A stretch of DNA of 64,000 nt. Source: Hanleya hanleyi (Eukaryota; Mollusca; Polyplacophora; Lepidopleurida; Hanleyidae). Below the pieces are notes generated by a model. It was not told the origin of the DNA. It ran no database searches and worked only from the letters and a program-made list of their open reading frames with translations. Shown piece by piece: positions 1-64,000 of this stretch. The stretch spans positions 1 to 64,000 of the forward strand of contig JAVTVY010025384.1 in assembly GCA_036873755.1 (NCBI GenBank). The letters run 5' to 3'. Numbering within the stretch: position 1 is the first letter of the stretch; each line of letters starts with the position of its first letter. The position numbers were made by a program, and so were the translations under genes.

Positions 1-2
1 TA

Positions 3-908
3 CATCGAGCAGCCCGACGACATTTTCGCCGTAACCGAGTCATCGTAGGAGGCGTAGACGCACAATGGCAGGCTGATATGAGTCGATTTGCACCCCACAA
101 TGATGGACATCGGTACATGTTGACCTGTATCGATAATTTATCCAAGTACGCATGGGTACTGCCCATCCGGACCAAAACAGGAGAGAATCTGATACGTGCG
201 TTCCAGCAGATTTTCAAGACGGGGCGCAAACCCCTCTATTTGCAAACGGATGAAGGCACAGAATTTCTCAACCGTCACTTTCAAGCCTTTCTTAAGAAAC
301 AGAAGGTGTATTTCTTCCATACGTACAACGAGACCAAAGCCTCTGTGGTGGGACGATTCAATCGCACCTTCAAAGGACGAATGTACAAGTATTTTACCGC
401 CAAAAATACCCGACGGTACATCGATGTGCTACCTCAACTGGTCCAAGGGTACAATCGAGCCTATCATCGCAGTATCCAGCGGGCTCCCCTCGATGTGACG
501 GAACGCAACGAACATCAAGTGCGCCGTACGCTGTACTCGATAGACCCCAGTCCACTCACGTCACCCAGTTACAAACGTGGAGATGTGGTACGAATCAGTA
601 AAGTCAAAGGGCAATTTGAGAAAAGTTACTTGCCCAACTGGAGTGACGAGCACTTTGTCATCGTTCACCATAAGCCTCGACATCCACACGTCTATCAACT
701 GGAAGATCTACAAGGAGAACCACTGCAAGGCACGTTTTACGAGGCAGAATTACAACCGGTGGTGAAAACACGGAAAGACTACTACACGGTGGAAAAGAAT
801 TTGAAAACGGAACGTCGACGTGGCATCTCCTATCATTTCGTCAAATGGCAAGGTTGGCCCAGTTCGTTTAATTCCTGGGTCTCAGCCCGTGACATGAAAC
901 GGCTATAA
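3..908 (+). pseudogene. Polinton integrase (DDE, rve fold) with C-terminal chromodomain; 5' partial, catalytic Glu substituted
   Basis: Retroviral-type integrase that would insert the element's DNA into the host chromosome. The frame is open from the first bases of the window, so the N-terminus lies outside; the first internal ATG is at 78. The first catalytic Asp is in WQAD just upstream of that Met, and the second is in LQTDEGTEF (residue 58 counted from the ATG at 78). At the position of the third acid, before RFNRT, the codon at 351-353 is GGA (Gly) where the family has Glu. The tail (about residues 233-275) reads as a chromodomain (VEKN... YHFVKWQGWP), common in chromatin-targeting integrases. 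Stop TAA at 906-908. Without the Glu the protein should not catalyse strand transfer. Family call is very secure. Confidence 0.93.
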
Positions 909-924
909 ATTCTACCTCACATCG

Positions 925-944
925 CCTACACCCTTCAGTGTAGG
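925..944. other. Short perfect hairpin between integrase and next ORF
   Basis: CCTACAC and GTGTAGG form a 7-bp perfect stem with a 6-nt loop in the 44-bp gap between the integrase stop and the ATG at 953. Role unknown; it may simply be chance. Confidence 0.45.
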
Positions 945-952
945 GTTGTACC

Positions 953-1541
953 ATGGATAGTGCACATCTACCCTTACTGCTACGGACTCGAAAAGGACAA
1001 GTCGGTACCGTGGTGTGTGTAGTAGTGCTTCTGGGTACCTTATTTGATATCCTGTTTCAACCTACCCGCCATTCGTCCAAGTGCTGCCCCACCTCAACGT
1101 CAAGTGCAATCACCCAACAGCACCACCACCACCACTACTCTCTCTCCTACGACGCTGAGGACCAGATCACCATACACCCAGTCCACTACGCGGTCTAGTC
1201 CTTTTTTCACCCGCCAGCCTCCCGTATCTACCCTCAGAAGCGGAAGGCGGACCCTATCACCACACACCCAGCCCACAACGCGGTCTACTACTCCACCTCT
1301 TTTCACCCGGCATCCTCCCGTGACACCTAGTCCTACCCTCAAAAGCGAACCCTACGCATCAGAGGCACCCAGATCACGACAACCTAGTACACCCACCACC
1401 ACCAACACCACGACGCTAACACCTAGAGAGGGACGAGTACCACGTTTACCACGGCAACGGTACCCACACGACTACGACCCCCGGTGGGATCCACGACAAC
1501 GGTGGTGGGCCTCTGAACGCCGGGCGCAAATCACCAAATAA
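953..1541 (+). pseudogene. Thr/Pro-rich Polinton ORF with N-terminal membrane segment, probably frameshifted
   Basis: I do not recognise the family. The ATG at 953 (context ccATGg) opens about 35 residues containing a hydrophobic stretch (VGTVVCVVVLLGTLFDILF) that looks like a single membrane helix. The downstream Thr/Pro/Ser/Arg-rich sequence is in another frame, open from about 1,044 to 1,541, and ends in a basic Trp-containing tail (about QRWWASERRAQ). The two frames overlap at 1,044-1,198, so a single indel near 1,050-1,100 would join membrane anchor and mucin-like tail. It sits between integrase and ATPase, reading the same way. A tail/anchor protein of the virion is possible but unproven; the low-complexity part limits homology detection. 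Confidence 0.55.
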
Positions 1542-1545
1542 CTCT

Positions 1546-2161
1546 ATGGATCCTCGGTGGCAGCATCCCTTCACGTGTCTCATCGCTGGACGGACGGGGT
1601 CGGGAAAAACACACTTCGTTCAACGGCTCATCCAACACGGGTCAGCTCTCATTTCACCCCCCGTGGCTCACATCCTGTGGTGTTATGGAGCTTGACAACC
1701 GGCGTACGAGGAACTGGCACGCATCCCTGGACTCACCTTAGTTGGAGGATTACCCCCAGAGGACACGCCAGAAGACACGTTGGTCGTGGTAAGACGATCT
1801 GATGACCGAAACGGACAGTTGAGTCACCCGTCTCTTTACCAAAGGAAGCCATCATCGTCGGTTGAGCATCATCTACATCGTGCAGAATCTCTTCAGTACG
1901 AACAAAGAGCACAGGAACATTAGTTTGAATACTCAGTATGTGGTCTTATTCAAAAACCCCAGAGACGCATCACAAATTATGCACCTGGCGAAACAGATGT
2001 ACCCTAAAAACACGGCCTTTGTGCGGGAAGCCTTTGAAGATGCCACCCAAGGGGCTCACGGGTATCTACTCATCGACTTGAAACAAGAGACACCCTCGGC
2101 ACTTCGATTGCGCACCCACATTTTTCCCGGCGAGTTCCAGACGGTGTACACACCCAAATAA
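1546..2161 (+). pseudogene. Polinton packaging ATPase (A32/FtsK-HerA type), broken
   Basis: DNA-packaging motor ATPase of the virion. Starting at ATG 1546, a Walker A loop GRTGSGKT lies about 15 residues in. An in-frame TGA follows at 1693-1695. Near 1791-1792 one extra base shifts the frame; the Walker B region (DDLM) is read in the new frame from 1793, and that frame hits a second TGA at 1820-1822. The C-terminal half stays open to TAA 2159-2161 and holds the family's late motifs (IYIVQNLF, YVVLFKNPRD, HGYLLIDLK). Two stops and a frameshift make it a pseudogene, although all conserved blocks remain recognisable, suggesting recent decay. It lies 4 bp after the previous ORF. Confidence 0.9.
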
Positions 2162-2198
2162 AAGAAGACACAACCCCTCTAGCATTCACTTCCTCATC

Positions 2199-2390
2199 AT
2201 GTCTGCACGGATACGGAAGCACGCGCCGACCCCCCGCGTATTACGCAGCGCTTCAGCGCTGGTGAAGAAGACGGGCAGTTTAAAGAAAAAGAAACAGGTG
2301 TTACAGCGAGGTGTATTTCTCGGCGCACTCCTCGCACCCTTAGCCGCTACCGTACTGGGACCGTTAGTAGGGGCCATCTTGGGACGCTAA
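2199..2390 (+). CDS. Small basic/hydrophobic Polinton protein (63 aa), virion core-like
   Basis: An intact 63-aa ORF starting at ATG 2199. The first ~38 residues are strongly basic (LKKKKQVLQRG). The last ~25 form a Gly/Ala/Leu hydrophobic segment ending ILGR (LLAPLAATVLGPLVGAILGR). This architecture, basic head plus glycine-rich hydrophobic tail, resembles small adenovirus-type core or membrane-lytic peptides, but that is analogy, not demonstrated homology. It lies between the ATPase and the 256-aa ORF, with only 2 bp before the next ATG, consistent with tight packing of virion genes. Confidence 0.6.
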   Translation: MSARIRKHAPTPRVLRSASALVKKTGSLKKKKQVLQRGVFLGALLAPLAATVLGPLVGAILGR

Positions 2391-2392
2391 AC

Positions 2393-3163
2393 ATGGAACA
2401 TACGAAAAAAATGATGCTGGTTGAACCTCGACTGTTACAGAGTTTGCAATCACCCTATCCCGTGCCTGCCACGGTGCAACAACTCCAGTCTCTGGACGAA
2501 GAGATGAATAGTATACTCCAACGTCGACTACCCGATCACGAGAGAATTCAACTCTACCATCACACGCTGAACCGGTACAAGACGTTTGTGGATCAATATA
2601 GGGGTATTGGACGAACACCACTACCCGCAGCGCCAACACTCACACCGCCGCCGCCATCATCATCATCACCTCAGCTGGAAGCGGAAGTGTTGGCCAGTGT
2701 CCCTAAGGCATTCAAGACCAAGGCTCGTTTATTGTTGGACCGGGTGAAACAGAATCCCGATATGAGGTGGAGCGAACAGGGGGAACTGCTTATTCGAAAC
2801 CGAGTGGTGCCGGGGTCTCATATCACCGATTTGATCAATGATACGGTACGCTCTGGCAAACACTCTAATCCATCGGGCTGGGAAGCCTTTGCTCAGGGGT
2901 TGAAAGACACACACACTCCTCAAGAATTGGTGGGGAATCCTAACCGTTGGGCCTTTATGCAGCAATCGACGAGTAGACGACCACCACCACCACCACCACC
3001 ACCCTCTTCTTGGGCACCGATGTCACCTCCCAAAACACCACAACGACGGGCACCTACTTCGTCACCCCTTTTACCACGCCATCCGCTGCAACCCCCCAGA
3101 TCTAAGTCACCGCGACGACCACGACGCCGAGGTCAGCCACCCAAGGCCTGGGAGCCCTATTAA
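2393..3163 (+). CDS. Conserved Polinton ORF (256 aa) with 'W..-GSHI-DLI' domain and Pro-rich tail
   Basis: Intact from ATG 2393 to TAA 3161-3163. The N-terminal ~80 residues look helical (LQQLQSLDEEMNSILQRR-like). A Pro/Ser linker follows at ~80-95. Next is a compact domain at ~100-190 with the pattern RWSEQGELLI ... VPGSHITDLIND ... WEAFAQGL, which I associate with an uncharacterised domain repeatedly found in animal Polintons and related transposon ORFs. The tail from ~195 is a proline run followed by Arg/Pro-rich basic sequence, plausibly nucleic-acid binding. Function unknown; position among capsid genes suggests a virion or assembly role. It is one of the few unbroken genes of this element. 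Confidence 0.7.
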   Translation: MEHTKKMMLVEPRLLQSLQSPYPVPATVQQLQSLDEEMNSILQRRLPDHERIQLYHHTLNRYKTFVDQYRGIGRTPLPAAPTLTPPPPSSSSPQLEAEVLASVPKAFKTKARLLLDRVKQNPDMRWSEQGELLIRNRVVPGSHITDLINDTVRSGKHSNPSGWEAFAQGLKDTHTPQELVGNPNRWAFMQQSTSRRPPPPPPPPSSWAPMSPPKTPQRRAPTSSPLLPRHPLQPPRSKSPRRPRRRGQPPKAWEPY

Positions 3164-3196
3164 AGCCCGGTGCAGAAGCCAGAAAGTTCAGGCGTC

Positions 3197-3977
3197 ATGT
3201 TTTACCTCACGTTGCCCAGTAACAGTTCACTCGATGTGTTTCCTGACAACACCTTGGCCAAGTACGTGACTCAATTACCGCAACCGTTGCATTTACCTGG
3301 ACGGTGGGAATGTGGATATTCAATACCCTTACTCGTGGTACAACGTACGAGCCCAAGAAGTATGGTACGAAGTGACCTACGAAGGCAAAGTACACCGACT
3401 CACTCTCCCCGAAGGCCAATACGATACGCCCAAGACGTTCATAGAGGGTCTGCTCACCTTGTTGCATTACAAGTCTCTACGGGAGGTGACGAATAATTCA
3501 AGACCCCGGAAAGCCTATCCCTTCAAGAATCACGTGATCTTCGATGTCAACGCACACAACGACAAGTCCTGTATCCTGCTCAACCCCAACGTGGGTGTGA
3601 AACTCAGTCCTAGGCTACAGCAAATGTTAGGTCTGCCTTACAGCGTCTACACGGGTCCCACCACCGACAACGATGACGTTGTGATGGATATGAAAGTGGG
3701 TATGTACGGACTCTACGTCTACTCGGACGCAGTGGACAGCCATATTGTGGGCGATGTGAACACACCTCTGTTACGGATGGTACCCATTAGAAAGAGGTAT
3801 GGCGATCAAGTCACCCAGAGTTTCAACCACATACTCTACCTGCCCGCACGACACACCGATATCAACACGATCACGGTGGATATAAGAGATGACACGGGAC
3901 ACCCGGTCGCATTCGAACGAGGGAAAGTGGTACTGACACTTCATTTCCGACAAGCACGTTCTCCTCACTTCGTATAA
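3197..3977 (+). pseudogene. Polinton minor capsid (penton-like) protein, frameshifted
   Basis: Predicted vertex (penton) protein of the icosahedral capsid, a single jelly-roll in this family. ATG at 3197 begins FYLTLPSNSS, typical of the family's N-terminus. Around 3309-3312 the reading frame moves by +1, and the remainder (YPYSWYNV onward to HFRQ near the end) is open to TAA 3975-3977. The total is close to 260 residues, as expected. Its stop overlaps the ATG of the next gene (TAATG at 3975-3979). The single frameshift is the only break seen. The gene is immediately upstream of the core-like protein and hexon gene, the usual Polinton order. Confidence 0.82.
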
Positions 3978-4381
3978 TGTACGTGCCTTACCAGTGCCAT
4001 ACGCCCAGCTATGCCGACTACTACAAGAAACACACGGGAGGTAGCTTGCCCATCTTTAGCGGTGCACGCATGCAACGAGGTCACGGATTGGGTAACATAT
4101 TGGGCAGCATCGTGAAAACGTTCTTGCCCTTGGTGACACGGGACGTCAAAGCGGTGGGTAAACAAGCGGTACGCAGTGGACTGCACGTGGCCGGTGATGT
4201 CTTGGGAGGCACGGCACCCCGACAAGCCTTGAAACGACGGGCCCAAGAAGCGGGCAGCGTCTTGATCGCCAAAGCCCTTAAAAGACAACCACGGGCACAG
4301 CGAAGAGTCATTCGACGACAGACACACCGACGACGCACACCCCGGAAGAAGAAGAAGAGTAGGAGAGACATCTTCGCATAA
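3977..4381 (+). CDS. Gly-rich/basic virion core-type protein (134 aa)
   Basis: Intact ORF whose ATG overlaps the stop of the penton gene and whose own stop overlaps the hexon ATG (TAATGG at 4379), a translationally packed arrangement. The N-terminus is Tyr-rich. Residues ~30-75 carry the Polinton-specific pattern RGHGLGNILGS, FLPLVTRD and AGDVLGG. The tail is extremely Arg/Lys-rich (RRTPRKKKKSRRD). I recognise the layout as the small conserved capsid-linked Polinton protein compared by others with adenovirus pX/pVI-type proteins; that equivalence is inference. A DNA-condensing or capsid-cementing role would fit. Confidence 0.72.
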   Translation: MYVPYQCHTPSYADYYKKHTGGSLPIFSGARMQRGHGLGNILGSIVKTFLPLVTRDVKAVGKQAVRSGLHVAGDVLGGTAPRQALKRRAQEAGSVLIAKALKRQPRAQRRVIRRQTHRRRTPRKKKKSRRDIFA

Positions 4382-5681
4382 TGGCATTCATTCACTCCGA
4401 GTCGTGTCCGTCTACCAACAGTGAATTGGATTTGTGGACTATTCCACCCACACAGACCAGTGCGGCCGAAGGACGTTGGGTAGAACATCGACCCCTGGCT
4501 AGCCTGACGGGTACGGGACCCCTGGAATTTACCATTGAAAACAAAGATACGGCCTACCTGGATTTAGCCCACACATACTTGTACGTGAAAGCCAAAATAG
4601 TGGACAGAGCCGGGGACCCCATCGGGAACGATGCGGTGGTAGGCCCGGTGAATCTTTGGCTGCACTCCTTGTTCCAACAGGTGGATATCAGTCTGAACGA
4701 TAAACTCATCAGCACGTCCACCAATACGTACCCGAACCGAGCCTACATTGAGACGCTGTTGTCGTACGGTGAAGATGCCAAAAAATCACACTTGCAAGCT
4801 TCGCTGTACTACAGGGATACACCCGGAGCCATGAATAGCGTCGTCGCTACCAATAATGGGTTCGGCCATCGCAGGCAGTTTACAACCACTAGCAAGTCCG
4901 TCAATATGATGGGACGACTGCACGTCGATCTGTTCCTGCAAGACCGCTACATGATGAACGGTTTATCCATCAAGATCAAGTTGATCCGTTCCACACCCAC
5001 GTTCGCCTTGATGGCCGATGGAGATGCTCCCAATTACAACATCGTCATAGATGATGCAGCCCTGTTTGTCCGTACGGTGGATTTGCAACAGGGTGTGTTG
5101 CTGAGTCACATGGAAGCCTTATCGAAAAAACCAGCCCTGTACCCCATCCGACGCGTACAGACCAAGGTGTTCTCTGTGCCAGCAGGTACGATGATGGCCA
5201 ATCGTGAAAATTTATTTCTAGGGGATCTCCCTAAACCCTGGCGTGTGTGACCAACGCCGCTTTCAATGGTGGGTGGAGTCAGAATCCGTTCAACTTTCAA
5301 CATTTCAACCTCTACTTTTTGGCACTGCACGTGGCCGGCCATCAAATTCCAGCCCGCCCGTTACAACCGGATTTTGGTAACCAAAACTATGTGCGGAGCT
5401 ACCTGAACCTGTTTACAGCCACAGGACAAAACAACCAGGACGAAGGAAATAACATCACTCGACGAGACTTTAGCCGTGGGTACACTTTGTTCGCCTTCGA
5501 CCTCACCCCCACCTTGGAACACGATCATCAACTGGCCTTGCTCAAGAAAGGAAACCTACGGTTGGAACTGCGTTTCGCGGTCGCTCTAGCCCAGACCATT
5601 AACGTGATTTGCTACGCCGAGTTTGATAACGTCATCAGCGTGGACCAGCAAAGAAACGTCCTGTGTGACTACGCCAGCTAG
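4381..5681 (+). pseudogene. Polinton major capsid protein (hexon-like, double jelly-roll), frameshifted
   Basis: Main capsid building block. From ATG 4381 the first ~285 residues are open and include IHSESCPSTNSELDLW at the N-terminus, PVNLWLHSLFQQVD, and YPNRAYIETLLSYG, all characteristic of this family. The frame ends at TGA 5248-5250 after LPKPWRV. The correct continuation (TNAAFNG..., NPFNFQHFN, and FDLTPTLEHDHQ later) is in the +1 frame and runs to TAG 5679-5681, so a small indel lies around 5,233-5,247. Combined length (about 433 residues) fits the family. The break falls in the second jelly-roll, so a truncated product would not assemble. Confidence 0.92.
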
Positions 5682-5703
5682 AGTCGTGGATACAGAGCAG
5701 CTG

Positions 5704-6141
5704 ATGGCCATACTCCAGCGAGATCCTCGGGTACCCTTTCGAGGTGTGTTTCCACGCAATGTGTTTCCCACCACCCCAACCACCCCAGCAGCCTACATCC
5801 TGAATACAGACTCTGGGTCTCGACCCGGTGAACACTGGGTGGCTGTGTACGTGGACACCCTGGGCCAAGGCGAATACTTTGATTCCTACGGACTTGCACC
5901 CCTGCATTCTGATTTGGTGAAGCTCATGGACGTATCTACTACAGTGTGGCGTTGGAATACTAAAAGATTACAAGGACCGTTGAGTAGTGTCTGCGGACAG
6001 TACTGTGTGTTTATCTCACTCACCGGAGTAGAGGACATTCTATGCAAACGATCGTACAAATGTTTGATGATTATTGTCAAGCCGAAGACCGTGATGTACT
6101 CGTCTATGACTGGATCGGGAAGGACTTTCCGTTTCGGGTAA
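5704..6141 (+). pseudogene. Polinton cysteine protease (adenain-like), frameshifted near its end
   Basis: Maturation protease of the virion. I take ATG 5704 as the start because the adenain N-terminal pattern (ILQRDPRV, FRGVFPRN) follows directly. The catalytic His is in GEHWVAVYV and the acidic member in YFDSYG. The oxyanion Gln and nucleophile Cys lie in LQGPLSSVCGQYC, seven residues apart as in adenain. After the Cys motif the family sequence continues in another frame (RSRGHSMQ..., IVQMFDDY at 6042 onward), so an indel lies at about 6,010-6,030. The 3' end overlaps, on the opposite strand, the polymerase C-terminus, and the exact stop is unclear; the shifted frame stays open to 6425. Confidence 0.85.
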
Positions 6142-9100
6142 AAGAAAGTAAAGGCGTCTCGTTGCTGGATGTACGTCCGCATCTGGTGGTCCACCACGCG
6201 AAATCCTCGGTTAGTCCCACTCGCACTGGCCTGGCTTTGCAGCACGTTCAGGTACAAGGCTTTGTCGATGTTGGGATCGCGCCGGTTCACCCCTTTGCAG
6301 CTAAACTTATTTTCGTCTCAGTAATACGTCTTCGAGGAGAGAGGAATCATGGCATCCCCTCTCCACTCCAGCTTGAAGAGGCCCGGCGTACGCTTATCGT
6401 ACTGGTAATGGTCACGTCGAGGTAGCCACTGGTCCCGTCCCGCTTCATACTGTGCACGTAACTCGGGTTTAACCAGGGACTCCCAATCTGCATTAGAGAC
6501 GGCCATGTAGGCCGAGTCCGTGTCCATCTCCATGAGTTGCCAGTCTGATGGATTAAAATACACACCCATGAAATCATACAGAAACTGGAGCATCCTGAGC
6601 TTGGCCACCTGGTATACCATACATCCAATCTGCAGGGGCAGGTTGTAACGGATAGTCTTTTTAGCTAAAGTGATTTCATACGTGTCGTCATCGATGACCT
6701 CCACGGAGCGAAACAGAGGAGAATTCACTTTTTTGCGGGCTTGTGGAGTAGTACAGATGTTCACGTTCACGTGCTTATCCTGGTTCGTTACTGTTTTGCC
6801 ATAATAGCCATTGCCCGTCAATTTCCACGATTCACCGCTGATGGCCTTACTCGGGTCTTGATCACCTTGACGACGGGCAGACGTCACGATGTCGGCATTC
6901 TCCGCAAAACAGGCGTTGGGTACGTACTGTATCACTTGGTATACGCGTGTGACTTCCAGACCGTGGCTCATGTACCACTGTAGTAGCGGAGTGCCCAGCA
7001 AGATTTTCTCTGCCCATATACTGCCAATCAACATCCGTCGAGGTCGAGGCAAACACTCGTGTTGCTCAGCATAGGCCCCCATGGTGTCTCCAATATCATC
7101 CCGACCCACCAGCGTGTTCTTAAAGATGGGAGGCCACTGGGCGAAGAGGGGCTTGAGAGTGTCGGGAACATGCAGATCACATTCGACAAAGCCGTAGAGG
7201 TCCCCGGAACGAATGGCGTCGAACATCTGTGGCAGACTCAGAAGTCGCCGACGACTGAGCGGGTACCCGCGCTCTTTTAGGAAACGACGTAAATGTGGGA
7301 GGGCCTGGCACATGGTGTGAAATTCACACTCCCACATTTCGATCAGATGGTATCCTCTCTCTTTCACGTAATCACCGTTCTCCTGCACTTCTTCCCGTAA
7401 TTCTTCCGGTGTTTTCCACGTCGTTCGTTGAAGCGTCCAGCGCTGAAATGGCATCCGTGGCCGTGCCAATAGCAGCCGTAAAATTGGAATACGGTCGGTG
7501 TTCTACGCACCAGGGCAAACCCATCGACGGGGAGTCGACGATCTCCTATGCGCTTCTCTGTGGCCTTGGTCTGATGGCGTATATAAATTCCCCGTCGATA
7601 GGCTTCCCAATCCAACCACTGGTCAGCCAGATGCTTGTAGGGAGTGCGTTGCGGTGTGAAATGCTGACCTTCTGCCACCCAGCGTGTATAATGCCCACTG
7701 GGCATAGGTTGGGCCAGAGACCACAGGTACAAGGCATTGGCATCGAATCCGATGATCTTAGCACAGGGTTTTCCACCGGGGAGAGTAGTGACGTCCTTCT
7801 CGTGATAACGGTGAAAAATAAGACTAGGTCCGCCGACAATGTTCTGCTTTAGACAATCATGCATGTCCGCATTTTTTGCTGTATCAGCGAGAAGTAGGTA
7901 GGACACTCTTGCAAAAGATGGCGAAGCGCCAGACCCGGTAAACTCAAGCACTCCTTGAAGATGTCGACGTGCATCTCACGACGAAAGAGTTGAACCATTT
8001 TCTCGGCCGCTTCCAGGAAAGGAACCACATCTAAGTTATTATACCATATCAGGAAATCTCGCAAGGTCTGCATGTGTTGATCGTTCCATACCTGCTGTAG
8101 TTCCCGGTACGTGTCTTGCGGACATTCCACTTGCTTCAAATCGTCAAAGAACGCGTCCCGGGGTGGCAACTGTGTTTCCTCCAAACTATCGAGCGTCGAT
8201 ATATACGTGTAAGGGAACCTCCCTTTGGTTTGTGCACAGTCATACGCCCTCACCCACTGATCATAGCTATAATTGGGAGCTAAATAGCTCCGTACATCCA
8301 GGAAATGGAGTGATGTGGTAGTGAGGGCCATATGATTATTGATCTTCTTGATGACGGACTTGATGGTATTAGCCTGAGCCAAGTAGGGGTAGAGAAATTC
8401 CTTCACCATGTTCAAGTTGTATCGCCCCGAGTTGAAACCGAGCCCCGGTAACTGGCCTAGGTATTGTAGGAAGCGCGCTTTCAATTTCTCCGCATACGGT
8501 TTAGGTAAAGGCACATCCTGCGAATGCATGGGTTCCGACCCCGACTCCGACTCCGATTCTGACTCTTCATCGTCACTAAACGATATACCCGGTATAGGAA
8601 TCCGATCGTCCAGTTGGTCGAGTACATCCTGGAACTTGGACACCAACAATTCCGTACTGGCCGAACTGACTTCCTCTAAATACTCCATCATGCGGGTGAT
8701 CAACTCATGGGAATCCCCCGATGACACGAAACAGACCGGTGCAGCGTCATAGCCGGGTACGTTGCTGGAAATGCTGACACTGAGGGGAATATGGCGCTGC
8801 GTCCACTGCTTTTTCGCTGAAAACATGTCCATGGGCTCCAACAGGGCCTCAAAATCGTAAAACGCCCGATAGGGAAAATAACGGTCCTCCTCCGGTATGA
8901 TAAGACCCTCATCGGCCAGTTCCTCGAAAATAGTAGACGTATTATGATATATACCGCCACGAAATTTTCGCTTCACACTGTTGTCACAAATCTTCTCGTG
9001 CCGATGTAAGTCGTAAGACTCTTTGAACACCCGATGGCATTGGTCACAACTGTAGGACTGGGCGTGCAGGCTCATATTGTAGATCAGCGAAAAATGACTC

Positions 9101-9926
9101 ACCCCATTGTCGTCGAAGACATTGACTTTCATGGTAGAAGCATACCGTTCTGTTGAACGACGAACCAATTCAGCCACAAATATGTCCTCCTCGCATCGTA
9201 ATCGGTATACAAAGATATTGATGTTGAACAGAGTTTCCACGACATCCAAATACTTGAACGGAGCTCATCCAAGTCTCGCTCCTCTAAATACTGTTCCCAA
9301 TAGCCATTGGCCACTCTGTCACAACACTGGGGATCACACTCGTCCACATGCACGGCCAAACACCGAAACAGACATTTCCGGTCTTTGTAGGGTCCATGTC
9401 CCCCTCGCGTTAATGCATACAGTCCGGGTCGATGAAGCAGCCAAGGTGGTAGTAGTACAGGAGCACCGATAGATGTGACGTTGGTCACCATTTCCACAAG
9501 CCATTTGGTATTGGGGCGTTGCAACCGGGCCCATTCCAATGGGTCCAACGTAGTCAGTTGGTCGATGAGTGGCTCCACAGAAATCGCATCCGTCACCGTG
9601 AACGGCTGGTCAAACACATAGGTATTATTGCTGGGGTAATAATACCGCACCTGGTCCGTCTTTTTGTGCCGTAAGATGTACCCGAATGTCATATTCAACT
9701 TGAACGCTGTCACCTGGTCTGTGAAAATGTTCTCGGCATAGGTAGACAGATACGTGAGGTCCTGCAGCCGAAAGTTATACAAGTCCAATAGACGACGGTC
9801 ACGGTGAAAACAATGGCGTATAGTAGCCCAGTGACGTCGATAAATGTCACTCATACGCTCGTCTTCGGGCAAGACTTCAACCGGAGGTGCTGCTGGGTCC
9901 CATGGAAAATTTTCTCCACGTCTCAT
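6100..9926 (-). pseudogene. Polinton family B DNA polymerase (protein-primed type), multiply broken
   Basis: Replicative polymerase of the element, about 1,270 codons from ATG 9926 leftwards. In order: N-terminal domain (~residues 26-150: DIYRRHW, AFKLN, FDQPFT, LDPLEWA); a C2H2 finger (CDQCHRVF... HRHEKIC, ~9,055-9,000); Exo I FYDFEAL; an acidic Ser/Glu/Asp run near 8,550; Exo II GFNSGRYNLN with Asn (AAC, 8,416-8,418) where a catalytic Asp is expected; Exo III WYNNLDV; motif A FDANALYLW; motif B-like KLTGNGYYGK; motif C MDTDS. Breaks: frameshifts near 9,250-9,270, 7,870-7,890 and 7,450-7,470, and an in-frame TGA at 6,320-6,318 followed by family sequence (SCKG, NRGFRV, YPKRKVL at ~6,130). 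The frame stays open to 5,886, so the true C-terminus is uncertain. Confidence 0.92.
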
Positions 9927-9966
9927 GCTGCAGTGAGGCCCTCCTCTCGTCAGAACACGCTGGTAG

Positions 9967-10021
9967 GCAAGCAGGCAGGCAGGCTGGTCAGGCAGGCAGG
10001 CTGGTCAGGCAGGCAGGTAGG
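9967..10021. repeat. 17-bp tandem repeat (about 3 copies) in polymerase leader
   Basis: The unit caggcaggcaggctggt is repeated about three times between the polymerase ATG (9926, -) and its TATA box (10,075-10,085). It would lie in the 5' untranslated region of the polymerase transcript. Confidence 0.8.
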
Positions 10022-10074
10022 GTCAGATAGCTCCGTTGGGTAGTGCAATGAATACACCAAACCGCTAAAAATCA

Positions 10075-10085
10075 CCCCTTTTATA
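10075..10085 (-). promoter_or_regulatory. TATA box for Polinton polymerase
   Basis: On the minus strand this reads TATAAAAGGGG, about 150 nt upstream of the polymerase ATG at 9926. The same core, TATAAAAGGG, lies upstream of all four zinc-finger/PolB-N genes in the 30-42 kb palindrome. Confidence 0.7.
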
Positions 10086-10228
10086 CGTTTTTCCCCCACA
10101 ATGGCGGCCAATGGCCGCCACCTTCGGGTCTTTCCGGTCACTATCCGCCATTATCCGCCATTTTGGAAAGTCTGGACATGTCCAAAGGTCACGCTCCATT
10201 CACCCAAACCGGAAGTGACGTCATTTTT

Positions 10229-10272
10229 ACATCCGGGTGAAATGAGGCTCGATTCCCGTTAACACTACTACT
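10229..10272. repeat. Polinton right terminus with ACATCCGGGT motif
   Basis: ACATCCGGGT (10,229-10,238) sits about 35 bp inside the terminal CTACTACT (10,265-10,272). Both motifs recur in the 30-42 kb palindrome: ACATCCGG-type motifs flank its centre and AGTAGTAG/CTACTACT forms its outer ends. The opposite end of this element is outside the window, so the full terminal inverted repeat cannot be measured. Confidence 0.65.
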
Positions 10273-11219
10273 AATAGCTACAAAGATCTGGAGCTGATTT
10301 AAGGAGTTGCTAAGACGGAAATGAAGGACTATATTTAATTATAGGAGTTATCTCCCTTCGTTGAAATTACCATGAAATGTTTTGAACCACCTTTTCGCTC
10401 TCAAATGATGGATTTCGACTCTGAATTAAAACAATGACATATTGAACCTCACGTAAAAAGAGGATTAAACCTAACAGAAATGTCTTAGAGAGGTCAATTA
10501 GCCAAATGGTAAGAGAAATCAAAGTAATGAAACACGAAAAAGGTCAATTTCAGTAATCTCAGATATAATATCACGGATATAATCTCAGATATAATATAAC
10601 GGAATACCTGATATACCATCTTGGTTTACCTAGGTTAGAATTGTATACCTGTATTTGTCGTCTAGTTATGTGGAAATAAAGATACACGGATTATCGCCAA
10701 AAATATCCAAACATTGCCTATTCAGCTCATGGTAAATCAGTTTAGAATTTTAAATAATCGCGAGAATAAACAACCAGGAAAGTATCTACCATTATCAACA
10801 ACGTACACCCAGAAGAACATTGTAATTGTTTTCAATAAGGAAACATTCGAAGCGGGCATATTGCTACTCAATTTGGTAAAGTTAATAAAATGCGTACTTT
10901 ACTGGACAAAATATGTTACACATGTACATACCTTTCGATAAAATAACTGTTTTGTATGCAAAAAGAAAACATCTCTCTCAACGACTATGAGAGAATCCGT
11001 TTTCAAAAATAAAAAAATAAAAATTAAATTCGCTGTTCCGGTCCATTGTTGCATATAATACGACTATACTATGAGGAAATCAAAAGTAATAACAATGGAG
11101 TACTGTGGAAAGTCTCAAGGATTGCAACTTTCCGAAGACTTTTAGTTCAGAAAGGCCACAACCTTGATTACTTGACGACATACATGTTAACTATGCGTGC
11201 ACTTCGAATGATTTATAAG
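10273..11219. other. No gene seen
   Basis: AT-rich sequence after the Polinton terminus. A 75-codon open stretch at 10,714-10,941 (+) has no recognisable domain and I do not call it. No repeat structure seen. Confidence 0.6.
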
Positions 11220-11615
11220 CTATAGTATCAGGGGTTTTTTAACTGTAGCCTTACCATATTCCATAACAAATATGGCCGATCCGGGAATATGAGTTATAGT
11301 TGTTTCTGTCGTGTTAACCGGAGAGGCATATAGCGTACAGGTCCCGATTGCCGGCCAGTATCGTCCGGTTGAACAAAAACTGTTTTCCACACAATTTGTC
11401 ACACAGAGTAGGTAACTACGAACGTCAGTGTGAGTGGTCAAAGTTTCACAGAGAAGCGGAGGACTACCAACGTCAATAATCCGGGCCAGATATTGCGTGA
11501 ATTTATCTACTGGATTTTCTTGCGTCATTAGTACGACAGAAGCAACGCAAACCACTATAAAAATAAGACGTGCATCGACTGCCATTTTCTTCTGATATGA
11601 AGGCTTTCTCCTCAA
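11220..11615 (-). CDS. Small secreted protein with PAN/apple-like cysteine pattern (hypothetical)
   Basis: ORF on the minus strand ending at 11,220. The likelier start is the second Met (codon at 11,585-11,583, MAVDARLIF) because it begins a clean signal peptide (hydrophobic core IFIVVCVASVVLM). The mature part has six cysteines, including LLCVTNCVENSFC and IGTCTLY, resembling a PAN/apple adhesion fold (a C..C...C core and a late C before a Tyr). A TATA-like element (catataaag) lies just upstream near 11,622-11,630. No intron is needed in the ORF, but a further exon could exist. Family assignment is tentative; the signal peptide and cysteine density argue it is real. Confidence 0.5.
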   Translation of the reverse strand: MRRKPSYQKKMAVDARLIFIVVCVASVVLMTQENPVDKFTQYLARIIDVGSPPLLCETLTTHTDVRSYLLCVTNCVENSFCSTGRYWPAIGTCTLYASPVNTTETTITHIPGSAIFVMEYGKATVKKPLIL

Positions 11616-13529
11616 GAAGCAAACTTTATATGTTCATCATCTTGCATCGGCGTCAATAAAATTACCAACCAACCCAAGACATGAATAAATCATTAAAGGC
11701 AAATCTATCGTATAATAATGCGTGATCTGGAAGGTTCACAGACAATTTTACATGCTATACTGCTGTGGGTCAATAATGTAGATAATCCAATAATGGATTG
11801 AGATGCTATGAATAGTGGTTCTATGGCTAGCCACAAGTGTTCCCATCAATATGCTTTCGTTTGAGTTGGTTAGAGAAGTTGATATAATATTACGCACAAT
11901 AAATAGTATTGAACTTATCGTGGTCGATACCTGTCATGTCGTACTGTCGAGTTATTTTAACTATACTAGGGCGATGGTACGATGACACGATAGTACAATG
12001 CGACGTTACAATGGGACTATGCGATAGTACGAAATATATTCCCAATGTATCAAGCTCAGAAAAGTATTTATTGAGCATATCAATTTTCTTTATCTAATAT
12101 CGCCACAATAACTTTTTACCTAAACGGAAATCTTTGAGAATAAGTACATACAAACTATATTTATTAGTTCCTAAATGCTACTGAAAAATCTGAAGTGACT
12201 TGTGCACCAAAAATTGAAAGTTCAAAATAATTTCAAAGGGTCTTTTTCGAATCAATATTTTCTGTTGCCTAAAACTGCACCAAGAAAGCCCTAATAATAC
12301 ATGTGAGACATTTCAGCTCAATTGATTTGTTTATTTGGAGATATTTCAAATTTTCTGTAGAAAAATAACTGTTGTTGTTATTATCTGATATGTTTCTGGT
12401 CGAAGGCACCCGAAGAAATAGTCTCCCCATATTAAGTGACTATACATGTTGAATACTTGTGATAAACCTTGAATGGGAAGGTTCTATCTAACCTCGGCAA
12501 GTATTCAATACTTCCAGGATCATGGCACTATAGGCGTGGGCATTATATGACAGCAGAAATGTCTCTGTATTTCGGTTGCTACCCTCATGAATGAGGCAAC
12601 ACTGGGGAAGGCAAACGAAAAGCAAGAACGGAAGCATGTCGCAAAAAAAAGAAAGAAAAAAAATAACCATCAAAGCTATGCTCTCAAATTTCTAATGGAC
12701 TATATTCCTTCTGCGGTATATCTAAGGTCAGCTTTTGGGATTTTATGGCAAACTTGTCATTGCTAATGTTGAGGACTTCAGCGACAATTTCATCTCATAA
12801 TTTTGACAACCTGGAGTGTAAACTATTATTTTATCTGGGGTTTTTTATGCAACTATATTCCTTACAACAGCGACACACATGTTTGAATGAACGTTGCATA
12901 ATATCAACTTGACAGAGGGCCAGTTTATCAGTTTGAAGAAGCCATGAATACCCCATCACTTACAAAATGTGCCAAATTCGGAACGTTTCGAATATCGGAA
13001 ATAAAATTGGCAAACCTATCGCCGAATGAGTTGGAATCATGGAAGTGCCATCATATTTATCCACATCAACCAAGTCAATGGTGGATTTCATTTTGACACG
13101 GATGTGGTATAGCGTGATATAGAATATCGCGTTACAGAAGTGCCAAGGATACTGTGTGAAACAAACTGATGAAACTTAAGAATGATGTTGGGTAACAGAA
13201 AACAGGACAATTTGGGTGTAAGCTCTACGCAGGTTGATAGGCTGCCAGTTCTGAGCTTTGAAGGAGCAGTTACTCTGACTCCGTATTGTCAGTGGACATT
13301 TTGGTAATCGTACACGTACGAGACCCTTGCAATATCCGAGTATTGGTTCGGTGTGAAAGACGTCCCAGCGGTACATTAGTACACAACAAATACCTCTATG
13401 TCGGTTGTAAACCCAGCAACATTCCGATGTGATGCAACAGTGCTAGATATTTGATTCAGGGAAACCAATACTTGGGCCTACTCAGAAACTTTAACCCGTC
13501 ATCGTACAGTATGGCGCCCGAGGATGGCC
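11616..13529. other. No gene seen
   Basis: AT-rich sequence without long ORFs, recognisable domains or clear tandem structure. The near-mirror pair of short ORFs around 11,890-12,097 lies on low-complexity 'tagtacgatg' sequence and is not supported as coding. Confidence 0.6.
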
Positions 13530-13945
13530 TTGGCTTGAGCGCCTATATGGCTGAATGAAGCAGAGCTCAGGTGTGCTCAGATTGAGAAAGATTTTCTCGC
13601 GTTAGTTTTCTCGTTGAAAAAAATTAATAGATACGTATATATAGTTGTAGTTTGGGAAGTAGAACAGTATATATATATATACTGAAAAGCATATAGCGCC
13701 ATATGCGAAATTTAAGATTTAATAAAATATTTCCAGGTACACTCCAAGAGAACAGGTATCTCTTGTGTCTTTGGGTTTAAAGGTTTTTTTAACCAGGCCA
13801 CAAATTAGTGATCTCAACACGGAGTGAGACATTGTTATATGCCTTTAAGCGTGTGGTTTCGTTTGCAGAGTTACGGTTATGAAATCGTGTTCAAACCCAG
13901 CGTGAAGTTGTTAGTCGAGGATACTGAGTCGCACAGTTTCACAAA
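13530..13945 (+). pseudogene. Ty3/gypsy retrotransposon relic (RNase H end)
   Basis: Two short stretches read as Ty3/gypsy RNase H. Around 13,578-13,634 the translation is QIEKDFLALVFSLKKI, the 'iEKelLA' helix. Around 13,845-13,940 it is FRLQSYGYEIVFKP ... DTESH, the motif preceding the final Asp of the domain. They are in different frames and separated by a (TA)n-rich insert near 13,670. No LTR or other domain is visible. A decayed fragment. Confidence 0.6.
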
Positions 13946-15199
13946 ATATCACCATCAAGTCTATCGAGAATTCCAGCAGATCCACAGGCATTTGATAAGG
14001 ATCGATAGTGGCCCACGGCTATTCATTTATCGATAAATGAATCATAAGTTACCTTCGTGAAGGTTTAAAAACAAGTAAAATGATAATATTCACTATTGTT
14101 TGGCGAGAGGTATAATTTAGCAACACAACTAATGATGGAGGCGAAGACTTGCTATGTATTGGTGCGTACAGTGTTTACCAGTGGAGGATAACTGATGCTG
14201 AGAAAGATACAGAAATACGTGTGAGAAATATTTTACCACTGTGTGACAACATACTCCAGACTCGCGCGCTGTACGGTGGAGAGGTTGTCAACGGGACTGT
14301 AAGTGCAGATATGACGTTGATCCTGCATTTCACTTAATCTAGTCTCTCCACAGTACAGCGCACCAACCTGGAGTACATTGTCACACAGTTATTATATCTT
14401 GAACACAGCGTCATCATGCTACGGCCCTTCAAAACTCCGCAACAGGAAATTATATGCAATACCACTGGTCTATGTGAGAAACATCCAGTATGTAACTGAG
14501 AATATTTTTCAAACACCAGGCTTATTACAGAGTATTCCACATAATCATCTCTATCCTGACGTAACACAGCTCTGTTATTAGAGATTATACTGCACAAAAG
14601 CCTTCTAAAGAGTTCACAAGTTGTGCACAATGGCACCTACAGAGCACCATAAATGTTTATGTGAACACGAATGAAATTGATGAGCAAACCTTCATGTCAA
14701 ATAGGAACCAATCGATCGCCAACGATCAGCAATAGATTGATTGTGAAATTGAGCAATTGTGGGACTATCAAATGTACATTTTATGCAGACGACTAAATAC
14801 AGTACGATAATTTAATAATCGTGTACTTAAAATCTGGCTCGATTAATTTTACAGCTTCATATAATACAAACATCATGGCAGTGGACGGATATGATTTGCG
14901 AATTAGCACTATGAGGGATGCAATTGCTTTATCAACACAGTTATATAACTCCACAATGACTAGATAACTCTTAATAACTAACAACAAAACTCAATTGTCG
15001 CATGGTAAACTTACCCCCACCCCCACCCCCCCAAGAATTGGGATTATATTACTGGGTTTTTTTTAATCGATTCCACCCATCTTAGTGCTAATTCGCAAAT
15101 CAGTGATGGATCCGCCTAATATAGAATATCTACGCTCGCGCAAGATGTGCTCGCTGAGGTAACAAATCTGCAACAACAAGTGAAAACTCTTTTGTCCAA
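13946..15199. other. No gene seen; contains one imperfect inverted repeat
   Basis: AT-rich sequence. Arms at 14,238-14,284 and 14,343-14,388 (sharing ccactgtgtgacaa and gcgctgta as inverse complements) form an imperfect hairpin of about 46 bp per arm, possibly a MITE relic. No coding signal. Confidence 0.55.
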
Positions 15200-16800
15200 A
15201 CACCAAAGGTTTTTAGTGCATGATAAGTCGACATTGGGTGCTGCAATGAGGTGACTCACTGTATCCTGTTGGAGGATAATGTGCCTGTTCGAGTACCCCA
15301 TCGGCGTGTTCCCCTTCAACAATGGAGAGCGGTACGAGACTATTTGAAGCAAGCATTCGACAAGGAGTCATCAGGTAATCTAAGAGTCCTTTTGCGTCCC
15401 CAGTCGTCTTAGTCAGAAAAGACAATGGCTTACGTCTGTATATAGACCACCGAGCCCTGAACCGGAAGATCACCAAGGATGCTTATCCGCTCATTAGAAT
15501 AGAGGAGGCTCTACAGTTGTTACGGAGAGTGAAGTGTGCCAGTTGCACCAGAGGAGAGTTTTTAAAGTAGGCACCTGGAGATTGTATGAGCTTTTACGCA
15601 TACCATTTTTCTCACCTCTTGCATATCGCTCCAATTTTGGTTATGTAACGCGCCAGTGCCATTCGTGCGCCTCATGGATGAAGTACTCGGCGACAAAAAC
15701 TGTCCAAAAATCCAAATTTACCTTGATGACATACTGATTTTCGGTACAACCTTTGGATGAACCCTCAGCAGGCTGGGCATGGTGATGATATGGCTAGTGA
15801 AATACAACCGCAAAGTGAAACTCCAAAAGTGTCATCTATTCACGGAGAAATTGCGCTAACTTGGTCATGTCATTGAGGAAGACGGTATCTCGTCAGATTC
15901 GGACAAAACAAATGCTGTAAGTGAATATAATAGTCGGAACTCCGTGGGTTCTTAAGACTAGCGGGCTATTACCATCGTTTTGGTCCGGGATATGCCAAAG
16001 TAGCTCAACCTCTCCATGTACTGTTCACTAGAGCCAAGGCGAAGAGAAGCGGCAAAGTCAGAGTCAAGTTGGGCCACGCATCTTGCTCAGTACCAGTTCA
16101 AAATTAAGCACCGCTCTGGGAGAAGCAACAGAAACGCTGATACATTAAGCAGTAAAGACGAGCACTGTGAAGAATGCCAGATGAACCAACCCTCTTCTGC
16201 CACAAATGTCGACCCAGGTTCCGACTGAAATTAGATAGCAGTTCCGCGAGGCTGAGGTATGACCGAAGGAAGTGTGTGTGTTCAGCTTTCCCTACAATCG
16301 TGCCATCTGTGATGGATTAACTTCAGTGACTGCCGAGCTGAGCAAGGAACCGAAGTCAGTGCGGAATCTCCTCCACCCGTGATCTTACTGGGTCATGGAT
16401 CTTTCTCTGCGACTGAAAGAAGCTTTCCATTTGGCTTCATCAAAGACAAAAAGGGAGGTACTGAGATATCAGAAGCTACACGATCGGCGGGCACAGGAGA
16501 CAAGCCTGCCCATTGCTGCTCGGGTCTTCATACGCGATAGAAGTCACCGAGATCGACACAAAATACAAGACGTATGGTGTCACACTCCATACCGTATAAT
16601 AGGACGCCCGTCTACGTAGTTGAACTCCTCCAGCATCAAAGACTCTGCAGCGGACCGAGTTCCTGGATACAAGGGTCCTTGTCAGGGACCTACACCCAAG
16701 TGTTAAACCGGACTCGTGCAAGGAACCATCATCCACCAGAGCCTGATGCAATCCCAGATGACGATACTGAAGACGATAAGCTATCATCATATCTCAGGGC
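15200..16800 (+). pseudogene. Ty3/gypsy retrotransposon pol relic (RT, RNase H, integrase end)
   Basis: A degenerate pol gene on + with no long ORF. Near 15,400-15,520 one frame reads SPVVLVRK... RLYIDHRALNRK..., the fingers/palm start of Ty3/gypsy reverse transcriptase. The catalytic YLDD lies at 15,719-15,730 within QIYLDDILIFG. The RNase H C-terminus (AQYQFKIKHRSGRSNRNADTLS) is in the frame of 16,016-16,228. The integrase C-terminal region (YQKLHDRRAQ ... PYRIIG) is at about 16,460-16,610. The central integrase core is missing or unrecognisable and no LTRs were seen. Numerous frameshifts make it inactive. Confidence 0.8.
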
Positions 16801-16898
16801 ATGGATTCTGGAGAGCAAGATAACGTGGCTGCACCCGTGTTACCAGAAGATTTACCTTCAGACTCCAGACCGCCAGATGAAGTGAGTGTTACGACGCA

Positions 16899-17324
16899 GT
16901 GAAGGATATATATCCACCTTCACTGGATTTGAAGGAAACTACAGATAGCCCTACAGGCACATCTTATTTAGATCTCTACCTCTATAAAAATGAAGCGGGC
17001 ATTCTCTCTCGTCGACTTTATGACAAAAGAGATGATTACAATTTCGACATCGTAAACTATCCCTTTCTGGACAGTAATATTCCAGTGGGACCTGCATATG
17101 GCGTATACATATCTCGCTTAGTAGCATTTGCTAGATCCTGTGTTAAATGTGATGATTTTAATCAACGTCACAAAACATTGTTGCAGAAACTTATAAAACA
17201 GGGCTATTCCACCAAGCGCCTCCACTCAAAGTTTCTCAAATTTGGCGATACATATCGCATGCTGATAGCAAAATACGAACGTAGCGTGCAAGATCTATGG
17301 GCTACGTTTCGTAACTGTGTCTAA
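16899..17324 (+). pseudogene. Retroelement reverse-transcriptase C-terminal fragment
   Basis: A 141-codon open stretch with the pattern YLDLYLY, YDKRDDYNFDIVNYPFL, GPAYGVYISRLVAFAR and LLQKLIKQGY. I associate this block with the C-terminal extension of retroelement reverse transcriptases common in marine invertebrates, possibly Penelope-like, though the clade is not secure. The upstream RT core is absent, so it is a 5'-truncated copy. The downstream block 17,463-17,713 recurs at 57.7 kb and may be its 3' untranslated region. Confidence 0.55.
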
Positions 17325-17462
17325 TTCCGCTTAACCCGGGGCTAGGGGCCGTATGAACCCATGTACTTCAAGATCCTCATGGTACTCATATGAACAGTCA
17401 CAATCAAAGCGTGACTGAGATACATCATTCTTTAGATGACGACTTTACAACGAATATTATGG

Positions 17463-17713
17463 ATTAAGAATACTGATCAGCGATACGGATTTGATATTTT
17501 TGGAACATCATGATGTCTTGCCGGCATCATTGAAAACTGTTGACCGCTTCTCTCTTGCAGGAAACAAGCCTATGTTTATGTATACTTTTGTCTTTTTGAA
17601 TTTGGTGCTAATACTGTTATATGGAAATGGAATAGGTCTTTGGATTATGGACGCGGATATTCTCTAATGGACGACGGCTGGATTATGAATGACGGACTAG
17701 ACGCTTGTAATTT
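17463..17713 (+). repeat. Dispersed repeat block, copy 1 (copy 2 at 57.7 kb)
   Basis: About 250 bp nearly identical to the reverse complement of 57,735-57,987 (shared segments include gatcagcgatacggatttg and ggattatggacgcggat). Its last ~25 bp (aatgacggactagacgctt) also recur at 51,246-51,268. It probably represents the 3' end of a retroelement. Confidence 0.75.
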
Positions 17714-20298
17714 ACCCCACTCACTCTTGTCCTGGATACAGAGGAACAACATGAATCGCCACGAAGGCCCGCAGAGGAATGTGAATCATGAACCTAGGTC
17801 AGCTCAGTTAGAGGTGTCGCATTGTGTACAGTCAGTAGATGCGAAGATCCTGGCAGAGATGAGTCTGACTAATGTTTTGTTGTCCAAGATTAATAAATGT
17901 GGGGTGGCTATAAATGTCTCTCAATAGTGCCAATAGGATGTCAGACTCCTGTCATGTTTACAGCCTAAGGGTGCACACTACAGCTCTGTAGGGACGGCCC
18001 CTACGTAAGAATGGCTCATTTACGGCAGGCAATTTTTACAAAAACTGGTACGTGAATGGTTTTTGTGTACGAGATAGTGAATTTCATTGAAATCGCAACT
18101 ACAGATTTTTCTGGAAAATGGGTCGAATATGACCAATTGTTTTACTTTTTAAGTGATTTCCAGAAAAATTGAAGCGATTTTAAGGGGATTTCAAGGGTTT
18201 CAATTTTTGCTACATAAATGGCATTTGCCCTGAAGTAATGGTGCAAGCATTCTCTTTCAGACGATATATGGATATAACATAATTGCGTTACAGATCATTT
18301 GACTTTTGGTGACCCGAGAGGGGGATGCCATTGTTTATTTCCAGCTGAACTGGTTAACTCTGGAGTGCACCATGAAGGGTATAGCTCCATCGCGGAGCGA
18401 AGATACACCATAATGTCAATTTGCTCAATCCTGCCCGAATAATTTCGTATGAAGCACTAACTTTGGCCTTAGTTTATTTACAGACCATGCACTCAATTAA
18501 AAGAATCCACAATATAAGAATTTTCTGTCTGCTACAAGGCGTATTAGTAGTTATACTTAAGTGGTTACATACTTAATGTATTGATCTATACAACAGTGTT
18601 GCTTGGATGCATTTTGCTTGATAATGAACTTGATAATGTGATGTCTAGCACTGTAATATCACTTGTCTTTATTCCATCATGTAAAAACCTGCCTGTGTCT
18701 TGTGTGCTGTCCTCAGTGTTTTATAGGGTGGATGAAGGGTGTCTGGTTCCATTCTGCTTCAAAGATTTTCTTCTAGTAGCAGGACGCAACTTGGCTGGGT
18801 GATGCTCAGTTCGTCGGGATATGACTGAAACAATATTGAAAGCTACGTTAAATCATATTCACTCACTCACTCACTCCCCCTGCACTGACATATAGTTTTT
18901 GTGACTGGTGCAATTAGGTGTTATAGCCACGAAACAAACTTGCCAGGAGTATGTTTTCAATACAAAACTACTCAACAGTCCGGAATAAATCGAAAAACTG
19001 TATATTATATGGGTTTTAATAATTATTTTTGAAGTTTATGATGCAGTTATTAAGTTCATCGTTGATAGTAGAGGCCAAAATTATATTCAATTTGGCTGCA
19101 ATGTAAGCTCGTTTTATGTTTTCCCTGTTTGTATCGCATCATTTAAAACCTGTACATAAATCGTAGTCTCTGTACAGCTGGTTAAATGTTGATTCTAGAG
19201 AGTGAAGAATTATTATCTAAAAAATCGGCTCTAGGCAGAAAAAGCCACCAAAAGAAAGATGAAGAAGGGGGAAAGTAATTGGCCTGATATCCCACAATAT
19301 GACGGATAACCAACGAGTGTTGTCTATCGCTAAACTTGGAAACACTCACAGGTAAACAAAAAGGGAAAAGAGGAATTTAGGTGCGCATCACAGTTTCGTA
19401 GAAATGGCCCCTCTCTAATGTCAAAATAAGGAAGATCGACCGTTCTTGACCACATGCTAATTCTTCATATGTTTATAGTTGCTGATATCTATAGTACCAT
19501 CCTGTTGGGTATCGTCAGACTTTCAAATAAACATATGCGATTCGATGGTTGGATTCGACTACAGACCGGCTGGGATCAGTGAGTAACGTGCCAATGGCCT
19601 CAGTTATGCCCCTTTGATGAGCTTGAAAATTATAGCTCATACGAATCCCATAATACGTGAGAAGAGTAGGCCCTTGACTTCTATCGAGCTTCAGGGCGTG
19701 ATTCACCGTCAATGAAGATATCTTTGTTCGGAAGTTCGTGGGTAACTAGGAGCTTGTTCCTTCCATCTCGTGCTTACCGATTGTCGTTTGACATGGTGCT
19801 TGTCCCAGAGGATAGCGTCTTCGCGTTATGCAAACGTCGCACATTTGACGTCACGAAACGCTAGTTGCACATGCTCAGTCGCCATCTGAGCCTGACGGGC
19901 CGACAGCGAAGAAAAATACATAGAGTTGAAGGCTCTAAAGCAGTGGAGGAATGTGACGAATTAAAGGGCCTTAACTCATGAAGGTTATTTGATAACGTGA
20001 AAAGAGACATCTTCTGCCAGGGTGCTTTGCGCTGCGCTCCATTTGCCCCTGTAGGAGTTTCGTCATTTTTTTTTTCAGGATATCGGATTTCAGGTTATCG
20101 AATATATTTGGTTTGAAGGTAGCTTTTTACAATTTTGTCATAGAACTATATGCTCGTCTATATACCAGCTTAAAATTAGAATCCCACATTTCCTTTCAAG
20201 CTCGCGGTATTGATAGCCATTGTTTATGGCCATAACATATTGTACAGAAGACACACAATACTTGGTGTTGGGTGAGAACTCAATTGCTTTTATTCAAG
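17714..20298. other. No gene seen; one SINE tail
   Basis: AT-rich sequence with no supported coding region. A SINE-like 3' tail (gatatgactgaaac ... cgttaaatcatattcactcactcactcact) is at about 18,795-18,882. The remaining ORFs here are short and show no domain. Confidence 0.55.
18795..18882 (+). repeat. SINE 3' tail ending in (CACT)n
   Basis: The pattern gatatgactgaaac, then cgttaaa, then cactcactcact matches the tails at 25,375-25,443 (+) and 43,330-43,400 (-), defining a shared SINE family. Only the tail is recognised here. Confidence 0.6.
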
Positions 20299-20324
20299 AA
20301 CAACAACAACAACAACAACAACAA
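20299..20324. repeat. (AAC)n microsatellite
   Basis: Eight or so consecutive caa/aac triplets. Confidence 0.9.
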
Positions 20325-20409
20325 GATAACAACCACGTGAGAGCTTAACCCAGAACGGGGCTTGTACATTGAAATGGTTCGAACTTAAGCACAGAACGGA
20401 GCTTGTACA

Positions 20410-20815
20410 ATGAAATTGTTTATTGCCAAGTCATACACGCGAATACGTCTCGGTCTTCGGTACTCGTCAAACATCGGCACCATAGTGGGTAGGTTTAATC
20501 CACGGCAACGATGATAGAGATAAAATAAGTACTGCGGTCCACATACGCTACTGCCCAGGCCTTACAACGCTTGACTGTTCCAACACCAGATCTGTGTGCC
20601 TTCGTCCATGAAAGATGTCTTATCGGGATGGATGGGTGGCAGGCCGTATGGGTCAAATTATTCGTCTTGCCATTCAATGTTCACCATTTCGATCCATCGG
20701 GTATGTCTAGCGAACGTATGAGGTGAGGTACACACGGTCTAGCGAGAAGTCGTCTCGGGCAAAGTCGGTAACCAAGGATCGCTCTCTAGCACGGCTGATA
20801 TCTGGTCGCTATCCA
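20410..20815 (-). pseudogene. Decayed Polinton protease fragment (second element)
   Basis: On the minus strand directly after the capsid relic: an adenain N-terminal pattern (AVLESDPWL near 20,790), then a His-region remnant (GEH, followed by a stop), then FDPYGLPPIHPD, then SSVCGPQYLF and YHRCRG with the nucleophile-position Cys retained, and MFDEY near 20,450. These pieces lie in different frames and carry stops, so the gene is dead. Order and strand (capsid then protease) match the complete Polinton at 1-10 kb. Confidence 0.78.
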
Positions 20816-20817
20816 GG

Positions 20818-21240
20818 TTAGGTGGAATAGTCGCAGAGAACGTGTCGGTTCTGGTCTACTGGAATGATGTTGTCGAATTCGGCGAAGCAAGTCACATTTA
20901 TAGGGCTGGGAAGGGGTGTCTCGAGGCCAGCCCCAAGTTGCCTGTTTTTGACGAGATTCAGCTGATGGTCTTTGTCTAAGGTTGGGGTGAAGTCGAAACA
21001 CGTGCAATACGGGTGTCACGTTTCGCCAAAGACATCTTTGCAGTTTACGGTGGTGAGCACCGGGGAGTCCTTGTCGCCGTCCTCAATTTTGTAAATGTTA
21101 ATGATGCTTTGCTCATTGGTTTCGGCCAGTGCGTCCTCCATAGTACAAGACCAGGCCAACTGGATGACTGACCATTCGTCCGCCATAGACACCACTTTCT
21201 CGAAGGCCGGCCATAGATCGGGTCTAAGGTGAAGACTCTG
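20818..21240 (-). pseudogene. Decayed Polinton major capsid C-terminus (second element)
   Basis: On the minus strand, a frame ending at TAA 20,820-20,818 reads FDFTPTLDKDHQLNL, then FAEFDNIIPVDQ and VLCDYS. These correspond one-to-one to FDLTPTLEHDHQLAL and YAEFDNVISVDQ in the capsid gene ending at 5,681. Upstream (to about 21,240) weaker similarity continues in shifted frames. It is a separate, older Polinton insertion of which only about 0.8 kb is recognisable. Confidence 0.8.
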
Positions 21241-21716
21241 ATGGGGTCATGGCAATGCCGTCGTGCTCATAGCTCAACACCCGTTTGAAGTTGTTCCACT
21301 CTTTACGGCGTCAGGTAACCGTATTCAATGTGGACTCAGAGCCTGACCAACGGACATCACGATCTTCCACAATGGGACCACCTCGGGTGTAAGGGGAAGG
21401 ACGGCTCTCAGGACTGGAGACATGGTTGATGAAATGAGGCACGATAAATGCACACGGTCACTGACCCTCAAAGGACATCGCACATTATTGCGGCCTTTTG
21501 GCCTCCTTTTCAGCTTGTACCAGTCCGATCATTACAAATCACGTGACTTCAGTGAGATTGGGTGGATTGCCAAATATCATACAAGCGCTGCCGCATGAGT
21601 AAGGCAACACTGTTCTCAGTCAGCGTTTCACATTAATCTGGCAAGAAAAATTGAAACTTCATTAATCTAAAAAAAATGATTCGTTACATGTTGATAGTGT
21701 TCATATTTTCACCAGC

Positions 21717-21743
<27 letters not shown>
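21717..21743. repeat. (TA)n microsatellite
   Basis: About 13 TA units. Confidence 0.95.
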
Positions 21744-21748
<5 letters not shown>

Positions 21749-21952
21749 CACGACGTGTACCACGAATATCAATGAAAACATAATATCATCCGACAATAAT
21801 GCGACATCTTCGAAGTCGATATTCCGTTTCCTACTTCTACCAACTTGATTCCTCATCCTGTCCAGTAATGTCGAGATTTCATCGGCATCCATGTCTGTGA
21901 AATGTCGACGCAGTGTCTTTACATCCACCGATTCGCCCATCTTGTTTCCCAT
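21743..21952 (-). CDS. Hypothetical small protein (about 70 aa), possible first exon
   Basis: Minus-strand ORF from ATG 21,952 (or the second Met at 21,940). The residues are charged and helix-rich (DADEISTLLDRMRNQVGRS... DFEDVALL) and look more protein-like than surrounding AT-rich ORFs. A good TATA box (ggttatataaagg, minus, 22,137-22,147) lies about 190 nt upstream. No domain recognised. The C-terminal hydrophobic run (MFSLIFVVHVVI) could be intron read-through. Low confidence. Confidence 0.3.
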
Positions 21953-22136
21953 CGAGATGTCTGGAGCAGCATCTCAACCGGTGGGAACCATCACATTTTG
22001 CCGCAAAAATAGAAAAGAAAATCCAATCGAGCCGAGGCTGGCTTCACCACATATCTACCCCTACTGCACTTGCAAGCAAAGAGTGCATGTATACCGTCGG
22101 TGACTTTTCGACTGACCATACCATTGTCGACTTCAC

Positions 22137-22147
22137 CTTTATATAAC
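22137..22147 (-). promoter_or_regulatory. Candidate TATA box
   Basis: ggttatataaagg on the minus strand, upstream of the small ORF at 21,952. Support is positional only. Confidence 0.3.
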
Positions 22148-22469
22148 CTGATACAGAATGGTATATGTTTCAAGCGTCATGCAGAGCTTACTGTGAACAA
22201 GTCAGACAGAAGTTAGATTTATAAACTCCCATTTGAGTACAATATTCCTTGCTTTATTTGCAGGTAAATTGTTTTTTTTTCATGCCGAGCTACTTTTATA
22301 ACGGTACACATATTGGTGAATGCACAAAAGAATAATATCTTCAAAATCCATATTATTTTTCTAGTAGTCGCAACTATATTTATGTAAATAATAACTGTGT
22401 TCTTTCTCGTTTTCTGAATCTGCATCTAAGTGGGGGACGAGGGTGCAATCAATTATGACAAGAAAAGTA

Positions 22470-22565
22470 CGGTTAGCCCTTTATGGTAATCGAACCCGAG
22501 CGAGACATGCAAGAAGTTACAAAATGACGCACTCTTATCGATTACACTACCGGGCAATGCGACAG
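22470..22565 (-). repeat. tRNA-like sequence (tRNA pseudogene or SINE head)
   Basis: The minus strand shows a possible A box (gcccggtagtgtaatcga) and a good B box (GGTTCGATTAC), with GCCC/GGGC at the two ends able to pair. The anticodon arm is poor, so a functional tRNA is unlikely. Confidence 0.35.
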
Positions 22566-23459
22566 CCGTGGTATCCTGAATTATCCCATTTAATGTTCAA
22601 CACTCCACGTGAAAGTATACATCTAATAAAGTTTTAATTTTACTTATGAAGCCTGTCGAGAACCAAAATCATCTTTGGACAACTACTCGGTATTGATTCA
22701 ACCAATATATGTTTGTAAAGTTTGTTTTTGGTTTTGGTATAGAGAATATAAGGTAGTTATTTTACCCCAAAACAGACGATTTGGCACGAATACACTTCTT
22801 CGTTGAATTGTTATTCAAGAACGCCAAGACCTAGTGCCTGACAATTAATCTGAACATATGACAAGTTAACATTCTTTAAGCTAACGGAAAACTTTCTTTC
22901 GTACCTGGTACGCGATATTTCATTTAGGCACCCCAAACCGCACCTCATGGGGGTCAAATCCTCATCAAACCGCGCCAGGTCCTTTATAGTGCTTGGTTCT
23001 TTCGGTTGCGCATGCGCAGCCCTATTAAACGCATCATTAAAAGGGTGGCGAAAACGATGCCAGTCATATGATCCCTTACCTTATCAAATTTAATCAATTA
23101 AATCAATTGGTGACGCAATTAAGCATAAATCTGGTTATTTACCTGAACAATAAGATACTTGATTTTAATCTACTCATTCCACACAATCTGTAGATCTGGT
23201 TGATTATGTAGTTACTCAAATAGATAGCGCTTATGGATATTTTTCTTTGCAGTCCGTCATTCAATAAAGTGCAAAATGTCTATGAGTGATCGTGCGTTAT
23301 GTTTAATCCCATGAGGATTATCGAAGGTAATGCCACATACATGTATCAATGCATGGATTATAAACTCCCCAATGTACACACAACGTCTTCTTCAATTTTG
23401 ATTACATATAACTTCTGGGATGACTGAGTTTTTTTTTGTCATATTGAACTTGTGACATA
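22566..23459. other. No gene seen
   Basis: AT-rich sequence, no long ORF, no tandem or inverted structure noticed. Confidence 0.6.
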
Positions 23460-25102
23460 CATGGCAGTGTGACTAACGTCACAGGACCTACGAAGTACAG
23501 TAGGCATTAGGACTGGAACGCGAACGGAACTCTTGGAAATCCCCACCCCCAGTTGAAATCCTGCCTATATTAAGATGGGCACCGCCCAAGTCAGAATCGC
23601 CAGTGATTTTCATCAAAAATCAAAAGTAGGTCAGCTCAGAACTTGTTGGTAACAGTCTCCTAATGCGCCTTCATTCCAAAATAAATAACGATCGCCGATT
23701 TAATTTTACAATTTTTTAATTAAAGGAAACAGATTGAATAATATAGGTTCAGTAGATTTCAAGCTGAAAATACATTTACATCTCTTTAATGGTTTTCAGT
23801 GCCCTTGTCCAGGATCAAAACAACTTTTTGAATCACATTATTTTCCCAACAATACAACAATTTTTTATATATAGTACTATAGTAGAAAGGTAGCATTTAT
23901 GTAGTTTACGGTAATTCAACCCAAGACCAACACCTTCTATGCACAAGATAATAATGATTCTATGTCATTCTCCTGAGCATAACCGGTTCACAGACGAATA
24001 AATAGCGGCTCTACATCACATTGTTATATAGATATATGAGACAACACATTTTGGGCATCGGCAATCTGATGAATGTACTATTCCGGTTTTCTTGTTTCAC
24101 ATTATATTCTATGGCGGTTGATCGGTAATTTTCTTCATTGATAAACCTTAAACCACCTCAGCTTCGTTGTGTGAATCGGAATTGCATTGCTGTGACACAC
24201 CAGCACACTCCGTGGCAGTGATTCTGTATCCCCTAATCAAGGAATCAAAATGGATCAAGATTTGAATTGACAAGACAAATTTAGACATATTTTGTTTACA
24301 CATGTAATTTTTTATTCAAATTATATCCAAGTGTGATATATAGTCAATATTCAAGAGGTACAAAAAAAACCCAAAGTATGTCCTCATATTTTCACATCCA
24401 TGCCAGGAAATACTGCATTGAAAAGGGTCCATTTAGCCTACCCTGTTTTATCGCTCTAATCAGCAAATGGCGGGGTCATATTTCTGCTGTCAAAATTGTA
24501 TTTCCCTCCAAAGTCTTAACCCTTGAATCCAAGTCACACACTCTCTGATGCAAAGTAATGATTGTCCTAACTATCCGATTAGCACATTATGAACATGTCT
24601 TTGGTCATAGTGTACATATCATAACTCACATCAATGTTTTCTGCTATATTATTTCAATGATATGGTTTAACAATTTAAGTTATGGAAACAGCGCTGATTG
24701 TTTGAGGGTATATGCAGTAGTTAAGATTAACCTCAGTAATAGGGTCATGTGGCATACAGTGGGACAGGATATTTTTAGCTGTGGGTAATTTGACCTGAAT
24801 TTGAAGGCTCAAGCCTGATGTGGCCAATGTGAAATAGGATACACGTTAAAGGCTACAGTTCACATATATCTATAACAATATACTGAAGTGTTAATTATCA
24901 ATCTAATTTTAATCAGAATTATTTCAGATCAGAACTTGCTGGTAACAATGCCCTAATGCACGTTCATGCCAAAAATCAAGGTTCTAATGTCAACGTTTCT
25001 TCTTATTTTGCCGACGAAAGGATTTGGATGGACTGACTGACTGACTGACTGACTGACTGACTCATTACCGGACAATTTGCGGTCTGTAGCCTACTTCGTA
25101 GG
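23460..25102 (+). mobile_element. Dispersed element with CCTACGAAGTA ends, copy 1
   Basis: Starts with a shared leader (gcagtgtgactaacgtcac) and CCTACGAAGTAC at 23,487; ends with GCCTACTTCGTAGG at 25,102, an inverted version of the start. The first ~900 bp and last ~330 bp match copy 2 (25,509-27,806) closely, while the centre differs. A (GACT)n tract lies near its 3' end. No coding capacity seen. It may be a non-autonomous DNA transposon. Confidence 0.7.
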
Positions 25103-25216
25103 AAAATAGCCTAGAACATGCCCTCATTTTTTATATATAATAATTAAGTTGTGGTATAATATACCAATAAATGTAGTATATCTGACTCGTCCTAAAACGA
25201 TGTCATGTCTGCCTAT

Positions 25217-25272
25217 AGCTAAGATTCATAGCGTCTGCCTGTGAGGGAAGGGAGACGCTATGAATCTTAGCT
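25217..25272. other. Perfect 20-bp hairpin
   Basis: agctaagattcatagcgtct at 25,217-25,236 is the exact inverse complement of 25,253-25,272, with a 16-nt loop. It lies in the 400-bp gap between the two dispersed-element copies. Confidence 0.9.
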
Positions 25273-25374
25273 AGTCTGCCTACGGCACGATATTTCTACA
25301 GCACTATGAAATGGCAGCATTAGATCTGCTCTGTTACAAGTAGGTATCCCCTCCCCTCCCCTCCCTCTCCCTTC

Positions 25375-25443
25375 CCTTCCCAGTCGTGATATAGCTGAAC
25401 AAAGATTGAAAGCGGCGTAAAAACCTTATTCACTCACTCACTC
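25375..25443 (+). repeat. SINE 3' tail ending in (CACT)n
   Basis: cagtcgtgatatagctgaac ... cggcgtaaaaaccttattcactcactcact, same family as the 18.8 and 43.3 kb tails. Confidence 0.55.
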
Positions 25444-25508
25444 CTTGTCCCAAAACCTCACATAAGGCCCTCGCAGACTGAGGGCTTATTAATTATATCC
25501 CACTACTT

Positions 25509-27806
25509 ACATGAGCAGTGTGACTAACGTCACAGGACCTACGAAGTAGAGTAGGCATTAGGACTCGAACGCGAACTGAACTCTTGGAAATCCCCACCCC
25601 CAGTTGAAATCCTGCCTATATAAAGATGGGCACCGCCCAAGTCAGAATCGCCAGTGATTTTCATCAAAAATCAGCAGAAATTTTCATCAAAAGTAGGTAA
25701 GCTCAGAACTTGTTGGTAACAGTCTCCTAATGCGCCTTCATTCCAAAACTAAGTAGCGATCGCCGATTTAATTTTACAATTTTTTAACTGAAGGAAACAG
25801 ATTGAATAATAAAAAGTTCAGTAGATTTCAAGCTTTACGTGTGAAAATACATTTACATCTCTTTCATGGTTTTCAGTGCTCTTGTCCAGGATCAAAACAA
25901 CTTTTTGAATCGCATTATTTTCCCAACAATACAACAAATTTTTATATATAGTACTATAGTAGAAAGGTAGCATTTATGTGGTTTACGGTAATTCAACTCA
26001 AGACCAACACCTTCTCTGCACAAGATAATAATGATTCTATGTCATTCTCCTGAGCATAACCGGTACAAAGACGAATAAATAGCGTCTCTACATCACGTTG
26101 TTATTTCTAGATATATGAGACAACACATTTTGGGTATCGGCAATCTGATGAATGTACTATTCCGGTTTTCTTGTTTCACATTATATTCTATGGCGGTTGA
26201 TCGGTGATTTTCTTCATTGATAAACATTAAACCACTTCAGCTTCGTTGTGTGAATCGGAATTACATTGCTGTGACACACCAACACACTCCGTGCCAATGA
26301 TTCTGTATCCCCTAATCAAGGAATCAAAATGGATCAAGATTTGAAATGACAAGAAAAATTTAGACATATTTTGTTTACACATGTAATTTTTTGTTTAAGT
26401 TATATCCCAGTGTGATATATAGTCAATATTCAAGAGGTACAAAAAAACCTCAAAGTATGTACTCATATTTTCACATCATGATCAAAGTTACTTTATCTAG
26501 TTAAATTCTACCCAAAGAAAATAAATTAAGACCCTTTAAACATGCCGTCAATGCCAGATGTTGAGTCCTGTAGATCAGGGCTCTGGGTGCATATATCATG
26601 TTTCCATACACTTATGCACACAACAGCGGCAAAAAAAAAGCCTCCTTGAACAACCTATCTTTATACAGGAAATTCTTAACTCAGAAAATACCATTCTCTC
26701 TCAAAAGAAAACAATTTACGCCAGGAAGGCCTTTTTCATTAAGCTCATTTTGTTAGGTTGGTGCCTACTTAGATTCAATAATTGTCACGAAATTTCTTTG
26801 ATTATATCTTAATTGCAACCATGCATGTTTGTTCCTCAAACCTGACATGCTTGAGGTATGTACATGTATAACACACTTTCATTTGAGAGTCCAGACATTC
26901 CACCATTCATGTGAACAAATTGTACTCAATATGGAATAATTAAATTCACACTACCCATTTCTACAGTATTAGTACCATGTTACTATCTGTAGCAGTTGAA
27001 ACCCAGTAAAACCTAAACAATTAAAACCAGTAAAGAAATTTGTCTGTTGAATAACAGAAAATATGGTATGGATATTTGAATGAGTAAACTACTAAACAAC
27101 TTACATGATACCAACAAAATGTCCCAACACAAGCTGATAAATTCTTTGGGTGGCTTGCAGGATGGCTTTGTTTCACCCTCAGTAAACTTTTGTCATTGTT
27201 GCTCACAGGCTAATCTGAAGGATGATACCACATCTTTCTTTCTTCTGCTGGGTTATTGCCCCAGGCTGACTTAATTGGTTGATGTAGGATATTTCATCAG
27301 TGGCAATTTGACCTAAATTTGAAGCCTGATTTGGTCTGTGATGAAATGTTTGCACGTGAAATAGGATACACGTTAAAGGCGACAGTTTACATATATCTAT
27401 AACAATATACTGAATTGTGTGTATTAAGAATGGCAAGTTGGTAATAGCAGTGTAGATAAATGCACTAACAAATGATGGAAAATTAGCATTTCCTATTTCA
27501 TTATGCCATCACGTTTTGTACTGTGTTATATATACAGTGAAACATACAGACAAGGTTTCCCAATGGATATGACAGTGCACTCGCTGAGCTATCAATAAAT
27601 AATAAAAAAAATAATTATAAATCAAATTTTCATCAGAATTCGGTCAGCTCAGAACTTGCTGGTAACAATGCCCTAATGCACGTTCATGCCAAAACTCGAG
27701 GTTCTAATGTCAACGGTTCTCCTTGTTTTGCCGACGAAAGGATTCGGATGGACTGACTGACTCACTCATTACCGGACAATTTGCGATCTGTAGCCTACTT
27801 CGTAGG
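25509..27806 (+). mobile_element. Dispersed element with CCTACGAAGTA ends, copy 2
   Basis: Starts CCTACGAAGTAG at 25,538 after the same leader as copy 1 and ends CCTACTTCGTAGG at 27,806. The 5' part (to about 26,470) and 3' part (from about 27,290) match copy 1. The 26,480-27,290 centre is unrelated to copy 1 and contains only short ORFs without domains. Confidence 0.7.
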
Positions 27807-30144
27807 AAAAAATGATTCATGAAGACTGATAGAAGTATGCCTGCCCGGTATAAAAACTTTGGCTTGCTTTCAGTGCAAGAATGTTTCATTCGTTATCACA
27901 AATATATCATACAAAGAATAAACGGAAGTCAAGAATCCTAAACACTCATCTTCACATTGGGTTCAGGGTGTCATAGATGGAAACATGTATGAACAGATTA
28001 CACTCTTTCTTCGCTTCGGTAACACTAATTGTTCCATTTATGGGCCAAAAGCATTAATGGTTCACATAGGCACTTACTGACCCTTTAGGAAACCGAGACT
28101 AGTAGTATTATACTATTACTGAGACTTCCTGTCTGAAGAATCTGCCATTATTCGTATTACCAAGTTTCAATATTCAACGTGATCTTACTTCTTGTTGAAA
28201 GATAAAAACGATTTGGAAATTCCAAATCTAAATAATATAATTTTGGATCTGAAGTCCCTATCTTGACCAGTTACAGAGGTATGGAAATTAAACAGATTAT
28301 GGTGCCCCCGCTGACAGCCGATTAACATGTTGATCGTTTGTGTATTGTTGAGGAAATTGCCTAAATACCCTAACCAGGTAATCCCCTGCTAACATCAGTT
28401 GTATGACTTGTCACAAAGCGTTGACCAATCTATAAAGTATTATCCATCTATCCAGTTCATAAATTGCCATACACCATTATTGCTTATTTAATTTTCGGTC
28501 TTAGAACATCTGCTGAATTCCACATCATCTAAAGATTATTTTGAATATTTCAATGAGCCAAATAAGTCACTAAATTTGGCATTTTCGTCCAGTGAGATTC
28601 AACATTAATATCCCCATATTGTTGTATGGCTCATTGTGAAAATATACATTGGCCCACCAATGGATCAAGACAAGAAGTAAAACATCACATCATTCAAAGG
28701 CGATCCAAAGGTGACCCAAAAGTTATTCGCATCTCGATCTAATTTTATTGGAGACGCGAATGACTTTCGGCTCACCTTTGGACCATTGGTATTTGATCAA
28801 GAAAACTCACTCTGGTGAAATTGTTGCGAAGCTATTGCAAAATTGGTGTCACAATGCGACAATGCTTAGTATTAGTATTTTATTCTTTTTTATTCGCTTT
28901 TAATGATGCGAACTGTGATATATTGTGTAAACCAAATTTTACTCGAAACAGATAGCTCTTCAAAGAGGGAAATTTACGATTGTGAACTGAACTGATGACT
29001 GCTCCGATGACCTCACAGTGACGTCATATTATGAACATGCATAGTTCGTTTTCGGTCAGATTCAAAAAATCTTTTTTTTTTATTTTTTTTTTTTAATCTT
29101 TATTTTTCGGAAATATGTATGAACTGCTCGCTTGTGTGTCTACTTAGATGCAGTCCTTTTCTTCACAAAATGGCATAATAAATTAGAAAATCAATATCTG
29201 GTCATATAGATAAAAAATGTTGAGCATGTTATACAGAGTAACGCAAAAATTGAAGAAAATTTCACGTTTCAGGGATCTCTCAATGACCGCCACTTTAAAT
29301 TCACTCATGATCTTCCCCTAAAATTGACCCCAATATGACATATTATAAAGTCACAGAATGTCAGCTCTCAGTTTATATTTCAGTTTTCTGCAGATGGGGT
29401 GAAAGCTTAGTTGGTGCGGGGGCATACCCCCCCCCCCCCCCCCCCACTCCACTCTTTTCCCCCCAATCCTGGAGCGGTTAACGCCCATCCAAACGTGTCA
29501 TATCACACCTGCTATAGACTACTATCGGAGAGAGCCGAGTTACTTCATGGACCTTCAAGTGCACATTGGGGCAGTTGATAGAATACTGATTTTATGAACA
29601 ATGGAAACATTTTTTATGTGGTGTTGACTTGATTCAAAACGTTCATGGAAATCAAAACGTGACGTCAGTAGAGATGGTCAGTTGCATGAGAATGGATTCA
29701 TGTTTGATCAAAATGTCCTCACAGCATCTTTTTGAAATATATTGAGGCATCTATTTTGATAATCTTCTCGTTTCTATAGCTTTTTCTCAGTACAATATCA
29801 ACAGGCCGTTTTAATTTACTTTACTAAAGCGTTTTGGGTGCAACTGGCACAATGGAGGAACGATCTCTTGATAATAATAAATGACACCTGAAAGCAAATT
29901 TATATTTTCACAAAATATATTAGGGAATTCGAGCATTTGAAAGAACGGGTTATTGGGAACACATTTTGATCAAGCATATACCAGTTCTAATGCAATTGGC
30001 CATCGCATAATTTTCAAGGCTGATATTTCAGAATCTAAACTTCAAGAGAAAATCGATTTAGCGGGTTTTAGATTGAAAACAAATCAGCTATAAAACCGTC
30101 AGATACAACAAAAAAGGTTTTCCTATGCTACGTCACGTATTATT
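27807..30144. other. No gene seen; hairpin and poly-C tract
   Basis: No coding region supported. An imperfect hairpin lies at 28,705-28,735 / 28,751-28,781 (27 of 31 positions paired, 15-nt loop). A run of 19 C is at 29,427-29,445. A T-rich tract is at about 29,070-29,095. Confidence 0.6.
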
Positions 30145-30372
30145 CCTGCGAAGTAGGGTACCATCTGCAAATTGTCCGGTAGTCAGTGAGTGAGTGAGTG
30201 AGTGAGTCCATCCGAATCTTTAATAATAATAATAATAACATCTATATTTAGACTGGGTAGCTCGTATAGCTGAAGGCAAAATTCGGCGGCAAAATAAGGA
30301 GAACCGTTGACATTAGAACCTTGATTTTTTGCATGAAGGTGCATTATGGGGCTGTTACCAGCAAGTTATGAG
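30145..30372 (-). mobile_element. Dispersed element copy 3, 3' part, interrupted by the palindrome
   Basis: Read on the minus strand, this ends at 30,145 with a degenerate CTTCGCAGG terminus. It carries the family's caaggttctaatgtcaac and cttgctggtaac blocks and a (CACT)n tract. Its missing 5' part lies on the other side of the palindrome at 41,969-42,161. The two parts join cleanly as ...gtcag/ctca..., the order seen uninterrupted in copies 1 and 2. Confidence 0.78.
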
Positions 30373-30769
30373 TAGTAGAGAGAAGACGGATCCGGTCAAC
30401 TTTTCCAGGGAGGTAACTCTTGGTGCCCCTTTTTTCCAGGTTAAAGTATAGGGGGCGCCACATCGCCTTTCACCTCTGTGGCGCATGTGGCGCCAGGGGG
30501 CGCCACCAGCTCAAGGTCACGTGGAGGTCAAAAGTAGTTCCGGCAACCTTTAACCTTTGTATTCTTCCGCGGTCTGGTGGTGATGCCATCACTTCCGCGG
30601 ACAGAAAGTAGTCCCATGTCAACCAAGTGACTTCCAATGTTAATGTATACGGGGAATGCCTGAAAAGAGTATGGGAATAGATGTTTTGTGACCGGGGTGG
30701 GTCCCTAGTGGACCGAATGGGTAGAGTGATGTGTCAAAGTGAAGCGCTCCTCTAGGGCCATTCAGTCAT

Positions 30770-31165
30770 GGGCGGGTGCATGTAAAATTAGGATTTTTTC
30801 TCGAAAATATAAAAAGCGGAACACGGACTTTACCCCTAAAATAGGGGAAAACCCCTATCAACTCTAGACAAAAGGGCTAATGTCGGTCCCCGGGCTTTTC
30901 GGGGCCTGCCTATCAAGTCATTGGGGTGGGTGCATGTAAAATTAGGATTTCTTTCCGAAAATATAAAAAGCGAAACACGGACTTTACCCCTAAAATAGGG
31001 GAAAACCCCTATCAACTCTAGCCAAAAGGGCTAATATCGGTCCCCGGGCTTATCGGGGCTTGCCTATCAAGTCAATGGGGTGGGTGCATGTAAAATTATG
31101 ATTTTTTTCCGAAAATATAAAAAGCGGAACACGGACTTTACCCCTATAATAGGGGTCTGTATTAT
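30770..31165. repeat. ~150-bp tandem repeats, hairpin-rich, left arm
   Basis: About 2.6 copies of a ~150-bp unit beginning near tgggtgcatgtaaaattagg. Each unit contains CCCCTA...TAGGGG-type inverted pairs and a cggtccccgggc/ggggcc pair. The mirror copy is 41,090-41,585, with one unit more. Confidence 0.85.
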
Positions 31166-31179
31166 ACAATATAAGGGAA

Positions 31180-31510
31180 AATGCCTGTATGGGGTATGGG
31201 GATGGTCAATTTTTTTTGTGGGTGTTACTATGGGTTGTGGGGCACCGTTTTTCTCGTCTCGCCGAGAAAAACACAATGGGAGGGGTCCCGGAGTGAAGCG
31301 GTGCAATTTTTGGGAAAAGTCACCGAGGTCTGTATATAGGCTCATACTGGCTATATGGGGGAGGGGTGGTCAATTTTTTTTGTGGGTGTTACTATGGGTT
31401 GTGGGGTCTCGTTTTTCTCGTCTCGCCGAGAAAAATACAATGGGAGGGGTCCCGGAGCGAATCGTTGAAATTTTTGGGAAAAGTCACCGAGGTCTGTATA
31501 TAGGCCCATA
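31180..31510. repeat. ~175-bp direct duplication, left arm
   Basis: Two copies of a unit containing gtgggtgttactatgggttg, cgtctcgccgagaaaaa and gaaaagtcaccgaggtctgt. The right arm has only one copy (about 40,850-41,040). Confidence 0.8.
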
Positions 31511-32282
31511 GGCTGGCCATGGGGGGTATAGGTCCAACCTGGGAAATTCACACACGTTCATTGTGATATGGGTTGCTTGGATTTGTTTTTGACGTCTCGT
31601 CATTTAGAACACGATGAGAAGGGTCTCGGAGCGCAACGGTGAAATTTTTGGAAAGTTCACCGGGGCCTGGGTAGGCCCATATAGCTCCATACTGGCAATG
31701 GGGGTATAGGCCCATACTGGGTGAACGTTTTGGGGTCTAGGTGAGCCCCTAATGGTCCTATGGTGTCGTATGAGGTCTTATTTTGAAGCTCTCGTGGAGT
31801 TTGTAATGTATCGACTAATGGTTCGTCCGTGTTCAATAGTCTGCGCATGTGTAATCTGCCCGTAGTATAGAAAGCAGACATTTTTGGGGGGAGGGGTATG
31901 TGGGGGGTGTGTTTGGGGTAGAGATGGACCACTATGGGTCCAAATGGGTCGTGCAATGTGTCAAAGTGAAGCTTGTGTGGGGTAGAGTCAGAATGGCGTG
32001 TTTTTAAGTGCAAGTCGCGTCAATCTGCGCATGCGCAGTTGGGTGGAGTAAGTACAGTGGCCATTTTGGGGGTGCGTGGAGGTGTGTTTGGGGTAGAGAG
32101 GTACCATCCTTGGTCCGATTGTGTCGTGGGAGGTAATATCTTGTAGCTCTCGGGGTGTACATTCCGATTTGAGGGATGTCCATATCATCTGTGACGTCAT
32201 CGGTGACGTCATGAGTACGAGTAGTAGCGAAAGAGGGCATTTTGGGGCAGTGAAGGAAGGTATTTGGTGTAGAGATGGACCA

Positions 32283-33336
32283 TCCATATCTGTCACGCAT
32301 TATACCATATCTTTGTTGTGTTATACCACATCTGTCCTGCATTATACCATATATGTCTTGTATTATACCATACCTGTCCTATGTTATACAATATCTGTCC
32401 TGTATTGTACCATATTTGTCCTCTATTATACCATATATGTCCTGTATTATACCAAATCTGCCCTGTATTATACAGTATCTGTCCTGTATTATACCAAATC
32501 TGTGCTGCAGTATACCAAATCTGTGCTGTATTATACAATATCTGTCCTGTGTTATACCATATCTGTGCTGTATTATACAATATCTGTCCTGTATTATACA
32601 ATATCTGTCCAGTATTCTGCAATATATGTTCTGTATTATACCAAATCTGTCCTGTATTATACAGTATCTGTCCTGTATTGTACCATATATGTCCTGTATT
32701 ATACCAAATCTGTGCTGCATTATACCAAATCTGTGCTGTATTATACAATATCTGTCCTGTGTTATACCATATCTGTGCTGTATTATACAATATCTCTCCT
32801 GTATCATACAATATCTGTCCAGTATTCTGCAATATATGTTCTGTATTATACCAAATCTGTCCTGTATTATACAGTATCTGTCCTGTATTGTACCATATAT
32901 GTCCTGTATTATACCAAATCTGTGCTGTATTATACAATATTTGCCCTCTATTATACCATATCTGTGCTGTATTATACCATATCTGTCCTGAATTATACCA
33001 TATCTGTGCTGTATTATGCAATATCTGTCCTGTGTTATACAATATCTGTCCTGTATTATACCAAATCTGTCCTGTTTTGTACCATATTTGTCCTGTATTA
33101 TACAATATATGTTCTGTATTATACCAAATCTGTGCTGTATTATACAGTATCTGTCCTGTATTATACCAAATCTGTGCTGTATTATACAATATATGTTCTG
33201 TATTATACCAAATCTGTCCTGTATTATACAGTATATGTCCTGTATTATACCAAATCTGTGCTGTATTATACCATATCTGTCCTGTATTGTACCATATATG
33301 TCCTGTATTATACAATATATGTTCTGTATTATACAA
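32283..33336. repeat. 21-bp minisatellite, left arm (about 50 copies)
   Basis: The unit ctgtattatacaatatctgtc and variants repeats with a 21-bp period. Because 21 is divisible by 3 and the unit lacks stops in several frames, long overlapping ORFs appear on both strands (up to ~400 codons); I read them as artefacts of the repeat. Confidence 0.93.
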
Positions 33337-33612
33337 TCGGATAGCCGTTGTGGTGAATAACAACAAGTTCAGCAATGTTCATACAGTTTATTATCCCCAA
33401 TGTTACATCATACCCAGGCTGGGAGAGCCGCTCTGGGCATGTTTAGTATGTTCACAGCAAATCAAATTGAAATATCAAACACCATGTTTTATTATTTAAC
33501 GCACCGTCACATTAGGTACAAGTGTTTACTGAGCTCAAGTCAACGATCAGCATGTAGAAATATAGAGTATGTACGGCATGTTATGGTATTCATCAGTGCA
33601 CGGGTGACGCAT

Positions 33613-34502
33613 TCAGCCGAAGGGGTAGGTCACCCTCTCCATTGTCCACTTGGTATTGGGACGTTGTTCTTGGGCCCATTCCAAGGGATCCACGGTGTCC
33701 AGTTTCTCCAGCATTGTCCCTAGCGACATCCGGTTAATGATGGTAAACGGTTGGTCAAATACCTGGATGTTACTGCTCGGGTAAAAATATCGGACTTGGA
33801 CTGTCTCCTTATGCTGCAGCACATAACCAAACGCCAGATTCAATTTGAAGGCCGTAGTTTGGTCGTTGAAGATGGCTTCCACGTAGCTACGTAGACGGGC
33901 GAGGTCGGTCAGTCGGAAATTATAGATATCTTGAATAGGGCGATGACGGTTGAAACGTTGCCGTATCATGGACCAATGGCGCCGATAGATGTCACTCACT
34001 GGATGGGCGTCCTGTAAGAGATCGCTAGGCACATTTATGGGCTCGTCCAGAAAATGTTCGATGTTGTCAGGCGTATGATTCGAAACCGTAACGGTGGGGT
34101 CCGGCTGGATATCCAGGCTCTTCTGAACTGTGGGTATAGGCGGGCTCTCCGTCATCGCATCACCAGTGGCGTTCGTCTCCCCGGGTCCATCTTCACTGGG
34201 TCTGACCTTCCGCGGCTCCTCTTCAGTGGAAAGTTGTCGCCCAAACCGTAGAGACGGGCATGAATCAAACGCTGATGCCGTCTTAACTGACTGCGTCGTT
34301 TGAAGAGTTGATCACAATCCTTGCATTGTTCCGTCGCGCCCCCGTGGAATGAGCGTTCGTGGCGCAGTAAAGGATCCTTCCGATTAAATGACCGTGCGCA
34401 TGTTATACAAGTATACCGTGCATCGTTGTGGGTGGAGGCCTCGTGGCGGTGCAAGTCGTGCAGCCGAGTAAACTGCTTCTGGCAAGTTGTGCAAGTGAAC
34501 AT
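33613..34502 (-). pseudogene. Gene A: zinc-finger + Polinton PolB N-domain protein, frameshifted (left arm)
   Basis: Same gene as A' (38,329-39,231), read outward on the left arm from ATG 34,502. The three C2H2 fingers are intact (CTTC, CITC and CKDC pairs). Near 34,255-34,245 the frame shifts relative to A', and that first frame stops at 34,152. The PolB N-domain (DIYRRHW, AFKLNLAFGY, FDQPFT) continues from about 34,155 in the other frame to 33,613. A ~26-bp deletion removes the C-terminal residues found in A', so the protein ends after MERVT with four different residues. TATA box 34,546-34,555; poly(A) signal 33,493-33,488. Confidence 0.82.
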
Positions 34503-34545
34503 CTTGGTGGCTGACAGAGTGTCTGATGAAATGGCCAGGCCGCTT

Positions 34546-34555
34546 CCCTTTTATA
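34546..34555 (-). promoter_or_regulatory. TATA box of gene A
   Basis: TATAAAAGGG on minus, about 45 nt upstream of ATG 34,502; embedded in a block identical in all four genes. Confidence 0.75.
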
Positions 34556-34648
34556 GCACGCTAGCTGGTGATCTATTTTTAGAAGACTCAGTTCAACGAT
34601 CCCCAAGTCGAGGGCCGAGATGTACTGGCGTACGACTGAGCCGCATTG

Positions 34649-34677
34649 CGTGTGTGTGTGTGTGTGTGTGTGTGTGG
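34649..34677. repeat. (GT)n microsatellite
   Basis: About 14 GT units upstream of gene A; the mirror position in the right arm is (CA)n at 38,134-38,161. Confidence 0.9.
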
Positions 34678-34976
34678 GCAGTGGATTTTACATCCGGGAT
34701 CTTGTCAACATTTGGGTTTCCAAGCGGGTTTTTCCCATCGTTCCTCCGTCTTCCATCCGGGTACTGTGGTTTTACATCTGTGTCCTCATCTTACATCCGT
34801 GTTTTTCATGAGCCGCATTGCGCGTGTGTGTGTTTGTGTTTGTGTCCATTCGTGTACGATGTAGAATTACGTTCTCTTCGAAAACTTCCTGTCATCGCAT
34901 CAATATGCTCAGACCCATTCAAAATAAACACAACCAAGAGACTTCAACAACAACAGGCACATTGTGCAATACACGT

Positions 34977-34982
34977 TTTATT
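34977..34982 (-). terminator. Poly(A) signal of gene B
   Basis: AATAAA on minus about 100 nt after the gene B stop; equivalent to AATAAA at 37,825-37,830 for B'. Confidence 0.6.
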
Positions 34983-35078
34983 ATCCTCACACCATCACCA
35001 CCATCACCACCTGGCGTTGACGCCGTCAACGATCAGCATGTCGACATATAGAGTATGTACGGCATGTTATGGTATTCA

Positions 35079-35993
35079 TCAGTGCATGAGTGACGCATTC
35101 AGCCGATGGGGGTGGTCGGTCAGCTTGGTAACGAAAAACGTGACATTGGTCACCCTCTCTACGACCCATTGTGTGTTGGGGCGTTGTTGTTGGGCCCATT
35201 CCAAGGGATCCACGGTGTCCAGTTTCTCCAGCATCGCCTCTAGCGACGCCCGGTTAATGATGGTAAACGGTTGGTCAAATACCCGGATGTTACTGCTCGG
35301 GTAAAAATATCGGGCTTGGTCTGTGTCCTTATGCTGCAGCACATAACCAAACGCCAGATTCAACTTGAAGGCCGTAATTTGATCGTTGAAGATGGCTTCC
35401 ACGTAGCTGCGTAGACGGGCGAGGTCGGTCAGTCGGAAATTGTAGATATCTTGAATAGGGCGATGACGGTAGAAACAGTGCCGGATCATGGGCCAATGGC
35501 GCCGATAGATGTCACTCACTGGATGGTCTTCGTGTAACAGATCGCTAGGAACATTTATGGGTTCGTCCACGAAGTGTACTTTGCCCTCCACGTCGTACAA
35601 AATCTGGCCCAAGATCTTGTCGTCGGAATTTGACTGTTGAATTAGGGCGACATCATCATCGGCCCTCGTGCGATGGGTGGGAGTTCCCCCTGTCTCGATA
35701 TTGGTGCCTACGGGCTCTTCTACCTGCAAACGTGGCTGCGGAACAGGGTGTCGTGTGCGTTGGTGTCGCAGCAACTGACTGGTCAGTTTGAAAAGCCGAC
35801 CACATTCTTCGCATGGGCGCTTGGGTACTTCATGGCGTGCACGTGTGTGGCGCTGTAAATGATCTGGGCGCTGAAACGACAGTGTACATATCGCACAGCT
35901 ATACCGGGCGGTTCCTTCGTGCTTGGTAGACTCATGGCGGCGCAAGTCATGCAGACGAGTGAATGATTTCGAACACGTAGTAGAAGTGAACAT
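35079..35993 (-). CDS. Gene B: zinc-finger + Polinton PolB N-domain protein, intact (304 aa)
   Basis: Complete ORF from ATG 35,993 to stop at 35,079. Finger 1 has lost its first Cys (Ser4; C7, H20, H25 remain). Finger 2 (C33-C36-H49-H54) and finger 3 (C61-C64-H77-H82) are canonical. An acidic/polar linker spans ~85-150. Residues ~170-300 match the N-terminal domain of the Polinton polymerase at 9,926: DIYRRHW, YNFRL, AFKLNLAFGY, RYFYPSSN, FDQPFT, DPLEWAQ, QRPNTQW. No exonuclease or polymerase motifs follow; a stop and a poly(A) signal do. TATA box at 36,037-36,046. A DNA-binding or interference role (for instance at Polinton ends) is inference only. Confidence 0.85.
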   Translation of the reverse strand: MFTSTTCSKSFTRLHDLRRHESTKHEGTARYSCAICTLSFQRPDHLQRHTRARHEVPKRPCEECGRLFKLTSQLLRHQRTRHPVPQPRLQVEEPVGTNIETGGTPTHRTRADDDVALIQQSNSDDKILGQILYDVEGKVHFVDEPINVPSDLLHEDHPVSDIYRRHWPMIRHCFYRHRPIQDIYNFRLTDLARLRSYVEAIFNDQITAFKLNLAFGYVLQHKDTDQARYFYPSSNIRVFDQPFTIINRASLEAMLEKLDTVDPLEWAQQQRPNTQWVVERVTNVTFFVTKLTDHPHRLNASLMH

Positions 35994-36036
35994 CTTGGTG
36001 GTTGACAGAGTGTCTGATGAAACGGCCAGGCCGCTT

Positions 36037-36046
36037 CCCTTTTATA
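36037..36046 (-). promoter_or_regulatory. TATA box of gene B
   Basis: TATAAAAGGG on minus, 45 nt upstream of ATG 35,993. Confidence 0.75.
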
Positions 36047-36133
36047 GCACGCTAGCTGGTGATCTATTTTTAGCACACTCTACCCCAAGTCGAGGATTGA
36101 GACTGGTGTACTGGTGTACGACTGAGCCGCATT

Positions 36134-36176
36134 GCGCGCGCGCGCGCGCGTGTGCGTATGTGTGTGTGTGTATGTA
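36134..36176. repeat. (GC)n/(GT)n microsatellite
   Basis: Alternating purine-pyrimidine (cgcgcgcg then gtgtgtgt), a potential Z-DNA tract. The mirror is at about 36,659-36,692 in the right arm. Confidence 0.9.
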
Positions 36177-36360
36177 TGGGCTGTGGATTTTACATCCGGG
36201 ATCTTGTCAACATCCGGGTTTCCAAGTGGGTTTTACCCGTCGTTCCTCCGTCATCCATCCGGGTACTGTGGTTTTACATCCGGGTCCCCATCTTACAGCC
36301 GGGTTTTGGACACCTGTTGACCTCAATAATTTGCACATGACCTCTGTGAGGTCACTTTCG

Positions 36361-36470
36361 CTTCCGTTCACGTGACCGGAACTGACCTTTGGCCCCTGCG
36401 CGCGCAATTTTTATCCGGTTTTGTCAGCGCGCGCAGGGGCCAAAGGTCAGTTCCAGTCACGTGAACGGAA
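36361..36470. other. Centre of symmetry of the palindrome
   Basis: Arms ending cctttggcccctgcgcgcgc (to 36,405) and its complement from 36,427 flank a 21-nt spacer (36,406-36,426). A CACGTG lies in both arms. Flanking ACATCCGG-type motifs and TATA boxes are symmetrical about it. Confidence 0.92.
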
Positions 36471-36660
36471 GCGGAAGTGACCTCACAGAGGTCATGTGCA
36501 AATTATTGAGGTCAACAGGTGTCCATAACCCGGCTGTAAGATGGGGACCCGGATGTAAAACCACAGTACCCGGATGGATGACGGAGGAACGACGGGAAAA
36601 ACCCACTTGGAAATCGGGATGTTGACAAGATCCCGGATGTAAAATCCACAGCCCATACAT

Positions 36661-36691
<31 letters not shown>

Positions 36692-36777
36692 ATGCGGCTC
36701 AGTCGTACACCAGTACACCAGTCTCAATCCTCGACTTGGGTTAGAGTGTGCTAAAAATAGATCACCAGCTAGCGTGC

Positions 36778-36787
36778 TATAAAAGGG
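36778..36787 (+). promoter_or_regulatory. TATA box of gene B'
   Basis: TATAAAAGGG, 44 nt upstream of ATG 36,831. Confidence 0.7.
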
Positions 36788-36830
36788 AAGCGGCCTGGCC
36801 GTTTCATCAGACACTCTGTCAACCACCAAG

Positions 36831-37728
36831 ATGCTCGAAATCATTCACTCGTCTGCATGACTTGCGCCGCCATGAGGCTACCAAGCACGAAGGAACCGCC
36901 CGGTATAGCTTTACGATATGTGCACTGTCGTTTCAGCGCCCGGATCATTTACAGCGCCACACACGTGCACGCCATGAAGTACCCAAGCGCCCATGCGAAG
37001 AATGTGGTCGGCTTTTCAAACTGACCAGTCAGTTGCTGCGATACCAACGCACACGATACCCTGTTCCGCAGCCACGTTTGCAGGTAGAAGAGCCCGTAGG
37101 CACCAATATCGAGACAGGGGGAACTCCCACCCATCGCACGAGGGCCGATGATGATGTCGCCCTAATTCAACAGTCAAATTCCGACGACAAGACCTTGGGC
37201 CAGATTTTGTAAGACGTGGAGGGCAAAGTACACTTCGTGGACGAACCCATAAATGTTCCTAGCGATCTGTTACACGAAGACCACCCAGTGAGTGACATCT
37301 ATCGGCGCCATTGGCCCATGATCCGGCACTGTTTCTACCGTCATCGCCCTATTCAAGATATCTACAATTTCCGACTGACCGACCTCGCCCGTCTACGCAG
37401 CTACGTGGAAGCCATCTTCAACGATCAAATTACGGCCTTCAAGTTGAATCTGGCGTTTGGTTATGTGCTGCAGCATAAGGACGCAGACCAAGCCCGATAC
37501 TTTTACCCGAGCAGTAACATCCGGGTATTTGACCAACCGTTTACCATCATTAATCGGGCGTCGCTAGAGGCGATGCTGGAGAAACTGGACACCGTGGATC
37601 TCTTGGAATGGGCCCAACAACAACGCCCCAACACACAATGGGTCGTAGAGAGGTTGACCAATGTCACGTTTATCAATACCAAGCTGACCGACCACCCCCA
37701 TCGGCTGAATGCGTCACTCATGCACTGA
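36831..37728 (+). pseudogene. Gene B': broken right-arm copy of gene B
   Basis: Mirror of gene B. About 17 bp are deleted straight after the ATG (36,831), so the native start runs into a stop within ten codons. The rest is open in a frame entered from upstream. Finger residues are eroded: finger 2 reads YSFTIC (Cys to Phe), and two finger 3 His are Tyr (LLRYQRTRY). A TAA at 37,210-37,212 replaces the Tyr codon of B. The PolB N-domain from 37,216 to stop 37,726-37,728 is otherwise well kept. It has lost coding function while its left-arm partner B stays intact. Confidence 0.88.
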
Positions 37729-37824
37729 TGAATACCATAACATGCCGTACATACTCTATATGTCTACATGCTGATCGTTGACGGCGTCAACGCCAGGTGG
37801 TGATGGTAGTGATGGTGTGAGGAT

Positions 37825-37830
37825 AATAAA
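37825..37830 (+). terminator. Poly(A) signal of gene B'
   Basis: AATAAA about 100 nt after the stop; symmetrical with the gene B signal. Confidence 0.55.
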
Positions 37831-38130
37831 ACGTGTATTGCGCAATGCGCCTGTTGTTGATGATGTCACTTGGTTGTGTTTATTTTGAATGGATCTGAGC
37901 ATATTGATGCGATGAGAGGAAGTTTTCGAAGAGAGCGTAATTCTACATTGTGCGCGAATGGACACAAACACAAACACACACACGCGCGCAATGCGGCTCA
38001 TGAAAAACACGGATGTAAGATGAGGACACGGATGTAAAACCACAGTACCCGGATGGAAGACGGAGAAACGATGGGAAAAACCCACTTGGAAACCCAGATG
38101 TTGACAAGATCCCGGATGTAAAATCCACTG

Positions 38131-38161
<31 letters not shown>

Positions 38162-38275
38162 CAGCGCGCACACACACACACGCAATGCGGCTCAGTCGTA
38201 CGCCAGTTCATCTCGGCCCTCGACTTGGGGATCGTTGAACTGACTGTGCTAAAAATAGATCATCAGCTAGCGTGC

Positions 38276-38285
38276 TATAAAAGGG
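38276..38285 (+). promoter_or_regulatory. TATA box of gene A'
   Basis: TATAAAAGGG, 44 nt upstream of ATG 38,329. Confidence 0.75.
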
Positions 38286-38328
38286 AAGCGGCCTGGCCGT
38301 TTCATCAGACACTCTGTCAGCCACCAAG

Positions 38329-39231
38329 ATGTTCACTTGCACAACTTGCCAGAAGCAGTTTACTCGTCTGCACGACTTGCACCGCCACGAGGCCTCCACC
38401 CACAACGATGCACGGTATACTTGTATAACCTGCGCACGGTCATTTAATCGGAAGGATCCTTTACTGCGCCACGAACGCTCATTCCACGAGGGCGCGACGG
38501 AACAATGTAAGGATTGTGGTCAACTCTTCAAACGACGCAGTCAGTTAAGACGGCATCAGCGTTTGATTCATGCCCCGTCTTTACGGTTTGGGCGACAACT
38601 TTCCACTGAAGAGGAGCCGCGGAAGGTCAGACCCAGTGAAGATGAACCCGGGGAGACGAACGCCACTGGTGATGCGATGACGGAGAGCCCGCCTATACCC
38701 ACAGTTCAGAAGAGCCTGGATATCCAGCCGGACCCCACCGTTACGGTTTCGAGTCATACGCCTGACAACATCGAACATTTTCTGGACAAGCCCATAAATG
38801 TGCCTAGCGATCTCTTACAGGACGCCCATCCAGTGAGTGACATCTATCGGCGCCATTGGTCCATGATACGGCAATGTTTCAACCGTCATCGCCCTATTCA
38901 AGATATCTATAATTTCCGACTGACCGACCTGGCCCATCTACGTAGCTACGTGGAAGCCATCTTCAACGACCAAACTACGGCCTTCAAATTGAATCTGGCG
39001 TTTGGTTATGTGCTGCAGCATAAGGAGACAGTCCAAGTCCGATACTTTTACCCGAGCAGTAACATCCAGGTATTTGACCAACCGTTTACCATCATTAACC
39101 GGATGTCGCTAGAGACGATGCTGGAGAAACTGGACACCGTGGATCCCTTGGAATGGGCCCAACAACAACGCCCCAATACCAAGTGGACAATGGAGAGGGT
39201 GACCAATGCTACGTTTTCGTTACCAAGCTGA
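38329..39231 (+). CDS. Gene A': zinc-finger + Polinton PolB N-domain protein, intact (300 aa)
   Basis: Complete ORF. Three canonical C2H2 fingers: C4-C7-H20-H25, C32-C35-H48-H53, C60-C63-H76-H81. A polar linker with acidic and Pro/Thr residues spans ~90-165. Residues ~170-292 match the Polinton polymerase N-domain (DIYRRHW, YNFRL, AFKLNLAFGY, RYFYPSSN, FDQPFT, DPLEWAQ, QRPNTKW). The last residues (ATFSLPS) differ from gene B because one T is missing in a T-run near 39,215, moving the frame to an early TGA. The Polinton polymerase at 9,926 starts directly with this domain and has no such fingers in front. TATA box at 38,276; AATAAA at 39,368-39,373. Confidence 0.87.
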   Translation: MFTCTTCQKQFTRLHDLHRHEASTHNDARYTCITCARSFNRKDPLLRHERSFHEGATEQCKDCGQLFKRRSQLRRHQRLIHAPSLRFGRQLSTEEEPRKVRPSEDEPGETNATGDAMTESPPIPTVQKSLDIQPDPTVTVSSHTPDNIEHFLDKPINVPSDLLQDAHPVSDIYRRHWSMIRQCFNRHRPIQDIYNFRLTDLAHLRSYVEAIFNDQTTAFKLNLAFGYVLQHKETVQVRYFYPSSNIQVFDQPFTIINRMSLETMLEKLDTVDPLEWAQQQRPNTKWTMERVTNATFSLPS

Positions 39232-39367
39232 CCTACCCCCTCGGCTGAATGCGTCACCCGTGCACTGATGAATACCATAACATGCCGTACATACTCTATA
39301 TTTCTACATGCTGATCGTTGACTTGAGCTCAGTAAACACTTGTACCTAATGTGACGGTGCGTTAAAT

Positions 39368-39373
39368 AATAAA
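39368..39373 (+). terminator. Poly(A) signal of gene A'
   Basis: AATAAA about 140 nt after the A' stop; the left-arm counterpart is at 33,493-33,488 (-). Confidence 0.55.
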
Positions 39374-39524
39374 ACATGGTGTTTGATATTTCAATTTGAT
39401 TTGCTGTGAACATACTAAACATGCCCAGGGCGGATCTCCCAGCCTGGGTATGATGTAACATTGGGGATAATAAACTGCATGAACATTGCTGAACTTGTTG
39501 TTATTCACGACAACGGCTATCCGA

Positions 39525-40545
39525 TTGCATAATACAGAACATATATTGTATAATACATGACATATATGGTACAATACAGGACAGATATGGTATAATACAG
39601 CACAGATTTGGTATAATACAGGACATATACTGTATAATACAGGACAGATTTGGTATAATACAGAACATATATTGTATAATACAGCTCAGATTTGGTATAA
39701 TACAGGACAGATACTGTATAATACAGCACAGATTTGGTATAATACAGAACATATATTGTGTAATACAGGACAAATATGGTACAAAACAGGACAGATTTGG
39801 TATAATACAGGACAGATATTGTATAACACAGGACAGATATTGCATAATACAGCACAGATATGGTATAATTCAGGACAGATATGGTATAATACAGCACAGA
39901 TATGGTATAATAGAGGGCAAATATTGTATAATACAGCACAGATTTGGTATATTAGGACATATATGGTACAATACAGGACAGATACTGTATAATACAGGAC
40001 AGATTTGGTATAATACAGAATATATATTGCAGAATACTGGACAGATATTGTATAATACAGGACAGATATTGTAAAATACCGCACAGATTTGGTATAATGC
40101 AGCACAGATTTGGTATAATACAGGACATATATGGTACAATACAGGACAGATAGTGTGTAATACAGGACAGATTTGGTATAATACAGAACATATATTGCAG
40201 AATACTGGACAGATATTGTATAATACAGGACAGATATTGTATAATACAGCACAGATATGGTATAACACAGGAAAGATATTGTATAATACAGCACAGATTT
40301 GGTATAATGCAGCACAGATTTGGTATAATACAGGACAGATACTGTATATTACAGGGCAGATTTGGTATAATACAGGACATATATGGTATAATAGAGGACA
40401 AATATGGTACAATACAGGACAGATTTGGTATAATACAGGACAGATATTGTATAACATAGGACAGGTATGTTATAATACAGGACATATATGGCATAATGCA
40501 GGACAGATGTGGTATAACACAACAAAGATATGGTATAATGCGTGA
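39525..40545. repeat. 21-bp minisatellite, right arm
   Basis: Mirror of 32,283-33,336 with the same 21-bp period and differing variant order, so the two arrays have diverged by indels of whole units. Confidence 0.93.
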
Positions 40546-41089
40546 CAGATATGGATGGTCCATCTCTACACCAAATACCTTCCTTCACTGCCCCGAAATG
40601 CCCACTTTCGCTACTGCTCGTACTCATGACGTCACCGATGACGTCACAGATGATATGGACAGGTTGAACCCATACCCCCATATAGCCAGTATGGGACTAT
40701 ATGGGCTATATGGTACTTTTCCAAAAATTTCACCGTTGCGCTCCGAGACCCTTCCCATCGTGTTCTAAATGACGAGATGTGAAAAACAAATCCAAGCAAC
40801 CCATATCACAATGAACGTGTGTGAATTTCCCAGGTTGGACCTATACCCCCACGGCCAGCCTATGGGCTTATATACAGACCTCGGTGACTTTTCCCAAAAA
40901 TTTCAACGATTCGCTCCGGGACCCCTCCCATTGTATTTTTCTCGGCGAGACGAGAAAAACGAGACCCCACAACCCATAGTAACACCCACAAAAAAATTGA
41001 CCATCCCCATACCCCATACAGGCATTTTCCCTTATATTGTATAATACAGACCCCTATTGTAGGGGTAAAGTCCGTGTTCCGCTTTTTAT

Positions 41090-41585
41090 ATTTTCGGAAA
41101 AAATCCTAATTGTACATGCACCCACCCCATTGACTTGATAGGCAGGCCCCGATAAGCCCGGGGACCGATATTAGCCCTTTTGGCTAGAGTTGATAGGGGT
41201 AAAATCCGTGTTCCGCTTTTTATATTTTCGGAAAGAAATCCTAATTTTACATGCACCCACCCCAATGACTTGATAAGCAGGCCCCGATAAGCCCGGGGAC
41301 CGATATTAGCCCTTTTGGCTAGAGTTGATAGGGGTTTTCCCCTATTTTAGGGGTAAAGTCCGTGTTCCGCTTTTTATATTTTCGGAAAGAAATCCTAAAT
41401 TTACACGCACCCACCCCATTGACTTGATAGGCAGGCCCCGATAAGCCCGGGGAACCGATATTAGCCCGTTTGGCTAGAGTTGATAGGGTTTTTCCCCTAT
41501 TTTAGGGGTAAAGTCCGTGTTCCGCTTTTTATATTTTCGGGGAAAATTCCTGATTTTACATGCACCCACCCATGACTGAATGGCC
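41090..41585. repeat. ~150-bp tandem repeats, hairpin-rich, right arm
   Basis: About 3.3 copies of the unit described for 30,770-31,165, in inverse orientation. Confidence 0.85.
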
Positions 41586-41968
41586 CTAGAGGAGCGCTTC
41601 ACTTTGACACCTCACTCGACCCATTCGGTCCACTAGGGACCCACCCCGGTCACAAAACATCTATTCCCATACTCTTTTCAGGCATTCCCCGTATACATTA
41701 ACATTGGAAGTCACTTGGTTGACATGGGACTACTTTCTGTCCGCGGAAGTGACGGCATCACCACCAGACCGCGGAAGAATACAAAGGTTAAAGGTTGCCG
41801 GAACTACTTTTGACCTCCACGTGACCTTGAGCTGGTGGCGCCCCCTGGCGCCACATGCGCCACAGAGGTGAAAGGCGATGTGGCGCCCCCTATACTTTAA
41901 CCTGGAAAAAAGGGGCACCAAGAGTTACCTCCCTGGAAAAGTTGACCGGATCCGTCTTCTCTCTACTA

Positions 41969-42161
41969 CTGACCTACTTTTGATGAAAATGTCTGGTGAT
42001 TTTTGATGAAAATCACTGGTGATTCTGACTTGGGCTGTGCCCATCTTAATATAGACAGGATTTCAACTTGGGGCGAGGGGATTTCCAAGGGTTCAATGAG
42101 CGTCGGAGTCCTAATGCCTACCCTACTAAGTAGGTCCTGTGACGTTAGCCACACTGCCATG
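41969..42161 (-). mobile_element. Dispersed element copy 3, 5' part
   Basis: On minus it reads gcagtgtggctaacgtcac, CCTACTTAGTAGG, the cccaagtcagaatca block and catcaaaagtaggtcag, then breaks at the palindrome. The same order is uninterrupted at 23,460-23,650 and 25,509-25,700. Confidence 0.8.
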
Positions 42162-42284
42162 TTACGATCGCTTTCTAAATGATAAAAATATATCCATTCA
42201 GTTGTGCGAGCTGTGTTATTACGATCATCAGAGGAGTACTGCATATCCGTTTTCAAGACTACCAGTCTGCTACCTTCCTATTTT
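42162..42284. other. No gene seen
   Basis: Short AT-rich spacer between element copy 3 and the tRNA-derived SINE. Confidence 0.5.
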
Positions 42285-42440
42285 TGTGGGAGGCCCGTTG
42301 GCCGAGTGGTTTAGATCGCCGACATGCAGTGCTGGCGATTAGGTGCCTGACTCTTGGGTCGCTGGTTCGAATCCCGCACGGGACTCGACCAATTGTTCAG
42401 CACTAGAATTTGTGCTATTCTGAGATAGTGTAATCTCAAA
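42285..42440 (+). repeat. tRNA-derived SINE (Leu/Ser-type head)
   Basis: ggcccgttggccgagtggtt provides an A box (TGGCCGAGTGG) and GGTTCGAATCC is a perfect B box. The 7-nt ends can pair at six of seven positions and a long variable region is present, as in tRNA-Leu/Ser. The anticodon arm is non-canonical and a non-tRNA body (cgaccaattgttcagcacta ...) follows, so I call a SINE rather than a functional tRNA. Confidence 0.55.
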
Positions 42441-43329
42441 ATAACGGAAATACTGTTATACGATCACTTTCTAAATGATAAAAATATAAGAAATGTGTTG
42501 ATGAATTATCACACGAGGTAAGCTTTAGCTTACTGGCGCGTTTGAATGTAAAAATAAGCAAGTTTATTCGAAATAATTGAGCAACGAAATGCAGCCATTG
42601 ATGTTTCATGACCATATTTCTGCATAATCCAAGTTAATATTAATAATACAAGTGAAAGAAATCTAAGCAGCTGCGGATATTTTACCGTCATATGATTGCT
42701 TTACAACATGAGACCAACTGTTTGTCTTCATAGAACATGCCAAGAGTTCAGTTTGCGTCGGAGTCCTAATGCCTACCCTAGTTCGTAGGCCATGTATGGT
42801 ACTTTCATTGCAAATGATTAATGACGGAAAATATCACTGTGTGATGATGTATCATGATAGACATGCGATGGAGGGCGGTGCTAAAATCAATATTTGGTCC
42901 ACTACTCTTCACTGATTTTCCTGATCTGGTGAATCCGATGTATTATGATGGGATACAACCCGTAATGAATTGGTCATGATATACAATAAATTGTGGGCTA
43001 CATCAGCCATGTTCAATCAAGATCTGCCCTGATCATCCATCTGCGCGAACCCATTCAAATCAAATCTCGAACCAGGGCCTGTTTGCAACGGTATATGTTT
43101 ACAAAAGTTGTTTTTGGGGGGGGGGGGGGGGGGGTTGTAACCGTCTGTTCCCGGAATTATTCTACACCTGCATGTCGTTAGCGGATCTAGATGTTGATAA
43201 CCAAGCAGCCCACACCGATTTAAAATGTCAGTTTCTGTGGATTCTTCACTGTGAAATTTCGAGTGGCGACATTCCGAGGCAGCCACTGGTGTTTCTGATT
43301 GGCTGAAGCGCTGTATTGGTACTAGTCGA
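42441..43329. other. No gene seen; poly-G tract
   Basis: AT-rich sequence with a run of 19 G at 43,116-43,134. A fragment at 42,745-42,790 (agtttgcgtcggagtcctaa, tgcctaccc) resembles the start of the dispersed element seen at 42.1 kb. Confidence 0.55.
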
Positions 43330-43677
43330 GTGAGTGAGCAGTAGTAGGGTTTAACGTCGTTTTCAACCTTGTTTCAGTCATATCACGACGGTGCCTACAT
43401 GTGCCAGAACACGAGAGTGCTTACAGTTCCTATTATCCTGGACACTGATCAGCCCAGCCAGTACAGCACCCGGTCACCCATTCAAGTATTGACCGAGCTT
43501 AACGTTGCTTAACTTCGGTGATCTGACGAGAACCGGTGTTTCCAACGCTATAAGCCCGGTGATCTGACGAGAACCGGTGTGTCCAACGCTATAAGACCGG
43601 TGATCTGACGAGAACCGGTATGTCCAACGCTATAAGCCCGGTGATCTGACGAGAACCGGTGTGTCCAACGCTATAAG
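43330..43677 (-). repeat. 5S-rRNA-derived SINE (SINE3 type) with tandemly amplified head segment
   Basis: On minus, the stretch down from about 43,555 (ACCGGTTCTCGTC, GATCACCGAAGTTAAGCAAC, GGTCAATACTTGAATGGGTG, ACCGGGTGCTGT) reads as 5S rRNA including its internal promoter region. The body and a (CACT)n-type tail run to about 43,330. The 5'-proximal ~41-bp piece is repeated four times (starts at 43,515, 43,557, 43,598 and 43,639). The head continues beyond the inserted element at 47,254-47,266. Deviations from 5S and the fused tail exclude a functional 5S gene. Confidence 0.85.
43672..43677. repeat. Target site duplication (left), TATAAG
   Basis: Matches 47,248-47,253 across the inserted element. 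Confidence 0.85.
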
Positions 43678-46600
43678 GGTCCGTGTAACCTTGCACAGTT
43701 CAATTTTCGTTTTTCGTTCTTGGTTTCTCAAAATCAAAAATTGAAATTTGACCGTCAATTTTCAATTTTCGTTTTTTGTTTCTGTAATCTCAAAATCAAT
43801 ACGAAGCTGCGCATCTGAAAACCCCTCGGCTCTGGGCGCCAGCCATTCATAATGTATTCAATTTAAAACAAGACTTCAGGAACACCAAGCAGTCAAGTAA
43901 CAAATATACAGATTATGAAAAATTTTGCCATTAGAAATGGCCTCAAACGTTTCCGTCCAATCAGAGAAACCGGTATTCATTACATAAGTCTGTTGATGCA
44001 TCGACGATGCATACCAAATTTTACATCGAACATTTGAAAATTATCTGAGATAGAGATCCCTAATGATTTCGCATAAATTAAAGATGGCCGCCCATCCTTC
44101 CCACCACTCAGAGAAACTGATGTGGTTATTCATTGCAAGTCTCTTGATACATAGATTCTGTATACCAAGTTTCATATAGAACACTGAAATGGTATCAAAG
44201 ATAAACATCATTAAAGATTTTGTATAAATTAAAGATGGCCACCAAGGTTTCCGCCCAAGCAGAAAAACCAGAACTGTCTATTGATACATCGATGATGTAT
44301 ACCAAATTTTACATTGAACACTTGAACCGTATCAGAGATATAGATCATTAATGATTTCGCATAAATTAAAGATGGCTGCCCATCCTTCCCGCCACTCAGA
44401 GGAACCGATGTGGTTATTCATTGCAAGTCTCTTGATACATCGATGCTGGATACCAAGTTTCATATAGAACACTGAAATGGTATCAAAGATATATATCATT
44501 GAAAATTTTGCATAAATTAAAGATGGCCGCCAAGGTTCCGCCCAATCAGAAACGCCAGAACTGTCATTTATCGTAAGTCTATTGATGCTTCGATGATATA
44601 TACCAAATTTTACATCGAGCACTCGGACAGTATCAGAGATAGAGATCATTAATGATTTTGCATAAATTAAAGATGGCCGCCCATCCTTCCCGCCACTCAG
44701 AGGAACTGATGTGGCTATACATTGCAGATCTCTTGATACATCGATGCTGTATACCAAGTTTCGTATAGAACACTTGAATGGTATCAGAGATATATATCAT
44801 TGAAGATTTTGCATAAATTAAAGATGGCCGCCAAGGTTTTCACCGAATCAGGGAAACTGGTTTGGTCATTCCTTTGAAGTTTCTTGATGCATCGATGATC
44901 TATACCAAGTTTCACACTGAACAGAGAAATGGTACCTAAGATACACAAGATTAATGATTTCGCATAAATTATATATGGCCGCCAAAGTTTCGAACCAATC
45001 AGGTCCAGATTCAATAGGGTTCTGGGTCATGAGCACATGGATGTGCAGTGCAAGTTTGGGGTGCCTAGGGTAAGTCGTTCTAAAGATATCTTGGTAACAA
45101 GAAAGCTGTGATGGTTTCGCATAAATTAAAGATGGCCGCCAAAGTTTCTAACCAATCAGGTCCAGATTCAATAGGGTTCTGGGTCACAAGCATACGGATG
45201 TGCACTGCAAGTTTGGTGTGCCTAGGGTAAGTCGTTCTGAAGATATCTTGGTAACGAGAAAGGTGTGACGGACAGACGGACGGACGGACAGACGGACAGA
45301 CGTACATGACGACGACAATACCCTTCGGCCAAATTTTGGCCGAGGGGTAAAAATTGAAATTTGACCGTCAATTTTCAATTTTCGTTTTTCGTTTTTGTGA
45401 TCTTAAAATCAAAAATTGAAATTTGACCGTCAATTTTCAATTTTCGTTTTTTGTTTTTGTGATCTTAAAATCAAAAATTGAAATTTGACCGTCAATTTTC
45501 AATTTTTGATTCTGGGATTACAAAAACAAAAAACGAAAATTGATATTTGACAGTCAATTTTCAATTTTTGTTTTTCGTTTTGCTTGACGCAAAAATGAAA
45601 ATCAAATATTGAAAATTGCCTCGGCTTGTCCGTTTTTCGTTTTTTGATTTAAACTTTGACGTATCAATGTTAAGTTCGCACGTGGACGGGTTATGATGTC
45701 ACTTCCGGTATGACGAGTAGAATAGAAAACGCAAATCGTGTCGCATAAGAGGTGTGGAGCGTGAGAGGCATGTGGCCCACAAGGCCATCCTCGGGAGCCA
45801 GTGTATTGATCGATTTGTTAGGGTATCTATGCATTGCCTTGGTTAGTTGCCCACGGTAGTTCTGGATAAAACAAAGATCGAGGGGTATCCTCTAAATCAA
45901 ACCAATTATTGAACAGGCTCAGCAAGCTCATTACGCCAAACCACTAGCTGCAATGTTTGAGATGTGACATCACTGGCATAACTTTGATGTCAGGCTGAAA
46001 TCGTCATCGAGAGTCAAAGCAAAACCGCCGGCTTGGGATACCGGCATGCTAATTCAAAATATCCTCGGGGGATGAAATGTTCGAGATTGAGGCAAGGACT
46101 TAAAAACCCACTCAAATCACCAAAAATGTCCGGGTAAACCCTGTGAGAGGATTCACGATTTACCTGGACTTGTGAAGATGCCCCAGACAGGTCTGGATAG
46201 ATGGCATCCCGCAGTTGTCATTGGTTATTGGCATTGAGCCCTGAGCCAATCAGGACGCAGTCTTAGATTTTCTCATTTCTGAAAATAGATGTTTAGAGCG
46301 CTACAAAAGCGAACAGCATTCATGCACACAACCGCTATTTGTTATTGATTTGAAATATAGTATTCATAAAGATACCAACAAAGATTTAATACCAATAAGA
46401 GTAAGCATCGCGGTGATGGGCCGCGAAATCCGTATATGGCCAGCGTTTCGTAAACCACCATTTCAAACAAGCACACAAACGTCACGTTTGATGCCAGACG
46501 TCTGACTGCTTCAACGCTTCAGGTCCAATCTTCATTCTCTATTTTTGGGACCTGGATCGTTGGAGCGTTCACATGCCCGTCAACGTTCAGTGTCAAAAAC

Positions 46601-47247
46601 GCTTCAACGCTTTAAGTGCGGGTGTCAAAAGCTTCAACGCATCGACGCGGGAAGTTCCTTTTGGGTTATGATTAAGGTACCCACGTATTTAATATTTTAC
46701 CCTACTTTAATGAAACTCATATGTGTATCAACCCTGTTGTTCTCCATATAATGTTTCACACCTACTGCACGAATGCCTACTCACTTCTGGACATGCGCAG
46801 TTGGCCCATTATAACCTAGCTCGAATGCCTGGCTCCAGGGATCTATAGTGTGGTGACACTCCCATGTCTTTCCCCCAACTGGCTTTCCATATTGTACTCC
46901 ACACCTGCCTAATTTAAACAATCCGATTTGCGCTTTCCATACTACTCCGCGGACCGAAAGCGATACCATAAGCCTTGCGCGTGCGCAGTTAACATTGATG
47001 CGTCAAAGTTAAAATCAAAAAACGAAAAAGTCGAGGCAATTTTCAATATTTGATTTTCATTTTTGCGCGGAGTAAAACGAAAAACGAAAATTGAAAATTG
47101 AATGTCAAATTTCAATTTTTGATTCTGAGAAACCGAAAACGAAAAACGAAAATTGAAAATTGAAAATTGACGGTCAAATTTCAATTTTTGATTTTGCGAA
47201 ACCAAAAACAAAAAACGAAAATTGAATTGTGCAAGGTTACACGGACC
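43678..47247. mobile_element. 3.57-kb terminal-inverted-repeat element inside the 5S SINE
   Basis: Left end GGTCCGTGTAACCTTGCACA at 43,678; right end is its exact complement ending 47,247. Both are followed inward by long AT-rich arms built from caaaaattgaaatttgaccg and ttcaattttcgtttttcg modules (43,700-43,800, 45,345-45,660, 47,000-47,225). The 6-bp duplication TATAAG flanks it. The interior holds a ~150-bp tandem array and non-coding sequence. No transposase is visible, so it is non-autonomous or a fold-back element. Confidence 0.88.
44068..45268. repeat. ~150-bp tandem array with alternating dimer structure
   Basis: Eight copies of a unit marked by cataaattaaagatggccgc, starting near 44,070, 44,223, 44,359, 44,511, 44,660, 44,812, 44,963 and 45,120. 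The first units alternate between a 'cccatccttcc' type and a 'caaggtt' type, giving a ~290-bp higher-order dimer; the last two share a third subtype. It ends in a (GACG/GACA)n tract (45,269-45,300) and a gccaaattttggc hairpin (~45,328-45,345). Confidence 0.85.
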
Positions 47248-47266
47248 TATAAGCCGTACTAGGCAT
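47248..47266 (-). repeat. Target duplication (right) and 5' head of the 5S SINE
   Basis: TATAAG (47,248-47,253), then on minus the 5'-most 5S-like bases (gcctagtacgg), completing the SINE head that begins near 47,266. Confidence 0.7.
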
Positions 47267-49990
47267 GAACAAGGTCCGAATACAGTCATTTGTAACCAGA
47301 CATGTGCTAATATGATCTGGTGAGGGCGGACATGTATGTGAACGACGTATCGTGATCGGATTATTATACCTAATTATAGATAATTGATGGTGGATATAGA
47401 TGGAGAACGAAAATTGAAGGTTTTTGTCTATATATTAGAAAAAACAGAAAATTTTATTTTAACCTAATTTGGCCTGAGAAATAGTTGTTGAAATGTCAAT
47501 TCGTGCCACCCAGTTTTAGACGAAATTTCGGGCGCCAGAATGTCGCATATTGAAACATCTCAACCCATCCTTTCGACGCTCCGCAGAAATCGTCTCACGC
47601 TTGAGGAAAAGTCTAACCTTTCTAGCACTTAGAAGAGCAATTCAAGCCAATTAATCGCTCGTATGCACGTTCACGTAAATTGAAATACCGGTACTTCCCA
47701 CAACATAGCATCCATTGCCGGTACGTTATCAAGAATGATTTTAACGCCTACGTGTAATTATGAAATACACAAAGGAAACAGTTTTCACACATAAAAATTG
47801 GTAAATACTTGTAAGAAGAAGATTGCCTCAGGCGGTGAATAATGAGGCATGATTTGTTGATAGCCCATGAATAGATAACAAACGAATGCAGTGATGACAC
47901 CAACAGGAATACCATCGGACTGTAGCACTTTCATAAATCACATACGTTAACGCGACAGATATAGATAAAAAATCCGCTGCTCTGAAATCTAGTTTTGACT
48001 CTATAGATGGCAACATTTCCTTTTAATTATAATGGTCATTCAAACGCTCGTATGCACTCAAGTCGTATATTTCACCTTTTACTGACAGTAAATCGATACT
48101 GTCTAACTAAGAAAAGAAAGTTTCATCTATTGGAAGTCGTATTTGAGACATATTTCTACTAGAATCACAGACATACGACCCTGTAGAAGCGACGGTCCGG
48201 GAATGCCCGAATGGGACGTGTGTCATTCCACTCAATCACCATCCGAGCAATACGCGCCGAAGGTGTTTGAAATCCTTGGCTTCATTTCCTGGCACTGGTA
48301 CACATTGAAAACTATTGTCGCGTATTTATCAGGTCAAAATGTTTCACGATTTTCACCACTTTGAAAAGGACAAAATATGACAATATCACCAATACCAAAG
48401 TCGTAGTCGATAGCTGAAAAATATAAAGAACGATTTACATATTTCATTCCTGTATATGAATATTGTTTTGTTTGTAATTCTGTTAATCAGATGTCTTCAG
48501 TTTGACTGAAGACATGTAGAACATTTCCCTGTGTTGAGTAGCTGTTGTATCATCTTGCTAACAAGCTTTTGATGAAAAAGTATATAAAAAAATAAATAAA
48601 TAAAGTAGAGAAAAAACATACAATTGCAGAAACTGAAAGAAACAGTATGGAAATCTTTAGGTCATCTTTGAGGGAATATGAAAAGATATAGAAAATTGCA
48701 GTACTGTACATATTTTTTGGAGATAGACGGACGGACTGGTGGACATGTGCAAACTCTGATGCTCCGCTGTATTCGCATGGGAATACTTTTTCTGTTTATA
48801 TATTAATTATCTGTCCAACGTTATTTTCTTTTAACCTGTACAAAATAAATCTGGCTGGTCTAAGACGACAACATTTTTCTGACAAAGATTGTAAACGGAA
48901 AGCCCAAGTGCCTCTATAAAAAAAAATCTGCTGGGGCGCACAAGTTCAGAAAGTTCAAACAGACATATGTGCATGTCGTGTGAAATGGCGACATTTTTAA
49001 ATTAATTCACTGGACGAGGTAGACTGAGGGAGATACAATCTAGTGGTACATTATAAAGCGACAATAAAATGTGAATCGATTGAGACAGATAACAAAGCAG
49101 TAAATGTAAAACATTCTGTCGGTCTGTTTTGACACTGTACACTCCAAACACATCTCTGGGTTTTTTTCACATAATCTTAATTATAACAACTCGCTCTCTT
49201 GTTTAGGCAAACGCAACTTCGCGTTTAAATCATTGACATTGTGTAGACAAAACGCATAAACAATCACGTAAGTTCGTGTCAATTCCATTTCATGTCATTT
49301 GTTTTTTTTAAGTGAAATGTTTCCACCAATAAAACGTGTTTAAAACAACCATATCATTGAGTACTACATGGAATTAAATATTGGGAACAAAACATGTTTA
49401 CGAATTGTAAGTGCATATTAATCTGTTTTGGACTGTATTGGAACGAAAGGACAGCAGTTTTGTTCATTTTTAGAACAGACAGCTTATTTGTTGTCCCCAA
49501 AAGTATATCAATTTAAGGATGACCCGTGGGTAACAGACAGGGCGCCGCTTACTGTATGCCCTGTTACGGCGCCGGTTATGCGTGGATGCGTGCAGGTCGT
49601 CCCCATCGTTTAAGCCATGCATAATCTAGGGGTGTATTAACCCCTATTGTACCGTACAATCATTTATATTCCTATTGTCATCATATCCGGAAACTTCCGA
49701 GTGGTCATCTTGGTTCACAGCGGACTCAAATTATAGCCATCAATGTTATTATAGGCCTACTGGGAAAACTATTGTAAATAATATATTGTATTGAAATGAC
49801 CATTATTGCTCTGACAAGTATGGTATACATGTATGTAATTTGACAACTTTAATGTTCGTTCGAAGAACGCAGGTCTGACCGGCGATACGGGTCACTTATT
49901 ACAAATCGGCAATTACCTCACTCATATTCTCCTACTTCACCGCAATCAAAATTCAGTGAAGCAATCGGCTGTTACATAACTGTAGATAGC
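47267..49990. other. No gene seen
   Basis: AT-rich sequence upstream of the CAP gene. Short ORFs at 48,143-48,364 and 49,428-49,613 have no domain or splice context I can support. Confidence 0.55.
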
Positions 49991-49993
49991 GGG

Positions 49994-50000
49994 TATATAT
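49994..50000 (+). promoter_or_regulatory. Candidate TATA box of the CAP gene
   Basis: gggtatatatcacc lies about 70 nt upstream of the signal-peptide ATG at 50,070. A start site near 50,025-50,030 would give a short leader. Inferred from position. Confidence 0.5.
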
Positions 50001-50069
50001 CACCACCGATTCCACGACAATTGTATTCATCCCAAGTTCAGTTCTGGAGAGCAGATCTCAGCGTCCATA

Positions 50070-50178
50070 ATGTTTGTGATATTACTCTGTATCGCGTGCT
50101 GCTGTTGGACCGGTTCGGCAGTTGAAGTGGAAGTATCACCGAGGTCGTTAAACATCGAAGTTGATATCCATTTGTTGG
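50070..50178 (+). CDS. CAP gene exon 1 (signal peptide)
   Basis: ATG 50,070; hydrophobic core FVILLCIACCCWTGSA, then an acidic/hydrophobic segment; donor G|GTAAGT at 50,179, phase 1. Confidence 0.75.
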
Positions 50179-53100
50179 GTAAGTATTGAAAACCACTTGA
50201 TGATTTGTACTCATATCGTTTTCTAAGAAGTTATAACAATTCAGCAACATATCGAAAATGCTTTAGCAAATAGTTACATTGTTATAAGGAAAACTTGTGA
50301 AATTAAAAAAACTAAAATACATGATAGTATCCGTATCCCATTTTGAATCGATCACCAATCAACTAAATTCTTATCTGAACTTGATAAATCTGTCTGATCC
50401 GGCTATCTGGCTTAGATTTTTGATGTGCTAGTAGATTGCTAGTAGATTGCAATAAAGATAATAACAATTACCGTTATTTAGCAGGTAAAAGGCATGCCAT
50501 CTGGTTACCTGCGGTTTTCTAGAATTTAGCAACAGTGTGCTGATAGTGAAATACGGATTTCTCGGTATATGCCAGGCTAACAATAGTCAAAAGTGAAATT
50601 ACAGCTTGTAATAAATAGATACAAATAGTCTCTTGATCAACTTTGTGCGTGGCGGTAATGTGATCTAAATGATATTTTTCTTGAAATTTTTCGAACTGAA
50701 ATATAAGACTTGAAATATTGCGAACCTCAGTTGCATAAAAACGGATTTATGATTAATCAAAATATGCGGCATTGAGGCAATGATGGGAAGAATTCTCTCG
50801 AAGGAAAATTTGACAGCTCAAACCAAAACCATTTTTGGTTCTTTCAAATAAACGTCCTAAATAAATTGTGCGAAAATACAATATTGGTTTAGAAAATCCT
50901 CACTCTAAAGGTCTTCAAATACCAAGATAAGCTAGACAGCACATTTCGATGCAGCATATCTCCATTTTCATGCACTTGACCACTGCAATTGTTTCAATGC
51001 TGATATTCCAGAAAATACACCCATGAAAACTCGGATAAGCAGAAATCACCTTTATTACCATCACACGCATTCCTATAGTAAAAGTACTATGAATTTCAAG
51101 GGAGTTTTCCAGTTTAGTCAGACGAGATTGGTTGGTAAGCACCAACAACGATATTAATGAGTATCTAGAGACCAAAATGTACAGAAAACTTCACATTTTC
51201 CGAATGGATAATCCGACATCTGTTAATGAACAAGGGTTAATTTTGAATGACGGACTAGACGCTTGTATGCAAATTTCTCTATAACGAAAAGCAGCGCCTT
51301 GTTTCCCGATCTGGACAGGCAGGGACTACTAAATTTACTGAAGTATATGTATGCTTCTGTCTTCATTTCCTGGTAATAACGCTTTGCAAAAATCCAAGTA
51401 TTTCGTCGGACACGGGACCATAGGACTTAGATAGTTACCGCATGGGAAATTGACCTGCGCGTATCCCAGTGAAGAGAAACACTGTTTTTGGGTGTTTCAA
51501 TCACATTTTGCTGATATTTCAGGCGACTCCACGTCATCAGAGGAACATGTAGTGTCAGTATCAGAACGAGATGTAAGTTTGAATATATTTATTCATTTCA
51601 CAGTAAATGGCTACCATTTCACTGTTTCGCATACCGGCATTTAACACATGTATGTACTTTACATTCTCACATTTAACACATATACATACTTTACATTCTC
51701 ACATTTAAAACACGTACATACTTTATATTCTCACATTTAACACATGTACATACTTTACATTCTCGCATTTAACACACGCACATACTTTATATTCTCACAT
51801 TTAACACACGTACATACTTTACATTCTCACATTTAACACATGTACATACTTTACATTCTCACATGTACATACTTTATATTCTCACATTTAACACACGTAC
51901 ATTCTTTACTTTACATTGTCACATTTAACACACGTACATACTTTACATTCTCACATTTAACACACGTACATACTTTATATTCTCACATTTAACACACGTA
52001 CATACTTTACATTCTCGCATTTAACACACGTACATACTTTACATTCTCACATTTAACACATGTACATACTTTATATTTTCACATTTAACACACGTACATA
52101 CTTTAATTTCTCACATTTAACACACGTATATACTTTACATTCTCAAATTTAACACACGTACATAATTTACATTCTCACATTTAACACACGTACATACTTT
52201 ATATTCTCACATTTAACACACGTACATACTTTATACTCTCACATTTAACACTTGTACATACAATTACACACACGTACATACTTTACATTCTCACATTTAA
52301 CACACGTACATACTTTATATTCTCACATTTAACACACGTACATACTTTACATTGTCACATTTAACACACGTACATACTTTACATTCTCACATTTAACACA
52401 CGTACATACTTTATATTCTCACATTTAACACACGTACATACTTTACATTGTCACAATTAACACACGTACATACTTTACATTCTCACATTTAACACACGTA
52501 CATACTTTATATTCTCACATTTAACACACGTACATACTTTACATTGTCACAATTAACACACGTACATACTTTACATTCTCACATTTAACACACGTACATA
52601 CTTTACATTGTCACAATTAACACACGTACATACTTTACATTCTCACATTTAACACACGTACATACTTCATATTCTCACATTTAACACGTGTACATACTTT
52701 ATATTCTCACATTTAACACGTGTACATACTTTATATTCTCACATTCAACACATGTACATACTTTAGATTATAACACTTGCACTGAACACATGTACATACA
52801 GTGGATATCCTCTCAGTTGCACTATGTACATGTAGGTATCGTATTCGTTCACATAGGATATCCTTTCATATCCTAGTAGAGTTTCACGTTCGGACATTTA
52901 CCACAGTTACGTTTACAGTCCATATTTCTTTGCATTCTTTCACCTTCACTCAACACAAACGTATAAAGAGGAAATATTTTTTCTAATGGTACAACGACAA
53001 CAATCAACAAAAACAACAACAGCAACAACTGGTAATGGTCGCAAAAGTTCATATATCCCATATTCAATCGCGTTCTGGCATCTCGTAATGAGTTGCTTCA

Positions 53101-56100
53101 GTTGAGACAAATATGTGTTTGTGGATTTGTCAAGGTTAACGCAGTCCATCCCACAACATTTCTCTGATGACCGCAACAATTCTCAAAGTAACTTGCCATA
53201 GCCACGAAATCATCAATTGGGATTGACAATTGAACGGTATTTCTTATTTGGTTTGTGACATTATAGAAGACAACAATCTTTGTTCAATGCAGACGTCATC
53301 AATCACTCCTTGGGGAATGTTCATCAATCACTCCTTGGGGAATGTTCATCAATCACTCCTTGTGAAATGTTGTACGCAGTACGGGACAGTAACTTTGCCT
53401 TTCATGAAGAACCTATGTCAAGATATACATTCGTACACATTCTGAAACATAGATTGCATATTCCGCCGACCACCTTCCACCGTAACACGAGTATACACAA
53501 ATATTCCGGGAAGTATCCTAAGAATCTTCCGTATATACTCGTCACATATGTATATCCGTCCGCATCTTGAGACCCATGAGGTATGAAAATATGACCCATA
53601 TCCCTCCTGATACTGACACACGTAACCTATGAGCATATGGTGTACATATCCATGGCCATGACAAGCACTTACGTATAAACATGTATCACATGTCCCTCCT
53701 CATACTGAAACCTGATTCTTATGAACATTTGACGCATATGCCGCAGTATTACATTTTAGCATGTGGCACATATCGCTTCGCATACTGACACCCCTAACTA
53801 ATGTGGGGCATACCCATCCGCATACTGACACTCGAAACGTACTAACATATGGCATATATACTTTGAGACTCATAACGTGTTAACATGTGACGCATATCCC
53901 TCCGCATCTTGAAACTCGTGCATATGAATATTTGACGCATATTCCGCCTCGTCTGACACCCATAACGTATGAATGTATGGCGCATATCCATCTAAAACGT
54001 GTGAAACATGTGGTAATTGTACCTCCACATACAGAGACCCATAACTTCAGAACATTGGAAGCATATCCCTCCGCATAATGACACCCGTAACGTATAGACA
54101 GTACGCACATATCCGTATGAATATATGGCGCCTATCCCTCCGCATACTGAGGCACGTAATGTAAAACACGTTACTAACGCCATTTGTGGCACATATCCCT
54201 TAACGTTTGTAGGCTACACATAGCACAGTTAAATGGACAGCCGGTGAACGATGAAGCTGAGAACATTTTTGATATGCGCAATCCAGTATTCAAAAGTTAT
54301 GTATTGATTTTCATAGCCAGTAGTTCAGATCAGAGATATACCGTGTTGTTGTTGTTGTTGTTGTTTACTACACCAGGCGGACACATGTACACAGGAGTTC
54401 GCAGAGATGGTGGATCACACCATGTGTATCAAGGACAGTCCAAAAGTCGCCTCGTTCGGTGTCGGTCGTGAAGAGAGGAAGATCATTGTACAAGAGCACA
54501 ACAAATTCCGGGCTATGGTAGATCCTCCCGCCACAGACATGCTTATGGTGGTAAGTACATGTGTATACCGTGCAGTATATAATAAAACTCGCGATCTATG
54601 CAACACCAAGGACCCTGCATGCATTACGTAATTTCAATCCATCGGAGAGTTGTCCTCTCCTGTATGAAATAATGCATGCAGTTACAACTTTGTCGTATCG
54701 AGGTGACACGGTGGCCTTTGATTGGATGCCGGCTCACTGTAACATACGAGGCAATGAAATGGCTGATCAGCTGGCCAAAAAAGCATTGTCTTTGATCAAC
54801 ATCACTGTACCGGTCCCTCTGAATGTCAATGAAGTTATGGCTCGTTTGAAGCCATACTTCGTTGACATGTGGCAGGAGGAATGGATGTATTCTAACAAAG
54901 GCCGTTTTTACCATCATCTTCAGCCTTGTGTTACAACAGGAGGCTGTGTGCCTATGTCTAGTCGTAAGGCAGATGTTCTTTTGTTCAAATTATTATCTGG
55001 GCATATTGCCGTAAATAGTGTATTGTTTAATATGAACCTGCATCCAACTGGCCTTTGTGACACCTGTAATGTTATGGATACAGTTGAACATTATCTTTTA
55101 AACTGTACACGACATACAAGGCATAGGTATCAGTTATTTGTTGACCTCACTTTAGTTGGGGTTTTTAATCATACTTTTGATAATATTCTAAAACCTGAAA
55201 AGAATAGGGATAAAATATTCAAAGCAGTGGTCAACTATATATTAAAAACACGTCGTTTCATGTTCAACTAAATTAGACCATTGACATTTTAGTTATGTCA
55301 TTATAAAGTAATGCACCGTATACAAATGTCCACTTGCTTGCTTGTCTTCGTGATACCATTGGAGGTCACGGGGGTGAGTCGTGTAGGTGGACTGTAATGT
55401 ATTGTCTGCTAGCTTGGCCCTGGGGTGTCAGTATTGCCTGACCTTAGGGTTGAGGGAGGGGGGATTGGCTTTATGTCACACTTGGGGTTGAGTTTAGTAT
55501 GACAGTTTGATATTACTGGTCTCTAAGCTTGCACCTGGGGTGTCAGCATTGCCTGGCCCCGGGGGTTGGTTTGGTGACTAGTATGCATTTTAATTTATAT
55601 TTTAATGTTATGTGTTTATAGCACATGTACTGGCCATTGGTCTGATTTGTTGAGCATGAAATTATTATACGTATATTTTTAACTTAATCATAGTATGATC
55701 ATTGAAAGTCTTTCAAATAAGTATACATAATTATTGGCTTGTCATTTTTGACAATAATTTGTGTATATGTTTATATCCCTTTCTTGGGTTCATATAGTAT
55801 TTTATGGCCTTTTTAATCCTGATTTTATCAAAGGGTCGTTGGATTCTTAATTCCTGGTGTACATGCTCATTATACTATATCATTGCTTCCTCTTTTCTTT
55901 ATCGCCTTCCTGTGGCTAAAAATCATATTGATTGCTTATATACATATATATTTATATATAAAATCACCGCAAAGTATTTAATATATTTATTATTCATATA
56001 AGCAAACTCAATGCACAGATAGTGGCGCACATACTTTTTACAAAGTGAGCGCCATCAAAATTCAAAATCTGTCTGTCTGCAACACCAAGGACACATGTTA

Positions 56101-59100
56101 CCTCGAAAAATTTTTACAAGTACATTATTGAACACGTAACTCCAAAGACGCCTATTGATTTGAGGTCAACATGTGGGGTTACAGCAAATTAAAGCTAAAT
56201 TTATCCGGACTGTAGGCCTACCTTGAGTTCTGATTCACCGAATTTTTCGACACTTTACAGTTGTGTTTTCTTGTGACTCCTTATGACCGTACACCATATT
56301 GATTTTGGGACCAACAGTTTGACGATTAAGGTTACGACACCCAGTAGACGAATCTAACCTTGTCCGAACTGTACAGTGAGTTAAGATTTACACGTGCATC
56401 CAAATAACACAAGGGTCAAGGTCACAGCACCTCATTTTGCTCATGTGAATTGTAGATCAAAAGTCTATTCGTCCAAAAAGAAGAAATTGGCCTTGGATGG
56501 GCGATGTTAAATACGTTGGAACGTTTCGACTTCATCAATTCGTATTCTACTCATTTGGCACAATCCTTGGCATAAAGGCCCGATGAACACGTTTGAAATG
56601 CAGCAACGAGGGGTTCTCCCGACTTCATCACTGTTTGGTCGGATATTTGGTTATTTAGCATTTTAGTTTACTCAATTGTATAAAATTACTCCTCTACCGT
56701 TCTGAGGAGTTTCCACGAGAAAAAGAAAACTATGACCAGTGGGCTAAAATATATTTATATGACTTCACGGTGGCGTTATCTGTGATTTGTGCATCTACTG
56801 TTACATATTTAGTGGTACTGCGAGAAAAATCAGCCTATACCTTGTCCGTGTATAAAATTATGAATCCAATGAATATCAAATCGACGGAAAAGTATTGGGC
56901 ACAGGTTAACCATTATGGCTATTATTCGATCAAGCCATTATCAGGTCAGGAAGGTAAGTGATGTCATCGCGTGTAGTGGAGCGAGCCTGTTAAACAGAGA
57001 AGATTGGCTATTCACATTCTTGCCTTTATCGTCTACAAGGTGTGGGATGACAAGATGGCGGCCATAGCACAGAAGTGGGCAAAGCAATGTATTGTGGGCC
57101 ATGACGCTGGCAAGTCCCGTGCCATTAGGGGTAAGATCAAAATTTCATTCTGGTCAGATTTACAAGACAGTATACCGTATGTGACTAACTAGCGAAACAC
57201 AGAATGACAAATATGACATTCGAGATGATGCCAGCATATTACATCAACAATATTTGATCAGTATAGCCCCTTTATTACTTTCAAGGTTGGTGTGCATGTC
57301 TGGATGGAGTCTACTCGTTGTGTACACCAAAATTATTCGGCTCACCCGAGTGATATCAGTGGCTGCGCTGATAGATAGACCTGTATGATCAGAGGCTCAG
57401 AATATTCCCAACAAGGGCGGCCATCAAGGAAGGCGCAAATATGAAGAGCTTCTAGTCTTGTTCTCAGAGTACGCAGGCTATAAACTAATTTGATGGTGAA
57501 CATGCATGTTTTTACTACAGATTATGGCGTTTTTATGGGTCAGAGCGTGGCTGGGGGTTATGCCAAATGGACGGGAGCCATTGGAGGCTGGTATGCAGAG
57601 TCGAAGCGGTATCGGTATGGTACAGACCCAGCGCCAAACAGTGACGTCACTCATTATTTACAGGTATGTTATCTTAGCATGGTAGCCCAAAAATGCATGA
57701 ATGTCACGCGAATCTGTAGGAATGACGAACGAAGAATTACAAGCCTCAGATCCGTCATTCATAATCCAGCCGTCGTCCATTAGAGAATATCCGCGTCCAT
57801 AATCCAAAGACCTATTCCATATTCCATATAACAGTATTAGCACCAAATTCAAAAAGACAATCATAGTATACATAAACATAGGCTTGTTTCCTGCAAGAGA
57901 TTTTCGGTCAACAGTTTTCAGTGATGCCGGCAAGACATCATGATGTTCCAAAAATATCAAATCCGTATCGCTGATCAGTATTCTTAATGCATATTTTTAT
58001 ATTCGTTGTTTGCTGAACAAACACTATTTGCTGAATGTATGGCGATGTTCAGATTAAGACGAAAGGCTTATAAATATGCCTTATATATCAGGCAATCGCC
58101 ATTGGTTTTAAGAAATGAGCTAAAGTTAAAAAAATGTATTGACCACACACATCGATAAACAAATTGATGTATGTATTCCATTATGCATCAATGTGTACTA
58201 AGCGAGCGGCATGTTTGGCTCCTCTCCATTAAATCACACAATGAAGCATGAACGTGGTAGGTTCAGATTGCTTCTATGAGAAATAATCATGTATCTTCAT
58301 CGTCAGGAAGAGAACATCTTGTCGCGAAGATATTACGCATCATCAATGTCAAGGAGACGTCTTTCGCGGAGATATTACGTATTTCCAATGTGAAGGAGGG
58401 AAAATCTTGTCGCATCTACAGAGTCAAGGAGAAAACGGGTCAAGAAGAAAACCGGAAAGAAATGATTGTCTTTGTTTCCTAGATAATAGTTGCTGAGATA
58501 TTCTTGCCTTAGATACGCGTTGTATGAATATCAAAATATAAACTCTACCGAACGATACGCTCTCTTTTCACGTCCCTCCAGATCTGGGAAAACTCGAGTC
58601 GGAAATGATTTATATTTACATTCCTATATTTCTGAGTCGCAAGGCGCTAATTCTGTGGGCCAAGTGGACATTACACTGGGCATTGCACTGGACATTACAC
58701 TCTGAAAATACTTTCGAACCCGCAGACTCTAACCTTTGTCAGATGGCTCAAATCTATATCAGAGCCATAGGTCATCAAGGGCTCTCGATAGTTACTCTGC
58801 TCATTCTCTCTCTCTCACCAACAGAGGTTTTTAAATATTTAAAGAAGGCCTCATTGTACCGTGACGTAGTAAGGACGAAGACGATGAGGCTTGGAAAGCT
58901 TTCTTATAAATAAACTAAAATTACTGCGTTGCAAACGATAACTCAGATTAAAAAAGATTTTACAATCATAACATATTTCTTCAATCTAATCATTTTACTG
59001 ACATTGTGCTGATTTCGTGCGTTTTAACCATATTCCAGTTGGTACAGAACACCACAACACGGGTTGGCTGCGGTTACGCGGAGTGTAAGGACAGCACCTT

Positions 59101-62100
59101 TAAACATTACTTCGTGTGTAACTACGCCAAAGGGTAAGTCAATTTCTATGTATGATAACTTTCACCATGCAGTATTTGAAGCCTTTACATCCGTTGGCGA
59201 AATTTTCCTTAATTTTTTTAATATGTCGACTTAATATCTCGAAATTTCGTCTGACTAACTTCAAGATTTCACAAAACTTATCAATCTGACCGATCAACTT
59301 TCTCTAGGAATTTTGACCTGGTTTCGCGATATTTGGATCGCCTATTCAAATCTCGGCTGATTTTGGCTTCATCGAGTATTAACGGGAATAAGTCATGGAA
59401 AACATGAATGTGCGGCACCCGTGGTTGACTGTGAGTCGGTGGTTTAACATTAAAGAGTATAGGCAGCTCGAATATACATTTTCAGCTTGTACGAAAGAAA
59501 ACATTTTATTTAATATGTCGAAGACGGCAAAAGTTGCGCTGATAAATATGCTTTCCTCTTCATATTTTTCAAAGAGTCAATGTGATGGAAAATGTCTCCA
59601 GGTTCACTTTTAAAATGTCGTCGTCCTGTAATCACCCTTTCACTATGTTGAAACAAGATTACTAACCACAGCACAGCATCCGACTGCTGCTTGATATACT
59701 GTAGCTTGATACGTTTGTTATGAGCAATGTTCATGGCAACCTGTTTCTGCAGCAAATACGAAAGATACGAAAGCGCGGAGGCAGTTTACAATTGTAGCAA
59801 CTACTAATGACACAACTGTCGCTCTAACAAAAATTGTGCCACTAGCAGTTGTCAGGTCGCCAGCTAATGTCACAACTGCGTGTGACAATAGCAGGCGACT
59901 CTGTCACAATTATCAAAAAAGTGATAGCGAGCATGTTGACGCTTACTGTCACAACTGGGAACCAGTAATTATTTGGGGCAAAAATATATCACACATGATG
60001 TATGACTAAATCTTTGACATACTTGCAATAGCAACTACTAATGACACAATTGTCGCAATTGGGACATTAGCTGACGACTCTGCATGCAGAGGCTCCTGCT
60101 AATGATGCAATTACGTCATTAGGCGCCGTTTCCAATTATCGTTCGCGAATGAATCGTTTATTTCGTCAAATTTTCTCGAAGTCGCGATTTTCCAAGGCGC
60201 GAGGGAATGGGTTTTTTTCTTCAAAATAAACGATTTATTCGCGATCGCTGTTCGAATGGGTTTTTTTTCTGTTGGCAATCGTTTTTCAATCGAGAAAATT
60301 CTCGCGAATAAAAAGCGATATCGCGATCCAATCGTTTTTTAATCGAGAAAATATAAGCGATTAAAAAAAACGATTGAGGATTATAGCCGAAAGTAGTACG
60401 GTAAAGTTCAGCCTGACTGACCCGCATACACGTTCGAGTTTCTATATCATAAACACTTCAGTCAGACTATATAAAGTTCGATCATTTTTTCTTCTTCCTT
60501 TTCCATTCTTCTTTGCCTTTCAGTTCAGTTGGCGGTTATATAGATACGATGGGGATATTGAAAGAAATTGAAATATATATATATATATATAGGAATAATG
60601 GTTATGCATATAATTATAACTATAATTATTATATAATTATATTTACATATATTTTGTACGGGACACAGGCCCGGATATGGTCAGATTGAGTCATTTGCAG
60701 TTGCAATTTCGTGTATTATTTTGAGTATTTCTGTGTTTTAAAGCTGGTATTATTCGTGAACGTTTTTGGCATCTGTGCGTGCTGAAATGTTGAGTTGATT
60801 CGTCAGATTTTCGCTGTTCGCGTGGTTTTTTGTCCTACGATCACCATTTTCCTTGTGTAGATAGATGGCGCTGTATTGAATATAACATTGTCATACGGGG
60901 CTTTTGAGTCTTCGAAAGCACTTAATTATTAATATATAGCGCGGGCTATTTGTAAAACTGTTCACAACTGTCATTATTTTTTTGCTTGTTTGTTTGGTTG
61001 TGTGAATTAATCTTTTCTGGAGCTCTCTGGGTGGGAGTCTTGTTGTGTGGCTCCCTAAGTGGGAGTCTATAAGTGCAAAACCCCACAGTATCCTGGCTTG
61101 TGGGATATTTGATGGTAGATGAATACGTATATTTTCAATAAATTGTGAAAATTAATAAATACAAAGGGTAAATATATATATAAAAGAAATGATTCAAAGA
61201 AAATAATGATATTGATTATTTTTCACAATTTGATGAAAATACACGTATTCATTCACCATCAAATATCCCACAAGCGTGGTAATTGCAGTATGGAAAACAC
61301 TGAAAGTGGGCTGAACGCGATTTGCTTGGCAAGATGATCAATGTCTTGCCTTTGGCTAAAAAGGAAACCTTGACCATGCGAAGATGTGTTTCAAAAGCCC
61401 TGTATAATTCAGGTCACGTGACTTGGTTGCTGAAGAATCAAACAACGCCCCTCACCGCGTATGATACTATATGTGAAATGACTGCATTAATGTAAAATAT
61501 GAATATAAAAGGTCTTTCTATGTCCGACAGATTTTCAAATCCCACATTTAAATCTTTAGTTTTGCGAAGAAAAAAAAACACGAAATCTTTAACCGATGAT
61601 CGTACTCGGACTAGAATTTTTTTTGATTAATCCAGTAAGAGATGGAATTATATAATATTCAGTTGGTTTCTGGCTTGAGCTTCCCTTTGGAATCATTCGT
61701 AGTTCATTTATCAAAATGTAAAATTAAAATAAAAAGTATTGTACATATGCGAATCCAACCGTTATATGCGATTCAATCACCATTGTGATATGTATTTGAT
61801 ATAAATATGAAATCACTGCCGCAAATATTCTTATAATAAATAAAATTAACTTGATGGTGATTTTTTTAACTTATTCACATCTCAATAGTTTAAAAACTGT
61901 ACCAAAACATGAATGGATACCCTTTCCTAATGTATGTTTTACTATAACAAAATATACATATTTAATTACCCTATTTTTCACCTTAATTAACCTAGAAATT
62001 CTCGGCTGGAGGGCTAAGCTGTTCTGTGTTATCCGCCATGCGCCCATTCACACCTCTATCGAGTCTGTGCCGTAATCATTCTGATAATGCAATCAACGAC

Positions 62101-63888
62101 GAACTCAAATCCACTCATGACCTATACCCGGTATTTACAATAACAAGATATTGCGACTATAATCCTGTATTGTTTATACCAAGTTGCATGAATATATGAA
62201 TACATTAATACATTGTCGACTCACACGATTATTAAATAAACATGTAATTTTGTCATTTACGCTTCGCCAGAGTAAATCTGAGCGCGGACGTCACAGGAAG
62301 CATGGTACAGGTATGTGTATAGATATTTCCAGCATACGCCCTACTTCGGCTTGTAGGAGACTATAGATCGTGAGTCATATATATTATCCGGTTATCTTAC
62401 GCATTTATATAGTATAGTAATATAGGTTTTCCATCGACAAATCCGCAACCAGCATTAAATGTAGTTCCCAGTTCGCGGATAGAGCGGCGTACGACGGCAA
62501 CACGGCCTATGTGTCAGATATCACTCCGCCTCACGATTCTCTCGCACCTTGAAAAAACGATTCTCTCGCGATTGAAGATTCGCGATCAAGAACAGATCGC
62601 GCATGGGTAAACGATTCAAAAACGATATCGCGAGAGAATGGTTTTTTTCAGAAAAGGTTCAATCGTTTTTTCTCATTTTTTTTCTCGATATCCTCGCGAC
62701 TGATTCACGAATGATCGTTTTTCAATCGAGAAAACTGAAGAAAAATCGCGACTGAAGAAAAAACGAATAATGGAAACGATCCCTTACCTGACAACTGCTA
62801 ATAAACAATTGTGTCATTAGTAGTTGCTACAATGCTATGGGAGCCCATTGCGGCCGCCTCTACCAGGCCTGGAAGGAGTCAACATTATGCCTCCCCCCTC
62901 CCCCCCCCTCCGCCTTACCAAACTTTCTACTCTATCACCGGAATGACAAAAAAATTAGAGTAGAAACTTCGTGACTTTGTAGCTTACCATATTGTGGGCA
63001 TTGTGATCCTATTTGCCTGACCCCTAGTGCAGAGGAACATGGGTAAATTCAAAATGGTGCGTATGTGGGGTACCAGAAATGTGTCATATTTTTCGTCATA
63101 TTTCTTCAAAACTCTTGCTTTTCTGAATGGAAAAGTGGGTGAAAACTATTTTTGTTTCATATCAGATTATTATTTACTAAATTATTAGGCAGTTTTTACG
63201 AAAAAATCGCACAAGTAAAAAATTCGAAAACTCCGACAAAAAAATGGATCGAAAAATGCCTTTTCAGATAATGACGTCACTGTAACGTCATCATAACAGA
63301 TATCTTGTATTTTTTACATTATCTGGTAGAGCCTGACTCAAAGGGGTCGAAAATATTGGGGGGGAGGGGCGAAATGCCCCTCCCCCAGCTGCGATGCCCT
63401 CTCCCCAACCAAATGGCCCATCCAGATAGTGTTAAATTATTCAGGCGTTCTAGAATTGTCGTCTTCTGGCGTTCAAGATCTTTTCGAACCTTTACATTCT
63501 TTATTTCAAACTCTGGATCTGAAGCTATTAAGAAAAACATCTTCTCGTTTCACAAATACCAATACCTATGACGCCAGTTAATATACTCCATGACTCAACA
63601 AACCAATGGAGCTTTTCAAATGGGAGGCCTGCACAATGGGACCAGAAGATAAAGGAAGATACAGGAAGTGGTAATGACAGAATCTGATTGGATGGAGGGT
63701 ATAATGTGCACGTCTCCCATAGTTTTCAAAAGTTCAGATCAACCCATCAGCAGTGTTATATCTAGAATATCTTCAATGACCTTTTCTGGAATTATTTTCC
63801 ATCAGCTTTGCTAATCGAAAAGCCCATCCATACACGGCCGGTAATCGGTGCGACGCATGCCCAGGGACCTGCAAGAATGGATTATGTG
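50070..63888 (+). CDS. CAP/CRISP-family secreted protein gene (seven exons seen, 3' end outside window)
   Basis: Spliced gene: 50,070-50,178; 51,523-51,572; 54,377-54,550; 57,040-57,130; 57,521-57,663; 59,039-59,133; 63,806-63,888. All junctions are AG/GT and phases agree (1,0,0,1,0,2, then 1 out of the window). Together they give about 248 residues: signal peptide, acidic/Ser-rich linker, paired-Cys N-terminal segment, CAP domain (EHNKFR; VWDDKMAAIAQKWAKQC; WYAESKRY; HYLQ; VGCG; VCNYA) and a Cys-rich hinge (PYTAGNRCDACPGTC). The family is extracellular, with diverse roles. Of the four-residue CAP cavity site, His (IVGHD), Glu (WYAES) and His (THY) are present, but the Glu expected in 'GEN' is Gln (MGQS). 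Best matches in layout are molluscan CRISP-like secreted proteins; whether a further C-terminal domain exists cannot be seen. Confidence 0.88.
51523..51572 (+). CDS. CAP gene exon 2 (Ser/Glu-rich linker)
   Basis: Acceptor atttcag before 51,523, donor GAT|gtaagt after 51,572. The 50 nt fit phase 1 in and phase 0 out. Short exon without domain content, so the least certain of the set. Confidence 0.6.
51640..52790. repeat. 32-bp minisatellite in CAP intron 2 (about 35 copies)
   Basis: The unit 'acacgtacatactttacatt ctcacatttaac' (32 bp) repeats with point variants (cgtaca/tgtaca, acattc/tatattc). No unique spacers, so not CRISPR-like. Confidence 0.95.
53298..53371. repeat. 25-bp tandem triplication
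   Basis: atcaatcactccttggggaa tgttc repeated three times, the third slightly diverged. Confidence 0.9.
53570..54200. repeat. Degenerate ~50-60-bp tandem array in CAP intron 2
   Basis: Recurring gcatatccctccgcatactg then acacccgtaacgtatgaaca then tatggc, with many indels. Short ORFs here are by-products. Confidence 0.75.
54377..54550 (+). CDS. CAP gene exon 3 (Cys pair and first CAP helix)
   Basis: Acceptor tttactacaccag, donor GTG|gtaagt. 58 codons, phase 0/0. Contains ADTCTQEF...HTMC and IIVQEHNKFRAMV, the opening helix of the CAP domain. Confidence 0.85.
54600..54613. repeat. LINE target site duplication (left)
   Basis: GCAACACCAAGGAC, identical to 56,079-56,092. Confidence 0.88.
54614..56078 (+). 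mobile_element. 5'-truncated LINE in CAP intron 3
   Basis: A 1,465-bp insertion bounded by a 14-bp perfect target duplication. It contains the RNase H end of the element's ORF, a G-rich 3' untranslated region with an internal repeat (cctggggtgtcag twice, 55,420 and 55,530) and a short (gtct)n-like tail at 56,070-56,078. Confidence 0.88.
54615..55271 (+). CDS. LINE ORF2 C-terminus: RNase H and zinc-knuckle-like end
   Basis: Open from the 5' truncation point to TAA 55,269-55,271. The motif VAFDWMPAHCNIRGNEMADQ is the RNase H His/Asp end, with AKKAL after it. Near the C-terminus GLCDTCNVMDTVEHYLLNC is the CCHC-like motif that ends ORF2 of RNase-H-bearing LINE clades (I/Jockey-related groups). 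The RT and endonuclease are missing. The reading frame is undamaged, so the insertion is probably young. Confidence 0.85.
   Translation: MHALRNFNPSESCPLLYEIMHAVTTLSYRGDTVAFDWMPAHCNIRGNEMADQLAKKALSLINITVPVPLNVNEVMARLKPYFVDMWQEEWMYSNKGRFYHHLQPCVTTGGCVPMSSRKADVLLFKLLSGHIAVNSVLFNMNLHPTGLCDTCNVMDTVEHYLLNCTRHTRHRYQLFVDLTLVGVFNHTFDNILKPEKNRDKIFKAVVNYILKTRRFMFN
56079..56092. repeat. LINE target site duplication (right)
   Basis: GCAACACCAAGGAC. Confidence 0.88.
56093..57039. other. Remainder of CAP intron 3, no gene seen
   Basis: AT-rich, no supported coding sequence before exon 4. Confidence 0.55.
57040..57130 (+). CDS. CAP gene exon 4
   Basis: Acceptor tcgtctacaag, donor GGG|gtaaga. 91 nt, phase 0 to 1. 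Codes VWDDKMAAIAQKWAKQC then IVGHD, the CAP block with the first cavity His. Confidence 0.88.
57521..57663 (+). CDS. CAP gene exon 5
   Basis: Acceptor tttactacag, donor CAG|gtatgt. 143 nt, phase 1 to 0. Codes YGVFMGQSVAGG, AIGGWYAESKRY and DVTHYLQ, including the cavity Glu and second His. Confidence 0.9.
57735..57987 (-). repeat. Dispersed repeat block, copy 2
   Basis: Reverse complement of 17,463-17,713 with a few indels; lies antisense in CAP intron 5. Confidence 0.78.
57988..59038. other. Rest of CAP intron 5; small diverged ~45-bp repeats
   Basis: At 58,318-58,435 the pattern gaagatattacg(c/t)at ... caatgtcaaggag recurs two to three times. Nothing else recognised. Confidence 0.5.
59039..59133 (+). 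CDS. CAP gene exon 6
   Basis: Acceptor accatattccag, donor AAAGG|gtaagt. 95 nt, phase 0 to 2. Codes NTTTRVGCGYAEC and HYFVCNYAK, the CAP signature 2 region. Confidence 0.92.
59791..62833. mobile_element. 3.0-kb fold-back element in CAP intron 6
   Basis: 25-bp perfect inverted ends (attgtagcaactactaatga cacaa at 59,791-59,815; complement at 62,809-62,833). Inside each end are extra copies of 'aactactaatgacacaa'-like motifs and long tracts built from tcgcga, aatcgttttt and cgattgaaaa (60,120-60,380 and 62,550-62,790) that are mutually complementary. No transposase ORF. Confidence 0.8.
61097..61274. repeat. Snap-back hairpin, ~55-bp arms
   Basis: cttgtgggatatttgatggt ... at 61,097-61,151 is nearly the exact complement of 61,220-61,274 (ending accatcaaatatcccacaag), with a ~68-nt AT-rich loop. 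A MITE-like insertion nested in the fold-back element. Confidence 0.85.
62834..63805. other. Rest of CAP intron 6, no gene seen
   Basis: Contains C-rich runs near 62,895 and complementary gggaggggc/gcccctccc at about 63,360-63,385. The ORFs here have no domain. Confidence 0.5.
63806..63888 (+). CDS. CAP gene exon 7 (Cys-rich hinge)
   Basis: Acceptor ttttccatcag, donor TGTG|gtaagt. 83 nt, phase 2 to 1. Codes HPYTAGNRCDACPGTCKNGLC, a CRISP-type hinge; the gene continues to the right. Confidence 0.85.
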
Positions 63889-64000
63889 GTAAGTATACAA
63901 TTTGTTAGCCGATGACCATTGGGACAGCTATTTTATTGATGGGCATAAATTGATTACCTCCCCATTATTTCGAGTATGAAGACAGGTGGGATACCATTTT

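What the first reader, a model, noticed from the sequence alone, without database searches (positions are those of the whole stretch)
30371..41970. 11.6-kb palindrome that looks like a head-to-head dimer of a mini-Polinton
Two arms of about 6.0 and 5.5 kb mirror each other around 36,416 with a 21-nt spacer. Each arm ends outside in AGTAGTAG, the same terminus as the Polinton at 10,272. Each arm runs into the centre with the Polinton right-end layout (ACATCCGG motif, TATAAAAGGG, ATG). It carries no integrase, capsid or catalytic polymerase. Fusion of two right ends is what aberrant protein-primed or hairpin replication could leave behind. I know of no described Polinton derivative with this form. 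The arms differ by a ~480-bp deletion, repeat-number changes and gene-specific mutations, so a simple hairpin-read artefact is unlikely.
Basis: partly seen in the sequence, partly recalled or inferred. Interest (0 to 1): 0.9.

Follow-up and report, generated by a model that had tools for sequence, protein, structure and literature searches.

The report
Palindromic Polinton satellite with priming-protein genes
An 11.6-kb mirror-image DNA element turns out to be one copy of a dispersed family of mobile elements derived from virus-like Polinton transposons; it appears to carry its own copies of the protein that starts Polinton DNA replication, and its ends bear a short DNA tag that differs from copy to copy but is usually the same at both ends.

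Summary
The palindrome is real (arms 30371-36405 and 36427-41970, 21-nt spacer) and is not a one-off. Its central junction recurs in 39 other contigs among the 40 best-scored places (1604 first-look candidates) of the 2.48-Gb assembly. Of ten copies read at both ends, 4 have perfect 6-bp target duplications, the Polinton mark; the window copy has none. Each arm carries two genes for C2H2 zinc fingers fused to the N-terminal domain of Polinton DNA polymerase, ending before the protease domain. A preprint assigns that domain to the terminal protein (TP) that primes replication; my model is compatible. No other gene of the window's Polinton matches. Ends read AGTAGTA + 23 variable nt + a conserved core. 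The first 30 nt are 93-100% identical between both ends in 7 of 10 copies, but average 55% between copies. The window's 30-nt end is identical to both ends of a gene-bearing Polinton. Best reading: a non-autonomous "Polinton satellite", probably replicated by protein priming through a hairpin or panhandle stage and integrated by helper enzymes. Derivation and mobility are well supported; replication mode and the tag's role are inferred.

The parts
30371..41970 (.). whole palindromic element (copy in window C20741)
   Evidence: boundaries agree with where host-repeat similarity stops (30371/30372 and 41969-41972)
30371..30400 (+). left terminal tag: AGTAGTA + 23 variable nt
   Evidence: identical to right end and to both ends of gene-bearing Polinton C46875
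41941..41970 (-). right terminal tag, same 30 nt
30401..30769 (+). conserved outer block, begins TTTTCCAGGGAGGTAACTCTTGG
30770..32180 (+). minisatellite zone (154- and 164-bp units), left arm
40662..41571 (-). minisatellite zone, right arm, shorter by about 0.5 kb
32284..33334 (+). 21-bp tandem array, left arm (50 units)
39529..40554 (-). 21-bp tandem array, right arm (49 units)
34152..34502 (-). unit U2, left arm: zinc-finger ORF (3 C2H2)
33613..34155 (-). unit U2, left arm: TP-domain ORF, in another frame than the zinc fingers
35079..35993 (-). unit U1, left arm: intact ORF of 304 aa, 3 C2H2 + TP domain
36745..37728 (+). unit U1, right arm: same gene, broken (two reading-frame pieces 36745-37212 and 37213-37728)
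38329..39231 (+). unit U2, right arm: ORF of 300 aa, 3 C2H2 + TP domain
36037..36046 (-). TATAAAAGGG promoter motif of U1, left
36778..36787 (+). TATAAAAGGG promoter motif of U1, right
34546..34555 (-). TATAAAAGGG promoter motif of U2, left
38276..38285 (+). TATAAAAGGG promoter motif of U2, right
36406..36426 (.). central 21-nt spacer between the arms, flanked by GCGCGC

Best explanation
The palindrome is one copy of a dispersed, multi-copy, non-autonomous Polinton derivative (a 'Polinton satellite'). Nearly its whole length is a giant terminal inverted repeat. It keeps Polinton-type termini and, in each arm, two genes for a zinc-finger + terminal-protein (TP) fusion, that is, the N-terminal part of Polinton pPolB cut before the vOTU protease domain. 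It has no polymerase core, integrase or capsid gene. Proposed mechanism: the element-encoded or helper TP primes synthesis at the AGTAGTA ends (repeat termini suit jumping-back initiation; recalled from adenovirus and phage phi29), using the PolB of gene-bearing Polintons with the same end tag. The displaced strand of a palindrome can fold into one long hairpin, which is finished into a duplex whose two arms are copies of one arm; this would make both tags equal in each new copy. A helper's integrase inserts it with a 6-bp duplication. Shown: palindromic family, termini, TSDs, TP-domain homology, tag equality, tag sharing with one gene-bearing Polinton. Inferred: protein priming, hairpin stage, use of helper enzymes, TP function.
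Confidence: 0.7

Rival explanations
1. TIR extension by host recombination: a Polinton deletion derivative acquired its palindromic form once through template switching or gene conversion, as in foldback-like transposons, and is then moved as an ordinary non-autonomous element by the integrase alone; hairpin replication plays no part.
For: One shared junction needs one event only; Galileo shows TIR growth by recruiting inner sequence (PMC3573991, passages); arm identity within copies is little above that between copies.
Against: Does not by itself explain why a hypervariable 23-nt end is equal at both ends of 7 of 10 copies while the rest varies less. Gene-bearing Polintons here show the same kind of variable end, which points to the replication origin.
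Confidence: 0.2
2. Domesticated or defensive element: the stand-alone zinc-finger-TP proteins act as interference factors against Polintons, occupying origins or polymerase, and the element spreads as a by-product.
For: Four TP genes without polymerase; dN/dS below 1 between U1 and U2.
Against: Dispersed copies, TSDs and many broken ORFs fit a parasite; host-gene context was not examined.
Confidence: 0.06
3. Assembly or hairpin-read artefact, or a one-off rearrangement.
For: Contigs C17846 and C10278 end about 0.1-0.4 kb before the expected palindrome centre, as expected where palindromes trouble assembly.
Against: 40 of 40 scored junctions in 40 contigs, arms diverged by about 2% in the 4 copies compared, TSDs at the two outer ends of 4 copies.
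Confidence: 0.02

Closest known systems
Polinton/Maverick transposons (polintoviruses)
   Same: AGT-repeat termini, inverted repeats, 6-bp TSD, PolB N-terminal (TP) domain with promoter at the end of the element; vertebrate Mavericks most commonly have (AGT)2 ends, and intact ones have 6-bp TSDs (PMC8097293, passages)
   Different: no polymerase core, integrase or virion genes; inverted repeats span the element (about 5.5-6 kb per arm; vertebrate TIRs 46-1447 bp, same source); TP domain encoded alone; probably many more copies
Palindromic deletion derivatives of protein-primed replicons (kalilo plasmid derivative, Vierula and Bertrand 1992; adenovirus inverted-repeat defective genomes)
   Same: deletion derivative of a protein-primed linear DNA that forms hairpin and duplex DNA (the 1992 title seen in the reference list of PMC11071308; everything else here is recalled)
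   Different: those are extrachromosomal by-products; this one is chromosomal, integrates with TSDs in part of the copies, is amplified, and carries TP-domain genes
Foldback-like transposons, e.g. Galileo
   Same: long inverted repeats with inner tandem repeats; first copies known consisted only of long TIRs (PMC3573991, passages)
   Different: P superfamily with TIRs of about 0.3-1.2 kb; here the termini and genes are Polinton-like
Satellite viruses and virophages
   Same: dependence on a helper's replication or packaging genes (by analogy only)
   Different: no capsid gene, chromosomal repeat, shares its terminal tag with a gene-bearing Polinton

Membership tests
Polinton/Maverick, non-autonomous derivative | AGT-type tandem-repeat termini in inverted orientation | tested here: met
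   window and other copies, (ends were located with an AGTAGTA pattern allowing 4 errors; none found that way in L012, L022, L024, L030, L032, L039)
Polinton/Maverick, non-autonomous derivative | 6-bp target-site duplication | tested here: met
   4 of 10 palindromes, and 3 of 3 other elements (C46875, C17260, C16227); not the window copy
Polinton/Maverick, non-autonomous derivative | sequence homology to Polinton genes | tested here: met
   four matches at 56-60% aa to the start of PolB of the window's Polinton; 64-67% over 94-102 aa to PolB at a Polinton end on C22167
Autonomous Polinton | complete protein-primed PolB | tested here: not met
   only residues 31-183 of the first PolB ORF match; later PolB pieces do not
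Autonomous Polinton | retroviral-type integrase, capsid, protease, ATPase genes | tested here: not met
   no tblastn match of the window Polinton's other ORF pieces to the element, E up to 1e-3; ORF lists; Pfam scan of 4 ORFs. An ATPase was not identified in the window's own Polinton, so it was not tested by itself
Terminal proteins of the PRD1/adenovirus/Polinton D1 kind | homology to the PolB N-terminal domain that precedes vOTU | tested here: met
Terminal proteins of the PRD1/adenovirus/Polinton D1 kind | little-finger (LF/PAD)-like fold | tested here: inconclusive
Terminal proteins of the PRD1/adenovirus/Polinton D1 kind | alcoholic linking residue (Ser/Thr/Tyr) in the loop between helix 2 and the last strand, near Pro/Gly | tested here: met
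   RPN[T/S]xW by alignment and model; the preprint names Ser or Tyr for D1 domains, here mostly Thr; covalent linkage not tested
Protein-primed replicon | TP covalently bound to 5' ends of free DNA | not testable with these tools
   needs extrachromosomal DNA
Foldback/Galileo (P superfamily) | P-type transposase or its terminal signature | not tested
   no dedicated search; termini are Polinton-like

The most novel reading that the evidence does not exclude
The 23-nt terminal tag is an interchangeable replication address. Each Polinton lineage carries its own tag, read by its zinc-finger-TP priming protein; palindromic satellites survive by wearing a helper's tag, both ends being rewritten from one end during hairpin/panhandle replication, and tags diversify by swapping short blocks. 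The satellite would supply its own free TP genes and borrow only polymerase, integrase and perhaps capsids.
Probability: 0.3. Interest if true: 0.92.

Novelty: new variant of a known kind. Interest (0 to 1): 0.8.

Why it matters
Whether Polintons replicate by protein priming, and how they and their dependants recognise their ends, is open as far as I know. A natural multi-copy satellite with stand-alone TP-domain genes, near-perfect palindromic form and a two-ended tag makes this testable. It may be the first Polinton satellite described with its own priming protein, and it may offer hundreds or more natural variants of a putative origin. Eight searches of the open-access library showed no palindromic or TP-only Polinton derivative among the titles and abstract starts listed (8-15 listed of 14 to 551 papers each); most texts were not opened, and subscription papers and Repbase were not searched.

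Tried and rejected
Rejected: artefact (junction shared by 40 contigs, TSDs). Zinc-finger residues co-varying with the tag were considered but not tested; copies are mostly 95-98% identical over the U1 ORF, so covariation with the internal fingers looks unlikely. Complete arm homogenisation at each cycle: tested on inner arms, outer 900 bp and the 21-bp array (within 0.969-0.983, n=4; between mean 0.968, maximum 0.989; one copy, L020, has the same short 498-nt array in both arms, another, L016, has 1338 and 937); only weakly supported, so stated as inference. Block swapping of tags: exact shared blocks 2, 6 and 8 against column-shuffle means 0.14, 0.58 and 0.50 and maxima 3, 5 and 6, so the first count is within the shuffles (20 of 21 tags used, one of 24 nt dropped). 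IMG/VR gave no relatives. Host not identified (one search gave only 4 RNase H relatives, one of them named, from a mosquito). First Pfam call on Polinton ORFs failed by a bad coordinate and was repeated without it (of the Polinton ORFs, only weak zinc-finger and adenovirus-protease matches below the curated cut-offs); a further one failed likewise and was not repeated. No solved terminal protein appeared in the fold searches; this does not exclude one.
Full report
1. The observation. Ungapped arms of 1156, 726, 631 and 524 nt are 97-99% complementary; a gapped comparison maps 33628-39204 onto itself at 95.6% over 5628 columns, the array part at 93.1% over 1456 and the outer part at 96.9% over 778. 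The spacer is 36406-36426 (read). The right arm lacks about 0.5 kb of the left arm's minisatellite zone (31655-32176).

2. Boundaries. The left flank resembles two other repeats in the window up to 30371/30372, and the right flank resembles two from 41969-41972 or 41997 on. The uninterrupted repeat near 23.6 kb reads CAAGTTCTGAGCTGACCTAC, and three others read the same or similarly, while the flanks of the palindrome read CAAGTTATG and GACCTAC. So the site is filled, without a target duplication in this copy.

3. It is a family. The window is positions 1-64000 of contig C20741 in an assembly of 2.48 Gb, 52,793 contigs. 601 bp of the inner gene gave 40 scored matches out of 1424 candidates, the window's own and 39 at 97-98%; four contigs show +/- pairs about 2.5 kb apart. 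I fetched pieces of 20 of these 40 places, chosen by position. All 20 have array, U2, U1 in this order; the outer block and minisatellites are also complete in 16, while L022 is cut by the piece, L028 has a short outer block, and L023 and L024 lack outer parts. The centre (GCGCGC, a spacer like TAACAATACCGGATAAAAATT, GCGCGC) is recognisable in 16 of 20, partly deleted in a few (L010, L023, L027); two contigs end before it (L013, L014) and two copies lack it (L017, L026). A search with the 219-bp centre gave 40 of 40 scored places in 40 contigs, the window's and 39 at 93-96%, from 1604 candidates. The outer 300 bp had 40 scored of 2836 candidates. Candidate counts are unscored; if most are real there are on the order of a thousand copies.

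4. It integrates like a Polinton. In ten copies (window included) I read both ends. Four have identical 6-bp flanks (TGGCTT, GTTCTC, CTGACT, GATGGT); six, the window's among them, do not. Three other elements with AGTAGTA ends, C46875, C17260 and C16227, have perfect 6-bp duplications. One of the four, C28564, is a copy with a rearranged centre (L026).

5. The terminal tag. Ends were located by a pattern of AGTAGTA, 10-32 nt and the core TTTTCCAGGGAGGTAACTCTTGG with up to 4 errors, so the frame of the end is partly chosen; it found an end in 16 of 20 first pieces (not L012, L022, L024; L023 gave an end of another family) and in 10 of 13 further pieces (not L030, L032, L039). The length between AGTAGTA and core, which the pattern left free, was 23 nt in 20 of 21 tags and 24 in one. 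The first 30 nt are 0.93-1.00 identical between the two ends in 7 of 10 copies; in the other three (C17197, C52076, C5154) they are 0.40-0.53 and there is no TSD, so these may be recombinants or ends of other elements. Between copies the mean is 0.55, SD 0.11, maximum 0.93, against 0.851, SD 0.153, for the rest of the outer block, in an alignment in which some rows fit poorly. With up to 3 mismatches, the 40-mer end of C49407 is found at 4 places: exact at both ends of that element, and one shared variant at both ends of an element on C30493. That of C17393 is found at 10 places, exact only at its own two ends; four ends with one variant lie on C13984. The reversed-pattern controls were 0.

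6. Link to gene-bearing Polintons. The window's 30-nt end occurs at 14 places with up to 3 mismatches, 6 of them exact: its own two ends, both ends of C46875 (12.4 kb apart), C26539 and C28899. The C28899 flank equals the C46875 right flank, so these are probably one locus on two contigs. The C46875 sequence behind the shared core differs from the palindrome, and its middle encodes a relative of the window Polinton's ORF 2183-3163 (48% over 166 aa). Another end with 3 mismatches, on C22167, has the start of PolB next to it. The window Polinton's own family also has AGTAGTA + a variable stretch, 23 nt as a rule, followed by TTTCACCCGG; C17260 has the same tag at both ends and a TIR of about 0.9 kb that includes the start of PolB.

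8. Selection and decay. U1 is free of stops and frame changes in 8 of 20 copies (the window reference one of them), U2 in 1 of 21, which is the window's right-arm reference itself; the other 20 have at least one frame-changing difference from it. Pooled pN/pS over all pairs, which are not independent, is 0.635 and 0.55; U1 against U2 gives dN/dS 0.15 for the fingers and 0.33 for TP, with dS 2.1 (saturated) against 0.21, as if the TP part had been converted recently. So the proteins seem to have been under constraint, while present copies decay.

9. Mechanism. The termini, TSDs and TP domain fit protein-primed replication and Polinton integration. A palindrome's displaced strand can fold on itself and be completed, which would equalise the ends; panhandle annealing in ordinary ITR replication would do so too (established knowledge, recalled). 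My tests of arm homogenisation were weak: inner arms 97.8% within (n=4) against 97.2% between, with the own arm nearest in 1 of 8; outer 900 bp 0.88-0.97 within five copies with equal tags and an adequate alignment, against a mean of 0.924 between (C17393 aligned over 123 columns only, C28564 too short); array 0.969-0.983 within (n=4) against a mean of 0.968. A star-like burst with post-insertion decay would also give this. Hairpin replication is therefore plausible, not shown.

10. Known kinds. It is a Polinton derivative by termini, TSD and gene homology, but fails the gene content of an autonomous Polinton. It works like the palindromic derivatives of protein-primed linear plasmids and defective adenovirus genomes (mostly recalled; one title seen), and resembles foldback elements in form. 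None of these has, as far as I know, TP-only genes with a two-ended private tag.

Confidence was set to 0.70 from 0.72 after the results against whole-arm homogenisation were listed in full.

Noticed in passing
window 43447-43563 (-): 5S rRNA-like sequence (Rfam RF00001, 53 bits) overlapping a 41-bp tandem array 43516-43677.
   Followed up: no
window 51638-52769: 32-bp tandem array with about 36 units; GC skew reaches -0.58 in this stretch.
   Followed up: no
window 23455-26480, 27612-27810, 30282-30371, 41972-42162: Host repeat sequences present several times; the palindrome sits between two such stretches, apparently inside one.
   Followed up: partly
window 17458-17712 and 57735-57993: Inverted pair of about 255 bp at 95% identity, not identified.
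   Followed up: no
window 6318-10004 (-): Polinton PolB lies in four overlapping frame pieces; the first holds the TP domain and the vOTU-like motif KCLFRCLAVH.
   Followed up: partly
L013, L014 (contigs C17846, C10278): Contigs end about 0.1-0.4 kb before the expected palindrome centre, probably an assembly effect of palindromes.
   Followed up: no
L017, L026, L027: Copies with a missing, rearranged or partly deleted centre: candidates for centre loss after insertion.
   Followed up: no
G000:C13984 35219-65194: Four ends with the same tag variant on one contig, two + and two -: nested or duplicated elements.
   Followed up: no
window U1 versus U2 units: TP parts of U1 and U2 are much closer (dS 0.21) than their zinc fingers (dS 2.1), suggesting conversion between the tandem genes.
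   Followed up: no
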